From: Arenimonas donghaensis DSM 18148 = HO3-R19
GTDB taxonomy: Bacteria > Pseudomonadota > Gammaproteobacteria > Xanthomonadales > Xanthomonadaceae
Direction: 5' to 3'
DNA: 64,000 nucleotides
NCBI RefSeq assembly: GCF_000743535.1
Contig: NZ_AVCJ01000023.1
Location: 1 to 64,000, forward strand
The stretch's first letter is position 1, and each line of letters opens with the position of its first letter. The notes below the pieces were generated by a model. It made no database searches and had not been told where the DNA came from. It was given only the letters and a program-made list of their open reading frames with translations. Positions 1 through 64,000 of the stretch are shown here, in pieces. The position numbers and the translations under genes were made by a program.

Positions 1-674
1 GGGGTGGCCGGCTCTGGTGCCGGCGTCGGCTGGGCGGCCGCAGCGGCAGCGGCAGCGGCGGCAGCGGCGGCTTCGTCAGCGGCCCGCTGGGCGGCCAGCT
101 GGGCGTCGCGTTCGCGCTGGGCTTCGCGCTCGGCTTCCTGTTCGGCACGCTCGGCGACGCCGGCGCGACCCTTGGCGATGGAGTCCTTGATGCGCGGCAG
201 CGCCGGGGTCTGGGCGTCGGTGCGCTCGATCAGGGCGCGCAGGCGCTCGGCTTCCACGAAGTCCTCGCGGCCGATGGCCTGCTCGGCGGCGATGATCGCG
301 TAGGGCATCAGGTCGATCAGGGCGCTCTCCGCGGACGCGTCGGGCGTTCCGGTCTTCTCGCGCAGGGTCAGGTAGTACTCCATCGCGTTGTCGCCGGCCG
401 GCGCGTAGAGGCGCTGTTCGCGAAGGGCCTGGGAGCCGCGGCTGCGCAGTTCTTCTTCGCTGAGGCTGGCCAGGGCGGCTTCGGCGGCCTGCTGGGCTTC
501 CTGGGCGGCCACTTCCTCGGCGCTGGGGCCGGCGGGCTGGGCCGCGGCGGGCGCCTTGCCCTTGGCGGCATCCGGCTCGGCCTCGTCCTTGGAACAGGCG
601 GCGAGGCTCAGGCCAAGGGCCAGGGCAATACCCCAGCGCAGGGCGCGGGAGGAGGTGAGCGTGGACGCGGTCAT
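1..674 (-). CDS. Lipoprotein, Ala-rich, possibly TonB-like (3' end cut by window edge)
   Basis: The reading frame starts at the ATG at 674 and stays open to the window edge, giving 224 visible residues with the C-terminus missing. It opens with a lipoprotein signal whose lipobox reads LAAC, with Cys at about residue 27. This predicts an acylated protein, probably in the outer or inner membrane. Then come an Ala/Glu-rich segment, a short globular-looking part (around YYLTLREKTG and LIDLMPYAII), a charged helical stretch rich in Glu, Arg and Gln, a run of 13 alanines and the start of a Pro-rich linker (QPTPAPEP). A Pro-rich linker after a helix suits energy-transducer TonB-like proteins, which often sit beside mnmE in xanthomonads, but the domain that would prove this lies outside the window. 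An AGGGGA ribosome site precedes the start. Confidence 0.7.
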   Translation of the reverse strand, partial: MTASTLTSSRALRWGIALALGLSLAACSKDEAEPDAAKGKAPAAAQPAGPSAEEVAAQEAQQAAEAALASLSEEELRSRGSQALREQRLYAPAGDNAMEYYLTLREKTGTPDASAESALIDLMPYAIIAAEQAIGREDFVEAERLRALIERTDAQTPALPRIKDSIAKGRAGVAERAEQEAEREAQRERDAQLAAQRAADEAAAAAAAAAAAAAQPTPAPEPAT

Positions 675-712
675 TAGGTTTTCCCCTGAAAAGTTAACAA
701 ACCATGACGTTC

Positions 713-741
713 AGCACATAAGAGTTTGGCCGGTTTGTCAA
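713..741 (-). promoter_or_regulatory. Candidate sigma-70 promoter of the lipoprotein gene
   Basis: On the minus strand a perfect TTGACA lies at 741-736. A -10 candidate follows as TGTGCT at 718-713 (17-bp spacer) or TATGTG at 720-715 (15-bp spacer). Neither -10 is strong. The site is about 40-65 bp upstream of the lipoprotein ATG in a stretch clearly richer in A/T than its surroundings. Confidence 0.45.
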
Positions 742-784
742 GGCGAAATCGTTATGGGCTGGGATTCGCGTCACGGTTCGGGTT

Positions 785-801
785 CCGGGGCGTGGCCCCG
801 G
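785..801 (-). terminator. Hairpin just after mnmE, no U-tract
   Basis: A perfect 7-bp stem (CCGGGGC/GCCCCGG) with a GTG loop lies immediately past the mnmE stop codon. No T-run follows on the minus strand, so it may be an mRNA 3'-end stabiliser or a weak terminator rather than a classical intrinsic terminator. Confidence 0.35.
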
Positions 802-805
802 CGTC

Positions 806-2137
806 TCATTTGCCGATGCAGAAGCTCGAGAATATCCGCCCCAGCAGGGCGTCCGCGTCCACCTGCCCGGTGATTTCACCCAGCGCCGCCTGGGCGCCGC
901 GCAGTTCCTCGGCAGCCAGTTCGCCGGCGCCCCCTTGCAGCTGCCGGGCCGCCTGGGCCAGCAAGCCGGCGGCCCGGTCCATGGCCTCGAGGTGCCGGGC
1001 GCGGGCGCTGAAGGCGCCTTCGCTGCCCTCGCCCAGGCCGGCGGCCTCGCGCAGCCGCTCGCGCAGCGGCGCCAGCCCTTCCCCGGTGCGGGCCGACAGC
1101 CACAGGTGCTCGCCATCCGGGCGGGTCTCGGCGTGCACCGGGGCGCCGCTGAGGTCGGCCTTGTTGTGCAGCCACAGCACCGGCACCTGCCCGGGCAGCG
1201 CCAGCGGCGCCGGCGCGGCGACCTGGTCGTCGAGCACGGCCAGCACCAGGTCGGCGCGCTCGAGTTCGGCCCGGGCCCGGCGGATGCCTTCGCGCTCGAT
1301 GCGGTCGGGCGCGTCGCGCAGGCCGGCGGTGTCGACCAGGGTCAGCTCGATGCCGTCGACCTGGATACGCTCGCGCAGCAGGTCGCGGGTGGTGCCGGCG
1401 ATGTCGGTGACGATGGCGCGCTCTTCGCCGGCCAGGGCATTGAGCAGGGAGGACTTGCCGGCATTGGGCGCGCCGACGATCACCACGTGCAGGCCATCGA
1501 GCAGGCGCTTGCCGCGGCCGGCATCGGCACGCAGGCGTTCGAGGTCGCCGGCGACGCCGCGCAGGCGCTGCTGCAATTCCGGGGCGGCCAGGAAGTCGAC
1601 CTCTTCCTCGGGGAAGTCCAGCGCGGCCTCGATCCATACGCGCAGCGCCACGAGGCCTTCGACGACGGCATCGACCCGGCGCGAGAACTCGCCGTCGAGG
1701 GAGCGGCGGGCGGCGCGCAGCGCGGCCTCGCTGCCGGCACTGATGAGGTCGGCCACCGCCTCGGCCTGGGCCAGGTCGAGCCGGCCTTCGAGGAAGGCGC
1801 GTTCGGTGAACTCACCCGGCCGGGCATGGCGCGCGCCCAGGTCCAGGCAGCGTCGCAGCAAGCGGGCCAGCAGCAGCGGACTGCCATGGCCCTGCAGTTC
1901 CAGGACGTCTTCGCCGGTGTAGGACTGCGGCCCGGGGAAATACAGCATCAGGCCGTCGTCGATCACTTCGCCCTGGTCGTCGCGAAAGCGCAGGTAAGCC
2001 GCATGCCGCGGCGCCGGCGGCCGCCCCAGCAGCGTCGCACCGATCGCCCGGCAGCCGGGTCCGCTGAGCCGCACGATGCCGACGCCGGCCGCGCCGGCCG
2101 CCGTCGCTATGGCTGCAATCGTGTCGCGCTGGGTCAT
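806..2137 (-). CDS. mnmE: tRNA-5-carboxymethylaminomethyl-2-thiouridine GTPase MnmE
   Basis: MnmE (TrmE) acts with MnmG to modify the wobble uridine of several tRNAs. The 443-residue protein is normal length. It begins [12 protein letters not shown], a typical folate-binding N-terminal domain start. A G domain follows with P-loop GAPNAGKSS near residue 220, switch motif DTAGLRD and NKADLS specificity motif. It ends in the family's C-terminal CIGK motif, whose Cys is required for modification chemistry. It reads leftward directly downstream of yidC, 62 bp away, in the classical origin-proximal cluster. Confidence 0.97.
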
Positions 2138-2199
2138 GGAGTGGGGTGTTGTCGCCCTATCCGTGTCTTCCGGCGTTCATGGCTGGCGGGAACCGGCCC

Positions 2200-3939
2200 T
2201 TATTTGCCCACGGTGGCCGGCGCCGGCTTGGTGCCGTGGCGCTTGGTGATCACCCACTGCTGGGCCAGGCCCAGGATGCCGTTGGTGCACCAGTACAGCA
2301 CCAGGCCCGACGGGAAGAAGGCCATCATGACGCCGAAGACCAGCGGCATCGCCGTCATCATCTTCTTCTGCATCGGGTCCATGCCCGGGGTCGGCGTCAT
2401 CTTCTGGGTGAGGTACATCACCACCAGGTTGATCGCCGGCAGGATGAAGTACGGGTCGGGCGAGGTCAGGTTCTGGATCCAGCCCAGCCAGGGCGCCTGG
2501 CGCATTTCCACCGACTCGAGCAGCATCCAGTACAAGGCGATGAAGACGGGGATGGTCACCAGGATCGGCAGGCAGCCGCCGATCGGATTGATCTTCTCTT
2601 TCTTGTACAGCTCCATCATCGCCATCTGGAACTTCTGCTTGTCGTCGCCGTAGCGTTCCTTGAGCGACTCGATGCGCGGCTGGATCGCACGCATCTTGGC
2701 GAAGCTCTGGTACTGCTTGGCCGACAGCGGGTAAAGCACCAGCTTGATGATCAGCACCGTCAGGATGATCGCCCAGCCCCAGTTGCCGGTCAGGTCGTGC
2801 AGGGGTTCGAGCACGTAGTCGAACATCGGCTGGGCAAGGAAAGTGAAGATGCCGTAGTCCAGGGTCAGCTTCAGGCCCGGGGCGACGTCCTGCAGCTGTT
2901 CCTGCAGCTTCGGGCCGACCCACAGGGTGGCCTCGCGGGTGGTGGTGGTGCCCGGCGCGACCTCGAAGGGCGCGCCGACGCTGCGCACCAGGTAGCGCGG
3001 CTGGCCATTGCCCAGGGTCGCCAGCGAGAAGCGCTGCGGCTCGGCTTCGGACGGCACCCAGGCGACCAGGAAGTGGTGTTGCAGGAGCGCGATCCAGCCA
3101 CCGGTGACGTCGAGGTTGAGCGGGCCGTCGTCGGCGAAATCGTCGTACTTGCGCTTCTCGAATTTCTCGGCCGGGCTATACCAGGCGGCGCCGGTGAAGC
3201 TGTAGGCCTCGGGGTTGGTGAGCGCGAAGCCCTTGGACTGCGCCACCGGCGGCACGCGCTGCAGCTGCTGGTAGCCGTAGCCACGCCAGGCGGCCGCGCC
3301 GTCGTTGCGGACGTCCTCGCGCTGGGTCACGGCATAACTGCCGCGCTCGAGCACCCAGGTCTTGCGCACGCTCAGCCCGGTCGCCGGATCCGTCCACAGC
3401 AACGGAACCTCGAGCCGGTCCTGGCCGTCGGCGAGCTGGAAATCGGTGCGGCCGCCTTCGGGACGGAACACGGCTTCGTGGTTGGGGGCGTTGCCCACGG
3501 TGGCGACCAGGCCCGACTGCGCCACCGAAAAGCGCGACGGGTCGCCGTCGAACAGCCGCACCTTGCGGGCGGGCTCGTCCTTGTCCACCGGGTACTGCAG
3601 CAGCTCGGCGCCGACCAGGTTGCCGCCGCGCAGGTCCACGCGCAGGTCCAGTACGTCGGTGCGGACGCGCACCAGGCCGGCGCTGGCAGCCGCCTGGCCG
3701 GTGGCCGCGGGCACGGCGTCGCCGCTGGCCGGGGTGCTGGGCAGGGCGGTCGTGGCCGGCACGGCGGCCGCGTCGGGGATCGCGCCCGCGTCCGGCACGG
3801 CGGCCGTCGGCTCGGGCAGCGCGGCGGCCGGCGCGTTTTCGGCGGGAGTCTGGGCGACCGGCCCCTTGTTCCATTCCAGGAACAAAAGGAAAGCGACGGC
3901 AAGCCAGGCGATCAGCAGGAAAGTACGGGTCTGGTTCAT
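2200..3939 (-). CDS. yidC: Membrane protein insertase YidC
   Basis: YidC inserts and folds inner-membrane proteins with or without SecYEG. The 579-residue product has the Gram-negative layout. An N-terminal membrane anchor at about residues 6-22 is followed by a Pro/Ala-rich linker and a large periplasmic domain to about residue 350. The C-terminal five-helix core starts around the LDYGIFTFLAQP segment and includes GGCLPILVTIPVFIALYW. The end is short and basic (KRHGTKPAP). It lies 52 bp downstream of rnpA. The usual small yidD gene is not present between them. Confidence 0.97.
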   Translation of the reverse strand: MNQTRTFLLIAWLAVAFLLFLEWNKGPVAQTPAENAPAAALPEPTAAVPDAGAIPDAAAVPATTALPSTPASGDAVPAATGQAAASAGLVRVRTDVLDLRVDLRGGNLVGAELLQYPVDKDEPARKVRLFDGDPSRFSVAQSGLVATVGNAPNHEAVFRPEGGRTDFQLADGQDRLEVPLLWTDPATGLSVRKTWVLERGSYAVTQREDVRNDGAAAWRGYGYQQLQRVPPVAQSKGFALTNPEAYSFTGAAWYSPAEKFEKRKYDDFADDGPLNLDVTGGWIALLQHHFLVAWVPSEAEPQRFSLATLGNGQPRYLVRSVGAPFEVAPGTTTTREATLWVGPKLQEQLQDVAPGLKLTLDYGIFTFLAQPMFDYVLEPLHDLTGNWGWAIILTVLIIKLVLYPLSAKQYQSFAKMRAIQPRIESLKERYGDDKQKFQMAMMELYKKEKINPIGGCLPILVTIPVFIALYWMLLESVEMRQAPWLGWIQNLTSPDPYFILPAINLVVMYLTQKMTPTPGMDPMQKKMMTAMPLVFGVMMAFFPSGLVLYWCTNGILGLAQQWVITKRHGTKPAPATVGK

Positions 3940-3991
3940 GGGCAGGCAGCGGGCGCCGGGCGCAAGGGCCGGGGCCGGCGGGAAGTCTCGG

Positions 3992-4429
3992 TCAGGAGTC
4001 GGTGGCGGGGCGCTCGCGCGCGTCCGGGGAGGCAGGCATTGTGCCGGCAGGGGCGGTGGGCTTCAACGACCGCGCCTTTTCCAGCAGCTGCAGCCACTGC
4101 GTCCTCAGCGCCGGATTGTCGAGCGCGGCCGCGCCAGGCTGGGCGATCAGCACGTAATCACCGGGCGGCAGGCGGTGGCGTTCGCGGCGAAAAACGTCGC
4201 GGGCGATGCGTTTGATGCGATTGCGGCCGACGGCCCGCTTGTCCACTTTCTTGGACACGGCAACGCCGAGCCGCGGCTCTTTGGCCTCGGCCCGGACGTG
4301 GGCGAACAAACGCAACTGTGGGCTGCTTAGCCGGCGACCCGCCTTGAACACCGCCTGGTACTGGGCGGAGACGCGCACGCGTGCGCTGGGGGGGAAATCA
4401 CTCGGCGGAACGGGCGGCTGGGAATTCAC
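3992..4429 (-). CDS. rnpA: Ribonuclease P protein component
   Basis: RnpA is the protein subunit of RNase P, which matures tRNA 5' ends. The signature KRAVGRNRIKRIARDVFRR is present (compare R-N-R-x-K-R of the family), with the LGVAVSKK strand before it. At 145 residues it is longer than the E. coli protein (119) because of a Pro-rich N-terminal extension and a low-complexity C-terminal tail (SLKPTAPAGTMPASPDAR). The start at 4429 leaves 39 bp to rpmH. An internal later start is possible but none fits better. Confidence 0.95.
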   Translation of the reverse strand: MNSQPPVPPSDFPPSARVRVSAQYQAVFKAGRRLSSPQLRLFAHVRAEAKEPRLGVAVSKKVDKRAVGRNRIKRIARDVFRRERHRLPPGDYVLIAQPGAAALDNPALRTQWLQLLEKARSLKPTAPAGTMPASPDARERPATDS

Positions 4430-4468
4430 GGCCCGTCAGGCGGCCGCCGGGAAACCGGCGGCGACGCG

Positions 4469-4609
4469 TCAGACTGCGAGGCGCGAACGACCCTTGGCAC
4501 GACGACGGGCGAGGATCTTGCGACCATCGGCGGTCTTCATGCGGGCACGGAAACCGTGGTCGCGCTTGCGCTTGAGGTTGCTGGGCTGGTACGTGCGCTT
4601 GGTGGCCAT
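4469..4609 (-). CDS. rpmH: 50S ribosomal protein L34
   Basis: The 46-residue basic protein reads [20 protein letters not shown] followed by the conserved RARMKT and [13 protein letters not shown] segments, which is full-length L34. It is a structural protein of the large ribosomal subunit. It is the first gene of the leftward rpmH-rnpA-yidC-mnmE series and has a good promoter directly upstream. Confidence 0.98.
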
Positions 4610-4649
4610 GGGGCACCCCGGTTAAAGTTTTGGGCGGAAAAGACCGCGG

Positions 4650-4679
4650 ACTATAGCGGTTTCCGGGACCCGCCGTCAA
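4650..4679 (-). promoter_or_regulatory. Promoter of the rpmH operon
   Basis: On the minus strand TTGACG (4679-4674) and TATAGT (4655-4650) are separated by 18 bp. The -10 box is 41 bp upstream of the rpmH ATG. This is one of the best sigma-70-like promoters in the window, as expected for a ribosomal protein operon. Confidence 0.7.
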
Positions 4680-4736
4680 CTGTTGCCTGCGTGGCGGATC
4701 AGGCGGTGCGGCGCTAGACTGCACGACCCCGAACAC

Positions 4737-4745
4737 TTATCCACA
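4737..4745 (+). promoter_or_regulatory. Consensus DnaA box upstream of dnaA
   Basis: A perfect TTATCCACA lies 42 bp before the dnaA start codon. A TAGACT hexamer at 4715-4720 could be the dnaA -10 element. A DnaA box here would suit DnaA autoregulation, which is established for several bacteria and inferred here. Confidence 0.75.
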
Positions 4746-4787
4746 GCCCCTCCCCGAGGGAGCTGTCGCCCGGAATTTCGCTTGAAC

Positions 4788-6113
4788 ATGGATGCTGCCT
4801 GGCCCCGCTGCCTGGAACGACTGGAAGCCGAACTGCCGGCCGAAGAGGTACACACCTGGCTTCGGCCCCTGCAGGTGGAAACCAACGCGGACGGCCTGAC
4901 GCTGTACGCCCCCAATGAATTCGTGGTCGACCAGGTGCGCGAGCACTACCTGGCGCGCATCCGCGAGCTGGTGGCTCATTTCGCCGGTGCGCCGGCCGCC
5001 GTCGCCCTGGCCGTGGGCTCGCTCAAGCGGGCGGTCGCCAGCCCCGTGCCGGCCCCCCTGGCCTCGCCGGGTCGCGCCGCGGGCCCGGAGTTCGCCGGCA
5101 ACGTCGACGCCCACTACACCTTCGAGAACTTCGTCGAGGGCCGCAGCAACCAGCTCGGTCGCGCCGCGGCCCTGCAGGTGGCCCAGAACCCGGGCAAGGC
5201 CTACAACCCGCTGCTGCTGTACGGGGGCTCGGGCCTGGGCAAAACCCACCTGATGTACGCCGCCGGCAACTTCATGCGCCGGAACAACCCGGGCATGCGG
5301 GTGCTGTACCTGCGCTCGGAGCAGTTCTTCAGCGCGATGATGAAGTCGCTGCAGGACAAGTCGATGGACCAGTTCAAGCGCCAGTTCCAGCAGGTGGACG
5401 CGCTGCTGATCGACGACATCCAGTTTTTCGCCGGCAAGAACACCACCCAGGAAGAGTTCTTCCACACCTTCAATGCGCTGTTCGACGGCAAGCAGCAGAT
5501 CATCCTCACCTGCGACCGTTACCCGCGCGAGGTGGAGAACCTCGAAACCCGGCTCAAGACGCGCCTCACCTGGGGCCTGAGCGTGGCGATCGAACCGCCG
5601 GACTTCGAGACCCGCGCCGCCATCCTCACCGCCAAGGCCGCCGAACGTTCGGTGCCCCTGCCCGAGGACGTGGCCTACCTGATCGCCAAGCGCATGCGCT
5701 CGAACGTGCGCGACCTCGAGGGGGCACTGAACACCCTGGCGGCCCGCTCGAACTTCATGGCCAGGCCGATCACGGTGGAATTCGCCCAGGAAACCCTGCG
5801 CGACCTGCTGCGGGCCCAGCAGCAGGCGGTGTCGATAAGCAACATCCAGAAGACCGTGGCAGACTACTACCAGCTGCGCATGGCGGACCTGTTGTCGAAG
5901 CGGCGGACGCGCTCCCTGGCGCGACCGCGGCAGATGGCGATGGCGCTTAGCAAGGAACTGACCGAGCACAGCCTGCCGGAAATCGGCGATGCCTTCGGTG
6001 GCCGCGACCACACCACCGTGATGCACGCCTGCAAGGTCATGCGCGAACTGCGCGAGATCGACGGCAAGCTGCGCGAGGATTGGGACAAGCTGCTGCGGAA
6101 ACTCAGCGAGTAA
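4788..6113 (+). CDS. dnaA: Chromosomal replication initiator protein DnaA
   Basis: DnaA binds origin boxes and opens the duplex to start replication. I chose the ATG at 4788 ([17 protein letters not shown]), which gives the family's usual domain I. The longer frame upstream reads low-quality sequence across the DnaA box. The 441-residue product shows domain I, a short linker, the AAA+ domain with Walker [10 protein letters not shown] near residue 146 and Walker B LLIDDIQF near 207, and domain IV with the DNA-binding signature [11 protein letters not shown] near the C-terminus. It is divergent from rpmH and 237 bp upstream of dnaN. Confidence 0.98.
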
Positions 6114-6350
6114 ACGTGGAACTTCCGCCCGTGGAACTCACCCCCGGGCGGACTGTGGATAAGCTGGGGACTCTTCCAGGCCCCGAATTTAATCCACAGG
6201 TTTCCACAGGGGTTGCAGGTCGCGACGCACAGGGTTTGATTCAGATTTTTACGTTTAAAAACAAGCGGTTGGATGTGTTATCCGGCGTTTTTGGCGACAC
6301 TACCACCACCAGTTTTTGATTTATCCACTCATTGGAGCTTGGGGAATCGC
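6114..6350 (+). other. Probable oriC region: DnaA boxes and A/T-rich stretch between dnaA and dnaN
   Basis: This spacer departs from the local GC-rich composition. It holds a perfect DnaA box in reverse orientation (TGTGGATAA, 6154-6162), one-mismatch boxes TAATCCACA (6190-6198) and TTATCCACT (6321-6329), a weaker GTTTCCACA (6200-6208), and a TTATCC half at 6278. An A/T-rich run around 6245-6263 (ATTTTTACGTTTAAAAAC) could be the unwinding element. The dnaA-dnaN location is a common position for bacterial oriC. The promoter and GGGGAA ribosome site of dnaN lie at its right end. Confidence 0.75.
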
Positions 6351-7451
6351 ATGCGTTTCAGCCTGACGCGAGAAGTTCTGCTCAAACCCCTGCAGCAGGT
6401 CGTGAACGTGGTCGAGCGACGGCAGACCCTGCCGGTGCTGGCCAACCTGCTGGTGACGGTCGAGGGTAGCAAGCTGTCGATGACCGGTACCGACCTGGAA
6501 GTCGAGATGATCGCCCGGACCGACGTCGATGACGCCCAGTCCGGCGAGACCACGATCCCGGCGCGCAAACTTTTCGAGATCGTCCGGGCCCTGCCCGACG
6601 GCAGCAAGGTGACCATCAGCCAGTCGGCCGAGAAGGTCACCGTGCAGGCCGGGCGCAGCCGCTTCACCCTGGCCACCCTGCCCGCCAACGACTTCCCGGC
6701 GGTCGAGGACCTGGACCTGGTCGAACGCATCCGGGTGCCGGAAGCGGCGCTGAAGGAACTGATCGAACGCACGGCGTTCGCGATGGCCCAGCAGGACGTG
6801 CGTTATTACCTCAACGGCCTGCTGCTGGACCTGCGCGAAGACAGCCTGCGCTGCGTGGCCACCGACGGCCATCGCCTGGCGCTGTGCGAAGCACCGCTGC
6901 CGGCCGGTGCCCAGACCCGCAAGCAGATCATCCTGCCCCGCAAGGGCGTGCTGGAGCTGCAGCGCCTGCTGGAAGGCGGTGAGCGCGAGGTCGAGCTGGA
7001 AGTGGGCCGCAACCACCTGCGCATGCGCCGGGAGGATGTCACCTTCACCTCCAAGCTGATCGACGGCCGTTTCCCCGACTACGACGCGGTCATCCCGATC
7101 GGCGCCGACAAGGAAGTGAAGCTCGACCGCGAGCTGCTGCGGGCTGCCCTGCAGCGTGCCGCCATCCTGTCGAACGAGAAGTACCGCGGCGTGAAGCTGG
7201 AGATCAGCCCGGGCCAGGTGCGCATCGTCGCCCACAACCCCGAGCAGGAAGAGGCCCAGGAAGAAATCGAGGCCGAAACCAAGATCGACGGCCTGGGCAT
7301 CGGCTTCAACGTGACCTACCTGCTGGACGCCCTGAGCGCCCTGCGCGAGGACATGGTCATCCTGAACCTGCGTGATGCCAACTCGTCGGCCCTGGTCCGC
7401 GAGGCCAGCCACGATCGCAGTCGCCACGTGGTGATGCCGCTTCGGCTGTGA
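6351..7451 (+). CDS. dnaN: DNA polymerase III subunit beta (sliding clamp)
   Basis: The clamp encircles DNA and tethers polymerase III and many repair proteins. The ATG at 6351 (MRFSLTREVLLKPLQQVV) was chosen because it follows a GGGGAA ribosome site and gives the standard N-terminus and 366-residue length. A longer frame begins inside the origin spacer. The three-domain clamp fold is recognisable through LPVLANLLV, DVRYYLNGLL, DGHRLALCE and the C-terminal VMPLRL that ends most clamps. Confidence 0.98.
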   Translation: MRFSLTREVLLKPLQQVVNVVERRQTLPVLANLLVTVEGSKLSMTGTDLEVEMIARTDVDDAQSGETTIPARKLFEIVRALPDGSKVTISQSAEKVTVQAGRSRFTLATLPANDFPAVEDLDLVERIRVPEAALKELIERTAFAMAQQDVRYYLNGLLLDLREDSLRCVATDGHRLALCEAPLPAGAQTRKQIILPRKGVLELQRLLEGGEREVELEVGRNHLRMRREDVTFTSKLIDGRFPDYDAVIPIGADKEVKLDRELLRAALQRAAILSNEKYRGVKLEISPGQVRIVAHNPEQEEAQEEIEAETKIDGLGIGFNVTYLLDALSALREDMVILNLRDANSSALVREASHDRSRHVVMPLRL

Positions 7452-7476
7452 CACACCGGTTGTCCGCTCCTGATCG

Positions 7477-7498
7477 CCGCCCGGCCCGTGCCGGGCGG
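7477..7498 (+). terminator. Strong hairpin between dnaN and recF
   Basis: A perfect 9-bp GC stem (CCGCCCGGC/GCCGGGCGG) with a CCGT loop lies 25 bp after the dnaN stop. Only a short, interrupted T-tract follows (TGTCGTTTCC). It may reduce read-through into recF or protect the dnaN mRNA end. Confidence 0.45.
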
Positions 7499-7554
7499 TG
7501 TCGTTTCCAGCCCCCGGCCAGCGTGCCGGATGGCCCCGTTCCCGGAACCCCCCG

Positions 7555-8637
7555 ATGCGCCTGAGCCGCCTGGATGTGCAGAACCTGCGCTGCCTGGTGG
7601 ACGTGCGCTTCGAACCGTCCCCGGGCCTGAACCTGGTGACCGGCGGCAATGGCGCCGGCAAGACCAGCCTGGTCGAGGCAGTGCACCTGCTGGGGTATGG
7701 CCGCTCCTTCCGCGGCCGGGTCCGGGATGGCCTGGTGCGCAGCGGCCAGCCTGCACTGTCGGTCTATGCCGAGTGGATGGATGGCCAGGGCCGTTCCCGC
7801 CGCGCCGGGCTGCGCCATACCGGCAGCGAGTGGGAAGCCCGGCTCGACGGCAGCCAGGCGCCCAGCCTGACCGAACTCTGTGCGGAGCTGGCGGTCGTGA
7901 GCTTCGAGCCCGGCAGCCACGAACTCATTGCCGGAGGCGCCGAGCACCGCCGCCGCTTCCTGGATTGGGCCTTGTTCCACGTGGAACCGGGTTTCCTGCC
8001 GGTCTGGCGCCGCTACGCCCGGGCCCTGAAGCAGCGCAATGCCCTGCTCAAGCGGGGGCCGGCCGCGAATGCACTGGATCCCTGGGACCAGGAGCTGGTG
8101 GACTCGGGCCAGCGCCTGAGCAGCCTGCGCGCGGACTACCTGGCCCGGCTTGAGCCCGTGCTGGCCACCACGGCCGGCGAGTTCCTGCCAGAACTTGGCC
8201 AGGCCGGCCTGGGTTTCCTGCCCGGGTGGCGCCAATCGGACTACCCGCTCGCCGACGCCCTGCTGCTGGCCAGGGATCGCGACCTCGCCCTGGGCTACAC
8301 CAGTGTCGGCCCCCACCGGGCGGACTGGCGGGTCGACTACCCGGCCCTCCCCGGCAAGGAAGCCCTGTCCCGGGGCCAGGAAAAGCTGACGGCCCTGGCC
8401 TGCATCCTCGCCCAGGCCCGGGCCTTTGCCGCTGATCGCGGCGAATGGCCCCTGGTCTGCCTGGACGACCTGGCGTCCGAGCTGGACCAGACCCATTTGC
8501 GCCACGCCCTGGCGGCCGTGCTCGATTCAGGCGCCCAGGTCATCCTGACGGCGACCGAGGCGCCCGCGGTGCTGACCGGAGACCTGGCGCCCGTTGCCAG
8601 GTTCCACGTGGAACGCGGGGTATTGCGCCAAGCCTGA
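7555..8637 (+). CDS. recF: DNA replication and repair protein RecF
   Basis: RecF loads RecA at gaps together with RecO and RecR. The ATG at 7555 (MRLSRLDVQNLRCL) gives the canonical N-terminal strand of the ABC-type head. Walker A reads GGNGAGKTS near residue 30, the signature LSRGQEKL lies in the last third, and Walker B is PLVCLDDLASELD. At 360 residues it matches the family (about 357 in E. coli). It is the third gene of dnaA-dnaN-recF-gyrB, with 249 bp before gyrB. Confidence 0.97.
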   Translation: MRLSRLDVQNLRCLVDVRFEPSPGLNLVTGGNGAGKTSLVEAVHLLGYGRSFRGRVRDGLVRSGQPALSVYAEWMDGQGRSRRAGLRHTGSEWEARLDGSQAPSLTELCAELAVVSFEPGSHELIAGGAEHRRRFLDWALFHVEPGFLPVWRRYARALKQRNALLKRGPAANALDPWDQELVDSGQRLSSLRADYLARLEPVLATTAGEFLPELGQAGLGFLPGWRQSDYPLADALLLARDRDLALGYTSVGPHRADWRVDYPALPGKEALSRGQEKLTALACILAQARAFAADRGEWPLVCLDDLASELDQTHLRHALAAVLDSGAQVILTATEAPAVLTGDLAPVARFHVERGVLRQA

Positions 8638-12127
<3,490 letters not shown>

Positions 12128-12200
12128 CTGGCCCGGGGTTACACTGGCCCGCCGCGTGGCTGGGGATTGGTCGCCACGCTGGACTCGAACCGGGAACCCT

Positions 12201-13799
12201 ATGAGCAAGCGACACCTTTACCTGCTGGCCCTGGCCATCGTCGTCGCCGCTTCCGCGGCGATCTACTACAAGTGGAAGGTGCTCGAATTCCCCTTGCAGC
12301 CCGATGCCCAGGTGCAGGTCTGGACACTGCAGGCGCACGTTGAATACCAGCCTCGCAAGCAGGCCAACACCGTGACCTTGCAGCTGCCGGAGACCACCCC
12401 GGGCTTCACGGTCATCGACGAACGCTTCGTCGCGCGCAACTACACCAACCTGGGCGAAACCTCCGACGGCGGTCGCGAAGTGCAGTGGGCGATCCGCCGC
12501 GCCGTCGGCGAGCAGGACCTCTACTACCGGGCGACCGTGGTGCGCGCCGACGAAGGCGCCGCCGTGGAACTGGATTTCGACCCGGAGCTGGCGCCACCGC
12601 CCGAACTCGAAGAACCCTACGCCTCCGCCGCCAACACCCTGCTCGACCAGGTCCGCGAACGGTCGTCGAACACCGTCACCTATGCCCGTGAACTACTGCG
12701 CCGGCTCAACGAGGCCAAGGCCAGCGAGGAAGTCGCGCTGATCTCGGAGCTCTATGGCAACGAAGATGCTGCCCGCAGCAAGTTCGTCGTGCAGCTGCTC
12801 GCCATCCGCAACATCCCCGCCCGCGTCGTGCACGGCCTGAAGCTGTCCCCCGCCGGCGACGGCATCGACCCGGGCGTCGAGGCCCGGATGCAGACCTGGC
12901 TGCTGGTGCACGACGGCCTGCGCTGGACCATGCTCGACCCCCGCACCACCGCCGAGGGGCGACCGTCGGACCTGTTCCTCTGGAACGCCACCGGCAAACC
13001 CCTGCTCACCATCGAAGGCGACCCGCCCTCGACGCTGGCCTTCACCGTGAAGGCCAACCTGGCCGACGCCATGGCCACCGCCGAGCGCCGGCTGGAAGTG
13101 CGCGACGCCAACCTGGTGCGCTATTCCCTGCTCAGCCTGCCCCTGCAGGCCCAGGAAACCTACCGGATCCTGCTGATGGTGCCGATCGGCGCCTTCATCA
13201 TGCTGCTGCTGCGCAACCTGGTCGGCGTGAAGACCTACGGCACCTTCATGCCGGTGCTCATCGCGCTGGCCTTCCGGGAAACCGCGCTGGTCGCCGGCAT
13301 CTCGCTGTTCGTGGTGGTCGTCGGCTTCGGCCTGCTGGTGCGCTTCTACCTAGAACGCCTGCGCCTGCTGCTGGTGCCACGCCTGACCGCCATCCTGATC
13401 CTGGTCGTGCTGCTCATGGCCGCCGTGAGCGTGCTTTCCAACCGCCTGGGCCTGGAAGTCGGCCTCAGCGTCGCGCTGTTCCCGATGGTCATCATGGCGA
13501 TGACCATCGAGCGCATGTCGGTGGCCTGGGACGAACGCGGGGCCGGCACCGCCATCCGCGAAGGCATCGGCACCCTGGTCGTCGCCGCGCTGGCCTACGT
13601 GGTGATGAGCTGGAAGCCGCTCGAGCACCTGGTCTTCGTGTATCCCGAGGTGCTGCTGGTGCTGTTCGCGCTGGCCCTGGTGCTGGGGCGCTACTCCGGC
13701 TACCGGCTCAACGAACTGCTGCGCTTCCGGGCGCTGGTGCGCGACCCCGATCCGATCGCGCCGCCCCCGGCCAAGCCCGAACCGGAAACCAGGGCCTGA
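12201..13799 (+). CDS. UUP1-family membrane protein (inactive transglutaminase plus 7TM)
   Basis: The 532-residue protein starts MSKRHLYLLALAIVV, an N-terminal membrane anchor. A soluble region follows with a transglutaminase-like fold, around FVVQLLAIRNIPARVVHGL and LVHDGLRWTMLDPRT. A C-terminal block of about seven membrane helices runs from around residue 330 (MVPIGAFIMLLLRNLVGVKTYG onward in two parts). This matches the family named inactive transglutaminase fused to seven TM helices. Its role is not established. It ends 3 bp before the ATP-grasp gene, its usual partner. Confidence 0.85.
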   Translation: MSKRHLYLLALAIVVAASAAIYYKWKVLEFPLQPDAQVQVWTLQAHVEYQPRKQANTVTLQLPETTPGFTVIDERFVARNYTNLGETSDGGREVQWAIRRAVGEQDLYYRATVVRADEGAAVELDFDPELAPPPELEEPYASAANTLLDQVRERSSNTVTYARELLRRLNEAKASEEVALISELYGNEDAARSKFVVQLLAIRNIPARVVHGLKLSPAGDGIDPGVEARMQTWLLVHDGLRWTMLDPRTTAEGRPSDLFLWNATGKPLLTIEGDPPSTLAFTVKANLADAMATAERRLEVRDANLVRYSLLSLPLQAQETYRILLMVPIGAFIMLLLRNLVGVKTYGTFMPVLIALAFRETALVAGISLFVVVVGFGLLVRFYLERLRLLLVPRLTAILILVVLLMAAVSVLSNRLGLEVGLSVALFPMVIMAMTIERMSVAWDERGAGTAIREGIGTLVVAALAYVVMSWKPLEHLVFVYPEVLLVLFALALVLGRYSGYRLNELLRFRALVRDPDPIAPPPAKPEPETRA

Positions 13800-13802
13800 G
13801 CC

Positions 13803-14774
13803 GTGGCTTTCTTCAATCCCTTCAAGATCGCCAGGCGGCTGCGTGAAATCGGCCTGGTCGGCATCGGCCAGCGCAACGCCCACTACGTGCTGATGCACAA
13901 CCCACGCAAGTTCTATCCGCGCGTGGACGACAAGCTGTTGACCAAGAAGCTGGCGATCAAGGCCGGCCTGCCCGTGCCCGACCTGTACGCGGTGGTGCGC
14001 GAGGAACACGAGATTGGCGAGCTGCACAAGAAGCTCGAAGGCCGCGACAGCTTCGTGGTCAAACCCGCACACGGTTCCGGTGGCGACGGCATATTGGTCA
14101 TCAGCGGCCGGCGCGGCAACAAGTACCGTCGCGCCAGCGGCAGCCTGATGACCCGCGAGGAGTTCGAGCACCACCTGTCCAACGGCCTCTCGGGCCTGTT
14201 TTCCCTGGGCGGCCAGCCCGACCACCTGATCGTCGAATACTGCGTGCAGTTCGACCCGGTGTTCGACAACGTCAGCTTCAAGGGCGTGCCCGACATCCGC
14301 ATCATCGTTTTCCTGGGCTACCCGGTGATGGCGATGATCCGCCTGCCCACGCGCATGTCCGACGGCAAGGCCAACCTGCACCAGGGCGCCATCGGCGTCG
14401 GCATCGACCTGCCCACTGGCCGGACCAAGCGTGGCGTCTGGGGCACCGAGATCATCCGCGAGCATCCCGACACCGAACACAGCATCGTCAACCTCGCCAT
14501 CCCGCACTGGCGCCAGCTGCTGGAGATGGCCTCGCGGTGCTACGAGCTGTCCGGGCTGGGTTACGTCGGCGTCGACTTCGTGCTCGACCGCGACCTCGGC
14601 CCGCTGATCCTCGAGCTCAATGCCCGGCCCGGCCTGGCCATCCAGATGGCCAACGGCAACGGCCTGGAGTCGCGGCTGCGCAAGGTCGAGGCCCTGCGCG
14701 AACGCGGCGAACTTTCGCGCGATCCGGCCGAACGGGTGGATTTCACCCTCGCGAACTTTCCCACCACCGGCTGA
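13803..14774 (+). CDS. Alpha-L-glutamate ligase-like (RimK-related) ATP-grasp protein
   Basis: The 323-residue protein is an ATP-grasp enzyme related to RimK and to sugar-transfer-associated ATP-grasp proteins. Recognisable parts are the Gly-rich ATP loop KPAHGSGGDGILVI, YVGVDFVLD and the Mg-binding ILELNARPGL. The start is GTG (VAFFNPFKIARRLREIG), 3 bp after the UUP1 gene, so the two are surely co-transcribed. In many gammaproteobacteria this pair travels with a retropepsin-like zinc protease gene; that third gene is not adjacent here. The acceptor substrate is unknown; ligation of an amino acid to a peptide or protein is inferred. Confidence 0.87.
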   Translation: MAFFNPFKIARRLREIGLVGIGQRNAHYVLMHNPRKFYPRVDDKLLTKKLAIKAGLPVPDLYAVVREEHEIGELHKKLEGRDSFVVKPAHGSGGDGILVISGRRGNKYRRASGSLMTREEFEHHLSNGLSGLFSLGGQPDHLIVEYCVQFDPVFDNVSFKGVPDIRIIVFLGYPVMAMIRLPTRMSDGKANLHQGAIGVGIDLPTGRTKRGVWGTEIIREHPDTEHSIVNLAIPHWRQLLEMASRCYELSGLGYVGVDFVLDRDLGPLILELNARPGLAIQMANGNGLESRLRKVEALRERGELSRDPAERVDFTLANFPTTG

Positions 14775-14963
14775 ACGTCATCGGCCGTTTAACAATGTTT
14801 TAAGCCCATGCCCCATGGACGCGGGCATGCTTGGGGCCAAAGGGGACTCTATACGGAGGCGAACGGTGAAACCGGACAGCCTGCCGCTTGAGTGATTACT
14901 CGGTTCCCCGTTACCCTTACTGGCCCACAGCCGCGGTAGACCGTGGCGGCAAGGAGTTCCCAC
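14775..14963 (+). other. Spacer before the TPR gene
   Basis: The 189-bp gap contains an inverted repeat CATGCCC (14807-14813) / GGGCATG (14823-14829) without a T-tract, which may end the UUP1/ATP-grasp transcript. CTATAC near 14848 could be a -10 element. No small gene is recognised. Confidence 0.3.
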
Positions 14964-16232
14964 ATGACGTTTGCCAACACCCTCAAGCTCAAGGTCCTGG
15001 CCGCTGCGATCATCGCCGCGTCGCTCTCGATCGGTGACGCCCACGCGAAGCGTGGCAAGGAAAAGGCCGAGGAAGCCTATCCGGACGCCACCCGCGAATC
15101 GCCTGAAGCCAAGAACACGCCGCGCCTTGCCAAGGACATCCAGAAGATGTTCGACCTCTACAACGAGGGCGAGGACATGGAGGGTGCGATCACGATCGCC
15201 GAGAAGCTGCTGGCCAACGACAAGGCCAAGGCCTACGACCGCGGCATCGCCCTGATGATCGCCGGCAACGCCGCCCTGGGCCTGGACGACTACCCGCGCG
15301 CGATTCCCTACCTCGAGCGTGCGCTCGAAGAGAACGCGCTGCCCAACAACAACCACTTCGCCACCATGCACACCCTGGCCTCGGTCTACGCCCAGGAAGA
15401 CATGCCGGAGAAGGCGGTCGCGATGATCGACCGCATGATCGCCGAAACCAAGTCCACCGACCCCGAGGTCTACGCGCTCAAGGCCGGCGTGCACTACAAC
15501 GCGGGCCAGTTCGAGCAGACCATCGCGGCGGTCAACAAGGCGATCGAGCTCAACGACGGCAACGCCGAGAACAACTGGCAGCAGATGCTGATGTCGTCCT
15601 ACAACGAACTGGGCCGCGACGGCGACGCCGTGACCCTGGCCGAACAGCTGCAGGCCAAGAACCCGGACGACAAGCGCACGTTGCTCAACCTCGCCTCGCT
15701 GTACGCCCAGACCGGCAATTCGGACAAGGCCGCGACCCTGCTCGACAGCGCGCGCCAGAAGGGCATGCTTACCGAACAGCGCGACTACGAGAACCTCTAC
15801 GCCATCTACCTGAACATGGATGGCAAGGAAGCCGAGGCCGCCAAGGTCATCCAGGAAGGCCTGGACAAGTCGATCCTGCCGGCCGACGCCCGTACCTACA
15901 CCTTCCTGGCGCAGTCGCTGTACTTCAGCGACCAGGTCGACGGCGCCATCGAGGCCTACAAGAAGGCCGCACCGCTGGACGAGCGCGGCGAAACCGCCCT
16001 GGCCCTGTCGCAGATCCTCACCAACGAAGACCGCAACGCCGAAGCCAAGGCGGCGGCGCGACAGGCCCTGGACAAGGGGCTCAAGAAGCCCGGCGAGGCC
16101 TGGATGGTCATTGCCCGCTCCGAGTACTACATGGACAATTTCGCGGCGGCCCGCCAGGCTTACGCGGAGGCCGCCAAGGACCCGGCGACCCGTGACCAGG
16201 CCCAAAAGGCCCTGGCCCAGATTTCCCGTTGA
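14964..16232 (+). CDS. Periplasmic TPR-repeat protein upstream of tonB
   Basis: The ATG at 14964 follows an AAGGAG ribosome site by 7 bp and begins a Sec signal peptide (MTFANTLKLKVLAAAIIA, cleavage near AHA). The mature protein is a chain of tetratricopeptide repeats, seen for example in YDRGIALMIAGNAALG, VYALKAGVHYNAGQFEQ and RTYTFLAQSLYFSDQ, making an all-alpha scaffold of about 400 residues. Its position 108 bp before tonB-exbB-exbD suggests a role linked to the Ton system or TonB-dependent transport. The partner is not known. Confidence 0.85.
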   Translation: MTFANTLKLKVLAAAIIAASLSIGDAHAKRGKEKAEEAYPDATRESPEAKNTPRLAKDIQKMFDLYNEGEDMEGAITIAEKLLANDKAKAYDRGIALMIAGNAALGLDDYPRAIPYLERALEENALPNNNHFATMHTLASVYAQEDMPEKAVAMIDRMIAETKSTDPEVYALKAGVHYNAGQFEQTIAAVNKAIELNDGNAENNWQQMLMSSYNELGRDGDAVTLAEQLQAKNPDDKRTLLNLASLYAQTGNSDKAATLLDSARQKGMLTEQRDYENLYAIYLNMDGKEAEAAKVIQEGLDKSILPADARTYTFLAQSLYFSDQVDGAIEAYKKAAPLDERGETALALSQILTNEDRNAEAKAAARQALDKGLKKPGEAWMVIARSEYYMDNFAAARQAYAEAAKDPATRDQAQKALAQISR

Positions 16233-16236
16233 ACGG

Positions 16237-16264
16237 TTGGTAAACCGATTCCCCGTGGTATAAG
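16237..16264 (+). promoter_or_regulatory. Promoter of the tonB-exbB-exbD-exbD operon
   Basis: TTGGTA (16237-16242) and TATAAG (16259-16264) are separated by 16 bp, starting 5 bp after the TPR stop codon. This would let the Ton operon be expressed independently of the TPR gene. I saw no convincing Fur-box palindrome around it. Confidence 0.6.
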
Positions 16265-16340
16265 CTAACAAGTTCCCGCCAAACACCCGGCGGGCCACGG
16301 CATCACGCCGACCGAACGAAGAGCTCGAGCCGCCGAACGC

Positions 16341-17000
16341 ATGACGGACCAGAACTACAAGTACAGCACCCCGCCCCAGCCTTTCAGCTGGGCTCGTATT
16401 GGCGGCAATGCCTTCGCCATCGCGCTGCATGCGATCGCGTTCATGCTGTTGATGGCGCCGGTCAACCCGCCCGGGGTCTCCAAGGCCGCGGAAGAAGTGA
16501 CCGCCGTGTCCTTCATCGAGCCGCCGCCGCCGCCCCCGCCGCCGCCGCCGCCGCCGCCGGAGCCGCCCAAGGTGGTCCAGAAGATCATCCAGCAGCCCAA
16601 GCCGACGCCGGTTCCGCCGCCGCCGGAAGAGCCGCCGGTGGTGTTCGACGACCCGAGCCCGATCGATATCGAAGCCCCGCCGCCGGCCCCGCCTGCGCCG
16701 CCGGCTCCGCCCGCCGATTACGCCCCGTCCGAGGACATCTCGGGCCGTTCGCTCTACCAGCCGCGTTATCCGGCCAAGGAAGCGCGTGACGGCGTCGGTG
16801 GCACCGTCGTCCTGCGCGTCACCATCGACGCCGCCGGCAACGTGCTTGATGTCGCCATCGAGCGCTCCAGCCGCAATCGCAACCTCGACCGCTCGGCCAT
16901 GGATGCCGCGCGTCGCTGGAAGTTCAACCCGGGTATGCGCAACGGCCAGAAGGTCGGCGGCGCAGTTCTCGTCCCGGTCAAGTTCACGCCACCGCGGTAA
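16341..17000 (+). CDS. tonB: Energy transducer TonB
   Basis: TonB carries proton-motive energy from ExbB/ExbD to outer-membrane receptors. The 219-residue protein has an N-terminal membrane helix (about residues 20-42) preceded by a short cytoplasmic tail. A periplasmic Pro-rich spacer follows with a run of thirteen prolines near residue 62 and further Pro-Ala repeats. The C-terminal TonB domain has YPAKEARDGVGGTVVLRVT and RSAMDAARRWKFNPG. All parts are complete. It is followed by exbB at 52 bp. Confidence 0.96.
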   Translation: MTDQNYKYSTPPQPFSWARIGGNAFAIALHAIAFMLLMAPVNPPGVSKAAEEVTAVSFIEPPPPPPPPPPPPPEPPKVVQKIIQQPKPTPVPPPPEEPPVVFDDPSPIDIEAPPPAPPAPPAPPADYAPSEDISGRSLYQPRYPAKEARDGVGGTVVLRVTIDAAGNVLDVAIERSSRNRNLDRSAMDAARRWKFNPGMRNGQKVGGAVLVPVKFTPPR

Positions 17001-17052
17001 CGCCAGCAATACCTTCGTAAACGGTCAAACCACTTAAAGAAAGGCACTCCTT

Positions 17053-17835
17053 ATGCTGCAGGAAATCCTCCTCACGGTCGCAACCGCCGCTGGCGGCGCC
17101 GCCGACAACGCCTCCGCCCTGTCGAAGATGGGCTTCGGTCACATGATGGCGGAGCTGTTCCGCGATCCGGCCGAGTTCTTCGTCCAGTGGGTCGTCCTCA
17201 TCATGCTGGTCGTGATGTCGTTTGGCTCGTGGTGGTACACCATCGTCAACGCCATCAAGAACGCGGTCATCTCCAAGCGCGCCGACACCGTCGTGCGTGC
17301 GTTCTGGGAGAACCCGAACGCGCAGGACGCGATCCGCTTCATGGAAGAGCAGCCGGCCAACGAGCCGTTCTCCAAGATCGCCCTCGACTGCGCCCAGGCC
17401 GCCGCCCACCACCAGCGCCATGAAGGCAGCCGCCTGGTCGACGCCCTGAACCGCTCGGAGTTCATCGACCGCGCCCTGCGCCAGGCCGTCACCCGCGAGA
17501 GCGCCAAGCTCGAAAACGGCATGACCTGGCTGGCCACCGTCGGCGCCACCGCGCCGTTCGTGGGTCTGCTCGGTACGGTCTGGGGCATCTACGGCGCCCT
17601 GATCCGCATCGGTGCCACCGGCCAGGCGTCCATCGACGCGGTCGCGGGCCCGGTCGGCGAGGCGCTGATCATGACCGCCATCGGTCTGTTCGTCGCGATC
17701 CCGGCGGTGCTGGCGTACAACGCCTTCAACCGCGCCAATCGCAACACCTACGCCAAGTTCGACACCTTCGCGCATGACCTGCACGACTTCTTCGCCACGG
17801 GCTCGCGCGTCGGCGAAGTCCCGGCCAAGCGCTAA
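17053..17835 (+). CDS. exbB: TonB-system proton channel subunit ExbB
   Basis: ExbB forms the pentameric inner-membrane ring around an ExbD dimer. The 260-residue protein has a first membrane helix (around VQWVVLIMLVVMSF), a cytoplasmic loop, and the conserved MotA/ExbB block TVGATAPFVGLLGTVWGI with a third helix (ALIMTAIGLFVAIPAVLAY). It sits 28 bp before the first exbD gene, in the order seen in Xanthomonas. Confidence 0.95.
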   Translation: MLQEILLTVATAAGGAADNASALSKMGFGHMMAELFRDPAEFFVQWVVLIMLVVMSFGSWWYTIVNAIKNAVISKRADTVVRAFWENPNAQDAIRFMEEQPANEPFSKIALDCAQAAAHHQRHEGSRLVDALNRSEFIDRALRQAVTRESAKLENGMTWLATVGATAPFVGLLGTVWGIYGALIRIGATGQASIDAVAGPVGEALIMTAIGLFVAIPAVLAYNAFNRANRNTYAKFDTFAHDLHDFFATGSRVGEVPAKR

Positions 17836-17863
17836 GTCGAACGAATAACCAGGAGTCGCAGGC

Positions 17864-18277
17864 ATGGCCTTTTCTTCCAACTCCGGCGGTGGCGGCCCGA
17901 TGGCCGACATCAACGTCACGCCCCTGGTGGACGTGATGCTGGTGCTGCTGATCATCTTCATGATCACGGCCCCGCTGATGTCCCACAAAGTGAAGGTGGA
18001 GTTGCCCCAGGCCACCCTGGAAGAGAAGCCGGAAATCGACCAGCCGCCGATCACCCTCGCGGTGACGGCGGACGGCCAGGTCTACTGGAACGACGAGGCG
18101 GTTACCCGGGATCTTCTTGATGCCCGTCTCGCCGTGCTGGCCCAGCGGACCCCGCAGCCGCAGGTCGACATCCGGTCGGACAACATCACCCGCTATTCCG
18201 TCATCCACGAAGTGGTCACCAACGTTCGCCGTGCGGGTATCCGCAAGGTGGGCTTTGTTTCCACCCCCGAGCGCTGA
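17864..18277 (+). CDS. exbD: Biopolymer transport protein ExbD (copy 1)
   Basis: The 137-residue protein has a short cytoplasmic N-terminus, one membrane helix with the essential Asp in NVTPLVDVMLVLLIIFM, and a periplasmic domain ending GIRKVGFVSTPER. It is proton-channel partner of ExbB. It corresponds by position to exbD1 of Xanthomonas. Its N-terminal coding segment is identical over 69 bp to that of the next gene. Confidence 0.94.
   Translation: MAFSSNSGGGGPMADINVTPLVDVMLVLLIIFMITAPLMSHKVKVELPQATLEEKPEIDQPPITLAVTADGQVYWNDEAVTRDLLDARLAVLAQRTPQPQVDIRSDNITRYSVIHEVVTNVRRAGIRKVGFVSTPER
17894..17962 (+). repeat. 69-bp perfect direct repeat, copy 1 (in exbD copy 1)
   Basis: This stretch, encoding the end of the cytoplasmic tail and most of the membrane helix, is identical base for base to 18317-18385 in the neighbouring exbD. 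The flanking codons differ freely, including at synonymous sites, so recent duplication or gene conversion limited to this segment is likely. Confidence 0.9.
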
Positions 18278-18289
18278 GGGCAACCGATC

Positions 18290-18718
18290 ATGGCTTTTAC
18301 CTCGAGTTCCGGCGCTGGCCCGATGGCCGACATCAACGTCACGCCCCTGGTGGACGTGATGCTGGTGCTGCTGATCATCTTCATGGTGACGGCCCCGGCG
18401 CTGTCCTACCAGATCCAGGTCGACCTGCCGCAGCGTACGTCGAACCCGCCGCCGCCGCCGAAGGATCCGCCTGAGCCGATCCGCCTGCGCATCGAGGCGG
18501 GTGGCACGGTGACCTGGAACAACACGCCGATCCCGCTGTCCACGCTCCAGGCGGCCCTTGAGGTCGAGGCCGAGCGCGCCGGTGAAGACGTCACCCGTCA
18601 GCCCACCGTCGAGATCCAGACCGACATGGACGCCCAGTACGAAACCCTGGCCAAGGTGCTTTCGCGCACCAAGAACGCCGGGATGGCAAAGATTGCATTC
18701 GTGGAACCCGGCGCCTGA
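18290..18718 (+). CDS. exbD: Biopolymer transport protein ExbD (copy 2)
   Basis: The 142-residue ExbD-type protein shares the Asp-bearing membrane helix with copy 1. Its periplasmic domain is quite different, with a Pro-rich linker (SNPPPPPKDPPEPI) and the end KNAGMAKIAFVEPGA. It starts 12 bp after copy 1 and is followed by a strong terminator. By position it corresponds to exbD2 of Xanthomonas campestris, where that gene is reported dispensable for iron uptake but needed for plant interaction. The function here is unknown. Confidence 0.93.
   Translation: MAFTSSSGAGPMADINVTPLVDVMLVLLIIFMVTAPALSYQIQVDLPQRTSNPPPPPKDPPEPIRLRIEAGGTVTWNNTPIPLSTLQAALEVEAERAGEDVTRQPTVEIQTDMDAQYETLAKVLSRTKNAGMAKIAFVEPGA
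18317..18385 (+). repeat. 69-bp perfect direct repeat, copy 2 (in exbD copy 2)
   Basis: Second copy of the segment at 17894-17962, in the same place relative to the membrane helix of the second ExbD protein. The distance between copies is 423 bp. Confidence 0.9.
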
Positions 18719-18748
18719 CCGTCGCCGCGCTTCCCGCACCCTGCAGCA

Positions 18749-18775
18749 ACGCCGCCTTCGGGCGGCGTTTTTTTT
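18749..18775 (+). terminator. Intrinsic terminator after the second exbD
   Basis: An 8-bp stem ACGCCGCC/GGCGGCGT with a stable TTCG tetraloop is followed by eight T residues. This is a textbook terminator and separates the tonB-exbB-exbD-exbD operon from the third exbD. Confidence 0.93.
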
Positions 18776-18868
18776 GCCTGAATGTTTCCCCACCCGGCGC
18801 CCGCCCCGGGATTGCGCAGCCGACCGGCCGAGCGTATCCAGTAAGTCAGTCCACCCGGGGAGAACACC

Positions 18869-19261
18869 ATGGCCTTCGTCGCCAATCGTTCCGATCAGGG
18901 CACCATGGCTGACATCAACATCACGCCGCTGGTGGACGTGATGCTGGTACTGCTGGTCATTTTCATGGTCACTGCGCCGCTGCTCGACAACCGCATGGCG
19001 CTGACCCTTCCCGGCCACTCCCCGATCACCAGCAAGCCAGTTCCCAGGCTGACCCTGGAGGTCGCACCCGGTGACCTGTTCCGCCTGGCGGGGACTTCCG
19101 TGGCACCGTCCCAACTCCAGGGACTGCTGGAACGCCAACTGCGTGAGCAGCCCGGCTTCGTGCTCGAGGTCAGCGTCCACCCGGAGGCCGACTACCAGTC
19201 GGCCACCACGGCCCTGGCCGCCGCCGAACGCGCCGGCGTGAGCAACATCAGGTTGGATTGA
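18869..19261 (+). CDS. Third ExbD/TolR-family protein
   Basis: The 130-residue protein has the same membrane motif (MADINITPLVDVMLVLLVIFM) but a shorter, divergent periplasmic domain (RMALTLPGHSPITSKPVPRL onward). It has its own GGGGAG ribosome site and lies beyond the terminator, so it is probably expressed separately from copies 1 and 2. No second ExbB/TolQ gene is next to it, so it must borrow an ExbB from elsewhere, perhaps the one at 17053. It ends 7 bp before the convergent pdxJ. Confidence 0.9.
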   Translation: MAFVANRSDQGTMADINITPLVDVMLVLLVIFMVTAPLLDNRMALTLPGHSPITSKPVPRLTLEVAPGDLFRLAGTSVAPSQLQGLLERQLREQPGFVLEVSVHPEADYQSATTALAAAERAGVSNIRLD

Positions 19262-19268
19262 GCCCGGC

Positions 19269-20021
19269 TCAGCGGGCGCTGGCGATGATCGCGAGGTAGG
19301 CGCGGACGGTCGGCTCTAGGCCCGCGTAGAGGGCCTCGCCGACCAGGGCGTGGCCGATGGAAACCTCCAGTACGCCGGGCACGCCGCGCAGGAAATCCGC
19401 CAGGTTGGCCTGGCTCAGGTCGTGGCCCGCATTGACGCCCAGGCCGGCGGCCTGGGCTTCGGTGGCCGTCTCTCGGCACAGCGCAACCGCAGCGGCCGAA
19501 TCGCCGGCCGCGTGGGCCTGGGCGTAAGGCCCGGTGTAGAGCTCGATACGGTCGGCCCCTAATTCCGCGGCCCGGGCGATGCCTGGCGCCCCGGCATCCA
19601 TGAACAGCGACACCCGGGTCCCGGTCGCCTTCAGCGCCGCCACCAGGGGCGCCAGGCGCCCGGCGTCCCGGTCCAGGTCGAAACCATGGTCGGACGTGAT
19701 CTGGCCGTCGCCGTCCGGCACCAGCGTCACCTGCTGCGGCCGCGTCTCCCGCACCAGCGCCAGCAGGCCCGGGTAATCCCCGCGTGCCGGCGCGAACGGA
19801 TTGCCTTCGATGTTGAACTCGGCCCGGCCCGCGACCAGGGCCGCCAGGTCCCTGACGTCCTGCGGCCGGATGTGGCGCTGGTCCGGGCGCGGATGCACGG
19901 TGATGCCGCCGGCGCCGGCCCGCAGGGCGGCCTCGGCCGCGGCCGTGACCCGGGGCTCGTCGCCGCCGCGGGAATTGCGCAGCACGGCAATCTTGTTGAC
20001 GTTGACACTGAGGGTGGCCAT
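19269..20021 (-). CDS. pdxJ: Pyridoxine 5'-phosphate synthase
   Basis: PdxJ condenses 1-deoxyxylulose 5-phosphate with 3-amino-2-oxopropyl phosphate to form pyridoxine 5'-phosphate. The ATG at 20021 gives [19 protein letters not shown] and a 250-residue TIM-barrel protein, slightly longer than E. coli PdxJ. Conserved parts include [38 protein letters not shown] and GVNAGHDL. A longer frame upstream is not supported. In Xanthomonas pdxJ follows exbD2 in the same direction; here it is inverted. Confidence 0.95.
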
Positions 20022-20115
20022 GGCCGCAAGCCTACCCTGAGGCCACCGGCCCGGAAAGCCGGCGAACCCCACCTCAACGCGCTTTCCCGGGCGGTGTTTC
20101 GGCCATAATCGCCCC

Positions 20116-22998
20116 ATGCGCCCGCTGCTGCCGCTGCTGATCGTGCTGACCCTGCTCGCCTGTCCGGCGTCGTCGCCGGCTGAAACGGTGCCGGGCACGC
20201 CGCTGTCGAACAGCTATGGCTCCGAACAGACACGGGCCAAGCCCGGCCACCTCACGCTGGCCACGACGCCCGATGGCCAACTCTTCGCCGGCAACCACGA
20301 CGGCGTGCTGCGCTTTAATGGCATCGACTGGCGACTGACCGCCCTGCCAGCGCGTTCGGCAGCGCACTCCATCGCCACCGGCAACGATGGCCTGGTGTAC
20401 GTCGGTGGTTACGACACGTTCGGCCGGCTCGCCCCCGACGGCGAAGGCGGCCTGGCCTACGAAGAATTGCTCGATGCCGCCGGCCTGGTCGGCGACCAGC
20501 GCCACCTGGGCTTCGTGTACCAGGTGATGGTCGCCCCAGGAGGCGTTTACTTCCGAAGCGAGAATCGACTCATCCTGCTCCCTGCCGACGGCGGCAAGGC
20601 CAGCAGCTGGCCGCTGCCCGAGGCGACACGAAGTTTCTTCCAGGCAAAAGGCGGACTGCTGGCACGCATCCAGGGCCAGGGCCTGGTCCGGTTTGAGGAC
20701 GGCGAGTTTGTCCTGGTGCCAGGCGGGGAAGCCCTGGCGGACGTGGCGTTGGCCGGCGTCGTCGAACGTGAAGACGGACTGCTGCTGGTCAGCCACGACG
20801 GGCTGATGCTCGCCGACGACAACGGCATCAGAAAGCTCGACGGCGCCGCCAGCGAAATGCTGTCGGGCATGCGCAGCTACGCCGTCCGCGGACTGGCGGA
20901 TGGATCGGTGGTCGTCGGCACGCTCGAGGGTCAGCTGCTGCGGTTCGACGAGCAGCTGCGGGTCCGCCAGAAACTGGACCTGGGCAACTACGGCGTGCTC
21001 GCGCTCGACGTCGACCGCGAAGGTGGCCTCTGGGTCGCCACCGAGAGCGAGCTTCGCCGCCTGAAGCTGCCCTCGCCCTGGTCGCACCTGGGCGCCAGCC
21101 AGGGCATCGCCGGCAACCCCAACGATTTCGAATGGCATGACGGTGCGCTCTGGCTTGCCACCAGCCAGGGCGTGCAGCGCCTGCGACCCACCGAAGCCGG
21201 TCCGCCGCTGGCCGAACGCCTGCCCTGGACCAACTACGAGGCCTATGCCCTGCTTTCGGCCAAGGGCGACTTGCTGGTGGGCGTGCGAGAAGGCTTGCTG
21301 GTGGTCGAACCGGGGTCGCAGGAGCCGCGACGGCTCTACGAACATCCGCACCACGGCGTGTTCGCGCTGATGCCTTCGCGTCACGACGAATCACTGGCCT
21401 ACGGACTGGCGGGCCCCGACCTGCTGCTGCTGCACCGGCGCCAGGGCAAGTGGCAGGCCGGCCCCCTGGTCTCCCTGGACGGCATCAGCGTCTACGGCGT
21501 CGAAGAAGGCGAGCGTGCCGGCGAGCTCTGGTTTGGCGATACCCGCGGACCCTTGCAGCGCTGGAGCATCGACCCGCAAAGCGGTGAAGTCAGTTCGCGC
21601 CAGACCTACGACGACAGCCAGGGTTTGCCGGTCAATCCGCAGTTCGGCACCAGTGTCTACCGCTTCGATGACGCGATCCACGCCGCCAGCGGCGACGCCA
21701 GTTTCCGGTTCGACGGCCAGCGCTTCGTGGCCGACAAGGCGCCCCCGGCGACGCTGGTCGACAGGCCGCATGAACTGTCGGTCGAACAGACGCCCCTGGG
21801 CGACTATGCCTACACCACGCGCGAACTTTGGCATCGCCCCCCGGGCCAGGACGAATGGCGGCCCCTGTATCCCGGCGGCCGCGGCCTGGCGGGGTATTCC
21901 TACGTGCGCTACGGCCAGGACGGCGTGCTGCGCATCGCGACCTGGACCGGCCTGCTGCAGTTCAACCCCGAAGAATCCATGCCCGACACCGCGCCGCTGC
22001 AGCTGGGCATGGAGTCGGTGCTGGCCCGGAACGAAGCCGGCGAAACCCGGGTCATGCCCACCCGCACCGACAGCACCGAGCCGGTGCGACTGCCGCCGGG
22101 CTACAGCCTCACGCTTCGTTTCGCCATGGTCAGCATGGAAAGCGGCGCGGAATTCCGCTACCTGCTCCACGGCGTCACCCCCGAGTGGAGTGAATGGGCC
22201 GACCGCGACCTGTTCATCCGTGCCCTGCCCGCTGGCGACTATGCGCTCGAAGTGCAGGCACGCACCGGCACCGGCCGGCAGCCCGCGGGCATGACGTATC
22301 GGTTCCGTGTCCTGCCCTACTGGTATGAAACCTGGTGGGTGCAGGCTCTGCTCGGCCTGGCCCTGCTCGGCGCCGGGCTGGCCGTGGCGATGTGGCTGGT
22401 GCGCCTGCGCACCGAGCGTTTCATGCAGGCCAACCGTCGACTCGAAGCCCGTATCGCCGAGCGCACCCATGAACTCGAAGACGCCAACCGCAAGCTGGCC
22501 GAACTGGCCACTGAGGATGCGCTCACCGGCGTGGCCAACCGCCGGGCGCTGGAAAACGGCCTGCGTCGTGAATGGTTCCGCTGCCTCGACCAGCGCCGGC
22601 CGCTGAGCGTGCTGATGATCGACGTGGATCACTTCAAGGCCTACAACGACGCCCATGGCCATCTCGAAGGCGACGTGCAGCTGCGCGGCATCGCCCAGCG
22701 GCTGGCGCAGCAGCACGACCCGCAGCGCGAACTGCTGTCACGCTACGGTGGTGAGGAATTCGCGCTGTTGCTGCCGGGCGTGCACGTGCAGGAAGCAAGC
22801 CGCCGGGCCGAGGTCATCCGCGCTGCCATCGCCGCGAGCGACGCCGGGATGACGGTCAGCATCGGCGTCGCCGGCATGGTCCCGGACGTGCAATCCGAGC
22901 CCGATGGCTTGCTGCGCCGTGCCGATGCGGCCCTCTATGAAGCAAAACGCGCCGGCCGCAACAAGGTCGCGACCGACGCGGGTAGCCCTGCCGGCTGA
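20116..22998 (+). CDS. Membrane diguanylate cyclase with periplasmic beta-propeller sensor
   Basis: The 960-residue protein starts with a signal sequence ([20 protein letters not shown]). A long periplasmic region of two-component-regulator propeller repeats follows (for example [33 protein letters not shown]). Next are a Y_Y_Y-type Ig-like domain (around [15 protein letters not shown], residues 660-735), one membrane helix near 738-760, a short coiled coil and a C-terminal GGDEF domain with an intact GGEEF active site at 878-882. It should make c-di-GMP in response to an extracytoplasmic ligand that is not known. LACPAS near the N-terminus could also be read as a lipobox. It stands alone, convergent with the GlsB-like gene. 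Confidence 0.92.
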
Positions 22999-23014
22999 TG
23001 CCGGCGCCGGCGGA

Positions 23015-23257
23015 TCAGGCTTTCTTGATCAGGCCGATGATCGCCAGCAGCAGCACCGCACCGATGAAAGCGGTGATGAAGACGCCGATGTCGCCGCCGA
23101 AGCTGACGCCCAGCTTGGGCAGCAGCCAGCCGCCGAAGAATGCGCCCAGCACGCCCACGACCATGTTGATGAGGACGCCGAAACCGCGGCCCTTCATCAC
23201 CAGGCCGGCAAGCCAGCCGGCGAGCGCGCCGATGATCAGGAAAATTAGAAGATTCAT
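23015..23257 (-). CDS. GlsB/YeaQ/YmgE-family small membrane protein
   Basis: The 80-residue protein has three hydrophobic glycine-rich helices (MNLLIFLIIGALAGWLAGLV start, NMVVGVLGAFFGGWLLP, AFIGAVLLLAIIGLI) characteristic of the transglycosylase-associated family. Members are induced by envelope, acid or osmotic stress. The biochemical function is unknown. It is the last gene of a leftward series behind a small membrane protein and cardiolipin synthase. Confidence 0.88.
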   Translation of the reverse strand: MNLLIFLIIGALAGWLAGLVMKGRGFGVLINMVVGVLGAFFGGWLLPKLGVSFGGDIGVFITAFIGAVLLLAIIGLIKKA

Positions 23258-23271
23258 GTCAGTACCTCGGT

Positions 23272-23535
23272 TCAGGAACGGTGGGTGGAGTCTTCGCTAC
23301 GTGCCGCCTTGCGGGCTTCCGCCTGCTCCCTGAGCATGCGCAGTTCTTCGGCGGTCATGATGTGGCTGGCGTCGCGGGAACTGCTGGAGATGCGTGCATT
23401 GAGCCAGCCCAGGAGGAACATCACCAACAGTGCCAGCGAGCCGGCCAGCAGCACCAGCACGCCGAACGTGGGCATCGAACGCATCATGGCCAGGCCCAGG
23501 CAGGCCAGCGAACCGAGTAGATAGAGCCAATGCAT
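23272..23535 (-). CDS. Small two-helix membrane protein, function unknown
   Basis: The 87-residue product has two membrane segments (WLYLLGSLACLGLAMM and FGVLVLLAGSLALLVMFLLG) and a charged cytoplasmic tail (TAEELRMLREQAEARKAARS). I do not recognise a family. It lies 14 bp upstream of the GlsB-like gene and 61 bp downstream of cardiolipin synthase, in the same direction, so an envelope role is plausible. Confidence 0.75.
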   Translation of the reverse strand: MHWLYLLGSLACLGLAMMRSMPTFGVLVLLAGSLALLVMFLLGWLNARISSSSRDASHIMTAEELRMLREQAEARKAARSEDSTHRS

Positions 23536-23596
23536 GGGTCACCTCGCACTTTGCCGGAAGTGTAGCCCAAGCTGGCCGCGAGTCCAGCCGGAGCGT

Positions 23597-25012
23597 TCAG
23601 AGCAGGGGAGAAAGCAGCCGGGTGGCGTTGTCGGCCAGGCGTCGCGGGAAGGGCAGCGGCGGGTCGTCGGCCCTGATTTCGCGACAGTGTGACAAGGTCG
23701 ATTCGATTTCGGCCTCGAGTTCCGACGCCAGGTCACGGTCGTGCAGCAACAGGCTCAGCTCGAAGTTCAGGCGGAAGCTGCGGTGGTCGAAATTGGCGCT
23801 GCCGATCACGCAGGTGTCGTCGTCCACCAGCAGCGCCTTGGTGTGGATCATGCGGGGCTGGTATTCGAAGACCCGGATGCCCGAAGCCAGCAGTTCGTCG
23901 TAATAGGATCGCGCGGCGGCGCTGACCAGGATCGAGTCGCTCTTGGCCGGCACGATGATGCGCACGTCCAGCCCGCGCATCGCCGCCGAGGTGAGCGCCA
24001 TGCGTGCCGCCTCGCCCGGGACGAAGTAGGGGGTCACCATCCAGATGCGGCGGTCGGCCTGGTGGATCGCCTCGACCTTGACCCGGTGGATCGACTCCCA
24101 CACCGAATCGGGTCCCGAGGGCAGCGCGTGGACGAGCATCTTGCCTTCCCGCGGCTCGGGCCAGAGCCGGTCGTCGCGCAGCGCGGTGCCGGTGCCGTAG
24201 TGCCAGTCCTCGAGGAACGCCAGCTGCAGCCAACGCACGATCGAGCCCTCCAGCCGCAGGTGCAGGTCGTGGAAGGCCTTGGGATTGACGGCTTCGTTCT
24301 CGTCGTCGGTGACGTTGATGCCGCCGGTGAAGGCGATGCAGCCATCGACGATGACGATCTTGCGGTGGTTGCGCAGGTTCATCCGCGGGCGCCAAAGCCA
24401 GCGCAGGCGCACCGGGTGGAACCAGCAGACCTCGGCCCCGGCCTCGCGGAGCGGGGCCAGGAAGGCCGCGCCGAGCTTCACCGAGCCAAAGGCGTCGAGC
24501 AGCAGCCGCACCCGCACGCCTTCGCGCGCCTTCGCCACCAACGCGTCGCGCAGGCGGGTACCGGTGTGGCCTTCCTCGAAGATGTAGTACTCCAGGTGCA
24601 GGTGGTGCCTGGCCCCGGCGATGGCCTCGTGCAGGGCATCGAACGTGGCCTCGCCGCCGATCAGCAGCTTTACGTCGGTGGCGCTGCTGGGTGCGAAGTG
24701 GGTGATCGCCTGGGCCAGCCGCGACACCGTGGCGCAGTCGTCGCTGGTGACCAGGTCGCTGGGAAGGCTTGGTTCAAGGCTGCGCCGCGACATGCTGCGC
24801 CGGCGGCGCTGGCGCACGATGCGCTGCGGGCCGAGGAAGTGGTAGATCAGCAGGCCAACCACCGGCAGCGCCGCCAGCGACAGCACCCAGGTGAGGGTGG
24901 CGATCGGCTCGCGCTTTTGCATCACGATCCAGCCTGCCAGGACCAGGACGTAGAGCGTCCAGAGCGTGATCAGCAGCGGTTTGAAGTCGGAAATCCAATC
25001 GGCAAGCTGCAT
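23597..25012 (-). CDS. cls: Cardiolipin synthase (phospholipase D superfamily)
   Basis: The 471-residue enzyme has two N-terminal membrane helices (around LLITLWTLYVLVLAGWIVM and LSLAALPVVGLLIYHFLG). Two phospholipase D domains follow, each with an HKD motif: HRKIVIVDG and HTKALLVDD. Such enzymes make cardiolipin from phosphatidylglycerol or phosphatidylethanolamine at the inner membrane. The length and architecture match ClsA-type synthases. It is followed by two small membrane-protein genes. Confidence 0.94.
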   Translation of the reverse strand: MQLADWISDFKPLLITLWTLYVLVLAGWIVMQKREPIATLTWVLSLAALPVVGLLIYHFLGPQRIVRQRRRRSMSRRSLEPSLPSDLVTSDDCATVSRLAQAITHFAPSSATDVKLLIGGEATFDALHEAIAGARHHLHLEYYIFEEGHTGTRLRDALVAKAREGVRVRLLLDAFGSVKLGAAFLAPLREAGAEVCWFHPVRLRWLWRPRMNLRNHRKIVIVDGCIAFTGGINVTDDENEAVNPKAFHDLHLRLEGSIVRWLQLAFLEDWHYGTGTALRDDRLWPEPREGKMLVHALPSGPDSVWESIHRVKVEAIHQADRRIWMVTPYFVPGEAARMALTSAAMRGLDVRIIVPAKSDSILVSAAARSYYDELLASGIRVFEYQPRMIHTKALLVDDDTCVIGSANFDHRSFRLNFELSLLLHDRDLASELEAEIESTLSHCREIRADDPPLPFPRRLADNATRLLSPLL

Positions 25013-25048
25013 GGGGATTCCTTCAGGCCTGGACCGATTGTAGCCAGT

Positions 25049-25750
25049 TCAGCCCGGCGGCTTGCCGAAGATCTGCTCGGCGCGGTTGAACAACACCCAG
25101 CTGGTGGCGATGTACTTGTCCCCGCCGGCGGGCCGGTTGCCGCGATGGGTGTGGGTGAAGGCGGCCGGTGCGATCAGCAGGCTGCCGGTGCGCGGCGGCA
25201 CCTTGCGCTGCTGGTGGAAGAACTCCGTCTCGCCGGCCTGGAAGTCGTCGTTGAGGTAAACCGTCCACAGCAGGTGCCGGTGCAGGGTTTCGCACTGCGG
25301 GTCGCGCGGGTAGAGCTCGCAGTGCCAGTACGGATAACCACCTTCGCCGGCGCGGTAGCGCTGCAGGTTGATGCGTCCGGGACGGAAGATCGAACGGATG
25401 ATCTCGCCCAGGGCGACGTCGGGCAGCGTGGCGAAATCCTCCGCCGACAATCGCCGCACTTCATCGGGGTTGGCGCCGTGCTGGACCATCAGCGGCGCGA
25501 TCAGGGTGTAGGGATAGCGGCGCAGGTAGCGGGCCAGGCCGTTCATGATCGCCTGCACGAAAACCACCTCGGTCTCGCGCCACTCCTGCTTGCCGGTGAT
25601 GCTGATGTCGCGGCTGTTCTTGAGGTCGGGGAACAGGCCACCGCCGACCAGGCCGGGCTGGTCCTGGCCGCTGGCTTCGAACTGCTCGATGATCCGCGCG
25701 CAGGTCGCCGCGGGCACGGCGTCCGGGTAAACCTCGATGAAGTCGTCCAT
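25049..25750 (-). CDS. 2-oxoglutarate/Fe(II)-dependent oxygenase (2OG-Fe(II))
   Basis: The 233-residue protein has the double-stranded beta-helix motif of the family. The metal ligands are probably His143 and Glu145 in YWHCELYP, with a distal His200 or His202 in FTHTHRGN. The 2OG-binding basic residue may be the Lys in GDKYIATSWV or the Arg after the distal His. The substrate is unknown; relatives hydroxylate prolyl or lysyl residues or small molecules. It begins 6 bp after the fbp stop codon, so it is probably co-transcribed with fbp. Confidence 0.85.
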   Translation of the reverse strand: MDDFIEVYPDAVPAATCARIIEQFEASGQDQPGLVGGGLFPDLKNSRDISITGKQEWRETEVVFVQAIMNGLARYLRRYPYTLIAPLMVQHGANPDEVRRLSAEDFATLPDVALGEIIRSIFRPGRINLQRYRAGEGGYPYWHCELYPRDPQCETLHRHLLWTVYLNDDFQAGETEFFHQQRKVPPRTGSLLIAPAAFTHTHRGNRPAGGDKYIATSWVLFNRAEQIFGKPPG

Positions 25751-25756
25751 GTCCGT

Positions 25757-26770
25757 TCAGGCCCCCGCGTCGTCTTCGAGGTGGTAGCGAACCGCCTGCG
25801 CCACTTCGTCGCGTGAACCCAGGAAGACCGGCACGCGCTGGTGCAGGCCGGTCGGCTGGACGTCCATCATGCGTTGCCGGCCGGTGCTGGCGGCGCCGCC
25901 GGCCTGTTCGATGATGAAGGCCATCGGGTTGGCCTCGTACATGAGCCGCAGCTTGCCGCCCTTGTCGCGGCACTTGCTGTCGAGCGGGTAACTGAAGATG
26001 CCGCCGCGGGTGATGATGCGGTGCACGTCGGCGACCATCGAGGCGACCCAGCGCATGTTGAAGTCCTTGCCGCGCGGACCTTCCTTGCCCTTGAGAAGGT
26101 CTCCCACGTAGCGCTGCATCGGTGCCTCCCAGAAGCGCTGGTTGGACATGTTGACCGCGAACTCCTTCGTTTCCGCCGGCACCTGCACGTCGCGCCGGGT
26201 CATGATGAAGCTGCCGATCTCGCGGTCGAGCGTGAACACGTGGGTGCCGTGGCCCACGGTCAGCACCAGCATGGTGCTGGGCCCGTAGGTCGTGTAGCCG
26301 GCGCAGACCTGGGTGTTGCCCGGCTGCAGGAAGTGTTCGTCGCCCGGGGCGGTGACATCGTCCGGACAGCGCAGCACCGAGAAGATGGTGCCGACCGAGA
26401 TGTTCACGTCGATGTTGGAGCTGCCGTCGAGCGGATCGAACAGCAGCAGGTAGTTGCCGCGCTGGAAGGCGTCGGGGATCGGCTGGCTGTGGTCCATTTC
26501 CTCCGACGCCAGGCCGGCCAGGTGGCCGCCCCAGGCATTGGCCTCGAGCAGGATGTCGTTGCTGAGCACGTCCAGCTTCTTCTGCGCCTCGCCCTGGATG
26601 TTGCCCGTGCCGGCATCACCCAGGACACCGCCCAGCGCACCCTTGCCGATGGCGATCGAGATGGTCTTGCAGGCGCGGGCCACCACTTCGATCAGCAGGC
26701 GCAGGTCGGCGTTGATGCGGCCGGCATGCTGCTCCTGGATCAGGTAGCGGGTCAGGGAAATATGTTTCAT
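25757..26770 (-). CDS. fbp: Fructose-1,6-bisphosphatase class I
   Basis: This enzyme hydrolyses fructose 1,6-bisphosphate in gluconeogenesis. The start [17 protein letters not shown] at 26770 gives 337 residues, the normal class I length. The metal-binding block [17 protein letters not shown], the LASEEMD motif and [20 protein letters not shown] are intact. A much longer frame extends upstream only because it runs antisense to the divergent DUF4010 gene. A 90-bp divergent promoter region lies at 26771-26860. Confidence 0.96.
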
Positions 26771-26860
26771 GGGGCTCCAGCGGGGCGGCGACGGACCCGG
26801 GCATTGTCCGCGCCCGCGCCGGGCTTGCAAGCGCGGGCCGGCTTGCAGGCACAATCGGGC

Positions 26861-28099
26861 ATGACCGGGACCACCTTCGACGCCTTGCCCCTGCTGCCCC
26901 TGGGCACCGCCCTGGGCGTGGGCCTGCTGGTCGGCGCCGTGCGCGAGCGCCGGCATCCGGACCGGACCACGTCGGCCGGACTGCGCACGCACGCCCTGGC
27001 GGCGCTGTGCGGCGCGGTGTCGCTGTGGCTGGGCCTGGCGGTGTTCGTGGTGGTGGTGGCGCTGGCGGGCCTGTTCGCGGCGATGAGCTACCGGCTCAGC
27101 CACGCCGAAGACCCGGGGCTGACCGGCGAAATCACCCTGGTGCTGACGACCCTGCTCGGTGGCCTCGCCGTGGGCCTGCCGGCGCTGGCCGGCGGCCTGG
27201 GCGTGGTGGTGGCCGCGCTTGTCTACCTGAAGGCGCCGCTGCACCGCCTGGCGCGCGAACGCGTGAGCGAAGCCGAGGTCCGCGATGGACTGGTGCTGCT
27301 CGCATCCGCCCTGGTGGTGCTGCCGCTGGTCCCGGACCGCAGCATGGGACCGTTCGAGGTCTTCAACCCGGCGATGCTGTGGCGCCTGGTGGTGCTGGTG
27401 ATGGCGATCAGCGCCCTGGGCCACGTCGCCCTGCGCCTGGTCGGCAACCGCTGGGGGCTGGCGGTGGCGGGATTTTTCGCCGGCTATGTTTCGTCCACCG
27501 CGGCGGTGGCGGGATTCGGCCAGCGCGTGCGCGAAACCCCCGGCCTGCGGTCGCCGGCGGTGGGCGCGGCGATGCTGGCCAACCTGGCCTCGCTGAGCCT
27601 GTTCGTGCCGATCCTGCTGGCGGTGTCGCCGGCGCTGTTGCCGCAGGTGGCCTGGGAATTGCTCGCCGGTGGCGCCGTGCTGCTGGCCGGCGGCCTGCTC
27701 GGCCTGCGCGCGGACGGCCAGGGGGAGCCACCGCCGACCGCGCAGTCGCGCATGTTCCGGTTCCGGCATGCGCTGGTGTTCGCCGTGGTCATCACCGGCG
27801 TGCTTTTTGTTTCGGCTGCGCTCAATGCCTGGCTGGGACCGCGCGGCGCGATGGCCGGCGCCACCGTGGCGGCCCTGGCCGAGGTCCACGCGGCGGCGGT
27901 CTCGGTGGCGAGGCTGTCGGCCGCCGGCAGTTTCGACACCGAACAGGCGCGCTGGGCGATCGTGCTGCTGCTGGCGGCCAGCTCGCTGGCGAAGTCCGGC
28001 GTGGCCTTCGCCAGCGGGGGCCTGGGTTATGGCCTGCGGGTGGCGGCCGGCCTGGTGGCCATGGTGGCTGCGGTGGCGGCGGTGGCGTGGCTGGCCTGA
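26861..28099 (+). CDS. MgtC/DUF4010-family membrane protein
   Basis: The 412-residue polytopic protein begins [19 protein letters not shown]. The opening [12 protein letters not shown] resembles the MgtC/SapB N-terminal segment, and about eleven to thirteen hydrophobic helices continue to the end, including the DUF4010 region ([18 protein letters not shown]). Function is uncertain; MgtC relatives relate to magnesium limitation and membrane potential. It is divergent from fbp and ends 4 bp from the convergent response regulator. Confidence 0.85.
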
Positions 28100-28103
28100 G
28101 CTT

Positions 28104-28745
28104 TCAGATGATGCGCAGGGTGATGGCCTTGAGCACCGCGCGGGTGCGGTCGCGCGTGCCCAGCTTGTCCAGGATCTCGGAAACGTAGTTCTTCACCGTG
28201 CCTTCGGACAGGAACACGGCCTTGGCGATTTCACGGTTCGAATAACCGCCGGCAATCAGGCGCAGGATCGACACCTCGCGCTCGTTGAAGGTGTCGGTGG
28301 GTTCGGACTGGTCGCGGTACGCATAGCGGGCCCGCACCGGATCGGTGGATACCGGCGCCAGCAGGGTTTCGCCGCGCGCGACCCGGGTGATCGCCTCGAA
28401 CAGGTCCTCGGGCGAGGCATCCTTGAGCAGGAAACCCTGGGCGCCGGCCTCGGCCGCGGCCAGGGCCAGGCTGTCCTCGTCGAAGGTGGTCAGCAGCACT
28501 ACCGGGGTGGCGTCGCCGCGCTCCCGCAGCGCACGCACCAGGCCAAAACCGTCCAGGCCCGGCATGCGGATGTCCGACAGGATGACGTCGGCGGGCGTTT
28601 CGGCGACCGCCGCGAGCAAGGCCTCGCCGTCCTGCGCCTCGGCTACGAGTTCGAGCTCGGCGAAACCGGCGAGCAGGGCGGTCAGCCCGCTGCGGACCAG
28701 GGCCTGGTCGTCGGCCAGCGCAACCTTGATCGGCCTTGCCGTCAT
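28104..28745 (-). CDS. LuxR/NarL-family response regulator
   Basis: The start at 28745 ([20 protein letters not shown]) gives a 213-residue regulator. The receiver domain has acidic pair D12/D13, phosphorylation site Asp58 in [12 protein letters not shown] and a conserved Lys in GFLLKDASP. The C-terminal helix-turn-helix reads [20 protein letters not shown]. It overlaps the kinase gene by 4 nt (ATGA-type coupling), so the two form an operon resembling DesK/DesR or LiaS/LiaR systems. The target genes are unknown. Confidence 0.94.
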
Positions 28746-29881
28746 GCCGACACCGGCAGCCAGGCTTGCAGGTGCACGCCGCCGGTGTCGGTGCGGCCCA
28801 GTTCGAGCCCCCCGCCCACGGCCACCAGGCGTTCGCGCATGCCACGCAGGCCGTTGCCCGGTTCGAGCCTGCCGCGGCCGCGGCCGTCGTCGCGGATGTC
28901 CAGGTGCAGGCCGTCGGCTTCGCGCCGCAGCACCACCCACAGGTTGTTGGCTTGCGAATGCCGGGCGCTGTTGGTCAGGCCTTCCTGCACGGCGCGCAGC
29001 AGGGCCTCGGCCTGCGCCACCGACCCGACGCGGGCGTCGCCGTCTATCTGCAGGTGCATGCGTGGTCGCGGGAACGGCGTGGCCAGGGATTCGAGTGCCG
29101 GGCCCAGGTCCATGCCGTCGGAATGGCGCATCTGCTGCACCACGTCGCGGATGTCGGTCAGCAGTTCGTCGGCCAGGCGCGAGCAAAGCTGGACCTGGGC
29201 GTCGCCGGCCAGGCGGGGATCGCGCGCCAGCGCCGCCATGTTCAATTTCAGCGCCGTCAGTTTGTGGCCGGCGACGTCGTGAAGCTCGCGGGACAGTCGC
29301 AGGCGCTCGCCGTCGCGCGCGGTTTCGGCCAGCAGCGATCGGGTCGCGAGCAGGTCGGCGTTGGCCACGGCCAGCGCATCGCGCGCGCGCTCGGCGCTCA
29401 AGCCGAACCAAGCAGCGCTGGCGGCGAACACTTGGAAACAGCCGACCATCAGCGTCGCGGGCAAGGCCGAACGCGTGCCCCAGAGACCGTCGTAGACCGC
29501 GTACAGGCCGATGTTCGCAAGCACGATGACAATGGCGGCGCCGCGCGGCGCCCACGCGTGTGCCACCTGCACCGCGCAAAGGATCAGCAGGATGGGCAGC
29601 GAGCTGTTGCGCGCCATCGCCATCAGCGCGAACACCAGCAGGTACTGGGCGACGATCAGGACGCGCAGGCGCGGCGATTCGTGGTCCTGCGACCCAACCA
29701 CGGCCAGGAACAGCCCGAACCAGGCCAGGTGGAGCGCGCCCAGCAGCCAGTCCGGCGGCGCGCTGGACATCCAGTCGGGCACGCCGGAGCCACCGTAGAC
29801 CAGCTCCCAGCCGATCGCCGCCCAGGTGATGTAGCCGGCCAGGTTGAGCGGGGTGAGGAGCTGTTTCAGGTGTTCACGCAT
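28742..29881 (-). CDS. Histidine kinase, DesK/LiaS-like (HisKA_3)
   Basis: The ATG at 29881 (MREHLKQLLTPLNLAGY) gives 379 residues with about five or six membrane helices in the first 160 residues and no large periplasmic domain. This is typical of kinases that sense the membrane itself. The HisKA_3 dimerisation motif RLSRELHDVAGHKL has phospho-acceptor His201. The ATPase part has an N-box QEGLTNSARHSQ and G-box GNGLRGMRERL. The longer frame upstream reads into the promoter region of the divergent gene. Confidence 0.92.
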   Translation of the reverse strand: MREHLKQLLTPLNLAGYITWAAIGWELVYGGSGVPDWMSSAPPDWLLGALHLAWFGLFLAVVGSQDHESPRLRVLIVAQYLLVFALMAMARNSSLPILLILCAVQVAHAWAPRGAAIVIVLANIGLYAVYDGLWGTRSALPATLMVGCFQVFAASAAWFGLSAERARDALAVANADLLATRSLLAETARDGERLRLSRELHDVAGHKLTALKLNMAALARDPRLAGDAQVQLCSRLADELLTDIRDVVQQMRHSDGMDLGPALESLATPFPRPRMHLQIDGDARVGSVAQAEALLRAVQEGLTNSARHSQANNLWVVLRREADGLHLDIRDDGRGRGRLEPGNGLRGMRERLVAVGGGLELGRTDTGGVHLQAWLPVSA

Positions 29882-30023
29882 GGCGCCAGCTTGGGCCGCC
29901 AGGGACGGGGGCTCAAGACCCGGGGCGAACAAAGTGACTTCCGGCACCCGGATCCGGTGACCGGCGGCACCTGAGTTGAGGTGGCCCGGCATCGAGACTG
30001 GCGGCACGCAAAAGGAGAACCCC

Positions 30024-30752
30024 ATGGACCTCGCCACGCTTCCCGTCATCGTGCATGTCGCCGCCGGCACGCTGGCGCTGGTGACCTTCTGGACCGCCGG
30101 TTTGGTGAGGAAGGGCTCGCCCCTGCACCGCCGCGTCGGCCAGGTTTACCTGCTGGCGATGACGGTGATCATCTTCACCGGCATTCCCCTGGTGCTGCAG
30201 ATGGTCGCGCGCGGACAGTCGATTGGCGCGCTGTTCCTGACCTACCTGCTGGTGCTGGTGGGCAACGCCACCTGGTTCGCCTGGCGCGCCATCCGCGATC
30301 GTCGCGACCGCGCGGCCTTCTACGGGCCGATGTACTGGTTCGTGGTGGCGCTGACGGCCGGCTGCGGCCTGGCGATCATCGCGCTGGGCACGCAGGTCGG
30401 CGCCTTGCTGCTGCAGGTGTTCGGGAGCGTCGGCGTCCTGGGCGGCATCGGCGCCTGGATGGGCTGGCGGCGTTCGGCCACCGACCCCAAGTGGTGGCTC
30501 AAGGAGCACTACGGCGCCATGATCGGCAACGGCGTGGCCACGCACATCGCCTTCTTCTCGATCGGCCTGCGTGGCCTGCTGCCTGGCGTGGACCCGCAGC
30601 TGCTGCAGAACCTGGCCTGGTTCACGCCGCTGGCCGGGGCCCTCGTCGCCGGCGCGTGGCTGGGGCGCAAGTATGGCCGGCCAGCGCCGGCCAGGCCTCA
30701 GACGTCGCCGTCGTCCAGCCAGCCCTCGCCGGTGCCGCGGTTGAACACCTGA
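30024..30752 (+). CDS. DUF2306-like membrane protein
   Basis: The ATG at 30024 follows AAAGGAG by 6 bp and gives 242 residues with about seven membrane helices. VIVHVAAGTLALVTFW and RKGSPLHRRVGQVYLLAM resemble DUF2306, whose members have paired His residues at the membrane and have been suggested to bind haem. Function is unknown. It is divergent from the histidine kinase (142 bp). Its last 55 bp overlap the 3' end of phhA on the other strand, so the two mRNAs would be antisense there. Confidence 0.75.
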   Translation: MDLATLPVIVHVAAGTLALVTFWTAGLVRKGSPLHRRVGQVYLLAMTVIIFTGIPLVLQMVARGQSIGALFLTYLLVLVGNATWFAWRAIRDRRDRAAFYGPMYWFVVALTAGCGLAIIALGTQVGALLLQVFGSVGVLGGIGAWMGWRRSATDPKWWLKEHYGAMIGNGVATHIAFFSIGLRGLLPGVDPQLLQNLAWFTPLAGALVAGAWLGRKYGRPAPARPQTSPSSSQPSPVPRLNT

Positions 30753-31585
30753 TCCCCGTCCTGGACGCTGCCGGCCGGGAAGCTCGGCAAGGCGGCGAGC
30801 TTCTCGTAGATCGGGCTGAAGTCCGGGCCCGTCGCTTCCATCAGCTGCTCGTAGCTGTCGATGACGAAGTAGGTCTTCTGGAAGGTGTCGATGCGGTAGC
30901 GCGTGCGCATGATGCGTTCGAGGTCGAAGCCGATGCGGTTGGGCGCCTTCGATTCCAGGCAGTGGATCGACTCGCCCTTGGAGCTGACGATGCCGCTGCC
31001 GTAGATTCGCAGGCCCTGCTTTTCCCGGATCAGGCCGAATTCCACCGTGTACCAGTACAGCCGCGTCAGGTTCACCAGCGCGTCCTGGCCGATGCCGTGG
31101 GCCTTGACCCCGCCGCGGCCGTAGGCGGCCATGTAGTCGGCGAAGACCGGGTTCATCAGCAGCGGCACGTGGCCGAACAGGTCGTGGAACAGGTCGGGCT
31201 CGCTCAGGTAGTCGAGCTGGTCGGGTTTGCGGATCCACCAGGTCACCGGGAAACGCCGGTTGGCCAGGTGTTCGAAGAAGGTCAGCTCCGGCAGCAGGCC
31301 TTCGACGCCGATCAGCTCCCAGCCAGTGGCCTTGCGCAGCACGGGATTGAGGTCGTCGAACTTCGGGATCTGGTCCGACGCCATGCCCATGGCTTCCTGC
31401 TGGGCGAGGAATTCGCTGCTGGCGCGGCCGGGCAGGATCTCGCGCTGGCGCTTGAACAGCGTCGCCCAGACCTCGTGGTCGGACGCGGTGTATTCACCCC
31501 AGGGCTGCTCGACCACGGCCGTGGTGTAGACGGGCACGTAGCCCTTGTCGGTGAGCTGGTGTTCGACGCGGCGCGGCGTGTCCAT
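30698..31585 (-). CDS. phhA: Phenylalanine-4-hydroxylase
   Basis: PhhA converts phenylalanine to tyrosine using tetrahydropterin and iron. Iron ligands are the two His of LFHDLFGHVPLL and a Glu in WYTVEFGLI. Also conserved are TWWIRKPDQLDYL and SKGESIHCL. I prefer the ATG at 31585 (MDTPRRVEHQL) because a GGAGG ribosome site lies just before it; that site would fall inside the gene if the ATG 12 bp upstream were used. The product is 295 residues. folE at 40927 could help supply pterin. It is divergent from an Lrp-type regulator. Confidence 0.95.
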   Translation of the reverse strand: MDTPRRVEHQLTDKGYVPVYTTAVVEQPWGEYTASDHEVWATLFKRQREILPGRASSEFLAQQEAMGMASDQIPKFDDLNPVLRKATGWELIGVEGLLPELTFFEHLANRRFPVTWWIRKPDQLDYLSEPDLFHDLFGHVPLLMNPVFADYMAAYGRGGVKAHGIGQDALVNLTRLYWYTVEFGLIREKQGLRIYGSGIVSSKGESIHCLESKAPNRIGFDLERIMRTRYRIDTFQKTYFVIDSYEQLMEATGPDFSPIYEKLAALPSFPAGSVQDGDQVFNRGTGEGWLDDGDV

Positions 31586-31663
31586 GGCAACCTCCATACG
31601 CTTTGCACCAGTCTAGCGCCGGGTGGCCGCAATCGGCTTGCGTAGTTGCACAGCAAGGCCCGG

Positions 31664-31686
31664 ACGGCGCAACATTGTTGCGCCGT
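31664..31686. promoter_or_regulatory. Perfect palindromic operator between phhA and the Lrp-type gene
   Basis: Eleven-base arms ACGGCGCAACA and TGTTGCGCCGT flank a single T. The palindrome lies 22 bp before the regulator's ATG and about 79 bp from the phhA start. A weaker inverted repeat CTTGC/GCAAG (31637-31657) lies 28 bp away centre to centre. Lrp/AsnC proteins bind such palindromes and often several in phase. This is a candidate site for autoregulation and phhA control. Confidence 0.7.
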
Positions 31687-31707
31687 TGGCTCCCTGGGCA
31701 GAATTAA

Positions 31708-32187
31708 ATGGACCAGATCAAGTTCGATCGCACCGACCTGGCCATCCTGGCCGAATTGCAGGGCGACGGTCGCCTGAGCAATGCCGACCTGGCCGAGCGC
31801 GTGAAGCTGTCGCCGTCCGCCTGCCTGCGCCGGGTGCAGCGGCTGGAACAGGCCGGCGTGCTGGCCGGCTACGCCGCCCGCATCGACCCCGAAAGCGTCG
31901 GGCTGGGCCTGCAGGCCTTCGTGCGCGTGCAGCTGGCACGCCACGACGCCGAGGCCGTGCAGGTCTTCACCGAGCGCGTGAACCGCTGGGACGAAGTCGT
32001 TGCCTGCCACGCCCTGACCGGCGAAATGGACTATCTGCTGCAGGTGGTCGTGCAGGACCTGGCGCATTTCTCGCGCTTCCTGCTCGACCACCTGCTCAAT
32101 GCCAGCGGCGTCGCCGACATCAATTCCAGCTTCGTGCTGCGCACGGTGAAGCAGGCGCGCGGCCTGCCGCTGGACCACCTGGGCTAG
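31708..32187 (+). CDS. Lrp/AsnC-family transcriptional regulator
   Basis: The 159-residue protein has the N-terminal helix-turn-helix (LDLAILAELQ-like start, NADLAERVKLSPSACLRRVQ) and a C-terminal RAM effector domain (VVACHALTGEMDYLLQVVVQDL). Members sense amino acids. Divergence from phhA suggests it responds to an aromatic amino acid and controls phenylalanine hydroxylase, as related Lrp-type and other regulators do in pseudomonads and xanthomonads. That role is inferred. It ends 3 bp before the convergent M28 peptidase gene. Confidence 0.93.
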   Translation: MDQIKFDRTDLAILAELQGDGRLSNADLAERVKLSPSACLRRVQRLEQAGVLAGYAARIDPESVGLGLQAFVRVQLARHDAEAVQVFTERVNRWDEVVACHALTGEMDYLLQVVVQDLAHFSRFLLDHLLNASGVADINSSFVLRTVKQARGLPLDHLG

Positions 32188-32190
32188 CGC

Positions 32191-33840
32191 TTACTGCCCG
32201 GCGAAGGTGCGACCGAAGAAGTCGCCGTCCTTCCAGCGCGGACGCTCGGCGGCATCACCCACCCGGCGCCCGATGGCGGCGTTGAGCATTGCCAGCCGGG
32301 CGGCGCTCGGATAGTGGATGGGCAGCGAGGTGTCGTCGCTGGGCTGGTGGTAGTGGCCGGTCAGGAAGTCCTCGTACAGCGCCAGCGCGTCCACGTCCGG
32401 CGAACGCGCCTTGATGCCCGCGTCCAGGTACACGGCCGGGATGCCCTTGCGCACGAAGGCGTACTGGTCCGAACGCACGAACACCACTTCCTCCGGCTTG
32501 GGGTCGGGCGTCAGGCCGATGTCCAGCGCATCGGCGGCGGCCTGCACGTCGGCCTCCAGGCTGCTGTGTTCGATGCCGATCGGCACCACGTCGGTGACGT
32601 CGGCCAGGAAGACCGGCATGTCCATGTTGATGTTCGCCACCAGTTCGCCTTCGACCGAAGGCTGGTTGGCGAAGTGTTCGGCCCCCAGCAGCCCGCGTTC
32701 TTCGGCGGTCAGCGCCACGAACACCAGCGACCGCTTCGGCGCCGGCCCGGCGACCAGTTCGGTGGCGGCCTCGAGCATCACTGCCGTGCCCAGGGCATTG
32801 TCGAAGGCACCGTTGTAGATGCCGTCGCCGTCCACTTCGGCGCCGCGGCCCACGTGGTCGAGATGGGCGGTGTAGACGATGTGTTCGGACGCCAGCGACG
32901 GGTCGCTGCCGGCCAGCTTGCCCACGACGTTGTGGCTGGTCACCCGTTCCAGGGTGGTCCGGCCCGCCAGGCTGGCCTGGCCGGGCAGGTCGAAGGCTTC
33001 CAGGGTGCCGGCCTCGCGGCGCGCGAACACCTCCTCGGCGTCCATCGGCGCACCCTCGAACAGGCGGCGCGCGGCGTGCACGCCCAGGCTTGCGGAGGCG
33101 CGGATCTCCGGGAAGGCGTCGATCGGCTGGCCGTCGGCGTCGAGCAGGCGCATGCCGGCCATCTCCCAGTTGCGGGCCATCCGCGCCCAGGGGTATTTGG
33201 CTTCGTCCACCGGATTGCCGATCTGGATGACGCCGACCGCGCCGCGCTCGGCCAGGGCCACCATCTTCTGCCGGCCCGACGCGTGGAAGGCACGCTGGGT
33301 GTTGGGGAAATCCGCCGGCGCGCCGGAGAAATACACGGCGATCTTGCCGCGCACGTCGACACCGGCGAAGTCGTCGTGGTCGAGCTCCGGGGCGTGCACC
33401 GCCTGGCCGACGAACACCAGCGGCGCGGTCACCGCGTGGCTGGTGGCGTTGTAGTTCACGCCGGGCAGGAAGTCGTCCTGGAAGGCAAAGTCGATGCGCC
33501 CGTCGTCGCGGCTCAGGCTGAAGCTGGCGCCCTGGCGTTCGCGCCGCGCTTCGAGCAGCGGCACCGCCTGCAGGTAGTCGCCGTCGTCGCCGGCAGGCGC
33601 CAGGCCGATGGCGCGATAGCGGTTGGCCACGTAAAGCGCCGCCAGGTCGTAACCGCGGGTGCCGGCGGCGCGGCCCTCGAGCAGGTCGTCGGCCAGGAAG
33701 GCGACATCGGCATGGATGCGGCGGGCGCCGTCGTCGACGCGCGTGGCGGCTTCGGCCGGCGCAGCGGGCGCACCAGGGGCCGGTTCGCGGCCACAGGCCA
33801 CCAGCAGGGTCAGGGCGATCGGTACCAGCAGCTGCTTCAT
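32191..33840 (-). CDS. M28-family zinc aminopeptidase, lipoprotein
   Basis: The 549-residue protein has a lipoprotein signal (MKQLLVPIALTLLVAC) with Cys16, so it is likely anchored to an envelope membrane. A protease-associated insert (around VFVGQAVHAPELDHDD and AVYFSGAP) precedes the catalytic part. The two-zinc site is complete: TAHLDHVG, GAFDNALGTA, TAEERGLLGAE, NINMDMP and a late His in LTGHYHQPSDD. It should remove N-terminal residues from peptides in the periplasm. It is the last gene of a leftward series from terC. Confidence 0.93.
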   Translation of the reverse strand: MKQLLVPIALTLLVACGREPAPGAPAAPAEAATRVDDGARRIHADVAFLADDLLEGRAAGTRGYDLAALYVANRYRAIGLAPAGDDGDYLQAVPLLEARRERQGASFSLSRDDGRIDFAFQDDFLPGVNYNATSHAVTAPLVFVGQAVHAPELDHDDFAGVDVRGKIAVYFSGAPADFPNTQRAFHASGRQKMVALAERGAVGVIQIGNPVDEAKYPWARMARNWEMAGMRLLDADGQPIDAFPEIRASASLGVHAARRLFEGAPMDAEEVFARREAGTLEAFDLPGQASLAGRTTLERVTSHNVVGKLAGSDPSLASEHIVYTAHLDHVGRGAEVDGDGIYNGAFDNALGTAVMLEAATELVAGPAPKRSLVFVALTAEERGLLGAEHFANQPSVEGELVANINMDMPVFLADVTDVVPIGIEHSSLEADVQAAADALDIGLTPDPKPEEVVFVRSDQYAFVRKGIPAVYLDAGIKARSPDVDALALYEDFLTGHYHQPSDDTSLPIHYPSAARLAMLNAAIGRRVGDAAERPRWKDGDFFGRTFAGQ

Positions 33841-33906
33841 GGGTCACTCCCGGGAACAAGCTCTGGAAGCTACCACCAGCCCGGTTGGCTGGGAATGAAG
33901 CCGGCG

Positions 33907-35103
33907 TCAATCGGCGGCGGTCGTGTCCCAGCCGCTCATCGCGTCGGCCATCACCAGGTCGCGGCCGGCGTGCTTGGCGGCGTACATGGCCCGGTCACCG
34001 CGCAGGAGCAGCTGCGAGAACAGCCGGTCTGCCGGGGCCAGCACCGCCACGCCGATCGACAGGGTCACTTTGCGCCGTTCGCCCTGAAGGTCCAGCGGCC
34101 GGTCCGAGAAGGCCTGGCGGATACGCTCGGCGGCAGCCACCGCGCTGGCGCCGTCGGTGTCGGGCATCAGCACGATGAATTCCTCGCCACCTAGCCGGCC
34201 CATCACGTCCTCGGCGCGCAGGCACTCGCGAATGCGCGCGACCGCCTGCACCAGGGCCAGGTCGCCAGCGGCGTGGCCCAGCTCGTCGTTGATGCGCTTG
34301 AAGTGGTCGATGTCCACCACCTGCACCGCCAGCGACACCCCGTGGCGCCGGGCGCCGGCGATGGCGCGCGTGCCCAGTTCCTCGATGGCGCGTCGGTTGT
34401 AGACATCGGTGAGGTAGTCCACGCGCGCCGCCCGTGCGAGCTCGCGCTGGCTGCGATCGGTGCACAGCAGCAGGAAGCCGACCGTCGCCACCACCGGCAG
34501 CACGCTGCCGACGCCATAGCTCAGCAGCTGCACGTGGTTGAGCTGGAATATGCCGGTGATCAGGCCGGGGTCCCACAGCAGCGCCATGGCCCGGTAGGCC
34601 ATGATCGCCGTCGCCGCGACGAAGGCGCCGCCGGCGACATGGCGGACCAGGCCGCGTGATTCGGGACCCCGGTAGATGGTCCATGCGCTGTAGCCGAGCA
34701 TCCCGGCCAGCACGGCCGAGATCGTGATCAGGCGCCAGGTGAGGTCGTCAACGACCAGGCCGAACCAGACCGATGCCGCCAGCGCCAGCGCCAGCGCCGC
34801 GCCCAAGCCGAGCACCGGCACCCGCAGCCGGTGGAAGCGCCGCAGCGCCACGGCATACGCGGCGAAGGCGCCGGCCACGAAGGCATTGGCCAGCACGATC
34901 GTCACCCAGGCCGGCAGCTGGTCGCGCTGGCTGAGCAACACCAGGCCGGTGGGCTGCAGCAAGGTGGCGGCGACCCACCAGTTCATCGCCGGGCGGAAGG
35001 CCGGGGACATGGCGCGGGCCACGACGGCCAGCAGGAGGCCGATCAGTACGGTGAGCAGGGCACCGACCAGCAGGCCGGAGCGGATGTCAAAGGACCATTG
35101 CAA
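33907..35103 (-). CDS. Diguanylate cyclase with seven-helix membrane sensor (paralogue of 37263)
   Basis: The 398-residue protein has about seven membrane helices in the first 215 residues and a C-terminal GGDEF domain with GGEEF at 305-309, the DIDHFKRINDELGH substrate loop and LSIGVA. The catalytic site looks intact. Its sensor region resembles that of the protein at 37263 (for example LLQPTGLVLLSQRDQLPAW here against LLQPIAWALLAARGHVPDA there), so the two are paralogues on either side of the terC-rhomboid pair. The ligand is unknown. It lies 81 bp after the rhomboid gene in the same direction. Confidence 0.92.
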   Translation of the reverse strand: MQWSFDIRSGLLVGALLTVLIGLLLAVVARAMSPAFRPAMNWWVAATLLQPTGLVLLSQRDQLPAWVTIVLANAFVAGAFAAYAVALRRFHRLRVPVLGLGAALALALAASVWFGLVVDDLTWRLITISAVLAGMLGYSAWTIYRGPESRGLVRHVAGGAFVAATAIMAYRAMALLWDPGLITGIFQLNHVQLLSYGVGSVLPVVATVGFLLLCTDRSQRELARAARVDYLTDVYNRRAIEELGTRAIAGARRHGVSLAVQVVDIDHFKRINDELGHAAGDLALVQAVARIRECLRAEDVMGRLGGEEFIVLMPDTDGASAVAAAERIRQAFSDRPLDLQGERRKVTLSIGVAVLAPADRLFSQLLLRGDRAMYAAKHAGRDLVMADAMSGWDTTAAD

Positions 35104-35184
35104 TGGCGGTGCTGCCCCCTGCGGCGACCGGCGCCAGGCAGGCCAAGGGTTCCATCCCGTTGCCGGGGGCGCAAGTTGCCGTCC

Positions 35185-35958
35185 TCAGTCCGGGCCGTCC
35201 TCACCTGGTCGCCGGGGCCGGAAAGGCAGCACCACGCCCGCCGGGGGCGGCGGCGGCCGCTCCCACAGCACCGGCACGTCGTCGGGACGGGGAGGCTCGA
35301 ACTGCGTCGATTCCGCCTCGGCCTGGGCCCGCGCCTGTTCTTCCTCGATCTCCCAGCTATAGCGCTTGCGCGGCGGTTCCGGGTCCAGGCGCCGCCAGCG
35401 CCAGGCCGCGACGATGCCGGCCAGGGCGCCACCGAGGTGGTATTCCCAGGACACACCCGGCTCGCGCGGCAGGATGGTCAGCACCATGCCGCCGTAGAGG
35501 AAGAAGGCGATCAGCGCTGCCGCGATGGCGGCCTTGTCGCGCCTGAACAAGCCCAGGAACAGCAGCAGGAACATCAGGCCGTGGGCGAGGCCGCTGGCGC
35601 CGATGTGGAAGGACGGCCGCCCGATCAGCCAGGTGACCAGCCCCGAGCCCAGCCAAAGCACCGGCAGTGCACGCAGGGCCGCCCGCGGATAGACCGTGCC
35701 GACCAGGGTGCCCAACACCAGCAGCGCGCTGGCGTTGGCCAGCCAGTGCCCGGCCGAGCCATGCAGCAGCGGTGCGGTGAGGATGCCCACCAGGCCGCTG
35801 GCCTCCAGCGGTACCAGGGCGAACCCGCGCAGCCCGCCCAGCAGGGGCGTGGCGAAGAAGATCGCGCCGATGAGCGCCACGAACGCCATCGATGCCAGCA
35901 GCGCGCGGCGGAAATGCTGGCGCACGGCATCGGCGTGGTGCTGGCGTTGGGTATCCAT
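35185..35958 (-). CDS. Rhomboid-family intramembrane serine protease
   Basis: The 257-residue protein has six membrane helices and the rhomboid catalytic dyad: Ser122 in HIGASGLAHGL and His174 in WEYHLGGALAG. The L1-like HGSAGHWLANA motif precedes them. A cytoplasmic C-terminal tail is Pro/Glu-rich (ERPPPPPAGVVLPFRP). Rhomboids cleave membrane helices; the substrate is not known. It starts 42 bp after the terC stop, so it is likely in the same transcript under the riboswitch. Confidence 0.92.
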   Translation of the reverse strand: MDTQRQHHADAVRQHFRRALLASMAFVALIGAIFFATPLLGGLRGFALVPLEASGLVGILTAPLLHGSAGHWLANASALLVLGTLVGTVYPRAALRALPVLWLGSGLVTWLIGRPSFHIGASGLAHGLMFLLLFLGLFRRDKAAIAAALIAFFLYGGMVLTILPREPGVSWEYHLGGALAGIVAAWRWRRLDPEPPRKRYSWEIEEEQARAQAEAESTQFEPPRPDDVPVLWERPPPPPAGVVLPFRPRRPGEDGPD

Positions 35959-36000
35959 CTTCAGCAGGTGGGGGCCGGGCGGCGCGGGCGCAAGCCCCGG

Positions 36001-36972
36001 TCAATCGCCGGGCAGCACGACCTTGGGCGGCCGCGGCTTGATCCACAGGCTCATCACCATCGAAGTAGCGATGACGGCGGCCACCACGCCCAGCGATATC
36101 GCCACGGGGATCTTGTAGATGTCCACCAGCAGCATCTTGGCACCGATGAAGATCAGCACCATCGCCAGGCCATAGGCCAGCAGGTGGAACTTCTCGGCCG
36201 CGCCCGCCAGCAGGAAGTACAGCGCGCGCAGGCCCAGCACCGCGAACACGTTCGAGGTCAGCACGATGAACGGGTCGGTCGTGATGGCGAAGATCGCCGG
36301 GATCGAGTCGACGGCGAAGATGACGTCGGTGACCGCGATCATCACCAGCACGATGAACAGCGGCGTGTACTTGCGACGCTTGCCCTGGCCCAGCCACAGC
36401 GCCTCGCCGTGGTAGCGCCGCACCATCGGGAAACGGCCGGTCAGCCAGCGCAACACCGGGTTCTTGTCCATGTCCGGCTCCTGGCCCGCCGCCCAGAGCA
36501 TCTTCGCGCCGGTCGCCAGCAGGAACACGCCGAAGACGTAGAGGATCCAGTGGAACTTCGCAATCAGCGCCGCCCCGATGAAGATCAGGATGCCGCGCAG
36601 CACGATCGCACCGAGCACGCCGAAGATCAGCACGCGTTGCTGCGACTGCGGCGGCACCGCGAAGTAGGTGAACAGCATCAGGAAAACGAAGATGTTGTCG
36701 ACCGCCAGCGCCTTCTCGACCAGGTAGCCGGTCAGGAACTCGAGTGCGATGCGTTCGGCGTCCTCGGCGGGCAGCTGTCCCTGCAGGTACCACCAGAGCC
36801 CGATGTTGAAGACCATCGCCAGGGCGATCCAGGCCACCGACCAGATCACCGCTTCGCGGGTGCTGACCTTGTGCGGGCCGTTCTGGCGCAGGACCAGCAG
36901 GTCGACCGCGAGCGCGGCCAGGACCAGGACCGCGAACACGGTCCACATGAGCGGGGTGCCGATGGTTTCCAA
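36001..36972 (-). CDS. TerC/Alx-family membrane protein, probable Mn2+ exporter
   Basis: The 323-residue protein has about nine membrane helices and the family's acidic motifs, FLTGYLVEKALAVDNIFVFL and IAVTDVIFAVDSIPAIFAIT. E. coli Alx, of the same length class, exports manganese and is controlled by a yybP-ykoY riboswitch. The same type of leader is visible here. The gene heads a leftward series with rhomboid protease, a GGDEF protein and an M28 peptidase. Confidence 0.92.
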   Translation of the reverse strand: METIGTPLMWTVFAVLVLAALAVDLLVLRQNGPHKVSTREAVIWSVAWIALAMVFNIGLWWYLQGQLPAEDAERIALEFLTGYLVEKALAVDNIFVFLMLFTYFAVPPQSQQRVLIFGVLGAIVLRGILIFIGAALIAKFHWILYVFGVFLLATGAKMLWAAGQEPDMDKNPVLRWLTGRFPMVRRYHGEALWLGQGKRRKYTPLFIVLVMIAVTDVIFAVDSIPAIFAITTDPFIVLTSNVFAVLGLRALYFLLAGAAEKFHLLAYGLAMVLIFIGAKMLLVDIYKIPVAISLGVVAAVIATSMVMSLWIKPRPPKVVLPGD

Positions 36973-37045
36973 GAAAAATTCTCCGGTGCGTGGCCTGTCG
37001 TCCGGACCAGGGCGTCTCGTTCCGGGACGGAACGACGTTCACCGT

Positions 37046-37158
37046 GGGCGGGCGAAGGTCTCGCTCGCAGGCCTGGGCCTGCCTGCCGGACCGGGGCTTT
37101 GGACAAGGTCCGGGCCCGTGATGACGATCTCGACAGCGGGAGCTACTCCCCTTCTGGG
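37046..37158 (-). promoter_or_regulatory. yybP-ykoY (manganese) riboswitch in the terC leader
   Basis: Read on the minus strand, the leader contains the yybP-ykoY hallmarks in order: GAAGGGGAGTAGCTCC near 37155-37139, ATCGTCATCACGGG near 37128-37115, and GCGAGACCTTCGCCCGCC near 37064-37047. The 5' GAAGG and 3' CCTTC pair to close the element (P1). Class members bind Mn2+ and turn on exporters such as MntP and Alx. The element is about 75 bp before the terC ATG. A TTGACA at 37194-37189 may be the -35 of its promoter. The -10 is unclear. Confidence 0.87.
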
Positions 37159-37262
37159 CGCAGAGTCTGCCATGCCAGGTTAACTTGATGTCAATCACAC
37201 CCACGCCGGCCACCTTGGCGCTAATCTGGCGCCTGGGCCGACGGCTCGCAAACAGGCAAACC

Positions 37263-38429
37263 ATGACGCTGGACGTGCTCTCGGTGATGAAGGTCGGCGT
37301 GCTGCTCAGCGCCCTGACCGTGCTGCTGCTCGCCCAGGCCGGCCAGGCGTTCCCTTCCGAACGCCGGCGCCACCTGCGCATCTGGACCGTTGGCCTGCTG
37401 CTGCAGCCCATTGCCTGGGCCCTGCTGGCGGCCCGTGGCCATGTCCCGGACGCGATCTCCATCGCCCTGGGCAATGGGTTACTGCTGTTGGGTTTCGCCG
37501 AAATGGCGCGCGCGGTGCGGGGTTTCCAGGAGCTGCCCGAACGACGCCTGCAGCTATGGGGGATCGTGCTGGCCGCCGTCGCCGGGCTGGTGTGGTTCTC
37601 CCAGTACCGCCCTGATTACAGCGCCCGGGTGTTGATCAATTCGGCCGCGGCCGGCGCCCTGCTGGGCGCGATCGCCCTGGCCATGCAGGCGGCCTACCGG
37701 CGCGGCGGCTTCACCGCGGCGCGCCTGACCGGGGCGTTCGCCGGCCTGGGGCTCATGGTGGCGGCCTGGCGCTTCATCGAGCACCTGCGCTTCCCGCGGC
37801 CCGAAGGCAGTCTGCTCGACGCCGGTCCGAGCGACATCGTGGTTTTCACGTATGCCTGCGTCGGGGTGATGTTCCTGAGCCTGGGTTTCATCCTGATGCA
37901 CACCGAACGGGCCTACGAATCCTTGCGCAGGCTGGCCACGGTGGATCCCCTGACCGGCGTGCTGGCCCGGAGCGGCCTGGTGGAACAGGGCGAGCGCCTC
38001 GTGTCGGAGGCGCGCCGGCATGGCCGACCGCTGGCGGTGCTGCTGATGGACATGGACCAGTTCAAGGCGGTCAACGACAGCCTCGGCCACGCCGCCGGCG
38101 ACGGGGTGCTCAAGCACCTGGCGTCGCGGGCGCGGCTGGTGCTGCGCGGCGAGGATGTCCTGGGCCGGTTGGGGGGCGACGAATTCGTGGCCCTGCTGCC
38201 CAGCACCGATGTCGCCGGTGCCCAGGTCGTGGCCGAGCGCTTGCGTGACGCCGTCAACCAGGCCCACATGCTTTACCGGGGCGAGGAAGTGCCGGTGCCG
38301 GTGTCGATCGGCGTCGCCCAGGCCGACGACCAGGAGCCCCTGGAAGCCGTGCTCCAGCGTGCCGACCAGGCGATGTACCAGGCCAAGCGCGCCGGCGGCG
38401 ACCGGGTGGCGGTGTCCCCGGCCCACTGA
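37263..38429 (+). CDS. Diguanylate cyclase with membrane sensor (paralogue of 33907)
   Basis: The start at 37263 (MTLDVLSVMKVGVLLSAL) gives 388 residues with about six or seven membrane helices and a C-terminal GGDEF domain with canonical GGDEF at 304-308 and DMDQFKAVNDSLGH. An alternative upstream start adds a poorly conserved leader that crosses the terC promoter. It is divergent from terC and upstream of the RlmI-like gene by 39 bp. Confidence 0.91.
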   Translation: MTLDVLSVMKVGVLLSALTVLLLAQAGQAFPSERRRHLRIWTVGLLLQPIAWALLAARGHVPDAISIALGNGLLLLGFAEMARAVRGFQELPERRLQLWGIVLAAVAGLVWFSQYRPDYSARVLINSAAAGALLGAIALAMQAAYRRGGFTAARLTGAFAGLGLMVAAWRFIEHLRFPRPEGSLLDAGPSDIVVFTYACVGVMFLSLGFILMHTERAYESLRRLATVDPLTGVLARSGLVEQGERLVSEARRHGRPLAVLLMDMDQFKAVNDSLGHAAGDGVLKHLASRARLVLRGEDVLGRLGGDEFVALLPSTDVAGAQVVAERLRDAVNQAHMLYRGEEVPVPVSIGVAQADDQEPLEAVLQRADQAMYQAKRAGGDRVAVSPAH

Positions 38430-38468
38430 CGCGGCGCGGACGCGGGCCGGCCCCGGTACAATCGGCCG

Positions 38469-39641
38469 ATGAACACGCCTGCCCTGCCCGTCATTTCGCT
38501 CAAGATCGAGCGTCGCTCCAACCATCCGTGGATCTTCCAGAAGATGGTGGTCAAGCCGACCGCCAAGCCCAAGCCGGGCAGCCTGGTCGACATCGTCGAC
38601 AACACCGGCGTCTGGGTGGGGCGGGGTTTCTACAACGGGCATTCCCGCATCGCCCTGCGCGTGCTCACCGAAGATCCGGACGAAGCGGTCGACGAGGCCT
38701 TCTTCGCCCGCAAGATCGCCGATGCCGTGGCCCTGCGTCGCGATTGCCTGCACCTGGATGAAACCACCGACGCCTGGCGCGTGGTGCACTCGGAAGGCGA
38801 TGGCCTGTCGGGCCTGGTGGTCGACCGCTACGGCGACCTGCTGGTGGTGGAATTTTTCTCCGCGGGCGCGTTCCGGCACCGTGAGTGGGTCTATGCCGCG
38901 CTGCGCGAACAATTCCCGGGCTGCCGTTTCTACAGCTTCGCCGAAGAACATGTGCAAAAGCAGGAAAGCTTCGACTTCCGGGCACCGCCCGCGCCCGAAC
39001 CCAGCGTGATCACCGAGAACGGCCTGAAGTTCCGCGCCAGCCCGGGCAGCGGACACAAGACCGGTTTCTTCGCCGACCAGCGCGACAACCGCGAATTCCT
39101 GGCGCGCTTCACCGCCGGCAAGCGGGTGCTCGACATCTGCTGCAACTCCGGCGGCTTCGCGATCTATGCCAAGGCCCGCGGCGGTGCCGAGGAAGTGACC
39201 GGCATCGACCTGGACGAGGAAATCCTGCAGATCGCCGGCAAGAACGCCCGTCTCAACGACGCCAAGGTCAAGTTCGTGCAGGCCGACCTGTTCCCCTACC
39301 TGCGTGAAGCCCAGCAGCGCGGCGAACAGTGGGACGTGGTGGTGCTGGACCCGGCCAAGCTCACGCGCGACCGCGACCAGGTCATCTCCGCGCTCAAGAA
39401 GTACAACGACATGAACAAGCTGGCCATGCAGGTGGTCAGCCCCGGCGGCATCCTGCTCACCTGTTCCTGCACCGGCCTGGTGGCCGAGGATGAATTCCTG
39501 GACATGATCCGCCGCGCCGCGTTTTATGCCGGCCGCACCGTGCAGGTGCTCAAGGTGACGGGCGCCGGCGGCGACCATCCGTTCATGGCCCACGTCAAGG
39601 AAAGCCGCTACCTCAAGGCGGTGTTCTGCCGCGTGCTCTAG
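38469..39641 (+). CDS. RlmI-like class I SAM-dependent rRNA methyltransferase
   Basis: The 390-residue protein has an N-terminal PUA domain (ERRSNHPWIFQKMV to GFYNGHSRIALRVL), a middle segment with SEGDGLSGLVVDRY, and a Rossmann methyltransferase domain with motif I VLDICCNSGGFAIYA. E. coli RlmI methylates C1962 of 23S rRNA (m5C). Here the catalytic-site motif reads LDPAKLTRD instead of the common DPPxF, while CSCTG with the conserved Cys is kept. Assignment to RlmI itself rather than a close paralogue is likely but not proved. Confidence 0.85.
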   Translation: MNTPALPVISLKIERRSNHPWIFQKMVVKPTAKPKPGSLVDIVDNTGVWVGRGFYNGHSRIALRVLTEDPDEAVDEAFFARKIADAVALRRDCLHLDETTDAWRVVHSEGDGLSGLVVDRYGDLLVVEFFSAGAFRHREWVYAALREQFPGCRFYSFAEEHVQKQESFDFRAPPAPEPSVITENGLKFRASPGSGHKTGFFADQRDNREFLARFTAGKRVLDICCNSGGFAIYAKARGGAEEVTGIDLDEEILQIAGKNARLNDAKVKFVQADLFPYLREAQQRGEQWDVVVLDPAKLTRDRDQVISALKKYNDMNKLAMQVVSPGGILLTCSCTGLVAEDEFLDMIRRAAFYAGRTVQVLKVTGAGGDHPFMAHVKESRYLKAVFCRVL

Positions 39642-39649
39642 GCCGGACC

Positions 39650-40882
39650 ATGGACGCGCCCCTGCCGGCCGTGCCGCGCGTGCGTCGCGCCGCACTGGTC
39701 TTCATCTTCGTCACCGTGCTGGTGGACGTGATGGCGTTCGGCCTGATCATCCCGGTGCTGCCGCACCTGCTGAAGAAGGTCACCGGCGGCGAAATCGCCG
39801 ACGCCACCCTCTGGCACGGCCTGTTCGCCACCGGCTACATGGTGATGCAGTTCGTCGCCCAGCCGGTGCAGGGTGCGCTGTCGGACCGCTTCGGGCGGCG
39901 GCCGGTGATCCTGGTCTCCAACGCCGGCCTGGCCATCGACTTCCTGATCATGGCGGTGGCCGAAACCCTGCCGCTGCTGTTCATCGCGCGCCTGCTGTCG
40001 GGCGTGACCTCGGCCAGCTTCAGCACCGCCAACGCCTACATCGCCGACGTCACGCCGCCGGAAAACCGTTCGGCGGCCTTCGGCCGGCTGGGCATGGCTT
40101 TCGGCATCGGCTTCACGGTGGCGCCGGTGATGGGCGCCTGGCTCGGCGCGGTGGACCTGCACCTGCCGTTCTGGGTCGCCGCGGGTTTGTGCACGGCGAA
40201 CTTCTGCTACGGTTTCTTCGTGTTGCCCGAGTCGCTGGCGCCGGATCGCCGCGCCGCGTTCGAATGGCGCCGCGCCAACCCGCTCGCCTCCCTGAAGCTG
40301 CTGCGCGCCCATCCGGAGCTGTTCGGCCTGGCCGGCGTCAGCTTCCTGATGGCGCTGGCACACCTGGTGTACCCGACCACCTTCGTGCTCTACGCCGACT
40401 ACCGCTTTGGCTGGGGGCTGGAGATGGTCGGCTGGACCCTGCTGCTGGTCGGCGTGCTGACCATCATCGTGCAGGGCGGCCTGGTGGGACGCATCGCGCG
40501 ACGTTACGGCGACCGCCGCACCGTGATGATCGGCGCCACCGCCGGGGCGATCGGTTTCGCGATGTACGCGCTGGCGCCCAACGGCTACTGGTTCTGGGCG
40601 GCGATGCCGGTGGCGGCGCTGTGGGCGGTGGCCGGCCCGGCGGCGCAGTCCTTGATGACCGCCCGTGTTTCGCCGCAGGAACAAGGCCGGCTGCAGGGCG
40701 CCATTGGCAGCCTGAACTCCATTGCCGGCATCCTGGGGCCGACCCTGTTCACCCAGACCCTGGCTTTCGTGGCCGCCAACGAAATCGGCGGGCCGCTGGC
40801 CGGCGCCAGTTTCTGGCTCGCTTCCGTGCTCGTGGGCCTGGGCGGCCTGCTGGCCTGGCGCGCCACCACCACGCGGCACTGA
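39650..40882 (+). CDS. MFS transporter, TetA-like drug:H+ antiporter family
   Basis: The 410-residue protein has 12 hydrophobic helices. Motif A between helices 2 and 3 reads GALSDRFGRRPVIL, and helix 1 is VDVMAFGLIIPVLP as in TetA-type class efflux pumps. It starts 8 bp after the methyltransferase stop codon. The substrate cannot be read from sequence; many such chromosomal members are not resistance determinants. Confidence 0.9.
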   Translation: MDAPLPAVPRVRRAALVFIFVTVLVDVMAFGLIIPVLPHLLKKVTGGEIADATLWHGLFATGYMVMQFVAQPVQGALSDRFGRRPVILVSNAGLAIDFLIMAVAETLPLLFIARLLSGVTSASFSTANAYIADVTPPENRSAAFGRLGMAFGIGFTVAPVMGAWLGAVDLHLPFWVAAGLCTANFCYGFFVLPESLAPDRRAAFEWRRANPLASLKLLRAHPELFGLAGVSFLMALAHLVYPTTFVLYADYRFGWGLEMVGWTLLLVGVLTIIVQGGLVGRIARRYGDRRTVMIGATAGAIGFAMYALAPNGYWFWAAMPVAALWAVAGPAAQSLMTARVSPQEQGRLQGAIGSLNSIAGILGPTLFTQTLAFVAANEIGGPLAGASFWLASVLVGLGGLLAWRATTTRH

Positions 40883-40926
40883 CACGGGCCGGGGTTAGGA
40901 TAGGCGCCTGATCCAAGGAGCCCCCC

Positions 40927-41511
40927 ATGTCCGATCCCGTCACCCAGGACCAGGCCGAAGAGGCCGTCCGCACCCTGCTGCGTTGGGCCGGCGAAGACCC
41001 GGCACGCGAAGGCCTGATCGACACCCCGCGTCGCGTCGCCAAGGCCTATGGCGACTGGTTCAGCGGCTACCGCGTGGATCCGCGGGAATACCTGGCCCGC
41101 ACTTTCGAGGAAGTCGAGGGGTACGACGAGCTGATCGTGCTGCGCGACATCGAGTTCGAATCGCACTGCGAACACCACATGGCACCGATCATCGGCAAGG
41201 CGCACATCGGCTACCTGCCGGCCGGCAAGGTGGTCGGCATCAGCAAGCTGGCGCGCGTGGTCGAGGCCTACGCCCGTCGCTTCCAGGTGCAGGAAAAGAT
41301 GACCGCCCAGATCGCCAACTGCATCCAGGACGTGCTGCAGCCGCGCGGCGTCGGCGTGGTGGTGGAAGGCGCGCATGAATGCATGACCACCCGGGGCATC
41401 CACAAGCGCGGCGTCAGCATGATCACCTCCAAGATGCTGGGCGGCTTCCGGGAAGATGCCCGCACCCGGGCCGAGTTCCTGCGTTTCATCGACGTCGGAC
41501 CGGGCCGCTGA
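40927..41511 (+). CDS. folE: GTP cyclohydrolase I
   Basis: FolE makes 7,8-dihydroneopterin triphosphate from GTP, the first step to folate and, in some bacteria, tetrahydropterin. The 194-residue protein has the zinc and catalytic motifs [20 protein letters not shown] and the [13 protein letters not shown] segment, all intact. It has an AAGGAG ribosome site. In this genome it may also feed the pterin cofactor of phenylalanine hydroxylase at 30698, which is inference. Confidence 0.96.
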
Positions 41512-41553
41512 CCGGGACTGGCCGCGCAACGCCATCAGCCTATAATCGACGCG

Positions 41554-42117
41554 ATGAGCGACCCCCGCGCCCACCTTGAATCCCTTCGCGAAGCCATCGT
41601 CGCCGCGTCGCCGGCGCAAGCCGCGCAGTGGCTGCTGCTGCTCGACAAGCTCGAGAAGGACCTGGGCACGCTGTCGGCCCAGCGCGACCGGCTGCGCCAG
41701 GACGTCGAAGACGCCGAACACGCCCGCGATGCCGCCAACCTGGCGCGCATGAAGGTGATGGGCCAGCTCAACACCCTGCAAAAAACCCTGGCCGCCGCCG
41801 TGCCCGAAGTGGCCTCGAGCAAGGACGCCCAGAGCGACGCCCAGCGTCGCGTCGAATGGCTGCTCAAGAGCGACGGCACCGACCCGGCCGCGGCCGAAGC
41901 CGCCAAGACCGCCGAGATGGAAGCCCCCATGCCCGGCCGTGCCGTGCTGGAAGCGGTGATCGCCGGCGACCGCAAGTTCACCAAGGCCCAGCTCGAGTTC
42001 ACCATCGCCGAAGCCATGGTGCTCACCGGCTGGCAGATGACCCCGCTCGAGCTCACCCAGAAGGGCGAGCCCTGGCTGGCCGACCTGATCCTGCAGAACC
42101 AGTCCGCCGCCGTCTGA
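41554..42117 (+). CDS. Coiled-coil protein of unknown function
   Basis: The 187-residue soluble protein begins MSDPRAHLESLREAIVAASP. It has a helical, heptad-like region at about residues 25-85 (LLDKLEKDLGTLSAQRDRLR) and a C-terminal globular part (KAQLEFTIAEAMVLTGWQM). No signal peptide, membrane helix or known motif is visible. It lies 42 bp after folE and could be co-transcribed. I do not recognise a family. Confidence 0.75.
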   Translation: MSDPRAHLESLREAIVAASPAQAAQWLLLLDKLEKDLGTLSAQRDRLRQDVEDAEHARDAANLARMKVMGQLNTLQKTLAAAVPEVASSKDAQSDAQRRVEWLLKSDGTDPAAAEAAKTAEMEAPMPGRAVLEAVIAGDRKFTKAQLEFTIAEAMVLTGWQMTPLELTQKGEPWLADLILQNQSAAV

Positions 42118-42173
42118 TCCCCCCGCGTACCCCGCCGGCCATGACTTCCGGCCCGTAGACACGGCCCGCGGCA

Positions 42174-42188
42174 CTACTACACTAGTAG
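42174..42188. promoter_or_regulatory. Candidate BlaI-type operator
   Basis: CTACTACACTAGTAG is an inverted repeat with perfect 6-bp arms and a 3-bp centre, 25 bp before the blaI-like GTG start. A TGTA at 42198-42201 further right could extend it to the TACA/TGTA pattern bound by BlaI/MecI repressors. Position and type fit autoregulation of the repressor-peptidase operon. Confidence 0.65.
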
Positions 42189-42212
42189 AACGACAGGTGT
42201 AGAGGACAAGCC

Positions 42213-42635
42213 GTGGCCCGGACCTCCAAGGACAGCCCCGAAGACGCTGGCGACGATGTCGCGCTGAGCGAACTGCAGCTCGACGTCATGCGCGTGCTCT
42301 GGCGCGGCGAGGCCAGCGTCGCCGAAGTCGCCTCGGCCCTGGCCGACAGCCGCGGCCTGGCCCACACCACCGTCGCGACCGTCCTGACCCGCCTGGGTCG
42401 TCGCGGCGTCGTCGCGGCGCGCCGCGAGGCCCGCCAATTGATCTACCGGGCCACGGTCAGCGAATCCCAGGTCCGCCGCAGCATGGTCGGCGACCTGGTC
42501 CAGACCCTGTTCAAGGGCGACCCCCGGGCCCTGCTCGCCCACCTCGTTCGCGAAAGCGACGTCGCCTCCGACGACCTCGCCCGGGTGCGGGCGCTGCTGG
42601 CCGAAGACCCCGACAAGGGAGGCACCCAGGCATGA
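42213..42635 (+). CDS. BlaI/MecI/CopY-family transcriptional repressor
   Basis: The 140-residue winged-helix protein shows the family pattern: LSELQLDVMRVLWRGEASVA, then LAHTTVATVLTRLGRRGVV with the recognition helix and wing, then a dimerisation helix. It starts with GTG after AGAGGAC. It overlaps the M56 gene by 4 nt (ATGA), so the repressor and membrane peptidase are translationally coupled, as in blaI-blaR1. In known systems the peptidase signals to inactivate the repressor. No beta-lactamase gene is adjacent. Confidence 0.93.
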   Translation: MARTSKDSPEDAGDDVALSELQLDVMRVLWRGEASVAEVASALADSRGLAHTTVATVLTRLGRRGVVAARREARQLIYRATVSESQVRRSMVGDLVQTLFKGDPRALLAHLVRESDVASDDLARVRALLAEDPDKGGTQA

Positions 42636-44986
42636 GCGCGCCGGACCTGCTGCTTTCCTGGCTGCTGACCCTGGCCCTGCACGCGACGGGGCTGCTGGCC
42701 CTGGCCTGGCTGCTTGAACGCCTCGGGGCCCTGCGCCATCCCGGTTGGCGCGAACTGGCCTGGCGCGGCGCGCTGTTCGGCGCCCTGCTGTCTTCGCTGG
42801 GAGCGACGGCCAACCAGCGCATGGCGGTCACCGCGACACCGGAGCCGTCGGTGCCAGCCGCCACCGAGGTCGCACCGCGCGACGAGGGCGGGCAACCGGT
42901 GCCCGCCAACCCGGCGCGGGCGCTACGCGCCACCCTCCCCGGCGAGTCCGGACTGCCCCAGGCGCTGGCGCGCAGGCAATCGGATACGCAGCGAAACCTC
43001 GCGAGCGCAGGAGAACGCGATGCCCTCCCCGCCGACGCCGCGCCGGTGACCTTGTCATTGCCCCTGGCCCTTGCTTCCGCCCTGCTGCTGGCCTGGGCCC
43101 TGGGCGGGCTGCCGGTAGCGCTGCGCCTGGCCGGCCAGGCCCGGGCGCTTGTGCGTTGGACCCGGAGCCCTCCGGGTCGGCCCGCCAGCGCTGCGACGGG
43201 TCTTGCGCAGATCGTCGAAGGCCTCGGTCGCGCCATGGGCCTGGACCACCTGCCGGGCCTGCGGCTTGTCGACGGGCTTTCGAGCCCGATGTTGCTGCCG
43301 GGGCGACGCTTGCTGCTTCCTTCCTGGGTTTGCGACCTCGACCCGGTGCAGCAGCGCGCCCTGCTGGCCCACGAACTGACCCACCTGCAGCGGCACGACC
43401 CGGCCTGGCGCCTGGCCCAGCGCCTGGCGGTGCTGCCGCTGTATTTCCACCCGCTGGCCTGGCTGGCGCTGCGCCGGCTCGAAGCCCTGTCCGAGGACGC
43501 CTGCGACGAGCGGGCCGCCACCCTGTGCGGTAGCGGCCGCCCCCTGGCCGAATGCCTGGCCGCCTGCCTGGCCCACGGCACCCGACCCACCACCGTCACG
43601 CCCACCCTTGCGGTCGCCATGGCCGCCGAACCCGGCCCCGTGGTCCGCCGGGTCCGCAACCTGCTGGAGCCAACGCCCATGAACCGTCCGATACCTCGCA
43701 CCCTGCGCCGCACCGCCCTGGTGGTCGGCCTCGCCGCCGCCCTGGCCCTGCCCGGCCTGGCCATCACCAGCGTCGCCAACCCGGCCTACGCGGAAGGCTT
43801 CCTCAGCGGTCTCTTCCAGGGCACCTCGGTCACCGAAACGGACACGAAGTCCCACTATGTGCACCGCAACGGCAGGACCGGCGAACGCATCGAGATGACC
43901 CTGCGCGGTGACGTCGTGTTCACCGAAGCCGAGGATGACATCGCTGCCATATCAGGGCCTGGCGAGTTCGAACTCTCGATCAAGCGCGGCGGCGTCGAAC
44001 GCAGTCTCCAGGTCTTGCCCGGCAAGGACGGGCTGGAGCGCGAGTACCGCGTGGACGGCAAGAAGCAGGCCTTCGATGCCGATGCCCGCGCCTGGCTGGC
44101 GAAGTCGTTGCCCCACCTGCTGCGCGAGACCGCGTTCCAGGCCGAAACGCGCGGCAAACGTTTCCTCGCACGCGGCGGCGCCGGCGCGCTGATGGATGAA
44201 ATCGACAAGATCCAGGGCGACCACGCCCGCGGCAAATACCTGGCCGTGCTGTTCGGCAACGCCCGCCTGGACGACAGCCAGCTGCAGCGCGCCATGGCCC
44301 TGGCGGCCGGCATCGGCTCGGACTACGAACTGCGCCAGGCGCTGTCGGCGGGCCTGGACAACCAGGCGATGACGCCCTCGGGCCAGGTGCGACTGCTGGA
44401 GACGGCCACGAAGATCGGCTCCGACTACGAACTCGCGCAACTGCTGGTGCAGCTGGCGAAGGCGCAGCCGCTGCAGGGTCCGGCGCTGCAGGCGTGGCGC
44501 ACGGCACTGGCCAGCATCGGCAGCGATTACGAACAGCGTCGCGTGCTTTCCGTCCTGCTCGACAAGCAAGACCCCGCGGCCGCCCGGCTTGCCCTGGAAA
44601 GCGCCGCGGCTATCGGCAGCGACTACGAGGCGCGCCAGGTGCTGGAAAAATCCGTGGCGATGGCGCGTGCGGACGCCGACGTGCGCGTGGCCTGGTTCCG
44701 GATCCTCGATGGCATCGGTTCGGACTACGAACAGCGCCAGGCCTTGCAGGCCCTGATCGACGCGGGTCCGGTGGACGCCGGGCTGGCAGGTGACGTCCTC
44801 GACGCGCTTGCAGACATCGGCTCGGGTTACGAGGTATCGCAGGTGCTGCGAGAACTGGCCGCAGTGATGCCGGGCGATGCAGCACTGATCGAACGCTACC
44901 GGGCGGTCGCGCGCCGTCTTTCGGACCACGAACGCGGCCAGGCTGAACGCGCGCTGGATCGTTTCAGCATGGCGTTGGTGGACTAG
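42632..44986 (+). CDS. M56 (BlaR1-type) membrane metallopeptidase with C-terminal IGSDYE repeats
   Basis: The 784-residue protein has membrane helices near the N-terminus (LLSWLLTLALHATGLLALAW) and around residue 140. The cytosolic zinc-protease motif HELTHLQRHDP is at 247-251, with downstream EDACDERAA. A last membrane helix near residue 365 (ALVVGLAAALALPGLAI) leads to a large periplasmic part. That part is not a penicillin-binding sensor as in BlaR1. It holds a beta-type segment and then six repeats starting IGSDYE at residues 561, 595, 629, 661, 695 and 729 (the sixth is IGSGYE), spaced 32-34 residues, suggesting an alpha-solenoid. The signal sensed is unknown. Confidence 0.9.
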   Translation: MSAPDLLLSWLLTLALHATGLLALAWLLERLGALRHPGWRELAWRGALFGALLSSLGATANQRMAVTATPEPSVPAATEVAPRDEGGQPVPANPARALRATLPGESGLPQALARRQSDTQRNLASAGERDALPADAAPVTLSLPLALASALLLAWALGGLPVALRLAGQARALVRWTRSPPGRPASAATGLAQIVEGLGRAMGLDHLPGLRLVDGLSSPMLLPGRRLLLPSWVCDLDPVQQRALLAHELTHLQRHDPAWRLAQRLAVLPLYFHPLAWLALRRLEALSEDACDERAATLCGSGRPLAECLAACLAHGTRPTTVTPTLAVAMAAEPGPVVRRVRNLLEPTPMNRPIPRTLRRTALVVGLAAALALPGLAITSVANPAYAEGFLSGLFQGTSVTETDTKSHYVHRNGRTGERIEMTLRGDVVFTEAEDDIAAISGPGEFELSIKRGGVERSLQVLPGKDGLEREYRVDGKKQAFDADARAWLAKSLPHLLRETAFQAETRGKRFLARGGAGALMDEIDKIQGDHARGKYLAVLFGNARLDDSQLQRAMALAAGIGSDYELRQALSAGLDNQAMTPSGQVRLLETATKIGSDYELAQLLVQLAKAQPLQGPALQAWRTALASIGSDYEQRRVLSVLLDKQDPAAARLALESAAAIGSDYEARQVLEKSVAMARADADVRVAWFRILDGIGSDYEQRQALQALIDAGPVDAGLAGDVLDALADIGSGYEVSQVLRELAAVMPGDAALIERYRAVARRLSDHERGQAERALDRFSMALVD
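44312..44914 (+). repeat. Six tandem protein repeats (about 34 codons each) in the M56 gene
   Basis: Repeat starts lie at 44312, 44414, 44516, 44612, 44714 and 44816, giving unit lengths of 102, 102, 96, 102 and 102 bp. The common core is I-G-S-D-Y-E-x-x-Q/R-x-L. The copies have diverged at the DNA level (codons for the core differ), so the array is old and kept by selection on the protein. Confidence 0.9.
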
Positions 44987-45083
44987 TCACCTTCCTGAAC
45001 GTTCCCATCGGGGTTTCACCCATTCGCGTCCGGAGGAGCGCATGCTGGCGGAGCATCTCCACAACAAGAACAGGAGTTCTGCC

Positions 45084-45800
45084 ATGAAAACAAGAAACCA
45101 CGTGCTCATCGCCACCGCCGTTTCCGCTGCGCTGCTTGCCGGCTGCGCGACGACGGGAGGCGGCTACTACGGTTCCAACCCGCCGCCGCAGCAGCAGACC
45201 GACCCCAATGACCGGGAAGGCATGAACCGCACCCAGCGCGGCGCCCTGATCGGCGCGGCCATCGGTGCCGTCGCCGGCCTCGTGAGTGGCGACGATGCGA
45301 CTGAACGTCGCCAGCATGCGCTGATCGGCGCCGGCGTCGGCGGCCTGGCCGGTGGCGCCATCGGCCGCTACCAGGACAACCAGGAGCGAGCACTTCGCGA
45401 ACGCATGCAGGGCACCGGCGTGGACGTGGTCCGCGACGGCGACCACATCACCCTGGACATGCCCGAGGCGATCACCTTCGCCTTCAACTCGAGCACGCTC
45501 AACCAGCGCGCCTACGGCGTGCTCGACCGCGTCGCCGACACGCTGCGCGAATACGACCAGACCATGATCGAGATCGCCGGCCACACCGACAGCATCGGCA
45601 GCGATGCCTACAACGACAAGCTGTCCAGGGAGCGCGCCCAGGCCGTGGCGAACTACCTGGTCAGCCGCGGCATCAGCGGCCAGCGCCTGATCATCACCGG
45701 CGCCGGCGAACGTTATCCGATCGCCAGCAACGACACCGAAGCCGGCCGCGCCGAGAACCGTCGCGTCGAGATGACCATCGTGCCGATCCGCAACGACTGA
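45084..45800 (+). CDS. OmpA-family lipoprotein with glycine-zipper segment
   Basis: The ATG at 45084 follows CAGGAG by 7 bp. The 238-residue product has a lipoprotein signal with lipobox LLAGC (Cys at about 21), a glycine-zipper hydrophobic stretch (GALIGAAIGAVAGLV and HALIGAGVGGLAGGAIGRY), and a C-terminal OmpA peptidoglycan-binding domain with GHTDSIGSDAYNDKLSRERA and the end AENRRVEMTI. It should tether the outer membrane to peptidoglycan. It resembles the YiaD type. Confidence 0.94.
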   Translation: MKTRNHVLIATAVSAALLAGCATTGGGYYGSNPPPQQQTDPNDREGMNRTQRGALIGAAIGAVAGLVSGDDATERRQHALIGAGVGGLAGGAIGRYQDNQERALRERMQGTGVDVVRDGDHITLDMPEAITFAFNSSTLNQRAYGVLDRVADTLREYDQTMIEIAGHTDSIGSDAYNDKLSRERAQAVANYLVSRGISGQRLIITGAGERYPIASNDTEAGRAENRRVEMTIVPIRND

Positions 45801-45817
45801 CGCGTATCGCCCGCACA

Positions 45818-45852
45818 AAAAAGAAGCCCCGGCAATGCCGGGGCTTTTTTTT
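45818..45852. terminator. Bidirectional terminator between the OmpA-type gene and the macroglobulin gene
   Basis: AGCCCCGGCA (45825-45834) and TGCCGGGGCT (45836-45845) form a GC-rich hairpin, flanked by eight T residues on the right and six A residues on the left. It can end transcription from both convergent genes. Confidence 0.95.
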
Positions 45853-45877
45853 GTGGGAAGACTTCAGCCGCCAAGGC

Positions 45878-48800
45878 TCAAGGCTGGATCTCCACCCAGT
45901 CGCCCGCCGTGTTGGCGCGACTTGCCCGCCCGTACATCAGCTCCGCCACGGCCGGTGGCGCGAAATAGCGCCCCGGGTGCTGCGCCTGCGCGAAGTAGTG
46001 CACTTCGTGGGTGCCGGGCGGCAGGCTTTCGGCGTACAGCCTGACTTCCGTGGCACCGGTCTGCCGGGTATCGAACCACCAGCTGCCTGGGTCGGCGACT
46101 TCGCGGACGTTTGCCCCTGCCACACCGGCCAGTCCGACGTCGCGGGTGGCCCAGCCGCCCGGCACGGTGTCGGTGATCGCCACGAAGTGGCGAAGCGCCG
46201 GCACCTGTAGCTGCAGGGTGACGCGGATCCACTCGCCGCGGCGTGCGCTGGTGCCGGAGAGCGCCTGCCAGCGGCCGTCGCGCAGCACCGAATAGCGTCG
46301 TTCGATGTTCAGTCCGACGCCACGGGCTTCCACCCTGGCCTGGTCCTGCCGGTAGCTCAGCTGCGCGACATAGTTGAGCGTCGCGCTATCGCCGCCAAGG
46401 GGCTTGAGCGCCAACTCGCTGGCTTCCGCCACGCCCTGCCAGCCAGCCCCGGCACCTTGTCCGTCCAGCACCAGGGTCGAGGACGTGGGTCCGTGCTCGA
46501 GCGCGACCGTGGCGGCCGTGGCCACGGAGCCGCGCGCGGCATCCACTGCACGCAGAGCCAGCAGACAATGCAGGCTGGCCTGCGTGTCGAGGCTGGAGGT
46601 GCCGCCGGCGTAAAGGTACTGAAGCCCCCGCAGGAAGGCCTGGCGCTCAGGCAGGCGGTCCGCGCTGGCATCGAGTGACCACAGCGCGGCGGTCACCGCG
46701 CATTGGTCGCGCAGGTCCGAGCCCATGGCCCAGCCAAAGCTCCGTGGGTCGCGGATGGTCCGACGCAGGCCACGCGACTCGCCGGCGGCGTACAGCCGTT
46801 GCAGTCCGGCGCGGAAGGATTCGGCGAAGTCCGGTGCGACCGACATGGCCTGGACCAGTTCGCTGCGTGCATGCCAGCTGAGGTGGTTCCAGTCCTGCCA
46901 GAGCCGCTGCAACGCCGCTGCCGGCGGATCGCCGTCTTCCGCGGCGAGCGCCGCCACACCTACGGCCAGGGCCTCAAGGCCGGTTCGGTCTTTTGCCTCG
47001 GCGACCCTGGTCGCCTGCGCGGCGACGTCGTCGCGCAAGTCGTCGTGGAGCCCGTCCGGCACGGCCTGGCCGAGGCGGCGCAGCCAGCCGAACTGGCGCA
47101 GGGTGTGCGCGTCGAGCAGCAGGTCGCCGGTCACGTCCCAGGGCCTGGCGGGCGGGAAGAAATGGAAGTGACCCTGCTCGTCCATGAAACCCGGCGCAGC
47201 GCCGAGTGCTTCGTCGATCACCGCCTGCGCATCCGGCCAGTCTGCGCGGTCGGCGGCGTCCTGGAGGGCAAGCGCGGCCCCCAGGGCGCGGCTGAGCGTC
47301 TGTTCCCAGCAACGATGCGGATAGTCGCGCAGCTCCCGCAGCCAGCCGGCGCGCCAGGCAGCCGTGCCAGCCGAGACCCGCACCTGCAGATGCGGCGTAT
47401 GGGCGTCGTCGGGCAGCGCCGGCAAGGGCAGCGATACCGGTGAAACCAACCAGCCCACCTGCGGCACCATGACCTCGGACCAGCGCGATTGCACCGGCAC
47501 GCGTGAAGACAGCGCATCGTTGCCGCGCTCGGTTTCAGCGCGGGCCAACACGTCGAGCGAGTCGGGCTCGGTGGGCGCCAGGGGAACGGGCCGGCTCAGC
47601 GCGGCGAACGGCGACAGCATCGCCGACGCCTCGTCAATTCGGGCAATGCCGGCGCCGTCGACAGCCACCTGCAGCGCCACGCGCTGCGGCGTGTCGCTGG
47701 CATTGCGTGCCGATACGCTGGCCTCTGCGCGGTCGCCGTCGAACAAGCGTGCCGGCAGGCCAAAGCGCAGCTCCACCGGCAGCGTGGTCGTGGCCGTCGC
47801 CTGCGACAGGTCGAAGCCGTCCGCCTGATCACCACTCCAGGCCAGCACGCGCCAGCGCGTCAGGTTGTCCGGCAGGCTGATCGACAGCTCGCGGCGTTCG
47901 CCCGGGGCCAGTTCGATGCCGGGGCTCCAGTACGCCGCGTCCGGGAACTGGCTGCGCACGCGGGGCCCATCGCGACCGGGTGCGGTGGCCGGTGCGCGTT
48001 CGAGCACTTCGTAGGCAGGCTCTTCGTTGAAGATGTCGGACCGCTTGAGCCGGCTACCCGTGACTTCGATCGTGTCCAGGCTATCGCTGGCGGCGTCGGC
48101 CGGTGCCGGACGAGCAAAAGCGACCGGCTCCTGCCGGAGACTCGACCGGCTGCGGAACGGATTGGCAATGCGCTGCCAAGCCTCCAGGCCGTGCCAGCCG
48201 CCTTCGCCCCAGGTCGACAGGCTTCCCAGGAAATCCGGACCACCAGGGTCCAGGGAAGGATGCAGTGCCGCCATCTGCTGGTGCACGGCGTCGTCGACGA
48301 CCGACAGCACGACCAGGCGGGCCTGGTCCGAACGGTTGTGCAGGGCCAGCCTGAGCGAATCGCTTGGCGCCAGCGAGTCATCGGCGACGGAAAGTGCAAG
48401 TCCGTCGGACCCGGCGCGCGGGATGGCGAGGCGCATCGCGGCATCGATCGTTTTCGCGTCCAGGCCCTGCCCGGCAGACGCCAGGGCGGGGCGCAGCATG
48501 ACGCGCAGGGTGACGCCGGGGGCCAGTTCGGACGAAACCGGCACGTCGATCTCCGTCTCCGTGCCGACCGACTGCGTCCAGTGGCGAATGACGCGGTCGT
48601 ACTCAAGCACGAACAGGGCGCTCGCCCTGGCGTGCGGCTGGCGCAGTCGGACGCGTGCCGGCGAGTGGCCGTCGCTGGCCTGCACCAGGGAAAGCTCCGC
48701 CAGCGCTTCGTCTTCGTCGTCAGGTGCGTACCGGCCGAACCAGCGGCCCAGTCGCGTCGGCGCGGCGCCTTCGGACTCCGCCACGAAAACGTAGTAACCC

Positions 48801-51454
48801 GGCCTGGGCACGGCGATGTCGCAGGGCGAGGCCGTGCCCGCCACCAGCGTGCAGCGACCGAGCAACTCTGCGTCTTGTTCGTCCCCGTCCTCGAGCCTGA
48901 CCTCCACCCGGCGACCAGGCTGCGACTTGCCATCGAAACCGACGACGACGGCCTCCAGCACCGGCGTTTCACCCAGGGCGTGCCAGTCACCTTCGCTGCG
49001 CAGGCCAACATAGCGATCGAAGGCTGCGATGCGCAGGTTGGCCGTGGGGCTGAAGGCGCCCGACTCACCGCCGACCATCAGGGCCGCGTTCACCCTGATC
49101 TGCGCGAAGGCCAGCGGGGTGAGGCTGTCGTCTTCGCCGCCATCGTCGTGTTCCAGGCGCGTGGGCAGCGTCAGTTCCACTTCGGCACGGCCTTTTCCGT
49201 CCACGGTGCGCGGGACTTCCAGGTCCTTGAACGGGTCGGCTTCGGACGCTTCGTGCGCCGCGGGCTCGATGAAGGTGAACCCCGCGAAGTCCGGGTAGGC
49301 CTCCTCGAACGCCATGGGCACCAGCAGCCCGGACACATGCAGCGGGGCATCCGCCGCGGGGCCGCCGGAGTAGTAGCCACCTTCGATCGCCATCGACACC
49401 TGCTCGCCTGGCCGGTGCACGCGCGTCGGCAGCGCCAGTGTTGCCCACATCGCCTGGGTTTCGAACCGGCGGACTTCGAAGCAGGCACCGGTGGGGGACC
49501 AGGCGTGGGCGAGCGAGTCCGCTTCGCCGATGCAGTAGCCTCCGTCGCGCAGGTTGGCCGGTAGCGCGACCTCGCCCGCGATGCTGCCCCAGGCGTCCGT
49601 CACCGCGGTCCAAGTGCGGACCGGCCTGTCCGAGGGAACCGACAGCGCCAGCTCCGTCTCGGTGCCGGGCGCGATCCTGCGCAAGGTGTTGAGCTGCCGT
49701 TCGCGCTGCCACAGCCTGAAATTCACGGTGTCGCCAGGCCGGTAAAGCAAGCGATCGGTCACACCAAACGCAGGCGAGGTGTCTGGCCGCGGCGGTCGGT
49801 ACCAGTCCGGTGCATCCTCCCCGTCCGAGCGTCGCAGCTTCATTCCCGTCGTGGCGTGCAGCGGCAACACCGTGACCCGACGGCCCTGGGTGGCGCGCAG
49901 CAAGTGGAGGACGTCCTGTTGAAGGACATCCTGTCCGGCCACGGGCTCGGGAAGCGAAAGCAGGGCGACGCCGTCGGCATCCGTTTGCGCTGATGCCACG
50001 ACCTTGAGCTTGCCCTGCGGGCTCAGCGCCAGCACGTCCAGGCGTGCGCCGGGCACGGGCCCGGCATCCGCCCACTCCGTTGCCCACGCGAGCAGGTCCG
50101 GGCCGTGGCGGTTCACCAGCAGCTGGAACGCCGGCAGTGCCGTGGCGCGCGCTTCGGCGCCATCGACGACACCGCCCAGCGAGAGCCCGCCGTGGCGCAA
50201 CACGCCCCATGCGGGATCGGGTGACCGGGCATCGCCGTAGGTCTCCCGCGCCGCGGGAACCACCAGGCGGTCCAGGACGAGGCGGGTCCGGCGGCCGATG
50301 GACAGTTCCTTCCAGTGGTCGCGTCCTTCTGGATTCCGGGATTCGACCCGGGTGGCCTCGTTTGAACCGGGCAAGGCAAGGTGGACTGAAGGCTCGATGC
50401 GATAGCCCGGTGGATGCGACGCCACGTCGAGCCGCACTTCGGTTTTACCGGTCAGCCGCGAACCATCGTTGGCGTCGAGGCCGGCGGGGAGCTCGAAGGC
50501 AAGGGTCGTGCCGGCGAGCGTGCTGGCCAGTCGGATGGCGTGTGCGGGGGCGTCGTTGCGCGAGCGCTGGCCGTAGCAGCGGTAGTCGCAGTCACGTGGT
50601 TCCTCGGCCAGGACCAAACCCTTCGGCAGGGCGGCGGCGACCCGTTCTAGGCTGGCGTCCGACGGCGCCCGCGAGAACAGCAGCAACACATCGCTTTGCG
50701 CGCTGCATAGCGCACCGTCCGTGGAGTCGGCATGCGGCCCATGGCTGGCGCAGGACGTCGCCAGCAGCCGGAACGGCATGTTGATGGCGACGTCCAGCAG
50801 GCTTTCGTCGGCGTCGCCGAGGGCCGGACCCAGCGGTGAGCGCAGGCCCTGGCGCAGGGAAAGGCGCAGGCGACCCGGGCGGGCGGGCCAGGCCGTCGGC
50901 ATCCAGCGGTAGGTGACACTGTCGGGTGGATCGTACTGGCCCGGCTCAACGCGCTCGAGGGAATAGTCGATCGTTTCGTTTTCGAAGCGGGCGTCCACTA
51001 CGGCACGGATGTCGGCGGCCGCCAATGGCTGCGAAGAACGAAGCAGGACCGCGGGCAATCCAGCGCGCCAGTCGGTCGTGGTGGCGTCAAGGGACGGTGG
51101 CGAAGAAACCAGCGTGACCGTCGTGGGCTCGAACGCCTGGCCCGCTTGTGACCAAAGCCGTTCGCCGATCTGAACCTGGTAGGGCGTGGCCTTGCGCAGC
51201 GGCTCGGTGCCCATGCCACCGGTGTCGCAGGCCAGCGTGGTGTCGTCCACCCAATACCAGCCGCATGCGGCTTCGGGTGTGGTCCTGAGTGCATCGCCGT
51301 GATTGGGCGTTGCCCAGGTCAGCATCGGCTGGTCGAAGACCAGTTCGAAGTTGCCGCCCACGATCCCGGCGGACGTGAGTTCGGGCGGGGTCTCGGCGAC
51401 CGCCAGCATCGGCCAGGCCAGGAGCAGGGTGGCAAGACAGGATCGCAACTGCAT
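45878..51454 (-). CDS. Bacterial alpha-2-macroglobulin-like protein (large, thioester CWEQ)
   Basis: The 1858-residue protein starts with a Sec signal (MQLRSCLATLLLAWPMLAVAE) and lacks a clear lipobox, unlike E. coli YfhM. Macroglobulin domains are indicated by LYRPGDTVNFRLW and many Ig-like beta segments. The thioester motif is CWEQ with Cys1382 in HRCWEQTLSR, followed by an alpha/alpha-toroid region (RSFGWAMGSDLRDQCAV). It is probably a periplasmic protease trap. Around residues 1123-1155 there is an unusual segment, DSLDTIEVTGSRLKRSD, which looks like the N-terminal TonB-box region of TonB-dependent receptors. The common partner gene pbpC is not next to it. Confidence 0.9.
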   Translation of the reverse strand: MQLRSCLATLLLAWPMLAVAETPPELTSAGIVGGNFELVFDQPMLTWATPNHGDALRTTPEAACGWYWVDDTTLACDTGGMGTEPLRKATPYQVQIGERLWSQAGQAFEPTTVTLVSSPPSLDATTTDWRAGLPAVLLRSSQPLAAADIRAVVDARFENETIDYSLERVEPGQYDPPDSVTYRWMPTAWPARPGRLRLSLRQGLRSPLGPALGDADESLLDVAINMPFRLLATSCASHGPHADSTDGALCSAQSDVLLLFSRAPSDASLERVAAALPKGLVLAEEPRDCDYRCYGQRSRNDAPAHAIRLASTLAGTTLAFELPAGLDANDGSRLTGKTEVRLDVASHPPGYRIEPSVHLALPGSNEATRVESRNPEGRDHWKELSIGRRTRLVLDRLVVPAARETYGDARSPDPAWGVLRHGGLSLGGVVDGAEARATALPAFQLLVNRHGPDLLAWATEWADAGPVPGARLDVLALSPQGKLKVVASAQTDADGVALLSLPEPVAGQDVLQQDVLHLLRATQGRRVTVLPLHATTGMKLRRSDGEDAPDWYRPPRPDTSPAFGVTDRLLYRPGDTVNFRLWQRERQLNTLRRIAPGTETELALSVPSDRPVRTWTAVTDAWGSIAGEVALPANLRDGGYCIGEADSLAHAWSPTGACFEVRRFETQAMWATLALPTRVHRPGEQVSMAIEGGYYSGGPAADAPLHVSGLLVPMAFEEAYPDFAGFTFIEPAAHEASEADPFKDLEVPRTVDGKGRAEVELTLPTRLEHDDGGEDDSLTPLAFAQIRVNAALMVGGESGAFSPTANLRIAAFDRYVGLRSEGDWHALGETPVLEAVVVGFDGKSQPGRRVEVRLEDGDEQDAELLGRCTLVAGTASPCDIAVPRPGYYVFVAESEGAAPTRLGRWFGRYAPDDEDEALAELSLVQASDGHSPARVRLRQPHARASALFVLEYDRVIRHWTQSVGTETEIDVPVSSELAPGVTLRVMLRPALASAGQGLDAKTIDAAMRLAIPRAGSDGLALSVADDSLAPSDSLRLALHNRSDQARLVVLSVVDDAVHQQMAALHPSLDPGGPDFLGSLSTWGEGGWHGLEAWQRIANPFRSRSSLRQEPVAFARPAPADAASDSLDTIEVTGSRLKRSDIFNEEPAYEVLERAPATAPGRDGPRVRSQFPDAAYWSPGIELAPGERRELSISLPDNLTRWRVLAWSGDQADGFDLSQATATTTLPVELRFGLPARLFDGDRAEASVSARNASDTPQRVALQVAVDGAGIARIDEASAMLSPFAALSRPVPLAPTEPDSLDVLARAETERGNDALSSRVPVQSRWSEVMVPQVGWLVSPVSLPLPALPDDAHTPHLQVRVSAGTAAWRAGWLRELRDYPHRCWEQTLSRALGAALALQDAADRADWPDAQAVIDEALGAAPGFMDEQGHFHFFPPARPWDVTGDLLLDAHTLRQFGWLRRLGQAVPDGLHDDLRDDVAAQATRVAEAKDRTGLEALAVGVAALAAEDGDPPAAALQRLWQDWNHLSWHARSELVQAMSVAPDFAESFRAGLQRLYAAGESRGLRRTIRDPRSFGWAMGSDLRDQCAVTAALWSLDASADRLPERQAFLRGLQYLYAGGTSSLDTQASLHCLLALRAVDAARGSVATAATVALEHGPTSSTLVLDGQGAGAGWQGVAEASELALKPLGGDSATLNYVAQLSYRQDQARVEARGVGLNIERRYSVLRDGRWQALSGTSARRGEWIRVTLQLQVPALRHFVAITDTVPGGWATRDVGLAGVAGANVREVADPGSWWFDTRQTGATEVRLYAESLPPGTHEVHYFAQAQHPGRYFAPPAVAELMYGRASRANTAGDWVEIQP

Positions 51455-51524
51455 CGGGGCAGAGTCCGCGTTCAGGGAGGCAAACCGAGCAGAGCACTGC
51501 CTCCTTGTTTCGTCAATCCACGGG

Positions 51525-51552
51525 CGAAAAAACCCCGGCCGGAGCCGGGGTT
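51525..51552 (-). terminator. Terminator downstream of the indolepyruvate oxidoreductase gene
   Basis: AACCCCGGC (51531-51539) and GCCGGGGTT (51544-51552) form a 9-bp stem with a CGGA loop. On the minus strand it ends in TTTTTT. It lies 32 bp past the stop codon of the leftward oxidoreductase gene and before the macroglobulin gene. Confidence 0.93.
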
Positions 51553-51583
51553 TCGTCGTGGTCGTCCCTGCCTGCGGTCGGAC

Positions 51584-54500
51584 TCAGGCGGCGTCGCGGG
51601 CCTCGGCCTTCGGTGCGCGCCAGGCTGCCAGCAGTTCCTTCTCCATGCCCCGGGCCTTGGCCAGGTGCGCTTCCTTGACGTGGCCGTAGCCGCGGATCTG
51701 TTCGGGCACCGAGGCGATCTTCGTGGCCAGTTCGACGTTGTCGTCGTCCAGGCCAGTCAGCAGCTCGTCGATCTGCTTGGCGTAGTCGACGATCAGCTGG
51801 CGCTCCATGCGGCGTTCCTCGGTCTTGCCGAAGATGTCGAACGCCGTGCCGCGCAGGCCCTTGAACTTCGCCAGCAGCTTGAAGGCCGTGAACATCCACG
51901 GGCCGAATTCCTGCTTCACAAGGTGGCCGTCGGCGTCGCGCTTGGCCAGCAGCGGCGGGGCCAGGTTGAAGTGGATCTTGTAGTCCCCCTCGAACTGCTG
52001 CTCGATGCGCTTGCGGAAGTCGCTGGCGGTGTAAAGGCGCGCCACTTCGTACTCGTCCTTGTAGGCCATGAGCTTGAAGTAATAGCGGGCCACGGCCTCG
52101 GTGAGCGCCGTGGAACCGGGCGCCTTGCGGGCCTCGGCCTGGCGCACCTTGTCGACCAGGGCGACGTAGCGGCCGGCGTAGGCCTTGTTCTGGTAGTTGG
52201 TGAGGAAGCTGACGCGGCGGTCGATGATTTCGTCCAGCGACTGGCTGAGGGTTTCGTCGTCGAGGGCATTCGCGCCTGAAGGCGCTCCTACAGGGGCGGA
52301 CTCCAGCAGGCCGGCCGCTTCGAGTACGGCTTCGGGGTTGATCGCGGCCAGGCGACCCCAGGCGAAGGCGGTCTTGTTCATTTCGATGGCGGCGCCGTTG
52401 AGCTCGACCGCGCGCATGATCGCCTCGAAGCCGACCGGGACCAGGCCACGCTGCCAGGCCACGCCCAGCATGAACAGGTTGCTGCCGATGGCATCACCCA
52501 GCAGCGAGGTGGCGATTTCCGTCGCTGGCACCTGCAGCGGCTCGCGGCCGCCCAGGGCGGTGCGGATCGCTTCCACGATGCCCGCGGCCGGGAACTGCAT
52601 GTCCGGGTTGCGGGTGAACGGGCCGGGCATCGCCTGGTAGTCGTTGATGACGACCTCGGTGCGGTCGGCGCGGATCTTCGACAGCGCCCAGTAGTCGTTG
52701 ACCACCACCATGTCGCAGCCCAGCACCAGGTCGGCTTCGCCGGCGGCGATGCGCACGGCGTGGATGTCGGCCGGGGCGCGCGCAACGCGCACGTGCGTGG
52801 TGACGGCACCGCCCTTCTGGGCCAGGCCGGTCTGGTCGAGCACGCTGGCGCCCTTGTGTTCCAGGTGCGCGGCCATGCCCAGCAGGGCACCGATGGTCAC
52901 CACGCCGGTGCCGCCGACGCCGGTGATCAGGATGTTCCAGGGCTGGTCCAGGTTGCTGCGGAACTGCGGCTCGGGCAGGTTCGCCAGCAGGTCCTTGTTG
53001 CCGGTGCCCTTGCGCTTGCGCAGGCCGCCACCCTTGATGGTGACGAAGCTCGGGCAGAAGCCCTTCACGCAGCTGAAGTCCTTGTTGCAGTTGGACTGGT
53101 CGATCTCGCGCTTGCGGCCGTACTCGGTTTCCTTGGGCAGCACCGACACGCAGTTCGACTTCACGCCGCAGTCGCCGCAGCCTTCGCAGACCAGCGAGTT
53201 GATGGCGGTGCGCTTGGCCGGGTCGACGATCTTGCCGCGCTTGCGGCGGCGGCGCTTTTCAGCGGCGCAGGTCTGGTCGAAGATCAGCACGGTGGTGCCG
53301 GGCACGTCGCGCAGGCGCTTTTGCTGGGCGTCGAGTTCACTGCGGTCGTAGAACTCCACGTCCGCGGGGAAGATCGACTTGTCGCTCCACTTCTCGATGT
53401 CGTCCGACAGCACCACGATGGTCTTGACGCCTTCGCTGCGCACCTGGTGCGCGATGTCGGGCACGGTGAGCGTGCCGTCCACCGGCTGGCCGCCGGTCAT
53501 GGCGACGGCGTCGTTGTAGAGGATCTTGTAGGTGATGTTCACCTTGGCGGCGATCGACTGGCGGATGGCCAGCGAACCGGAATGGAAGTAGGTGCCGTCG
53601 CCCAGGTTCTGGAAGACGTGCTTTTCATCGGTGAACGGCGCCTGGCCGCTCCAGGTGACGCCTTCGCCGCCCATGTGGGTGAAGGTGTCGGTCTTGCGGT
53701 CCATCCAGGTGACCATGTAATGGCAGCCGATGCCGCCCAGTGCGCGCGAGCCTTCCGGCACCACGGTCGAGCTGTTGTGCGGGCAGCCCGAGCAGTAGTG
53801 CGGCACGCGTGGGAAGTTGGCGCGCGGCGCGGCCAGCTCCTTTTCCTTGGCGGCGATCCACTTGAGGCGGTTGTCCATCGCCTCGGACTGGAAGAAGCGC
53901 TGCACGCGGCCGGCGATGACCCGGGCGATGCGGGCCGGCGTGAGTTCGTTGGTGCTCGGCAGCACCCAGTCGCCGGCTTCGTCGTACTTGCCGACGATGC
54001 TGGGGCGGTGTTCCCAGTTGTACATGTATTCCTTCATCTGCCGCTCGACGAAGCTGCGCTTCTCCTCGACGACGATGATGTCCTCCAGGCCGCGGGCGAA
54101 CTCGCGGATGCCCTGCGGTTCCAGCGGCCAGGTCATGCCGACCTTGTAGACGCGGATGCCGATGTCCTCGGCCACCTTGCGGTCGATGCCCAGGTATTCG
54201 AGCGCCTGCAGCACGTCCAGGTAGCTCTTGCCGGTGGTGACGATGCCCAGGCGCGCCTTGGGCGAATCGATGACCACCTTGTCGATGTGGTTGACCCGGG
54301 CGAAGGCCTGCGCGGCGTTCACGGCGTACTGGTGCAGGCGCATTTCCTGGTCCAGCGGCGGATCCGGCCAGCGGATGTTGAGCCCGCCCGGCGGCAGTTC
54401 GAAATCACCCGGCAGCAGGATGTCGAGCTGGTGCGGATTGACGTTGACCGAGGCCGAGGACTCCACCGTTTCCGCGATCGTCTTGAAGCCGATCCAGCGG

Positions 54501-55108
54501 CCGGTGTAGCGGCTCATCGCCCAGCCCAGCAGGCCCATGTCCAGGATGTCCTGTACGCCGGCCGGGTTGAGCACCGGCATCATGGCGCTCTCGAATTCGC
54601 CTTCCGAGCCGTGCGGCAGCGTCGACGAGCGGCAGGCATGGTCGTCGGCCGCCAGCGCCAGCACGCCGCCCAGCTTCGAGGTGCCGGCGGCGTTGCCGTG
54701 CTTGAACACGTCGCCGCAGCGGTCCACGCCCGGGCCCTTGCCGTACCACATGGAAAACACGCCGTCGTACTTCGCGCCCTGGAACAGGTTGGTCTGCTGG
54801 CTGCCCCAGACCATGGTCGCGCCCAGGTCCTCGTTCAGGCCCGGGGTGAACTCGATGCCGCTGGCCTGCAGGTGCTTGCGGGCCCGCCACAGCTCCAGGT
54901 CGAAGCCGCCCAGGGGCGAGCCGCGGTAGCCGGAAATGAAGCCGGCGGTGTTGACGCCGGCGGCGCGGTCGCGCATCTGCTGCATCAGCGGCAGGCGCAC
55001 CAGCGCCTGCACGCCGGACAGGTAGATCCGGCCCTCCTCGCGGGTGTACTTGGACTCGAGGTCGTACTCGCGGTCGAGCGGGATCAGGGTGTGGGGGATG
55101 GCGGACAT
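51584..55108 (-). CDS. Indolepyruvate ferredoxin oxidoreductase family protein (fused subunits)
   Basis: The 1174-residue protein fuses the thiamine-diphosphate subunit and the gamma-type subunit of 2-oxoacid:ferredoxin oxidoreductases. It should oxidise indolepyruvate or other aryl or branched 2-oxoacids to acyl-CoA. The N-terminal part has GFISGYRGSPLGGFD. The TPP-binding part has HYCSGCPHNSSTVVPEG. An Fe-S cluster region has VCEGCGDCGVKSNC plus SCVKGFCPSF. The gamma domain has GVGGTGVVTIGALLG. I chose MSAIPHTLIPLDREYDLES at 55108; nine more residues are possible upstream. A REP-like palindrome lies in frame near residue 945. The enzyme is usual in aerobic proteobacteria that degrade aromatic amino acids. 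Confidence 0.93.
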   Translation of the reverse strand: MSAIPHTLIPLDREYDLESKYTREEGRIYLSGVQALVRLPLMQQMRDRAAGVNTAGFISGYRGSPLGGFDLELWRARKHLQASGIEFTPGLNEDLGATMVWGSQQTNLFQGAKYDGVFSMWYGKGPGVDRCGDVFKHGNAAGTSKLGGVLALAADDHACRSSTLPHGSEGEFESAMMPVLNPAGVQDILDMGLLGWAMSRYTGRWIGFKTIAETVESSASVNVNPHQLDILLPGDFELPPGGLNIRWPDPPLDQEMRLHQYAVNAAQAFARVNHIDKVVIDSPKARLGIVTTGKSYLDVLQALEYLGIDRKVAEDIGIRVYKVGMTWPLEPQGIREFARGLEDIIVVEEKRSFVERQMKEYMYNWEHRPSIVGKYDEAGDWVLPSTNELTPARIARVIAGRVQRFFQSEAMDNRLKWIAAKEKELAAPRANFPRVPHYCSGCPHNSSTVVPEGSRALGGIGCHYMVTWMDRKTDTFTHMGGEGVTWSGQAPFTDEKHVFQNLGDGTYFHSGSLAIRQSIAAKVNITYKILYNDAVAMTGGQPVDGTLTVPDIAHQVRSEGVKTIVVLSDDIEKWSDKSIFPADVEFYDRSELDAQQKRLRDVPGTTVLIFDQTCAAEKRRRRKRGKIVDPAKRTAINSLVCEGCGDCGVKSNCVSVLPKETEYGRKREIDQSNCNKDFSCVKGFCPSFVTIKGGGLRKRKGTGNKDLLANLPEPQFRSNLDQPWNILITGVGGTGVVTIGALLGMAAHLEHKGASVLDQTGLAQKGGAVTTHVRVARAPADIHAVRIAAGEADLVLGCDMVVVNDYWALSKIRADRTEVVINDYQAMPGPFTRNPDMQFPAAGIVEAIRTALGGREPLQVPATEIATSLLGDAIGSNLFMLGVAWQRGLVPVGFEAIMRAVELNGAAIEMNKTAFAWGRLAAINPEAVLEAAGLLESAPVGAPSGANALDDETLSQSLDEIIDRRVSFLTNYQNKAYAGRYVALVDKVRQAEARKAPGSTALTEAVARYYFKLMAYKDEYEVARLYTASDFRKRIEQQFEGDYKIHFNLAPPLLAKRDADGHLVKQEFGPWMFTAFKLLAKFKGLRGTAFDIFGKTEERRMERQLIVDYAKQIDELLTGLDDDNVELATKIASVPEQIRGYGHVKEAHLAKARGMEKELLAAWRAPKAEARDAA
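52266..52296 (-). repeat. REP-like palindromic element inside the oxidoreductase gene
   Basis: On the minus strand the unit begins CCCCTGTAGGAGCG and contains the palindrome GCGCCTTCAGGCGC followed by GAATGC. This is the TGTAGGAGCG-plus-hairpin form of REP elements common in Pseudomonas, Stenotrophomonas and relatives, normally extragenic. Here it is read in frame as part of the linker APVGAPSGANA and does not break the gene. Confidence 0.8.
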
Positions 55109-55144
55109 GGCGGCGGCTTTCCGGGGCTGGAGCAAAGACTCGGA

Positions 55145-55150
55145 ATTATA
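55145..55150 (-). promoter_or_regulatory. Possible -10 element of the oxidoreductase gene
   Basis: A perfect TATAAT on the minus strand lies 37 bp upstream of the chosen ATG and just after the stop codon of the preceding leftward GGDEF gene. No good -35 hexamer is seen 16-18 bp further upstream, so an activator may be needed. Confidence 0.45.
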
Positions 55151-55191
55151 GCAGCCGGACCCCCTGAGGCCGCTTCGGACGGTGCCCGGGC

Positions 55192-56313
55192 CTAGCTTTC
55201 CAGCCGGTCCCGCCCGGCTTGCTTGGCCCGGTACAGGGCTTCGTCGGCCCGCTGCAACAGCGCCTGGGAGGGCTCGTCTTCACGCTGCTCGGCCAGTCCC
55301 GCCGAAAAGGTGGCCACCAGCGGTCCGGCGCTGGTTTCAAACGGTGTCCGTGCCACCGCCGCGCGCATGCGCTCGAGGCACACCCGGGCGCCGGCCAGCG
55401 GCGTGCCCGGCAGGATGATCATGAACTCCTCGCCGCCGAACCGCCCCAGCGTGCGTTCCGGGGCCTGGCCGACGTGGTCGACGAAGCGGGCCTGCAGTCG
55501 CAGGATGGCGGCGAACTGCACCAGCACCTCGTCCCCGACCGCGTGGCCGTGGGTGTCGTTGATCGCCTTGAAATGATCGATGTCGATCAGCGCGACGCTG
55601 AAACCCTGGCCGTAACGGCGGCTGCGTTCGCTTTCCTGTTCCAGCCGCTCGGTCAGGTGGCGGCGGTTGTACAGGCCGGTCAGTTCGTCCCGGATGGAGA
55701 GCTCGCGCAGCCTGGCGTTCGCCGCTTCCAGTTCCTTGCGTTGGGTCGCGACGCGGCGCCGGATGGAGGCGAAGTAGCCGCCGATGAAGCTCATCCAGAT
55801 CGTGACGACCACCAGCGCCGAGAAGCGCAGCGCCTCCATCAGCCAGGCGTCCTGCGAGGCCCCGGCGCTGGCCAGTTCCCAGGTGCTGAGCCCGGCGTAG
55901 CCGACGGCGGTGCCGATGGTGAGCAGGAGGTAACGCCGGGTGTCGAGCCCGAACAGGCCGAAGAAGAACACCGCCACGAACAGCAGCAACAGGACGCTGC
56001 GCGCTTCGCCTTCGAAAAAGTGGATCATGCCCAGCGCCAGCAGCATTGCCGCCACCAGCTGCGGCACCAGCAGGCTGGGGTCGGCGAAACGTTTGCTCCA
56101 GCCGCTCGCGATCGCCGCCAGCGCCACCCCGTTGATCGACACCGCCAGGCCGGTGAATACCGCGACCCCGGACCAGCCCATGGTCGAGCTGCCCGCGTGC
56201 ACCGCGATGCTCATCGGCACCAGAAACATCAGGTAGGACAACAGGCCCAGGCAAACACGGCGCAGGCGCAGGCGGGTTTCCCGATCGAACTGGCGGGCGG
56301 GCCGTCCGGACAT
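55192..56313 (-). CDS. Membrane-bound diguanylate cyclase
   Basis: The 373-residue protein has about six membrane helices in the first 190 residues, a short coiled coil (TQRKELEAANARLRELS) and a GGDEF domain with an intact GGEEF at 293-297 plus IDIDHFKAINDTHGH. It should synthesise c-di-GMP. It is transcribed divergently from the REC-EAL gene across a 95-bp spacer (56314-56408). Confidence 0.93.
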   Translation of the reverse strand: MSGRPARQFDRETRLRLRRVCLGLLSYLMFLVPMSIAVHAGSSTMGWSGVAVFTGLAVSINGVALAAIASGWSKRFADPSLLVPQLVAAMLLALGMIHFFEGEARSVLLLLFVAVFFFGLFGLDTRRYLLLTIGTAVGYAGLSTWELASAGASQDAWLMEALRFSALVVVTIWMSFIGGYFASIRRRVATQRKELEAANARLRELSIRDELTGLYNRRHLTERLEQESERSRRYGQGFSVALIDIDHFKAINDTHGHAVGDEVLVQFAAILRLQARFVDHVGQAPERTLGRFGGEEFMIILPGTPLAGARVCLERMRAAVARTPFETSAGPLVATFSAGLAEQREDEPSQALLQRADEALYRAKQAGRDRLES

Positions 56314-56408
56314 GCCGCCAGCTTACGTCAGCCTTTAGGCCAGACACCTACTTCCTTCCTGAACAGGCGGCGGGTAGAGTCGAAAAACCCACGGGGGCGG
56401 GACCAGCA

Positions 56409-57605
56409 ATGAGTCTGTCGGAATTACGCGTACTGCTGGTCGAGGACCACGGGTTCCAGCGCCGGCTCGGCCTGCGCCTGCTGGGTGACCTGGGCCTGGA
56501 GCACCTGCACGAGGCGGCCGACGGTTTCCAGGCCCTGGACCTGCTGCGCGGCTTGCCCGACAGCCCCGACGTGGTGCTGGTGGACCTGGACATGCCCGGC
56601 ATGGACGGCGTCGAGTTCATCGGCATCGTCGCCCAGGAACGACTGGCCCAATCCATCGCCGTGGTCAGCGCCATGGAGCCGGCCCTGCTGCATACCGTGC
56701 AGGTGATGGCCAAGGCGTCCGGCCTGCGTGTGCTGGGCTGCATTGAAAAGCCGCTAACACCGGGCAAACTTACTACCGTCCTGTCGCTTTATGAAAAGTC
56801 ACCGGGGCCCTCGGCGGCAGTCAACGACATCGAGGTGTCGCTCGACCAGGCCCGCGAAGCGCTCTCGCGCGGCGAGATCACCGCCCACTTCCAGCCCCAG
56901 GTCGAGTTCGGCAACGGCAAGGTCTTCGGCGTCGAGGCCCTGGCCCGCTGGCGACTTTCCGATGACGTGCACGTGCCGCCGGCGCTGTTCGTACCGCTCA
57001 TGGAGGCCGGCGGGCTGATCGATGAACTCACCGGCCTGATGCTGGTGCAGGCCTGCGCCTGGTCCAAGCGCTGGCAGGCGCGTGGCCTCGACCTGAAGGT
57101 GTCGGTGAACGTGTCGGCACAAAACCTGACCGGCCCGGAAGTGGCCGATCGCTACGAGGCGGTGCTGCGCGAACACGGCGTCAGCCCGGAGCAGATCGTG
57201 CTCGAGATCACCGAAAGTTCGGTCATGTCCGACACCGCGCGCGGCCTGGGCATGCTGGCGCGCTTGCGGCTCAAAGGCTTCGGCCTGAGCGTGGACGACT
57301 TCGGCACCGGCTATTCGTCGCTGTCGCAGCTCTCGCAGATCCCCTTCACCGAACTCAAGATCGACCGCGGCTTCGTTTCCGGCGCGCCGACCCAGCCGCG
57401 CAAGCGCGCGATGATCGAAACCAGCCTGGACCTGGCACGCAAGCTGGGGCTGTCGGTGGTCGCCGAAGGCGTCGAAACCATCGACGAGTGGCAGCTGCTG
57501 GCCGGGCTGGGCTGCGACTTCGCCCAGGGCTACCTGATCTCCGCGCCGGTGCCGGGAGACCAGCTGCCCGACGCCATCCAGCGCTGGCGACAGACCCACC
57601 ACTAG
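56409..57605 (+). CDS. Response regulator with EAL phosphodiesterase output
   Basis: The 398-residue protein has a receiver domain at about 1-125 with phospho-acceptor Asp59 in LVDLDMPGMDG and a Lys in CIEKPLTPGK. A complete EAL domain follows: E176-A-L in GVEALARW, VLEITESS, DDFGTGYSS, ELKIDRGFV and AEGVET. All metal and catalytic residues appear present, so it should hydrolyse c-di-GMP under phosphorylation control. It is followed after 7 bp by the hybrid kinase, its likely partner. Confidence 0.94.
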   Translation: MSLSELRVLLVEDHGFQRRLGLRLLGDLGLEHLHEAADGFQALDLLRGLPDSPDVVLVDLDMPGMDGVEFIGIVAQERLAQSIAVVSAMEPALLHTVQVMAKASGLRVLGCIEKPLTPGKLTTVLSLYEKSPGPSAAVNDIEVSLDQAREALSRGEITAHFQPQVEFGNGKVFGVEALARWRLSDDVHVPPALFVPLMEAGGLIDELTGLMLVQACAWSKRWQARGLDLKVSVNVSAQNLTGPEVADRYEAVLREHGVSPEQIVLEITESSVMSDTARGLGMLARLRLKGFGLSVDDFGTGYSSLSQLSQIPFTELKIDRGFVSGAPTQPRKRAMIETSLDLARKLGLSVVAEGVETIDEWQLLAGLGCDFAQGYLISAPVPGDQLPDAIQRWRQTHH

Positions 57606-57612
57606 GCAAGCC

Positions 57613-60462
57613 ATGGCAGCCACCGGACGGCCCCGTTTCGGCATCCGGCTGCAGCTGTTGGGGCTGTTCGGCCTGCTGCTGCTCACCGGCGCCGCGGTCC
57701 TGGTCCTGGACGAATACGAGCGGCGGCAGAACCAGCAGGCGCTGCTTGCGCTCAAGGACGAATCCCTGGCCGGCCTGCGCCGCATCAAGGCGGTGTCGGA
57801 CGCCTACGGCATGGAGTTCGTCGACACGACCTTCCGCGTCCGCAACGGGCTGATCAGCTGGGAAGAAGGCCTGCAGGTGGTGGACCACGCGCGCGCGCGC
57901 ATCCGCGACCACTGGCAGGCGCTTGAATCGATGCCGCTGACCGGCGAGCAGGCGCAGATATTCGCCCAGGTCCAGCGCTCGAAGCTGCGCGCCGATACCG
58001 CCGCCGAAACCCTGCGCCAGACCCTGGCGCAGAAGGACATGGCCGGCCTGGCGCGGTTCGCCGACACCGAGCTCTACCCGGCCATCGACCCCGTGACCAC
58101 GCGCATGAAGCACCTCAGCGACCTGGAGATGATCCAGGCCGAACAGCTCGTGCGCGCGCAGGACACGCGCTCGCGGCGCACGGCCTGGCTGCGCTTCCTG
58201 ATGAGCTTCGCGACCCTGCTGGTGGTGGCCGCCGTGGGTCGCAAGCTGCTGCGCAACATCTACAAGGGCGTCGAATCCCTGACCGCGCTGGCCCAGCAGA
58301 TGCGACGGCACGACTACCAGGGCGTGCCGCGATACACGCCGCAGGGCGAACTCGGCGACGTGATGGACGCTTTCCTGAACATGCGCGACGACGTGCGCAA
58401 GTTCGAGGCCGAACTCAACGAACAACTCGCGCGCAATGAACAGGTCCGCACGGCGCTGATCGAACGCGACCTGTTCCAGCGCTCGCTGTTCGCCGCCGCG
58501 CGCGTGGGCATCATGTCCATGGACGCGCAGGGCCTGTTCACCAGCTTCAACCCCCAGGCCGAGCGACTGACCGGTCACCGCTCCCAGGACGTGGTCGGCC
58601 GCATCGGGCTCGACAGGCTCGTGCATGGCGACGAGCTGCAGAAGCTGGCCTCCGGACTCACCGCCGCGCATGACCACGCCGTGCCAGCGGATGCTCGCCT
58701 GTTCCCGCGGCTCATCGACCAGCGCCCCGAACCCCTGGAACTCACCTTCGTCCGCAAGGACGGCGAAACGGTGCCGGTGCTGCTGGCCAGCTCGTCGATC
58801 CGCGATGCGACCGGCAAGACGGTGGGTTACCTGGCCGTGGCGACCGACCTCACCCAGATCAAGCAGCTCGAACAGCGCCTGCGCGCCAGCGAGACCCGGG
58901 CACTGGAAGCGAGCGAAGCCAAGTCCAACTTCGTCGCCGCGATGAGCCACGAGATACGCACGCCAATGATCGGCGTCACCGGCATGCTCGAAGTGCTTTC
59001 CCACAGCAAACTCGACCCGGACCAGCGCCGCACCATCGAAGTCATCCAGCAATCGGCGCGCACGTTGCTGCAGATCATCGGCGACATCCTGGACTTCTCG
59101 AAGGTCGAGGCCGGCCGCCTGGAGCTCTCGCCCACCACGCTGTCGCTAACGCGCCTGGTTCAGTCCACCGTCGCCAATTTCAGTGGTTCCGCGTCCAGCA
59201 AGGGCCTGGTGCTGCTATGCAGCGTGGATGACCGCATCGGCCCCGCCCACTGCGCCGACGGACTGCGCCTGCGCCAGATACTTTCGAATTTCCTTTCCAA
59301 TGCCATCAAGTTCACCGACAAGGGCATGGTCGAAACCGCGCTGGAATGGAAAGGCCGCGACGGCGACGGCGACCGCCTGCGTTTCCGGGTCACCGACACC
59401 GGCATCGGCGTGACCGAGGAGCAGCAGGCGCGGCTGTTCCAGCCGTTTTCCCAGGCCGAGGGCAGCACCACCCGGCGCTACGGCGGCACCGGTCTGGGTT
59501 TGGTGATCGCCCGGCACCTTGCCGCGGCCATGCAAGGTGACATCCACATGGAAAGCACGCCCGGGGCGGGCACCACCCTGTGCCTGGACCTGGTGCTGCC
59601 GCGAGGCAACGAGGCCGATATCGAGGCCGAGGCGCCGCCCGACCCCAGCCAGGGTTTCCTGGCCCGGCCCCTGCCGGACGTGGAAACGGCCCGGGCCGAG
59701 GGCAGCCTGGTGCTGATCGTGGACGACCACCCGACCAACCGGCTGGTGGTGGCGCGACAGCTGGCCCTGGCCGGTTATGCCAGCGAAAGCGCCGGGGATG
59801 GCCGCCAGGGCCTGGACGCCTGGCGCACGGGACGTTACGGCCTGGTGCTGTCGGACGTGCACATGCCGGTGATGGACGGCTACGAATTCGCCCGCGCCCT
59901 GCGCGCCGAGGAGGCCGCCAAGGGCCTCAGGCACACGCCGGTGGTCGCCCTGACCGCCGCCGCCCTCAAGGGCGAGGCCGAACGTTGCCTGGCCGCCGGC
60001 ATGGACGCCTACCTGGCCAAGCCGGTGTCCATTCCCGAACTGGTGGCCACCCTGCAGCGCTGGCTTCCGCATACCCTGCCGCTGGCGGCGGACGTGCACC
60101 CCGGGGCGCCGCTGCCGCAGGCGTCCGGGGACCCGCTGCCGCTGGACCCGGCGGTACTGGCGCCGCTGACCGGCGGCGACCCGGAGGAGACCCGGACGAT
60201 CCTGGAGGACTTCCTGGCCGCCACGGTGCAGGACCTGCAGGGGCTTGATGCCGCCCGGGCGTCCGGCGACCTGGTCGCGCTGGCCCGCCAGGCCCACAAG
60301 ATCAAGGGTGCCGCCCGCCTGGTCGGCGCCCAGCCCCTGTCCGAGGCTGCCCTGGCCGCAGAGTCGGCCGCCAAGGAGGGCGATTGGGCCCAGGTGCTGC
60401 CGGCCTGCGTTGACGTCGCGACGGCGGTGGAACGGCTGCGGCGGCACCTGGGGTCCGGTTGA
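57613..60462 (+). CDS. Hybrid sensor histidine kinase with PAS, REC and Hpt domains
   Basis: The 949-residue protein has two membrane helices (around residues 12-32 and 195-212) enclosing a periplasmic helical sensor. Next come a HAMP-like segment, a PAS domain (around 295-420), a HisKA domain with His446 in AMSHEIRTPM, and an ATPase domain with DTGIGV and GTGLGLVIAR. A receiver domain has Asp748 in LSDVHMPVMDG, and a C-terminal Hpt domain has His895 in QAHKIKGAARL. The full His-Asp-His relay points to an external final receiver, most simply the REC-EAL protein directly upstream. Confidence 0.94.
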   Translation: MAATGRPRFGIRLQLLGLFGLLLLTGAAVLVLDEYERRQNQQALLALKDESLAGLRRIKAVSDAYGMEFVDTTFRVRNGLISWEEGLQVVDHARARIRDHWQALESMPLTGEQAQIFAQVQRSKLRADTAAETLRQTLAQKDMAGLARFADTELYPAIDPVTTRMKHLSDLEMIQAEQLVRAQDTRSRRTAWLRFLMSFATLLVVAAVGRKLLRNIYKGVESLTALAQQMRRHDYQGVPRYTPQGELGDVMDAFLNMRDDVRKFEAELNEQLARNEQVRTALIERDLFQRSLFAAARVGIMSMDAQGLFTSFNPQAERLTGHRSQDVVGRIGLDRLVHGDELQKLASGLTAAHDHAVPADARLFPRLIDQRPEPLELTFVRKDGETVPVLLASSSIRDATGKTVGYLAVATDLTQIKQLEQRLRASETRALEASEAKSNFVAAMSHEIRTPMIGVTGMLEVLSHSKLDPDQRRTIEVIQQSARTLLQIIGDILDFSKVEAGRLELSPTTLSLTRLVQSTVANFSGSASSKGLVLLCSVDDRIGPAHCADGLRLRQILSNFLSNAIKFTDKGMVETALEWKGRDGDGDRLRFRVTDTGIGVTEEQQARLFQPFSQAEGSTTRRYGGTGLGLVIARHLAAAMQGDIHMESTPGAGTTLCLDLVLPRGNEADIEAEAPPDPSQGFLARPLPDVETARAEGSLVLIVDDHPTNRLVVARQLALAGYASESAGDGRQGLDAWRTGRYGLVLSDVHMPVMDGYEFARALRAEEAAKGLRHTPVVALTAAALKGEAERCLAAGMDAYLAKPVSIPELVATLQRWLPHTLPLAADVHPGAPLPQASGDPLPLDPAVLAPLTGGDPEETRTILEDFLAATVQDLQGLDAARASGDLVALARQAHKIKGAARLVGAQPLSEAALAAESAAKEGDWAQVLPACVDVATAVERLRRHLGSG

Positions 60463-60505
60463 CCCGGGGACGAGGGCCGGGCTCCTTGGCCGGTGAGGTC
60501 CCCGC

Positions 60506-60531
60506 GTTCCGTTACAGGCGCTGTACGGAAC
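60506..60531. promoter_or_regulatory. Inverted repeat upstream of the first secreted-protein gene
   Basis: GTTCCGTTACAG and CTGTACGGAAC form an 11-bp inverted repeat with one bulged T and a GCG centre, about 74 bp before the GTG start at 60605. There is no T-tract, so a protein-binding site or mRNA structure is more likely than a terminator. Confidence 0.5.
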
Positions 60532-60604
60532 GAATTCATGGCTGGGCGAACGGTTCAGACACCTGCCCGGCAAGCCCAGGCTTCAACCCACGGGGACCTC
60601 ACAA

Positions 60605-62458
60605 GTGAACAAGATCAAGACCGTTGTCGTCGCAGTCGCGCTTGCGCTGCCGGCGTTCGCCATCGCGCAGTCGCCCAGCAATGATGCCGGCGTCCCGGAA
60701 CCGGCCGCCAAGCCGGCCAAGCCGGCTTTCTCCGGCATCGAGAAGGCCACTATCTCCGGCAGCTTGAGCTTCGATGGCAGCGAGGCGCTCATGTCGCCGC
60801 GCTTCTTCCGACCCGGAACGCCTGGCGATCCCTGTGCCGAGTTCTCGGCCGGCAACTTCCAGTACCGCACCGTGCCGTTCACCACCGACGGCAGCGGCTC
60901 GCTGACGGCCAGCCTGGACACCGGCAGCTGCGGCGTCGACGTTTATGTCACCTTCCACGAGGCGAGCTTCAATCCGTCGAGCATCTGCGACAACTTCGTC
61001 TGGTCCGAGGGCTCTTCCACGAATATCTGGAGCAATACTTTCCCCGTGCCGGCGAACGCGCCGATGGTGATGGTGCTCAGTGGCGTCCCCGCCGCCCCCG
61101 GCGTCAGTTGCGGACCGATCAACTACACGCTCGACGGCACCGCCAGCGTGACGCTGGACAATCCCTTCACCAACGTGCCGGTGTACGTGGCCGAGGAACT
61201 GATCATCCCGCCGGCTCGCACGCTGGCCAATGCCTCGGGCAACCTCGATATCGTCACCGACATCGACTACGCGTTCTCCCCAGGTGAAGTCCGCTACGCG
61301 CGGTTCCATTGCCCGGGCATCGAGTTCGAGCCGGGAACCACCGTCACCTTCACCGGCGATCCGTCGAACCTGATCGGTGCCGTCAATGGCGTCGGCACCG
61401 ACGCCCTCTACTTCTCGATAACTGCCGGCGCCACCCCCGTGGTCGCGACCGACCAACTGGTGCTCGATGGCGACCGCACGCTGGCCGACAAGGATCCGGT
61501 GGACTGTACCTACGGCCTGTACGACTTCCCGTCCCAGGCCCAGGCCGGAGGTCCGACCGGCCGCGTCGTCGAAACCGGTGGTGCCTACATCCGCTTCGCG
61601 CCGAGCTACGGCCTCGTGATCGACACGCAGGGCAATCCGGTGGCCGACGTCGAGTCCAACGACCCGGCCTACAGCGAATTCGAAGTGGCGGCGCCGACTT
61701 TCAGCGAATTCCAGGGCAATGTCGGCGGATTCAGCTATGGCACCGTGCAGCAGCTGGGCCTGAGCGCGCAGCCGGTGACGCTGGACGGCGAAGCCATCGA
61801 GCTGGTCGACCTGATGGATGCCGACACCGCGCTGGTGTTCACGGGTGACTTCGAGGCCGCTGCGGACGTGTACTTCAGCCCCGGCGTCGATTGCTCGATC
61901 AATATCCAGTCTGCCGACAGCTTCGATGACACGGGTGCCGTCTTCACCATCGGCAGCAACCCGGCGATGAACCACTACCTTTGCTACCAGACCGGTGGCG
62001 TAGCGATCCGCGCCAGCGAAGTCACGGTCGCCCTGGCCCCGGTTTCGGCCGCGCCGGCCGTCTACGCCGTGGGCTCCCGCGGTCCGCTGGACCTGGGCGA
62101 GATCACCCGCAACGGCACCGAGCTGCAGGCCCCGCTGGCCCAGATCCCGGGCGGCTGGCTGAGCCGCCTGGTGCTGACCAACCGCGGCACGCAGGATCGT
62201 GAGTACGAGATCACCGTGTTCGGCGAGACCGGCACCACCATCTCGACCAACAACCTGACCGGCACCGTTGACGCCGAGTCGACCCTGGTGATCGACCTGG
62301 ACACCGTGCTCACCGGCTTCACGGGCGGCCTGCCGCGCGCGACGCTGAACGTGACGGTGGCGGCCCCGAACAACACGATCCAGGGCCTGTACCAGATCGT
62401 GAACCCGGATTCGGGCTCGATCTCCAACCACGTGATGGTGCGTCCGGGCAGCAACTAG
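60605..62458 (+). CDS. Secreted beta-rich protein of unknown function (paralogue 1)
   Basis: The 617-residue product starts with GTG and a Sec signal (MNKIKTVVVAVALALPAFA, cut near AIA). The mature protein is beta-rich, Gly/Thr/Asp-rich and acidic, with Cys residues that could form disulphides, as in exported proteins. Its middle third (from about residue 185 to 325) is strongly similar to the next gene: both have EELIIPPARTL/ANELIIPPGRTI, SPGEVRYARFHCPG, GDPSN-IGAVNG and YGLYDFPSQAQAGG. The C-terminal region (GGWLSRLVLTNRGTQDREYE) looks like an Ig-like fold. I do not recognise a named family. Confidence 0.8.
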   Translation: MNKIKTVVVAVALALPAFAIAQSPSNDAGVPEPAAKPAKPAFSGIEKATISGSLSFDGSEALMSPRFFRPGTPGDPCAEFSAGNFQYRTVPFTTDGSGSLTASLDTGSCGVDVYVTFHEASFNPSSICDNFVWSEGSSTNIWSNTFPVPANAPMVMVLSGVPAAPGVSCGPINYTLDGTASVTLDNPFTNVPVYVAEELIIPPARTLANASGNLDIVTDIDYAFSPGEVRYARFHCPGIEFEPGTTVTFTGDPSNLIGAVNGVGTDALYFSITAGATPVVATDQLVLDGDRTLADKDPVDCTYGLYDFPSQAQAGGPTGRVVETGGAYIRFAPSYGLVIDTQGNPVADVESNDPAYSEFEVAAPTFSEFQGNVGGFSYGTVQQLGLSAQPVTLDGEAIELVDLMDADTALVFTGDFEAAADVYFSPGVDCSINIQSADSFDDTGAVFTIGSNPAMNHYLCYQTGGVAIRASEVTVALAPVSAAPAVYAVGSRGPLDLGEITRNGTELQAPLAQIPGGWLSRLVLTNRGTQDREYEITVFGETGTTISTNNLTGTVDAESTLVIDLDTVLTGFTGGLPRATLNVTVAAPNNTIQGLYQIVNPDSGSISNHVMVRPGSN

Positions 62459-62508
62459 CCTCCAGCTCCCCTCTCGCTGTTACCGGAAAGGGGCCGGGGG
62501 AGTGGTCA

Positions 62509-62533
62509 AACGGGGCCTTCGGGCCCCGTTTTC
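62509..62533 (+). terminator. Terminator after the first secreted-protein gene
   Basis: ACGGGGCC (62510-62517) and GGCCCCGT (62522-62529) form an 8-bp stem with a TTCG loop followed by TTTTC. It lies 51 bp past the stop codon and separates the two paralogues into different transcripts. Confidence 0.9.
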
Positions 62534-62582
62534 TTGACCCCTGGGCAGTGGCGGAAACCGATTCGTGACAGCCATCCCGGGC

Positions 62583-62598
62583 TGTGACATATTTCACG
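62583..62598. promoter_or_regulatory. CRP/Clp-type binding site upstream of the second secreted-protein gene
   Basis: TGTGACATATTTCACG matches the TGTGA-N6-TCACA consensus at 9 of 10 fixed positions. An extended -10-like TGCTAGGT lies at 62618-62625, at a distance close to a class II activator arrangement. Clp is the CRP-like regulator of extracellular enzymes in Xanthomonas and Lysobacter. Confidence 0.7.
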
Positions 62599-62697
62599 GG
62601 CCGAAATAGCGGGTTCGTGCTAGGTGAGGCCTTTGCGCCGTGCCTCCCAACGATCCCGGGCAGCTGGGGAACCAATCCACTTTGGGGGAATTACGCA

Positions 62698-64000
62698 ATG
62701 AAGCTTGAAAAGATAGGACTGTCGGTCCTGATCGCCTTCGCGTTCACCGCGACGGCATCGGCGAACACGGCCAGTGTCGAATCCGAAATGGCTGCCAAGC
62801 GCGCCGCGCTGGCGGCGAACGCCGGCGTCCGCACCAAGCAGGCCGAGCGCCCGGGGATTCCCGTGGCCGGCCGCAGCGTCGAGGAGCTCCGCCAGGAAGC
62901 CTCCCTGCTCCGGAGCACGCAGAAGGCAGCGCGTGCGCCCGACCGTCTGAAGAACATCGTGCTCTACAGCGGCGACACCACGGGTGCGCCGACCTGGAAC
63001 CGTCCCAACAGCCTCGTAAGTCTTTCCGGCGTCGGCACCGCGACGCCCTACGTCGTTAACACGGTGACGGTTTCGGCCAACGACAGCTGCGACGTCCTGA
63101 GTATCCAGCCCGGCTGGGACGGCTACCTTCATGTCTACGAGAACGGCTTTGATCCCCTGGACCAGCTGACCAACCTCATCGACCTGAACGACGACTTCCC
63201 CTTCGTCGGCCAATCGGGTTTCACGGGCCTGGCGCTCAACGCCGGCTCGACCTACTACTTCATCACCAGCGGCTTCAGCAACGGTGACTTCGGCGCCTTC
63301 GACACCACCATCGACTGCCCCGTGGCTACGGTCACGGTCACCGGTGGTTCCTTGATCGGTGTCACGCTGGACAATCCGGCCAGCAACGACCCGGTCCTGG
63401 TGGCCAACGAGCTGATCATCCCGCCGGGCCGCACCATTCCCAATACCGGTGCGCTCAACATCAACACCCAGATCGACTATTCGTTCTCGCCGGGCGAGGT
63501 GCGCTACGCGCGCTTCCACTGCCCGGGCCTGGAATTCGAGCCGGGCGCGACGGTCACCTATTCCGGTGATCCGTCCAATACGATCGGCGCGGTCAACGGC
63601 ATCGGCACGGACGCGATTTACTTCTCGATCACCGCCGGTGCGACCCCGGTGGTCGCGGACGACTCGCTTACCGTTGATGGCGACCGCACGCTCACCAGCA
63701 AGGCCCCGATCGACTGCAGCTACGGCCTGTACGACTTCCCGTCGCAGGCGCAGGCGGGCGGCGCGACCGGCCGCGTGGCCACGACCTCGGGTGCCTACGT
63801 GCGCTTCGGGGAAAGCACCGCGCTGCGGGTGGACAACTTCAACGAAGCCATCGCCGACGTGGAATCGCCGGATCCGGCCTACCACTTGTTCGTGACCGCG
63901 CCGGGCACGACCGCCTTCGGGGGTGAAACCAGCCAGATCGGCGAGTTCAGCGTCGGCACGGTGAACACCATCAACGGTACGCCGCAGCCGATCACGGTGA
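62698..64000 (+). CDS. Secreted beta-rich protein of unknown function (paralogue 2, 3' end cut by window)
   Basis: The ATG at 62698 follows GGGGGAA and begins a signal peptide (MKLEKIGLSVLIAFAFTATASA). The frame stays open to the window edge, giving 434 visible residues. After a helical propeptide-like segment comes a domain resembling bacterial pre-peptidase (PPC-like) folds (WDGYLHVYENGFDPLDQL, LNAGSTYYFITSG). Then comes the block shared with paralogue 1 from about residue 220 onward. The nucleotide sequences of the shared block differ mostly at third positions, so the duplication is old and the protein is under selection. Confidence 0.8.
   Translation, partial: MKLEKIGLSVLIAFAFTATASANTASVESEMAAKRAALAANAGVRTKQAERPGIPVAGRSVEELRQEASLLRSTQKAARAPDRLKNIVLYSGDTTGAPTWNRPNSLVSLSGVGTATPYVVNTVTVSANDSCDVLSIQPGWDGYLHVYENGFDPLDQLTNLIDLNDDFPFVGQSGFTGLALNAGSTYYFITSGFSNGDFGAFDTTIDCPVATVTVTGGSLIGVTLDNPASNDPVLVANELIIPPGRTIPNTGALNINTQIDYSFSPGEVRYARFHCPGLEFEPGATVTYSGDPSNTIGAVNGIGTDAIYFSITAGATPVVADDSLTVDGDRTLTSKAPIDCSYGLYDFPSQAQAGGATGRVATTSGAYVRFGESTALRVDNFNEAIADVESPDPAYHLFVTAPGTTAFGGETSQIGEFSVGTVNTINGTPQPITV

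Follow-up and report, generated by a model that had tools for sequence, protein, structure and literature searches.

A BlaI/M56 gene pair with an unnamed C-terminal repeat module in Arenimonas donghaensis

The blaI/M56 locus and its neighbourhood

The window analyzed here, a 64,000-nucleotide stretch of contig NZ_AVCJ01000023.1 from a 2.98 Mb genome in 51 contigs, carries a gene for a BlaI-type repressor followed by one for an M56 membrane metallopeptidase with a repeat-bearing C-terminus. The named loci nearest to this peptidase are for the most part from Arenimonas species (Lysobacteraceae). The two genes and their downstream neighbours are as follows.

42213..42635, + strand: BlaI/MecI/CopY-family repressor, 140 aa, GTG start (PF03965 and orthologue alignment)
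42632..44986, + strand: M56 (BlaR1-type) membrane metallopeptidase with a C-terminal repeat module, 784 aa (PF05569, hydropathy)
45084..45800, + strand: YiaD-type glycine-zipper/OmpA lipoprotein, a variable neighbour (NCBIfam YiaD_Gzip_OmpA)
45878..51454, - strand: bacterial alpha-2-macroglobulin, convergent, a variable neighbour outside the system (PF17973, PF01835, PF00207)

The blaI and M56 ORFs (42213-42635 and 42632-44986) overlap by four bases, with stop and start combined as ATGA. The coordinates given for the pair in a preliminary description of this DNA, its coupling of repressor to peptidase and its observation of a BlaI/M56 pair as a whole were all confirmed. The lipoprotein gene lies 98 bp 3' of the peptidase gene on the same strand; its NCBIfam match (250 bits) covers ORF 45042-45797, the start at 45084 having been picked by eye. 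No terminator-like site was found in the peptidase-lipoprotein gap, the folding of which was unremarkable (z 0.39), and read-through into the lipoprotein gene may therefore occur. Among seven Arenimonas-type loci, the lipoprotein gene was found directly 3' of the peptidase gene in four and 5' of blaI in one, and a macroglobulin gene was nearby in three; the A. terrae locus had neither. A comparison with 14 further relatives turned up neither gene, and nothing resembling the operator was detected at the two genes. Given this variable linkage, the lipoprotein and macroglobulin are not conserved partners, and their candidacy as such was dropped. Among 20 distinct relative loci, 8 had an indolepyruvate oxidoreductase gene as the convergent immediate neighbour and 6 had it at a greater distance downstream, while it was not found in the remaining 6; an operon always ending at a convergent gene would thus be too strong a statement.

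No beta-lactamase/transpeptidase family was detected by Pfam in 25 of the window's 46 gene products, most of the other 21 lying before 20 kb. Of the earlier interpretation, the BlaR1-type core, the coupled repressor, the operator, the replaced penicillin sensor and the lack of a nearby beta-lactamase (among the 25 products scanned) held up, while the connection it implied with the lipoprotein and macroglobulin, with linkage varying within the genus and no operator-like site at either gene, did not.

The peptidase core, its C-terminal module and their relatives

The following features were placed on the peptidase.

43370..43384, + strand: zinc site HELTH, residues 247-251 (H247, E248 and H251 in 20/20 relatives)
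43493..43507, + strand: E288-xxx-D292, matching E242-xxx-D246 of BlaR1 as given in PMC9834060 (20/20 relatives)
43616..43651, + strand: possible autocleavage loop A329-M330 with R340 (BlaR1 S283-F284 and R294 at offset +46)
43859..44131, + strand: beta-like segment, residues ~410-500, with RxYxVDG and DAxAxAWLA motifs (alignments A1, A2 and A6)
44174..44983, + strand: repeat region, residues 515-784, seven to eight ~34-residue units with core [ILM]xSD[YF]E

The Peptidase_M56 profile (PF05569, Pfam) matched residues 111-341 with 58.3 bits, and profile A5 matched the BlaR1 structures 8exs and 8exp over the protease region (~6e-5). PMC9834060 gives His201, His205, Asp210, Glu242, Asp246, Tyr261 and Arg294 as key residues of BlaR1, Ser283-Phe284 as its autocleavage site and the C-terminal domain as its sensor. 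Adding 46 to the BlaR1 numbers leads to H247, H251, D256, E288, D292, A329-M330 and R340 in the window's peptidase, the placement of A329-M330 and R340 assuming a constant offset between residues 292 and 340. H247, E248, H251, D256, E288, D292 and R340 were present in 20/20 relatives, A329 and M330 in 19/20 each, R339 in 8/20 and L326 in 11/20, and the zinc-site residues of a BlaR1-type signalling core are thus kept throughout.

Unlike BlaR1 and MecR1, the peptidase showed no penicillin-binding (class D-like) domain by Pfam or NCBIfam, and no transpeptidase-type domain was found in 20/20 relatives (scan at E 0.01); the NCBIfam BlaR1 model, which has a cut-off of 400 bits, scored 16.8. No conserved Tyr equivalent to Tyr261 of BlaR1 was found at residues 293-315 across 20 relatives, where Tyr occurred in single members only (305 in L080 and 310 in L085), the position of the counterpart being uncertain (L305 by alignment A5, E307 by constant offset, elsewhere by paralogue alignment). 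The extracellular loop EL1, which lies between the two halves of the membrane domain and plugs the sensor in BlaR1, was not conserved either, residues 60-149 reaching 80% only at P70 and P138. BlaR1 has four membrane segments with both ends outside; hydropathy here revealed three clear segments (5-29, 134-168 and 360-383); three rather than four passed the threshold used, and the second segment was weak. The defence-gene library gave no match for the peptidase.

Closer examination of the C-terminus revealed six IGS[DG]YE cores beginning at residues 561, 595, 629, 661, 695 and 729 (spacings of 34, 34, 32, 34 and 34 residues), flanked by the degenerate cores IQGDHA at 527 and RLSDHE at 762. Counting these flanking copies, the region has seven to eight units rather than exactly six, so that the six regular 34-residue IGSDYE repeats first described stand as six cores, one spacing being 32. 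Identities at offset 34 over residues 520-784 numbered 58, compared with a mean of 29.6 at the best offset (20-59) in 2000 shuffles, which never exceeded 40. From 17 aligned proteins 76 repeat units were cut, 61 of them exactly 34 residues long; in these 61, Ser occupied position 3 in 58, Asp position 4 in 59, Tyr/Phe position 5 in 60, Glu position 6 in 57, Arg position 8 in 47 and Leu position 11 in 57. We take the S-x-x-E ahead of a hydrophobic stretch to resemble the helix-capping box of a two-helix repeat, and the hydrophobicity period in the two halves of the repeat was roughly helical only, with peaks at 80 and 95 degrees. A solenoid fold is likely. The repeats share their ~34-residue length and SxxE helix-cap-like pattern with the alpha-solenoid families (TPR, HEAT, Arm, PPR, TALE), although the module had no Pfam match to any of these and no credible relative among PDB sequences.

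The C-terminal half of the peptidase gave nothing above cut-off in Pfam, no part of the module received a Pfam or NCBIfam name (rare weak matches were to unrelated families), and PDB sequence searches with the C-terminal alignments returned no credible relative of the repeats. Membership of a described sensor family, which would have counted against the original reading, was thus not indicated by Pfam, NCBIfam or PDB sequences. The designed repetitive protein 8prj matched part of the beta-like segment at 7e-4 and is a weak lead only, because no single stretch passed. No title or abstract in the one open-access collection searched matched repeats of this type in an M56 protein, and PMC12578637 turned out to be a false match. 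An AxA stretch follows the last membrane segment in 4/4 Arenimonas rows; signal-peptidase release of the module as a general feature was rejected, since AxA is not kept at that position in other rows.

Sequence searches, suggested earlier as a check on the distribution of the repeat, indicated that the module is common to several phyla: besides Lysobacteraceae, it occurs in a second family of the order, elsewhere in the phylum, and in Gemmatimonadota and Acidobacteriota. Its repeats are SD[YF]E units after the beta-like segment, with an SDG[ED] version in Acidobacteriota. The module was found in 17/198 genomes in the family search, including the window's genome, and in 6/398 genomes in a phylum profile search (the window's genome, two from a further family of the order and three from the rest of the phylum). 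Named genomes, when scanned, yielded 26 loci, an undercount because one short peptide pattern was used: 17 Lysobacteraceae-type (including one labelled Rhizobium but matching a same-genus genome), one Gemmatimonadota, six Acidobacteriota, one Duganella and one uncultured bacterium. In three of these loci (L086, L087 and L088) the beta-like segment stood without repeats. A wider profile applied to 12 genomes gave matches confined to one gene in each (split by a stop in G519), and no relative was found in the viral contigs searched.

A BlaI-family gene lies directly 5' of the M56 gene in 27/27 distinct M56-fused loci with upstream sequence, comprising the window plus 16, L059-L061, L065, L067, L074, L080, L082, L083 and L084. 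Loci starting inside the peptidase gene (L031/L063, L072, L073 and L076) and a weak second match in G014 (L029/L048) were left out of this count, and named loci duplicating searched genomes were counted once. The Duganella pair, also with its BlaI gene directly before the M56 gene, keeps both genes with decayed repeats. Two relatives, L057 (elsewhere in the phylum) and L081 (Bryobacterales), have the module in a protein that lacks M56; as judged by eye, a single hydrophobic segment precedes it at the N-terminus. These loci had no M56 match and no match to the window's BlaI, although a diverged copy could have escaped the search. This suggests that the module can also function apart from a BlaI/M56 switch. 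At the level of sequence, the SD[YF]E module is a repeat domain without a name, in a clear genetic setting.

Promoter, operator and repressor

Three features were recognized upstream of blaI.

42140..42155, + strand: conserved upstream element CATGACTTCCGGCCCG, with a TGAC[CT]T core
42156..42183, + strand: promoter-like pair TAGACA - 16 nt - TACACT (consensus match only)
42174..42203, no strand assigned: predicted composite operator of two adjoining dyads, overlapping the predicted -10

A single sigma-70-like site was found in 42050-45900 (mean of 0.1 in shuffles). The operator palindrome reported earlier (CTACTA-CAC-TAGTAG, 42174-42188) is real and forms half of a larger composite operator at 42177-42203, the counterpart of which upstream of blaI in relatives is CTACAnnTGTMGTACKACAnnTGTAG; the predicted -10 falls inside it. 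The TGAC[CT]T core precedes the operator by 35-37 nt in 17/24 promoters by script, is visible in two further promoters (L033 and L038) and is missing from five.

The composite operator was present at the blaI promoter in 18/19 system-bearing genomes, the contig in G164 starting inside the peptidase gene. Across 26 genomes, of which 19 carry the system and 7 lack it, 8 off-locus matches were found, four in each group and all with two mismatches, compared with 38 for the reversed control. In the window's genome, the fuller operator pattern, built from relatives plus the window's own site, was unique at ≤3 mismatches (control 0), and the dyad pattern matched only the blaI promoter site, versus 7 control matches. 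Exact single dyads outside the locus numbered 6 in the 19 system genomes versus 94 forward-strand matches of the reversed control. The own promoter thus appears to be the only recognizable DNA target of the putative BlaI repressor, with the proviso that weak or diverged sites could have escaped.

The 140-aa repressor matched the Penicillinase_R winged-helix profile (PF03965, Pfam) with 99.3 bits against a cut-off of 22.6. It shared 54-75% identity with 12 aligned orthologues and 26-28% with the BlaI-family repressors beside TonB_C-type M56 paralogues. His110, mapped to the S. aureus Asn101-Phe102 cleavage position via a profile offset of 9-10, was present in 15/15 aligned repressors and was followed by Leu in 13 and by Phe in two TonB-type paralogues. 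Searches of the defence-gene library with the repressor gave weak helix-turn-helix matches only.

Proposed mechanism and alternative readings

The system has in common with BlaR1/BlaI and MecR1/MecI (MEROPS M56) the M56 protease residues, an adjacent BlaI-type gene and a TACA-nn-TGTA dyad operator over the promoter, and the C-terminal domain is probably extracytoplasmic here too. It departs from BlaR1 in three of the features tested (sensor domain, Tyr261 and plug loop), and is probably best not classed among the beta-lactam sensors; unlike BlaR1/BlaI, it also has no beta-lactamase/PBP gene found nearby and an operator at its own promoter only. Three TonB_C-type M56 peptidases in the same genome, two of them beside a BlaI-family gene, have a similar M56 core and differ in carrying TonB_C (PF03544) in place of the repeat module. 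The M56/BlaI machinery is known already, and what is new is a system of this kind with a putative sensor domain without a name.

We consider it somewhat likelier than even that the locus encodes a BlaR1-like sensing and proteolysis loop with a different periplasmic sensor, controlling mainly its own operon. The zinc site of the peptidase would be cytoplasmic, and the C-terminal module, made up of a beta-like segment and then an alpha-alpha solenoid, periplasmic. Binding of a ligand, probably (as a guess) a peptide, protein or envelope polymer, would unplug the self-plugged peptidase, which in its open state would cut BlaI near His110-Leu111; once cut, BlaI would come off the composite operator that covers the -10 of the blaI promoter. 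With the own promoter as the one recognizable target, the direct output would mainly be a surge of the receptor itself, to which read-through into the lipoprotein gene may add in some Arenimonas. The sequences themselves show the pairing (27/27 loci), the catalytic residues (20/20 relatives), the module and the position and scarcity of the operator, all of which favour this reading, as do the match to BlaR1 structures and the self-only BlaI_1845 of C. thermocellum; topology, solenoid fold, ligand, BlaI cutting, repression and read-through are inferred. Weighing against it are the only roughly helical hydrophobicity period, the lack of conservation at Tyr261 and in the plug loop, the count of three membrane segments by hydropathy, the module-only relatives L057 and L081 and the Duganella pair with decayed repeats.

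The strongest rival, which we regard as unlikely, makes the module an effector rather than a sensor: BlaI/M56 would set the amount of a periplasmic scaffold, inhibitor or binding protein, tethered or released. An operator at the own promoter only would suit such a role, as would the module-only relatives L057 and L081 behind one hydrophobic N-terminal segment and the AxA after the last membrane segment in 4/4 Arenimonas rows, but AxA is not kept at that place across other rows, and the domain order and BlaI pairing are those of BlaR1, whose C-terminal domain is the sensor. The chances are smaller still that the pair is an envelope-stress regulator that exists to govern the lipoprotein and macroglobulin genes beside it. 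In favour of this, a gap of 98 bp in which no terminator-like site was found separates the peptidase gene from the lipoprotein gene on the same strand, and four of seven Arenimonas-type loci have the same gene order. Against it, the linkage differs between members of the genus and did not appear in 14 other relatives, the macroglobulin gene is on the opposite strand, and no operator was found at either gene.

A wider BlaI regulon, run via diverged or single-dyad sites outside the patterns used, is about as improbable as neighbour control: the 6 exact off-locus single dyads in 19 system genomes and the limit of ≤3 mismatches in the search patterns leave room for it, yet in those 19 genomes the reversed control matched 94 times on the forward strand, and searches of the window's genome matched the blaI promoter only. 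A classical sensor of beta-lactams or cell-wall fragments would fit the shared protease and repressor families and is nonetheless the least probable of these readings, in fact very improbable, given the lack of a transpeptidase-type domain in 20/20 relatives at E 0.01, the NCBIfam BlaR1 score far below its cut-off (16.8 versus 400 bits) and the lack of a beta-lactamase among the 25 window products scanned.

The sensing loop preferred here could be carried further, in a form that we think quite unlikely to hold in full: the SD[YF]E module may represent a periplasmic solenoid of a new class, which recognizes a polymeric ligand in the envelope (a glycan strand or extended peptide) via a polar motif in each unit, and may be at once the sensor and the sole product of a proteolytic feedback switch that is closed on itself and has no regulon beyond it, while serving as a free-standing exported protein in other lineages.

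Switches of the BlaR1 type are best known from drug resistance, in which they act as sensors. Here one conserved branch combines another sensor, a changed active-site region and an operator confined to its own promoter, which suggests that this machinery also serves routine sensing of the envelope in several phyla, and the compact locus, with one defined promoter and the module in a clear setting, makes the question of the ligand directly approachable with a reporter strain.

For a signalling system, to have no target other than itself is unusual. Paired inverted repeats are reported only at its own operon for BlaI_1845 of C. thermocellum (PMC8457756); this BlaI-family repressor resembles the present one in its self-only paired inverted repeats and differs in coming from a distant bacterium and in using another half-site.

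Variants of the repeat module in relatives

In two Acidobacteriota relatives (L082 and L084), inspection by eye showed units of the SSDGDK type alternating with units of the SSDGDH type, a sequence pattern that suggests a period of two units. In the M56 proteins of three further relatives (L086, L087 and L088) the beta-like segment was, as judged by eye, the sole common part and was followed by different C-terminal sequence; in L086 this segment was apparently present in two copies (by eye). The repeats of the Duganella locus (L085) were decayed, yet the BlaI and M56 pair and the beta-like segment were present, and its composite operator matched 20 of the 22 consensus positions. The L064 relative is an Arenimonas-type locus on a contig titled Rhizobium sp. 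MAG and matches a same-genus relative; the Rhizobium label is probably that of a mislabelled bin.

Other M56 peptidases of A. donghaensis

All three other M56 peptidases in the genome ended C-terminally in a TonB_C domain, with BlaI-family genes adjoining two of them.

L049, L050, L051 (contigs C14, C48, C51): M56 peptidases with terminal TonB_C

Element upstream of the blaI promoter

A further element, conserved across relatives, was located 5' of the blaI promoter.

window 42140-42155: element CATGACTTYCGGCCCG

The A. donghaensis genome contained 14 matches to CATGACTTYCGGCCCG as compared with 7 for the control (≤2 mismatches), two of the 14 (L095 and L096) retaining the core ATGACTTCCGGCC, both ahead of other ORFs. 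One ORF behind such a core-retaining site was judged by eye to be Mrp-like.

Other genes in the window

Long ORFs at window 60605-62455 and 62584-63999 had no Pfam family at 1e-5. Of the 25 window products scanned against Pfam, four were GGDEF proteins and a fifth was an EAL response regulator.

window 20116-22995, 33910-35103, 37185-38426, 55195-56313 and 56409-57602: the four GGDEF proteins and the EAL response regulator, taken together

Cyclic-di-GMP genes are thus numerous for a single window.
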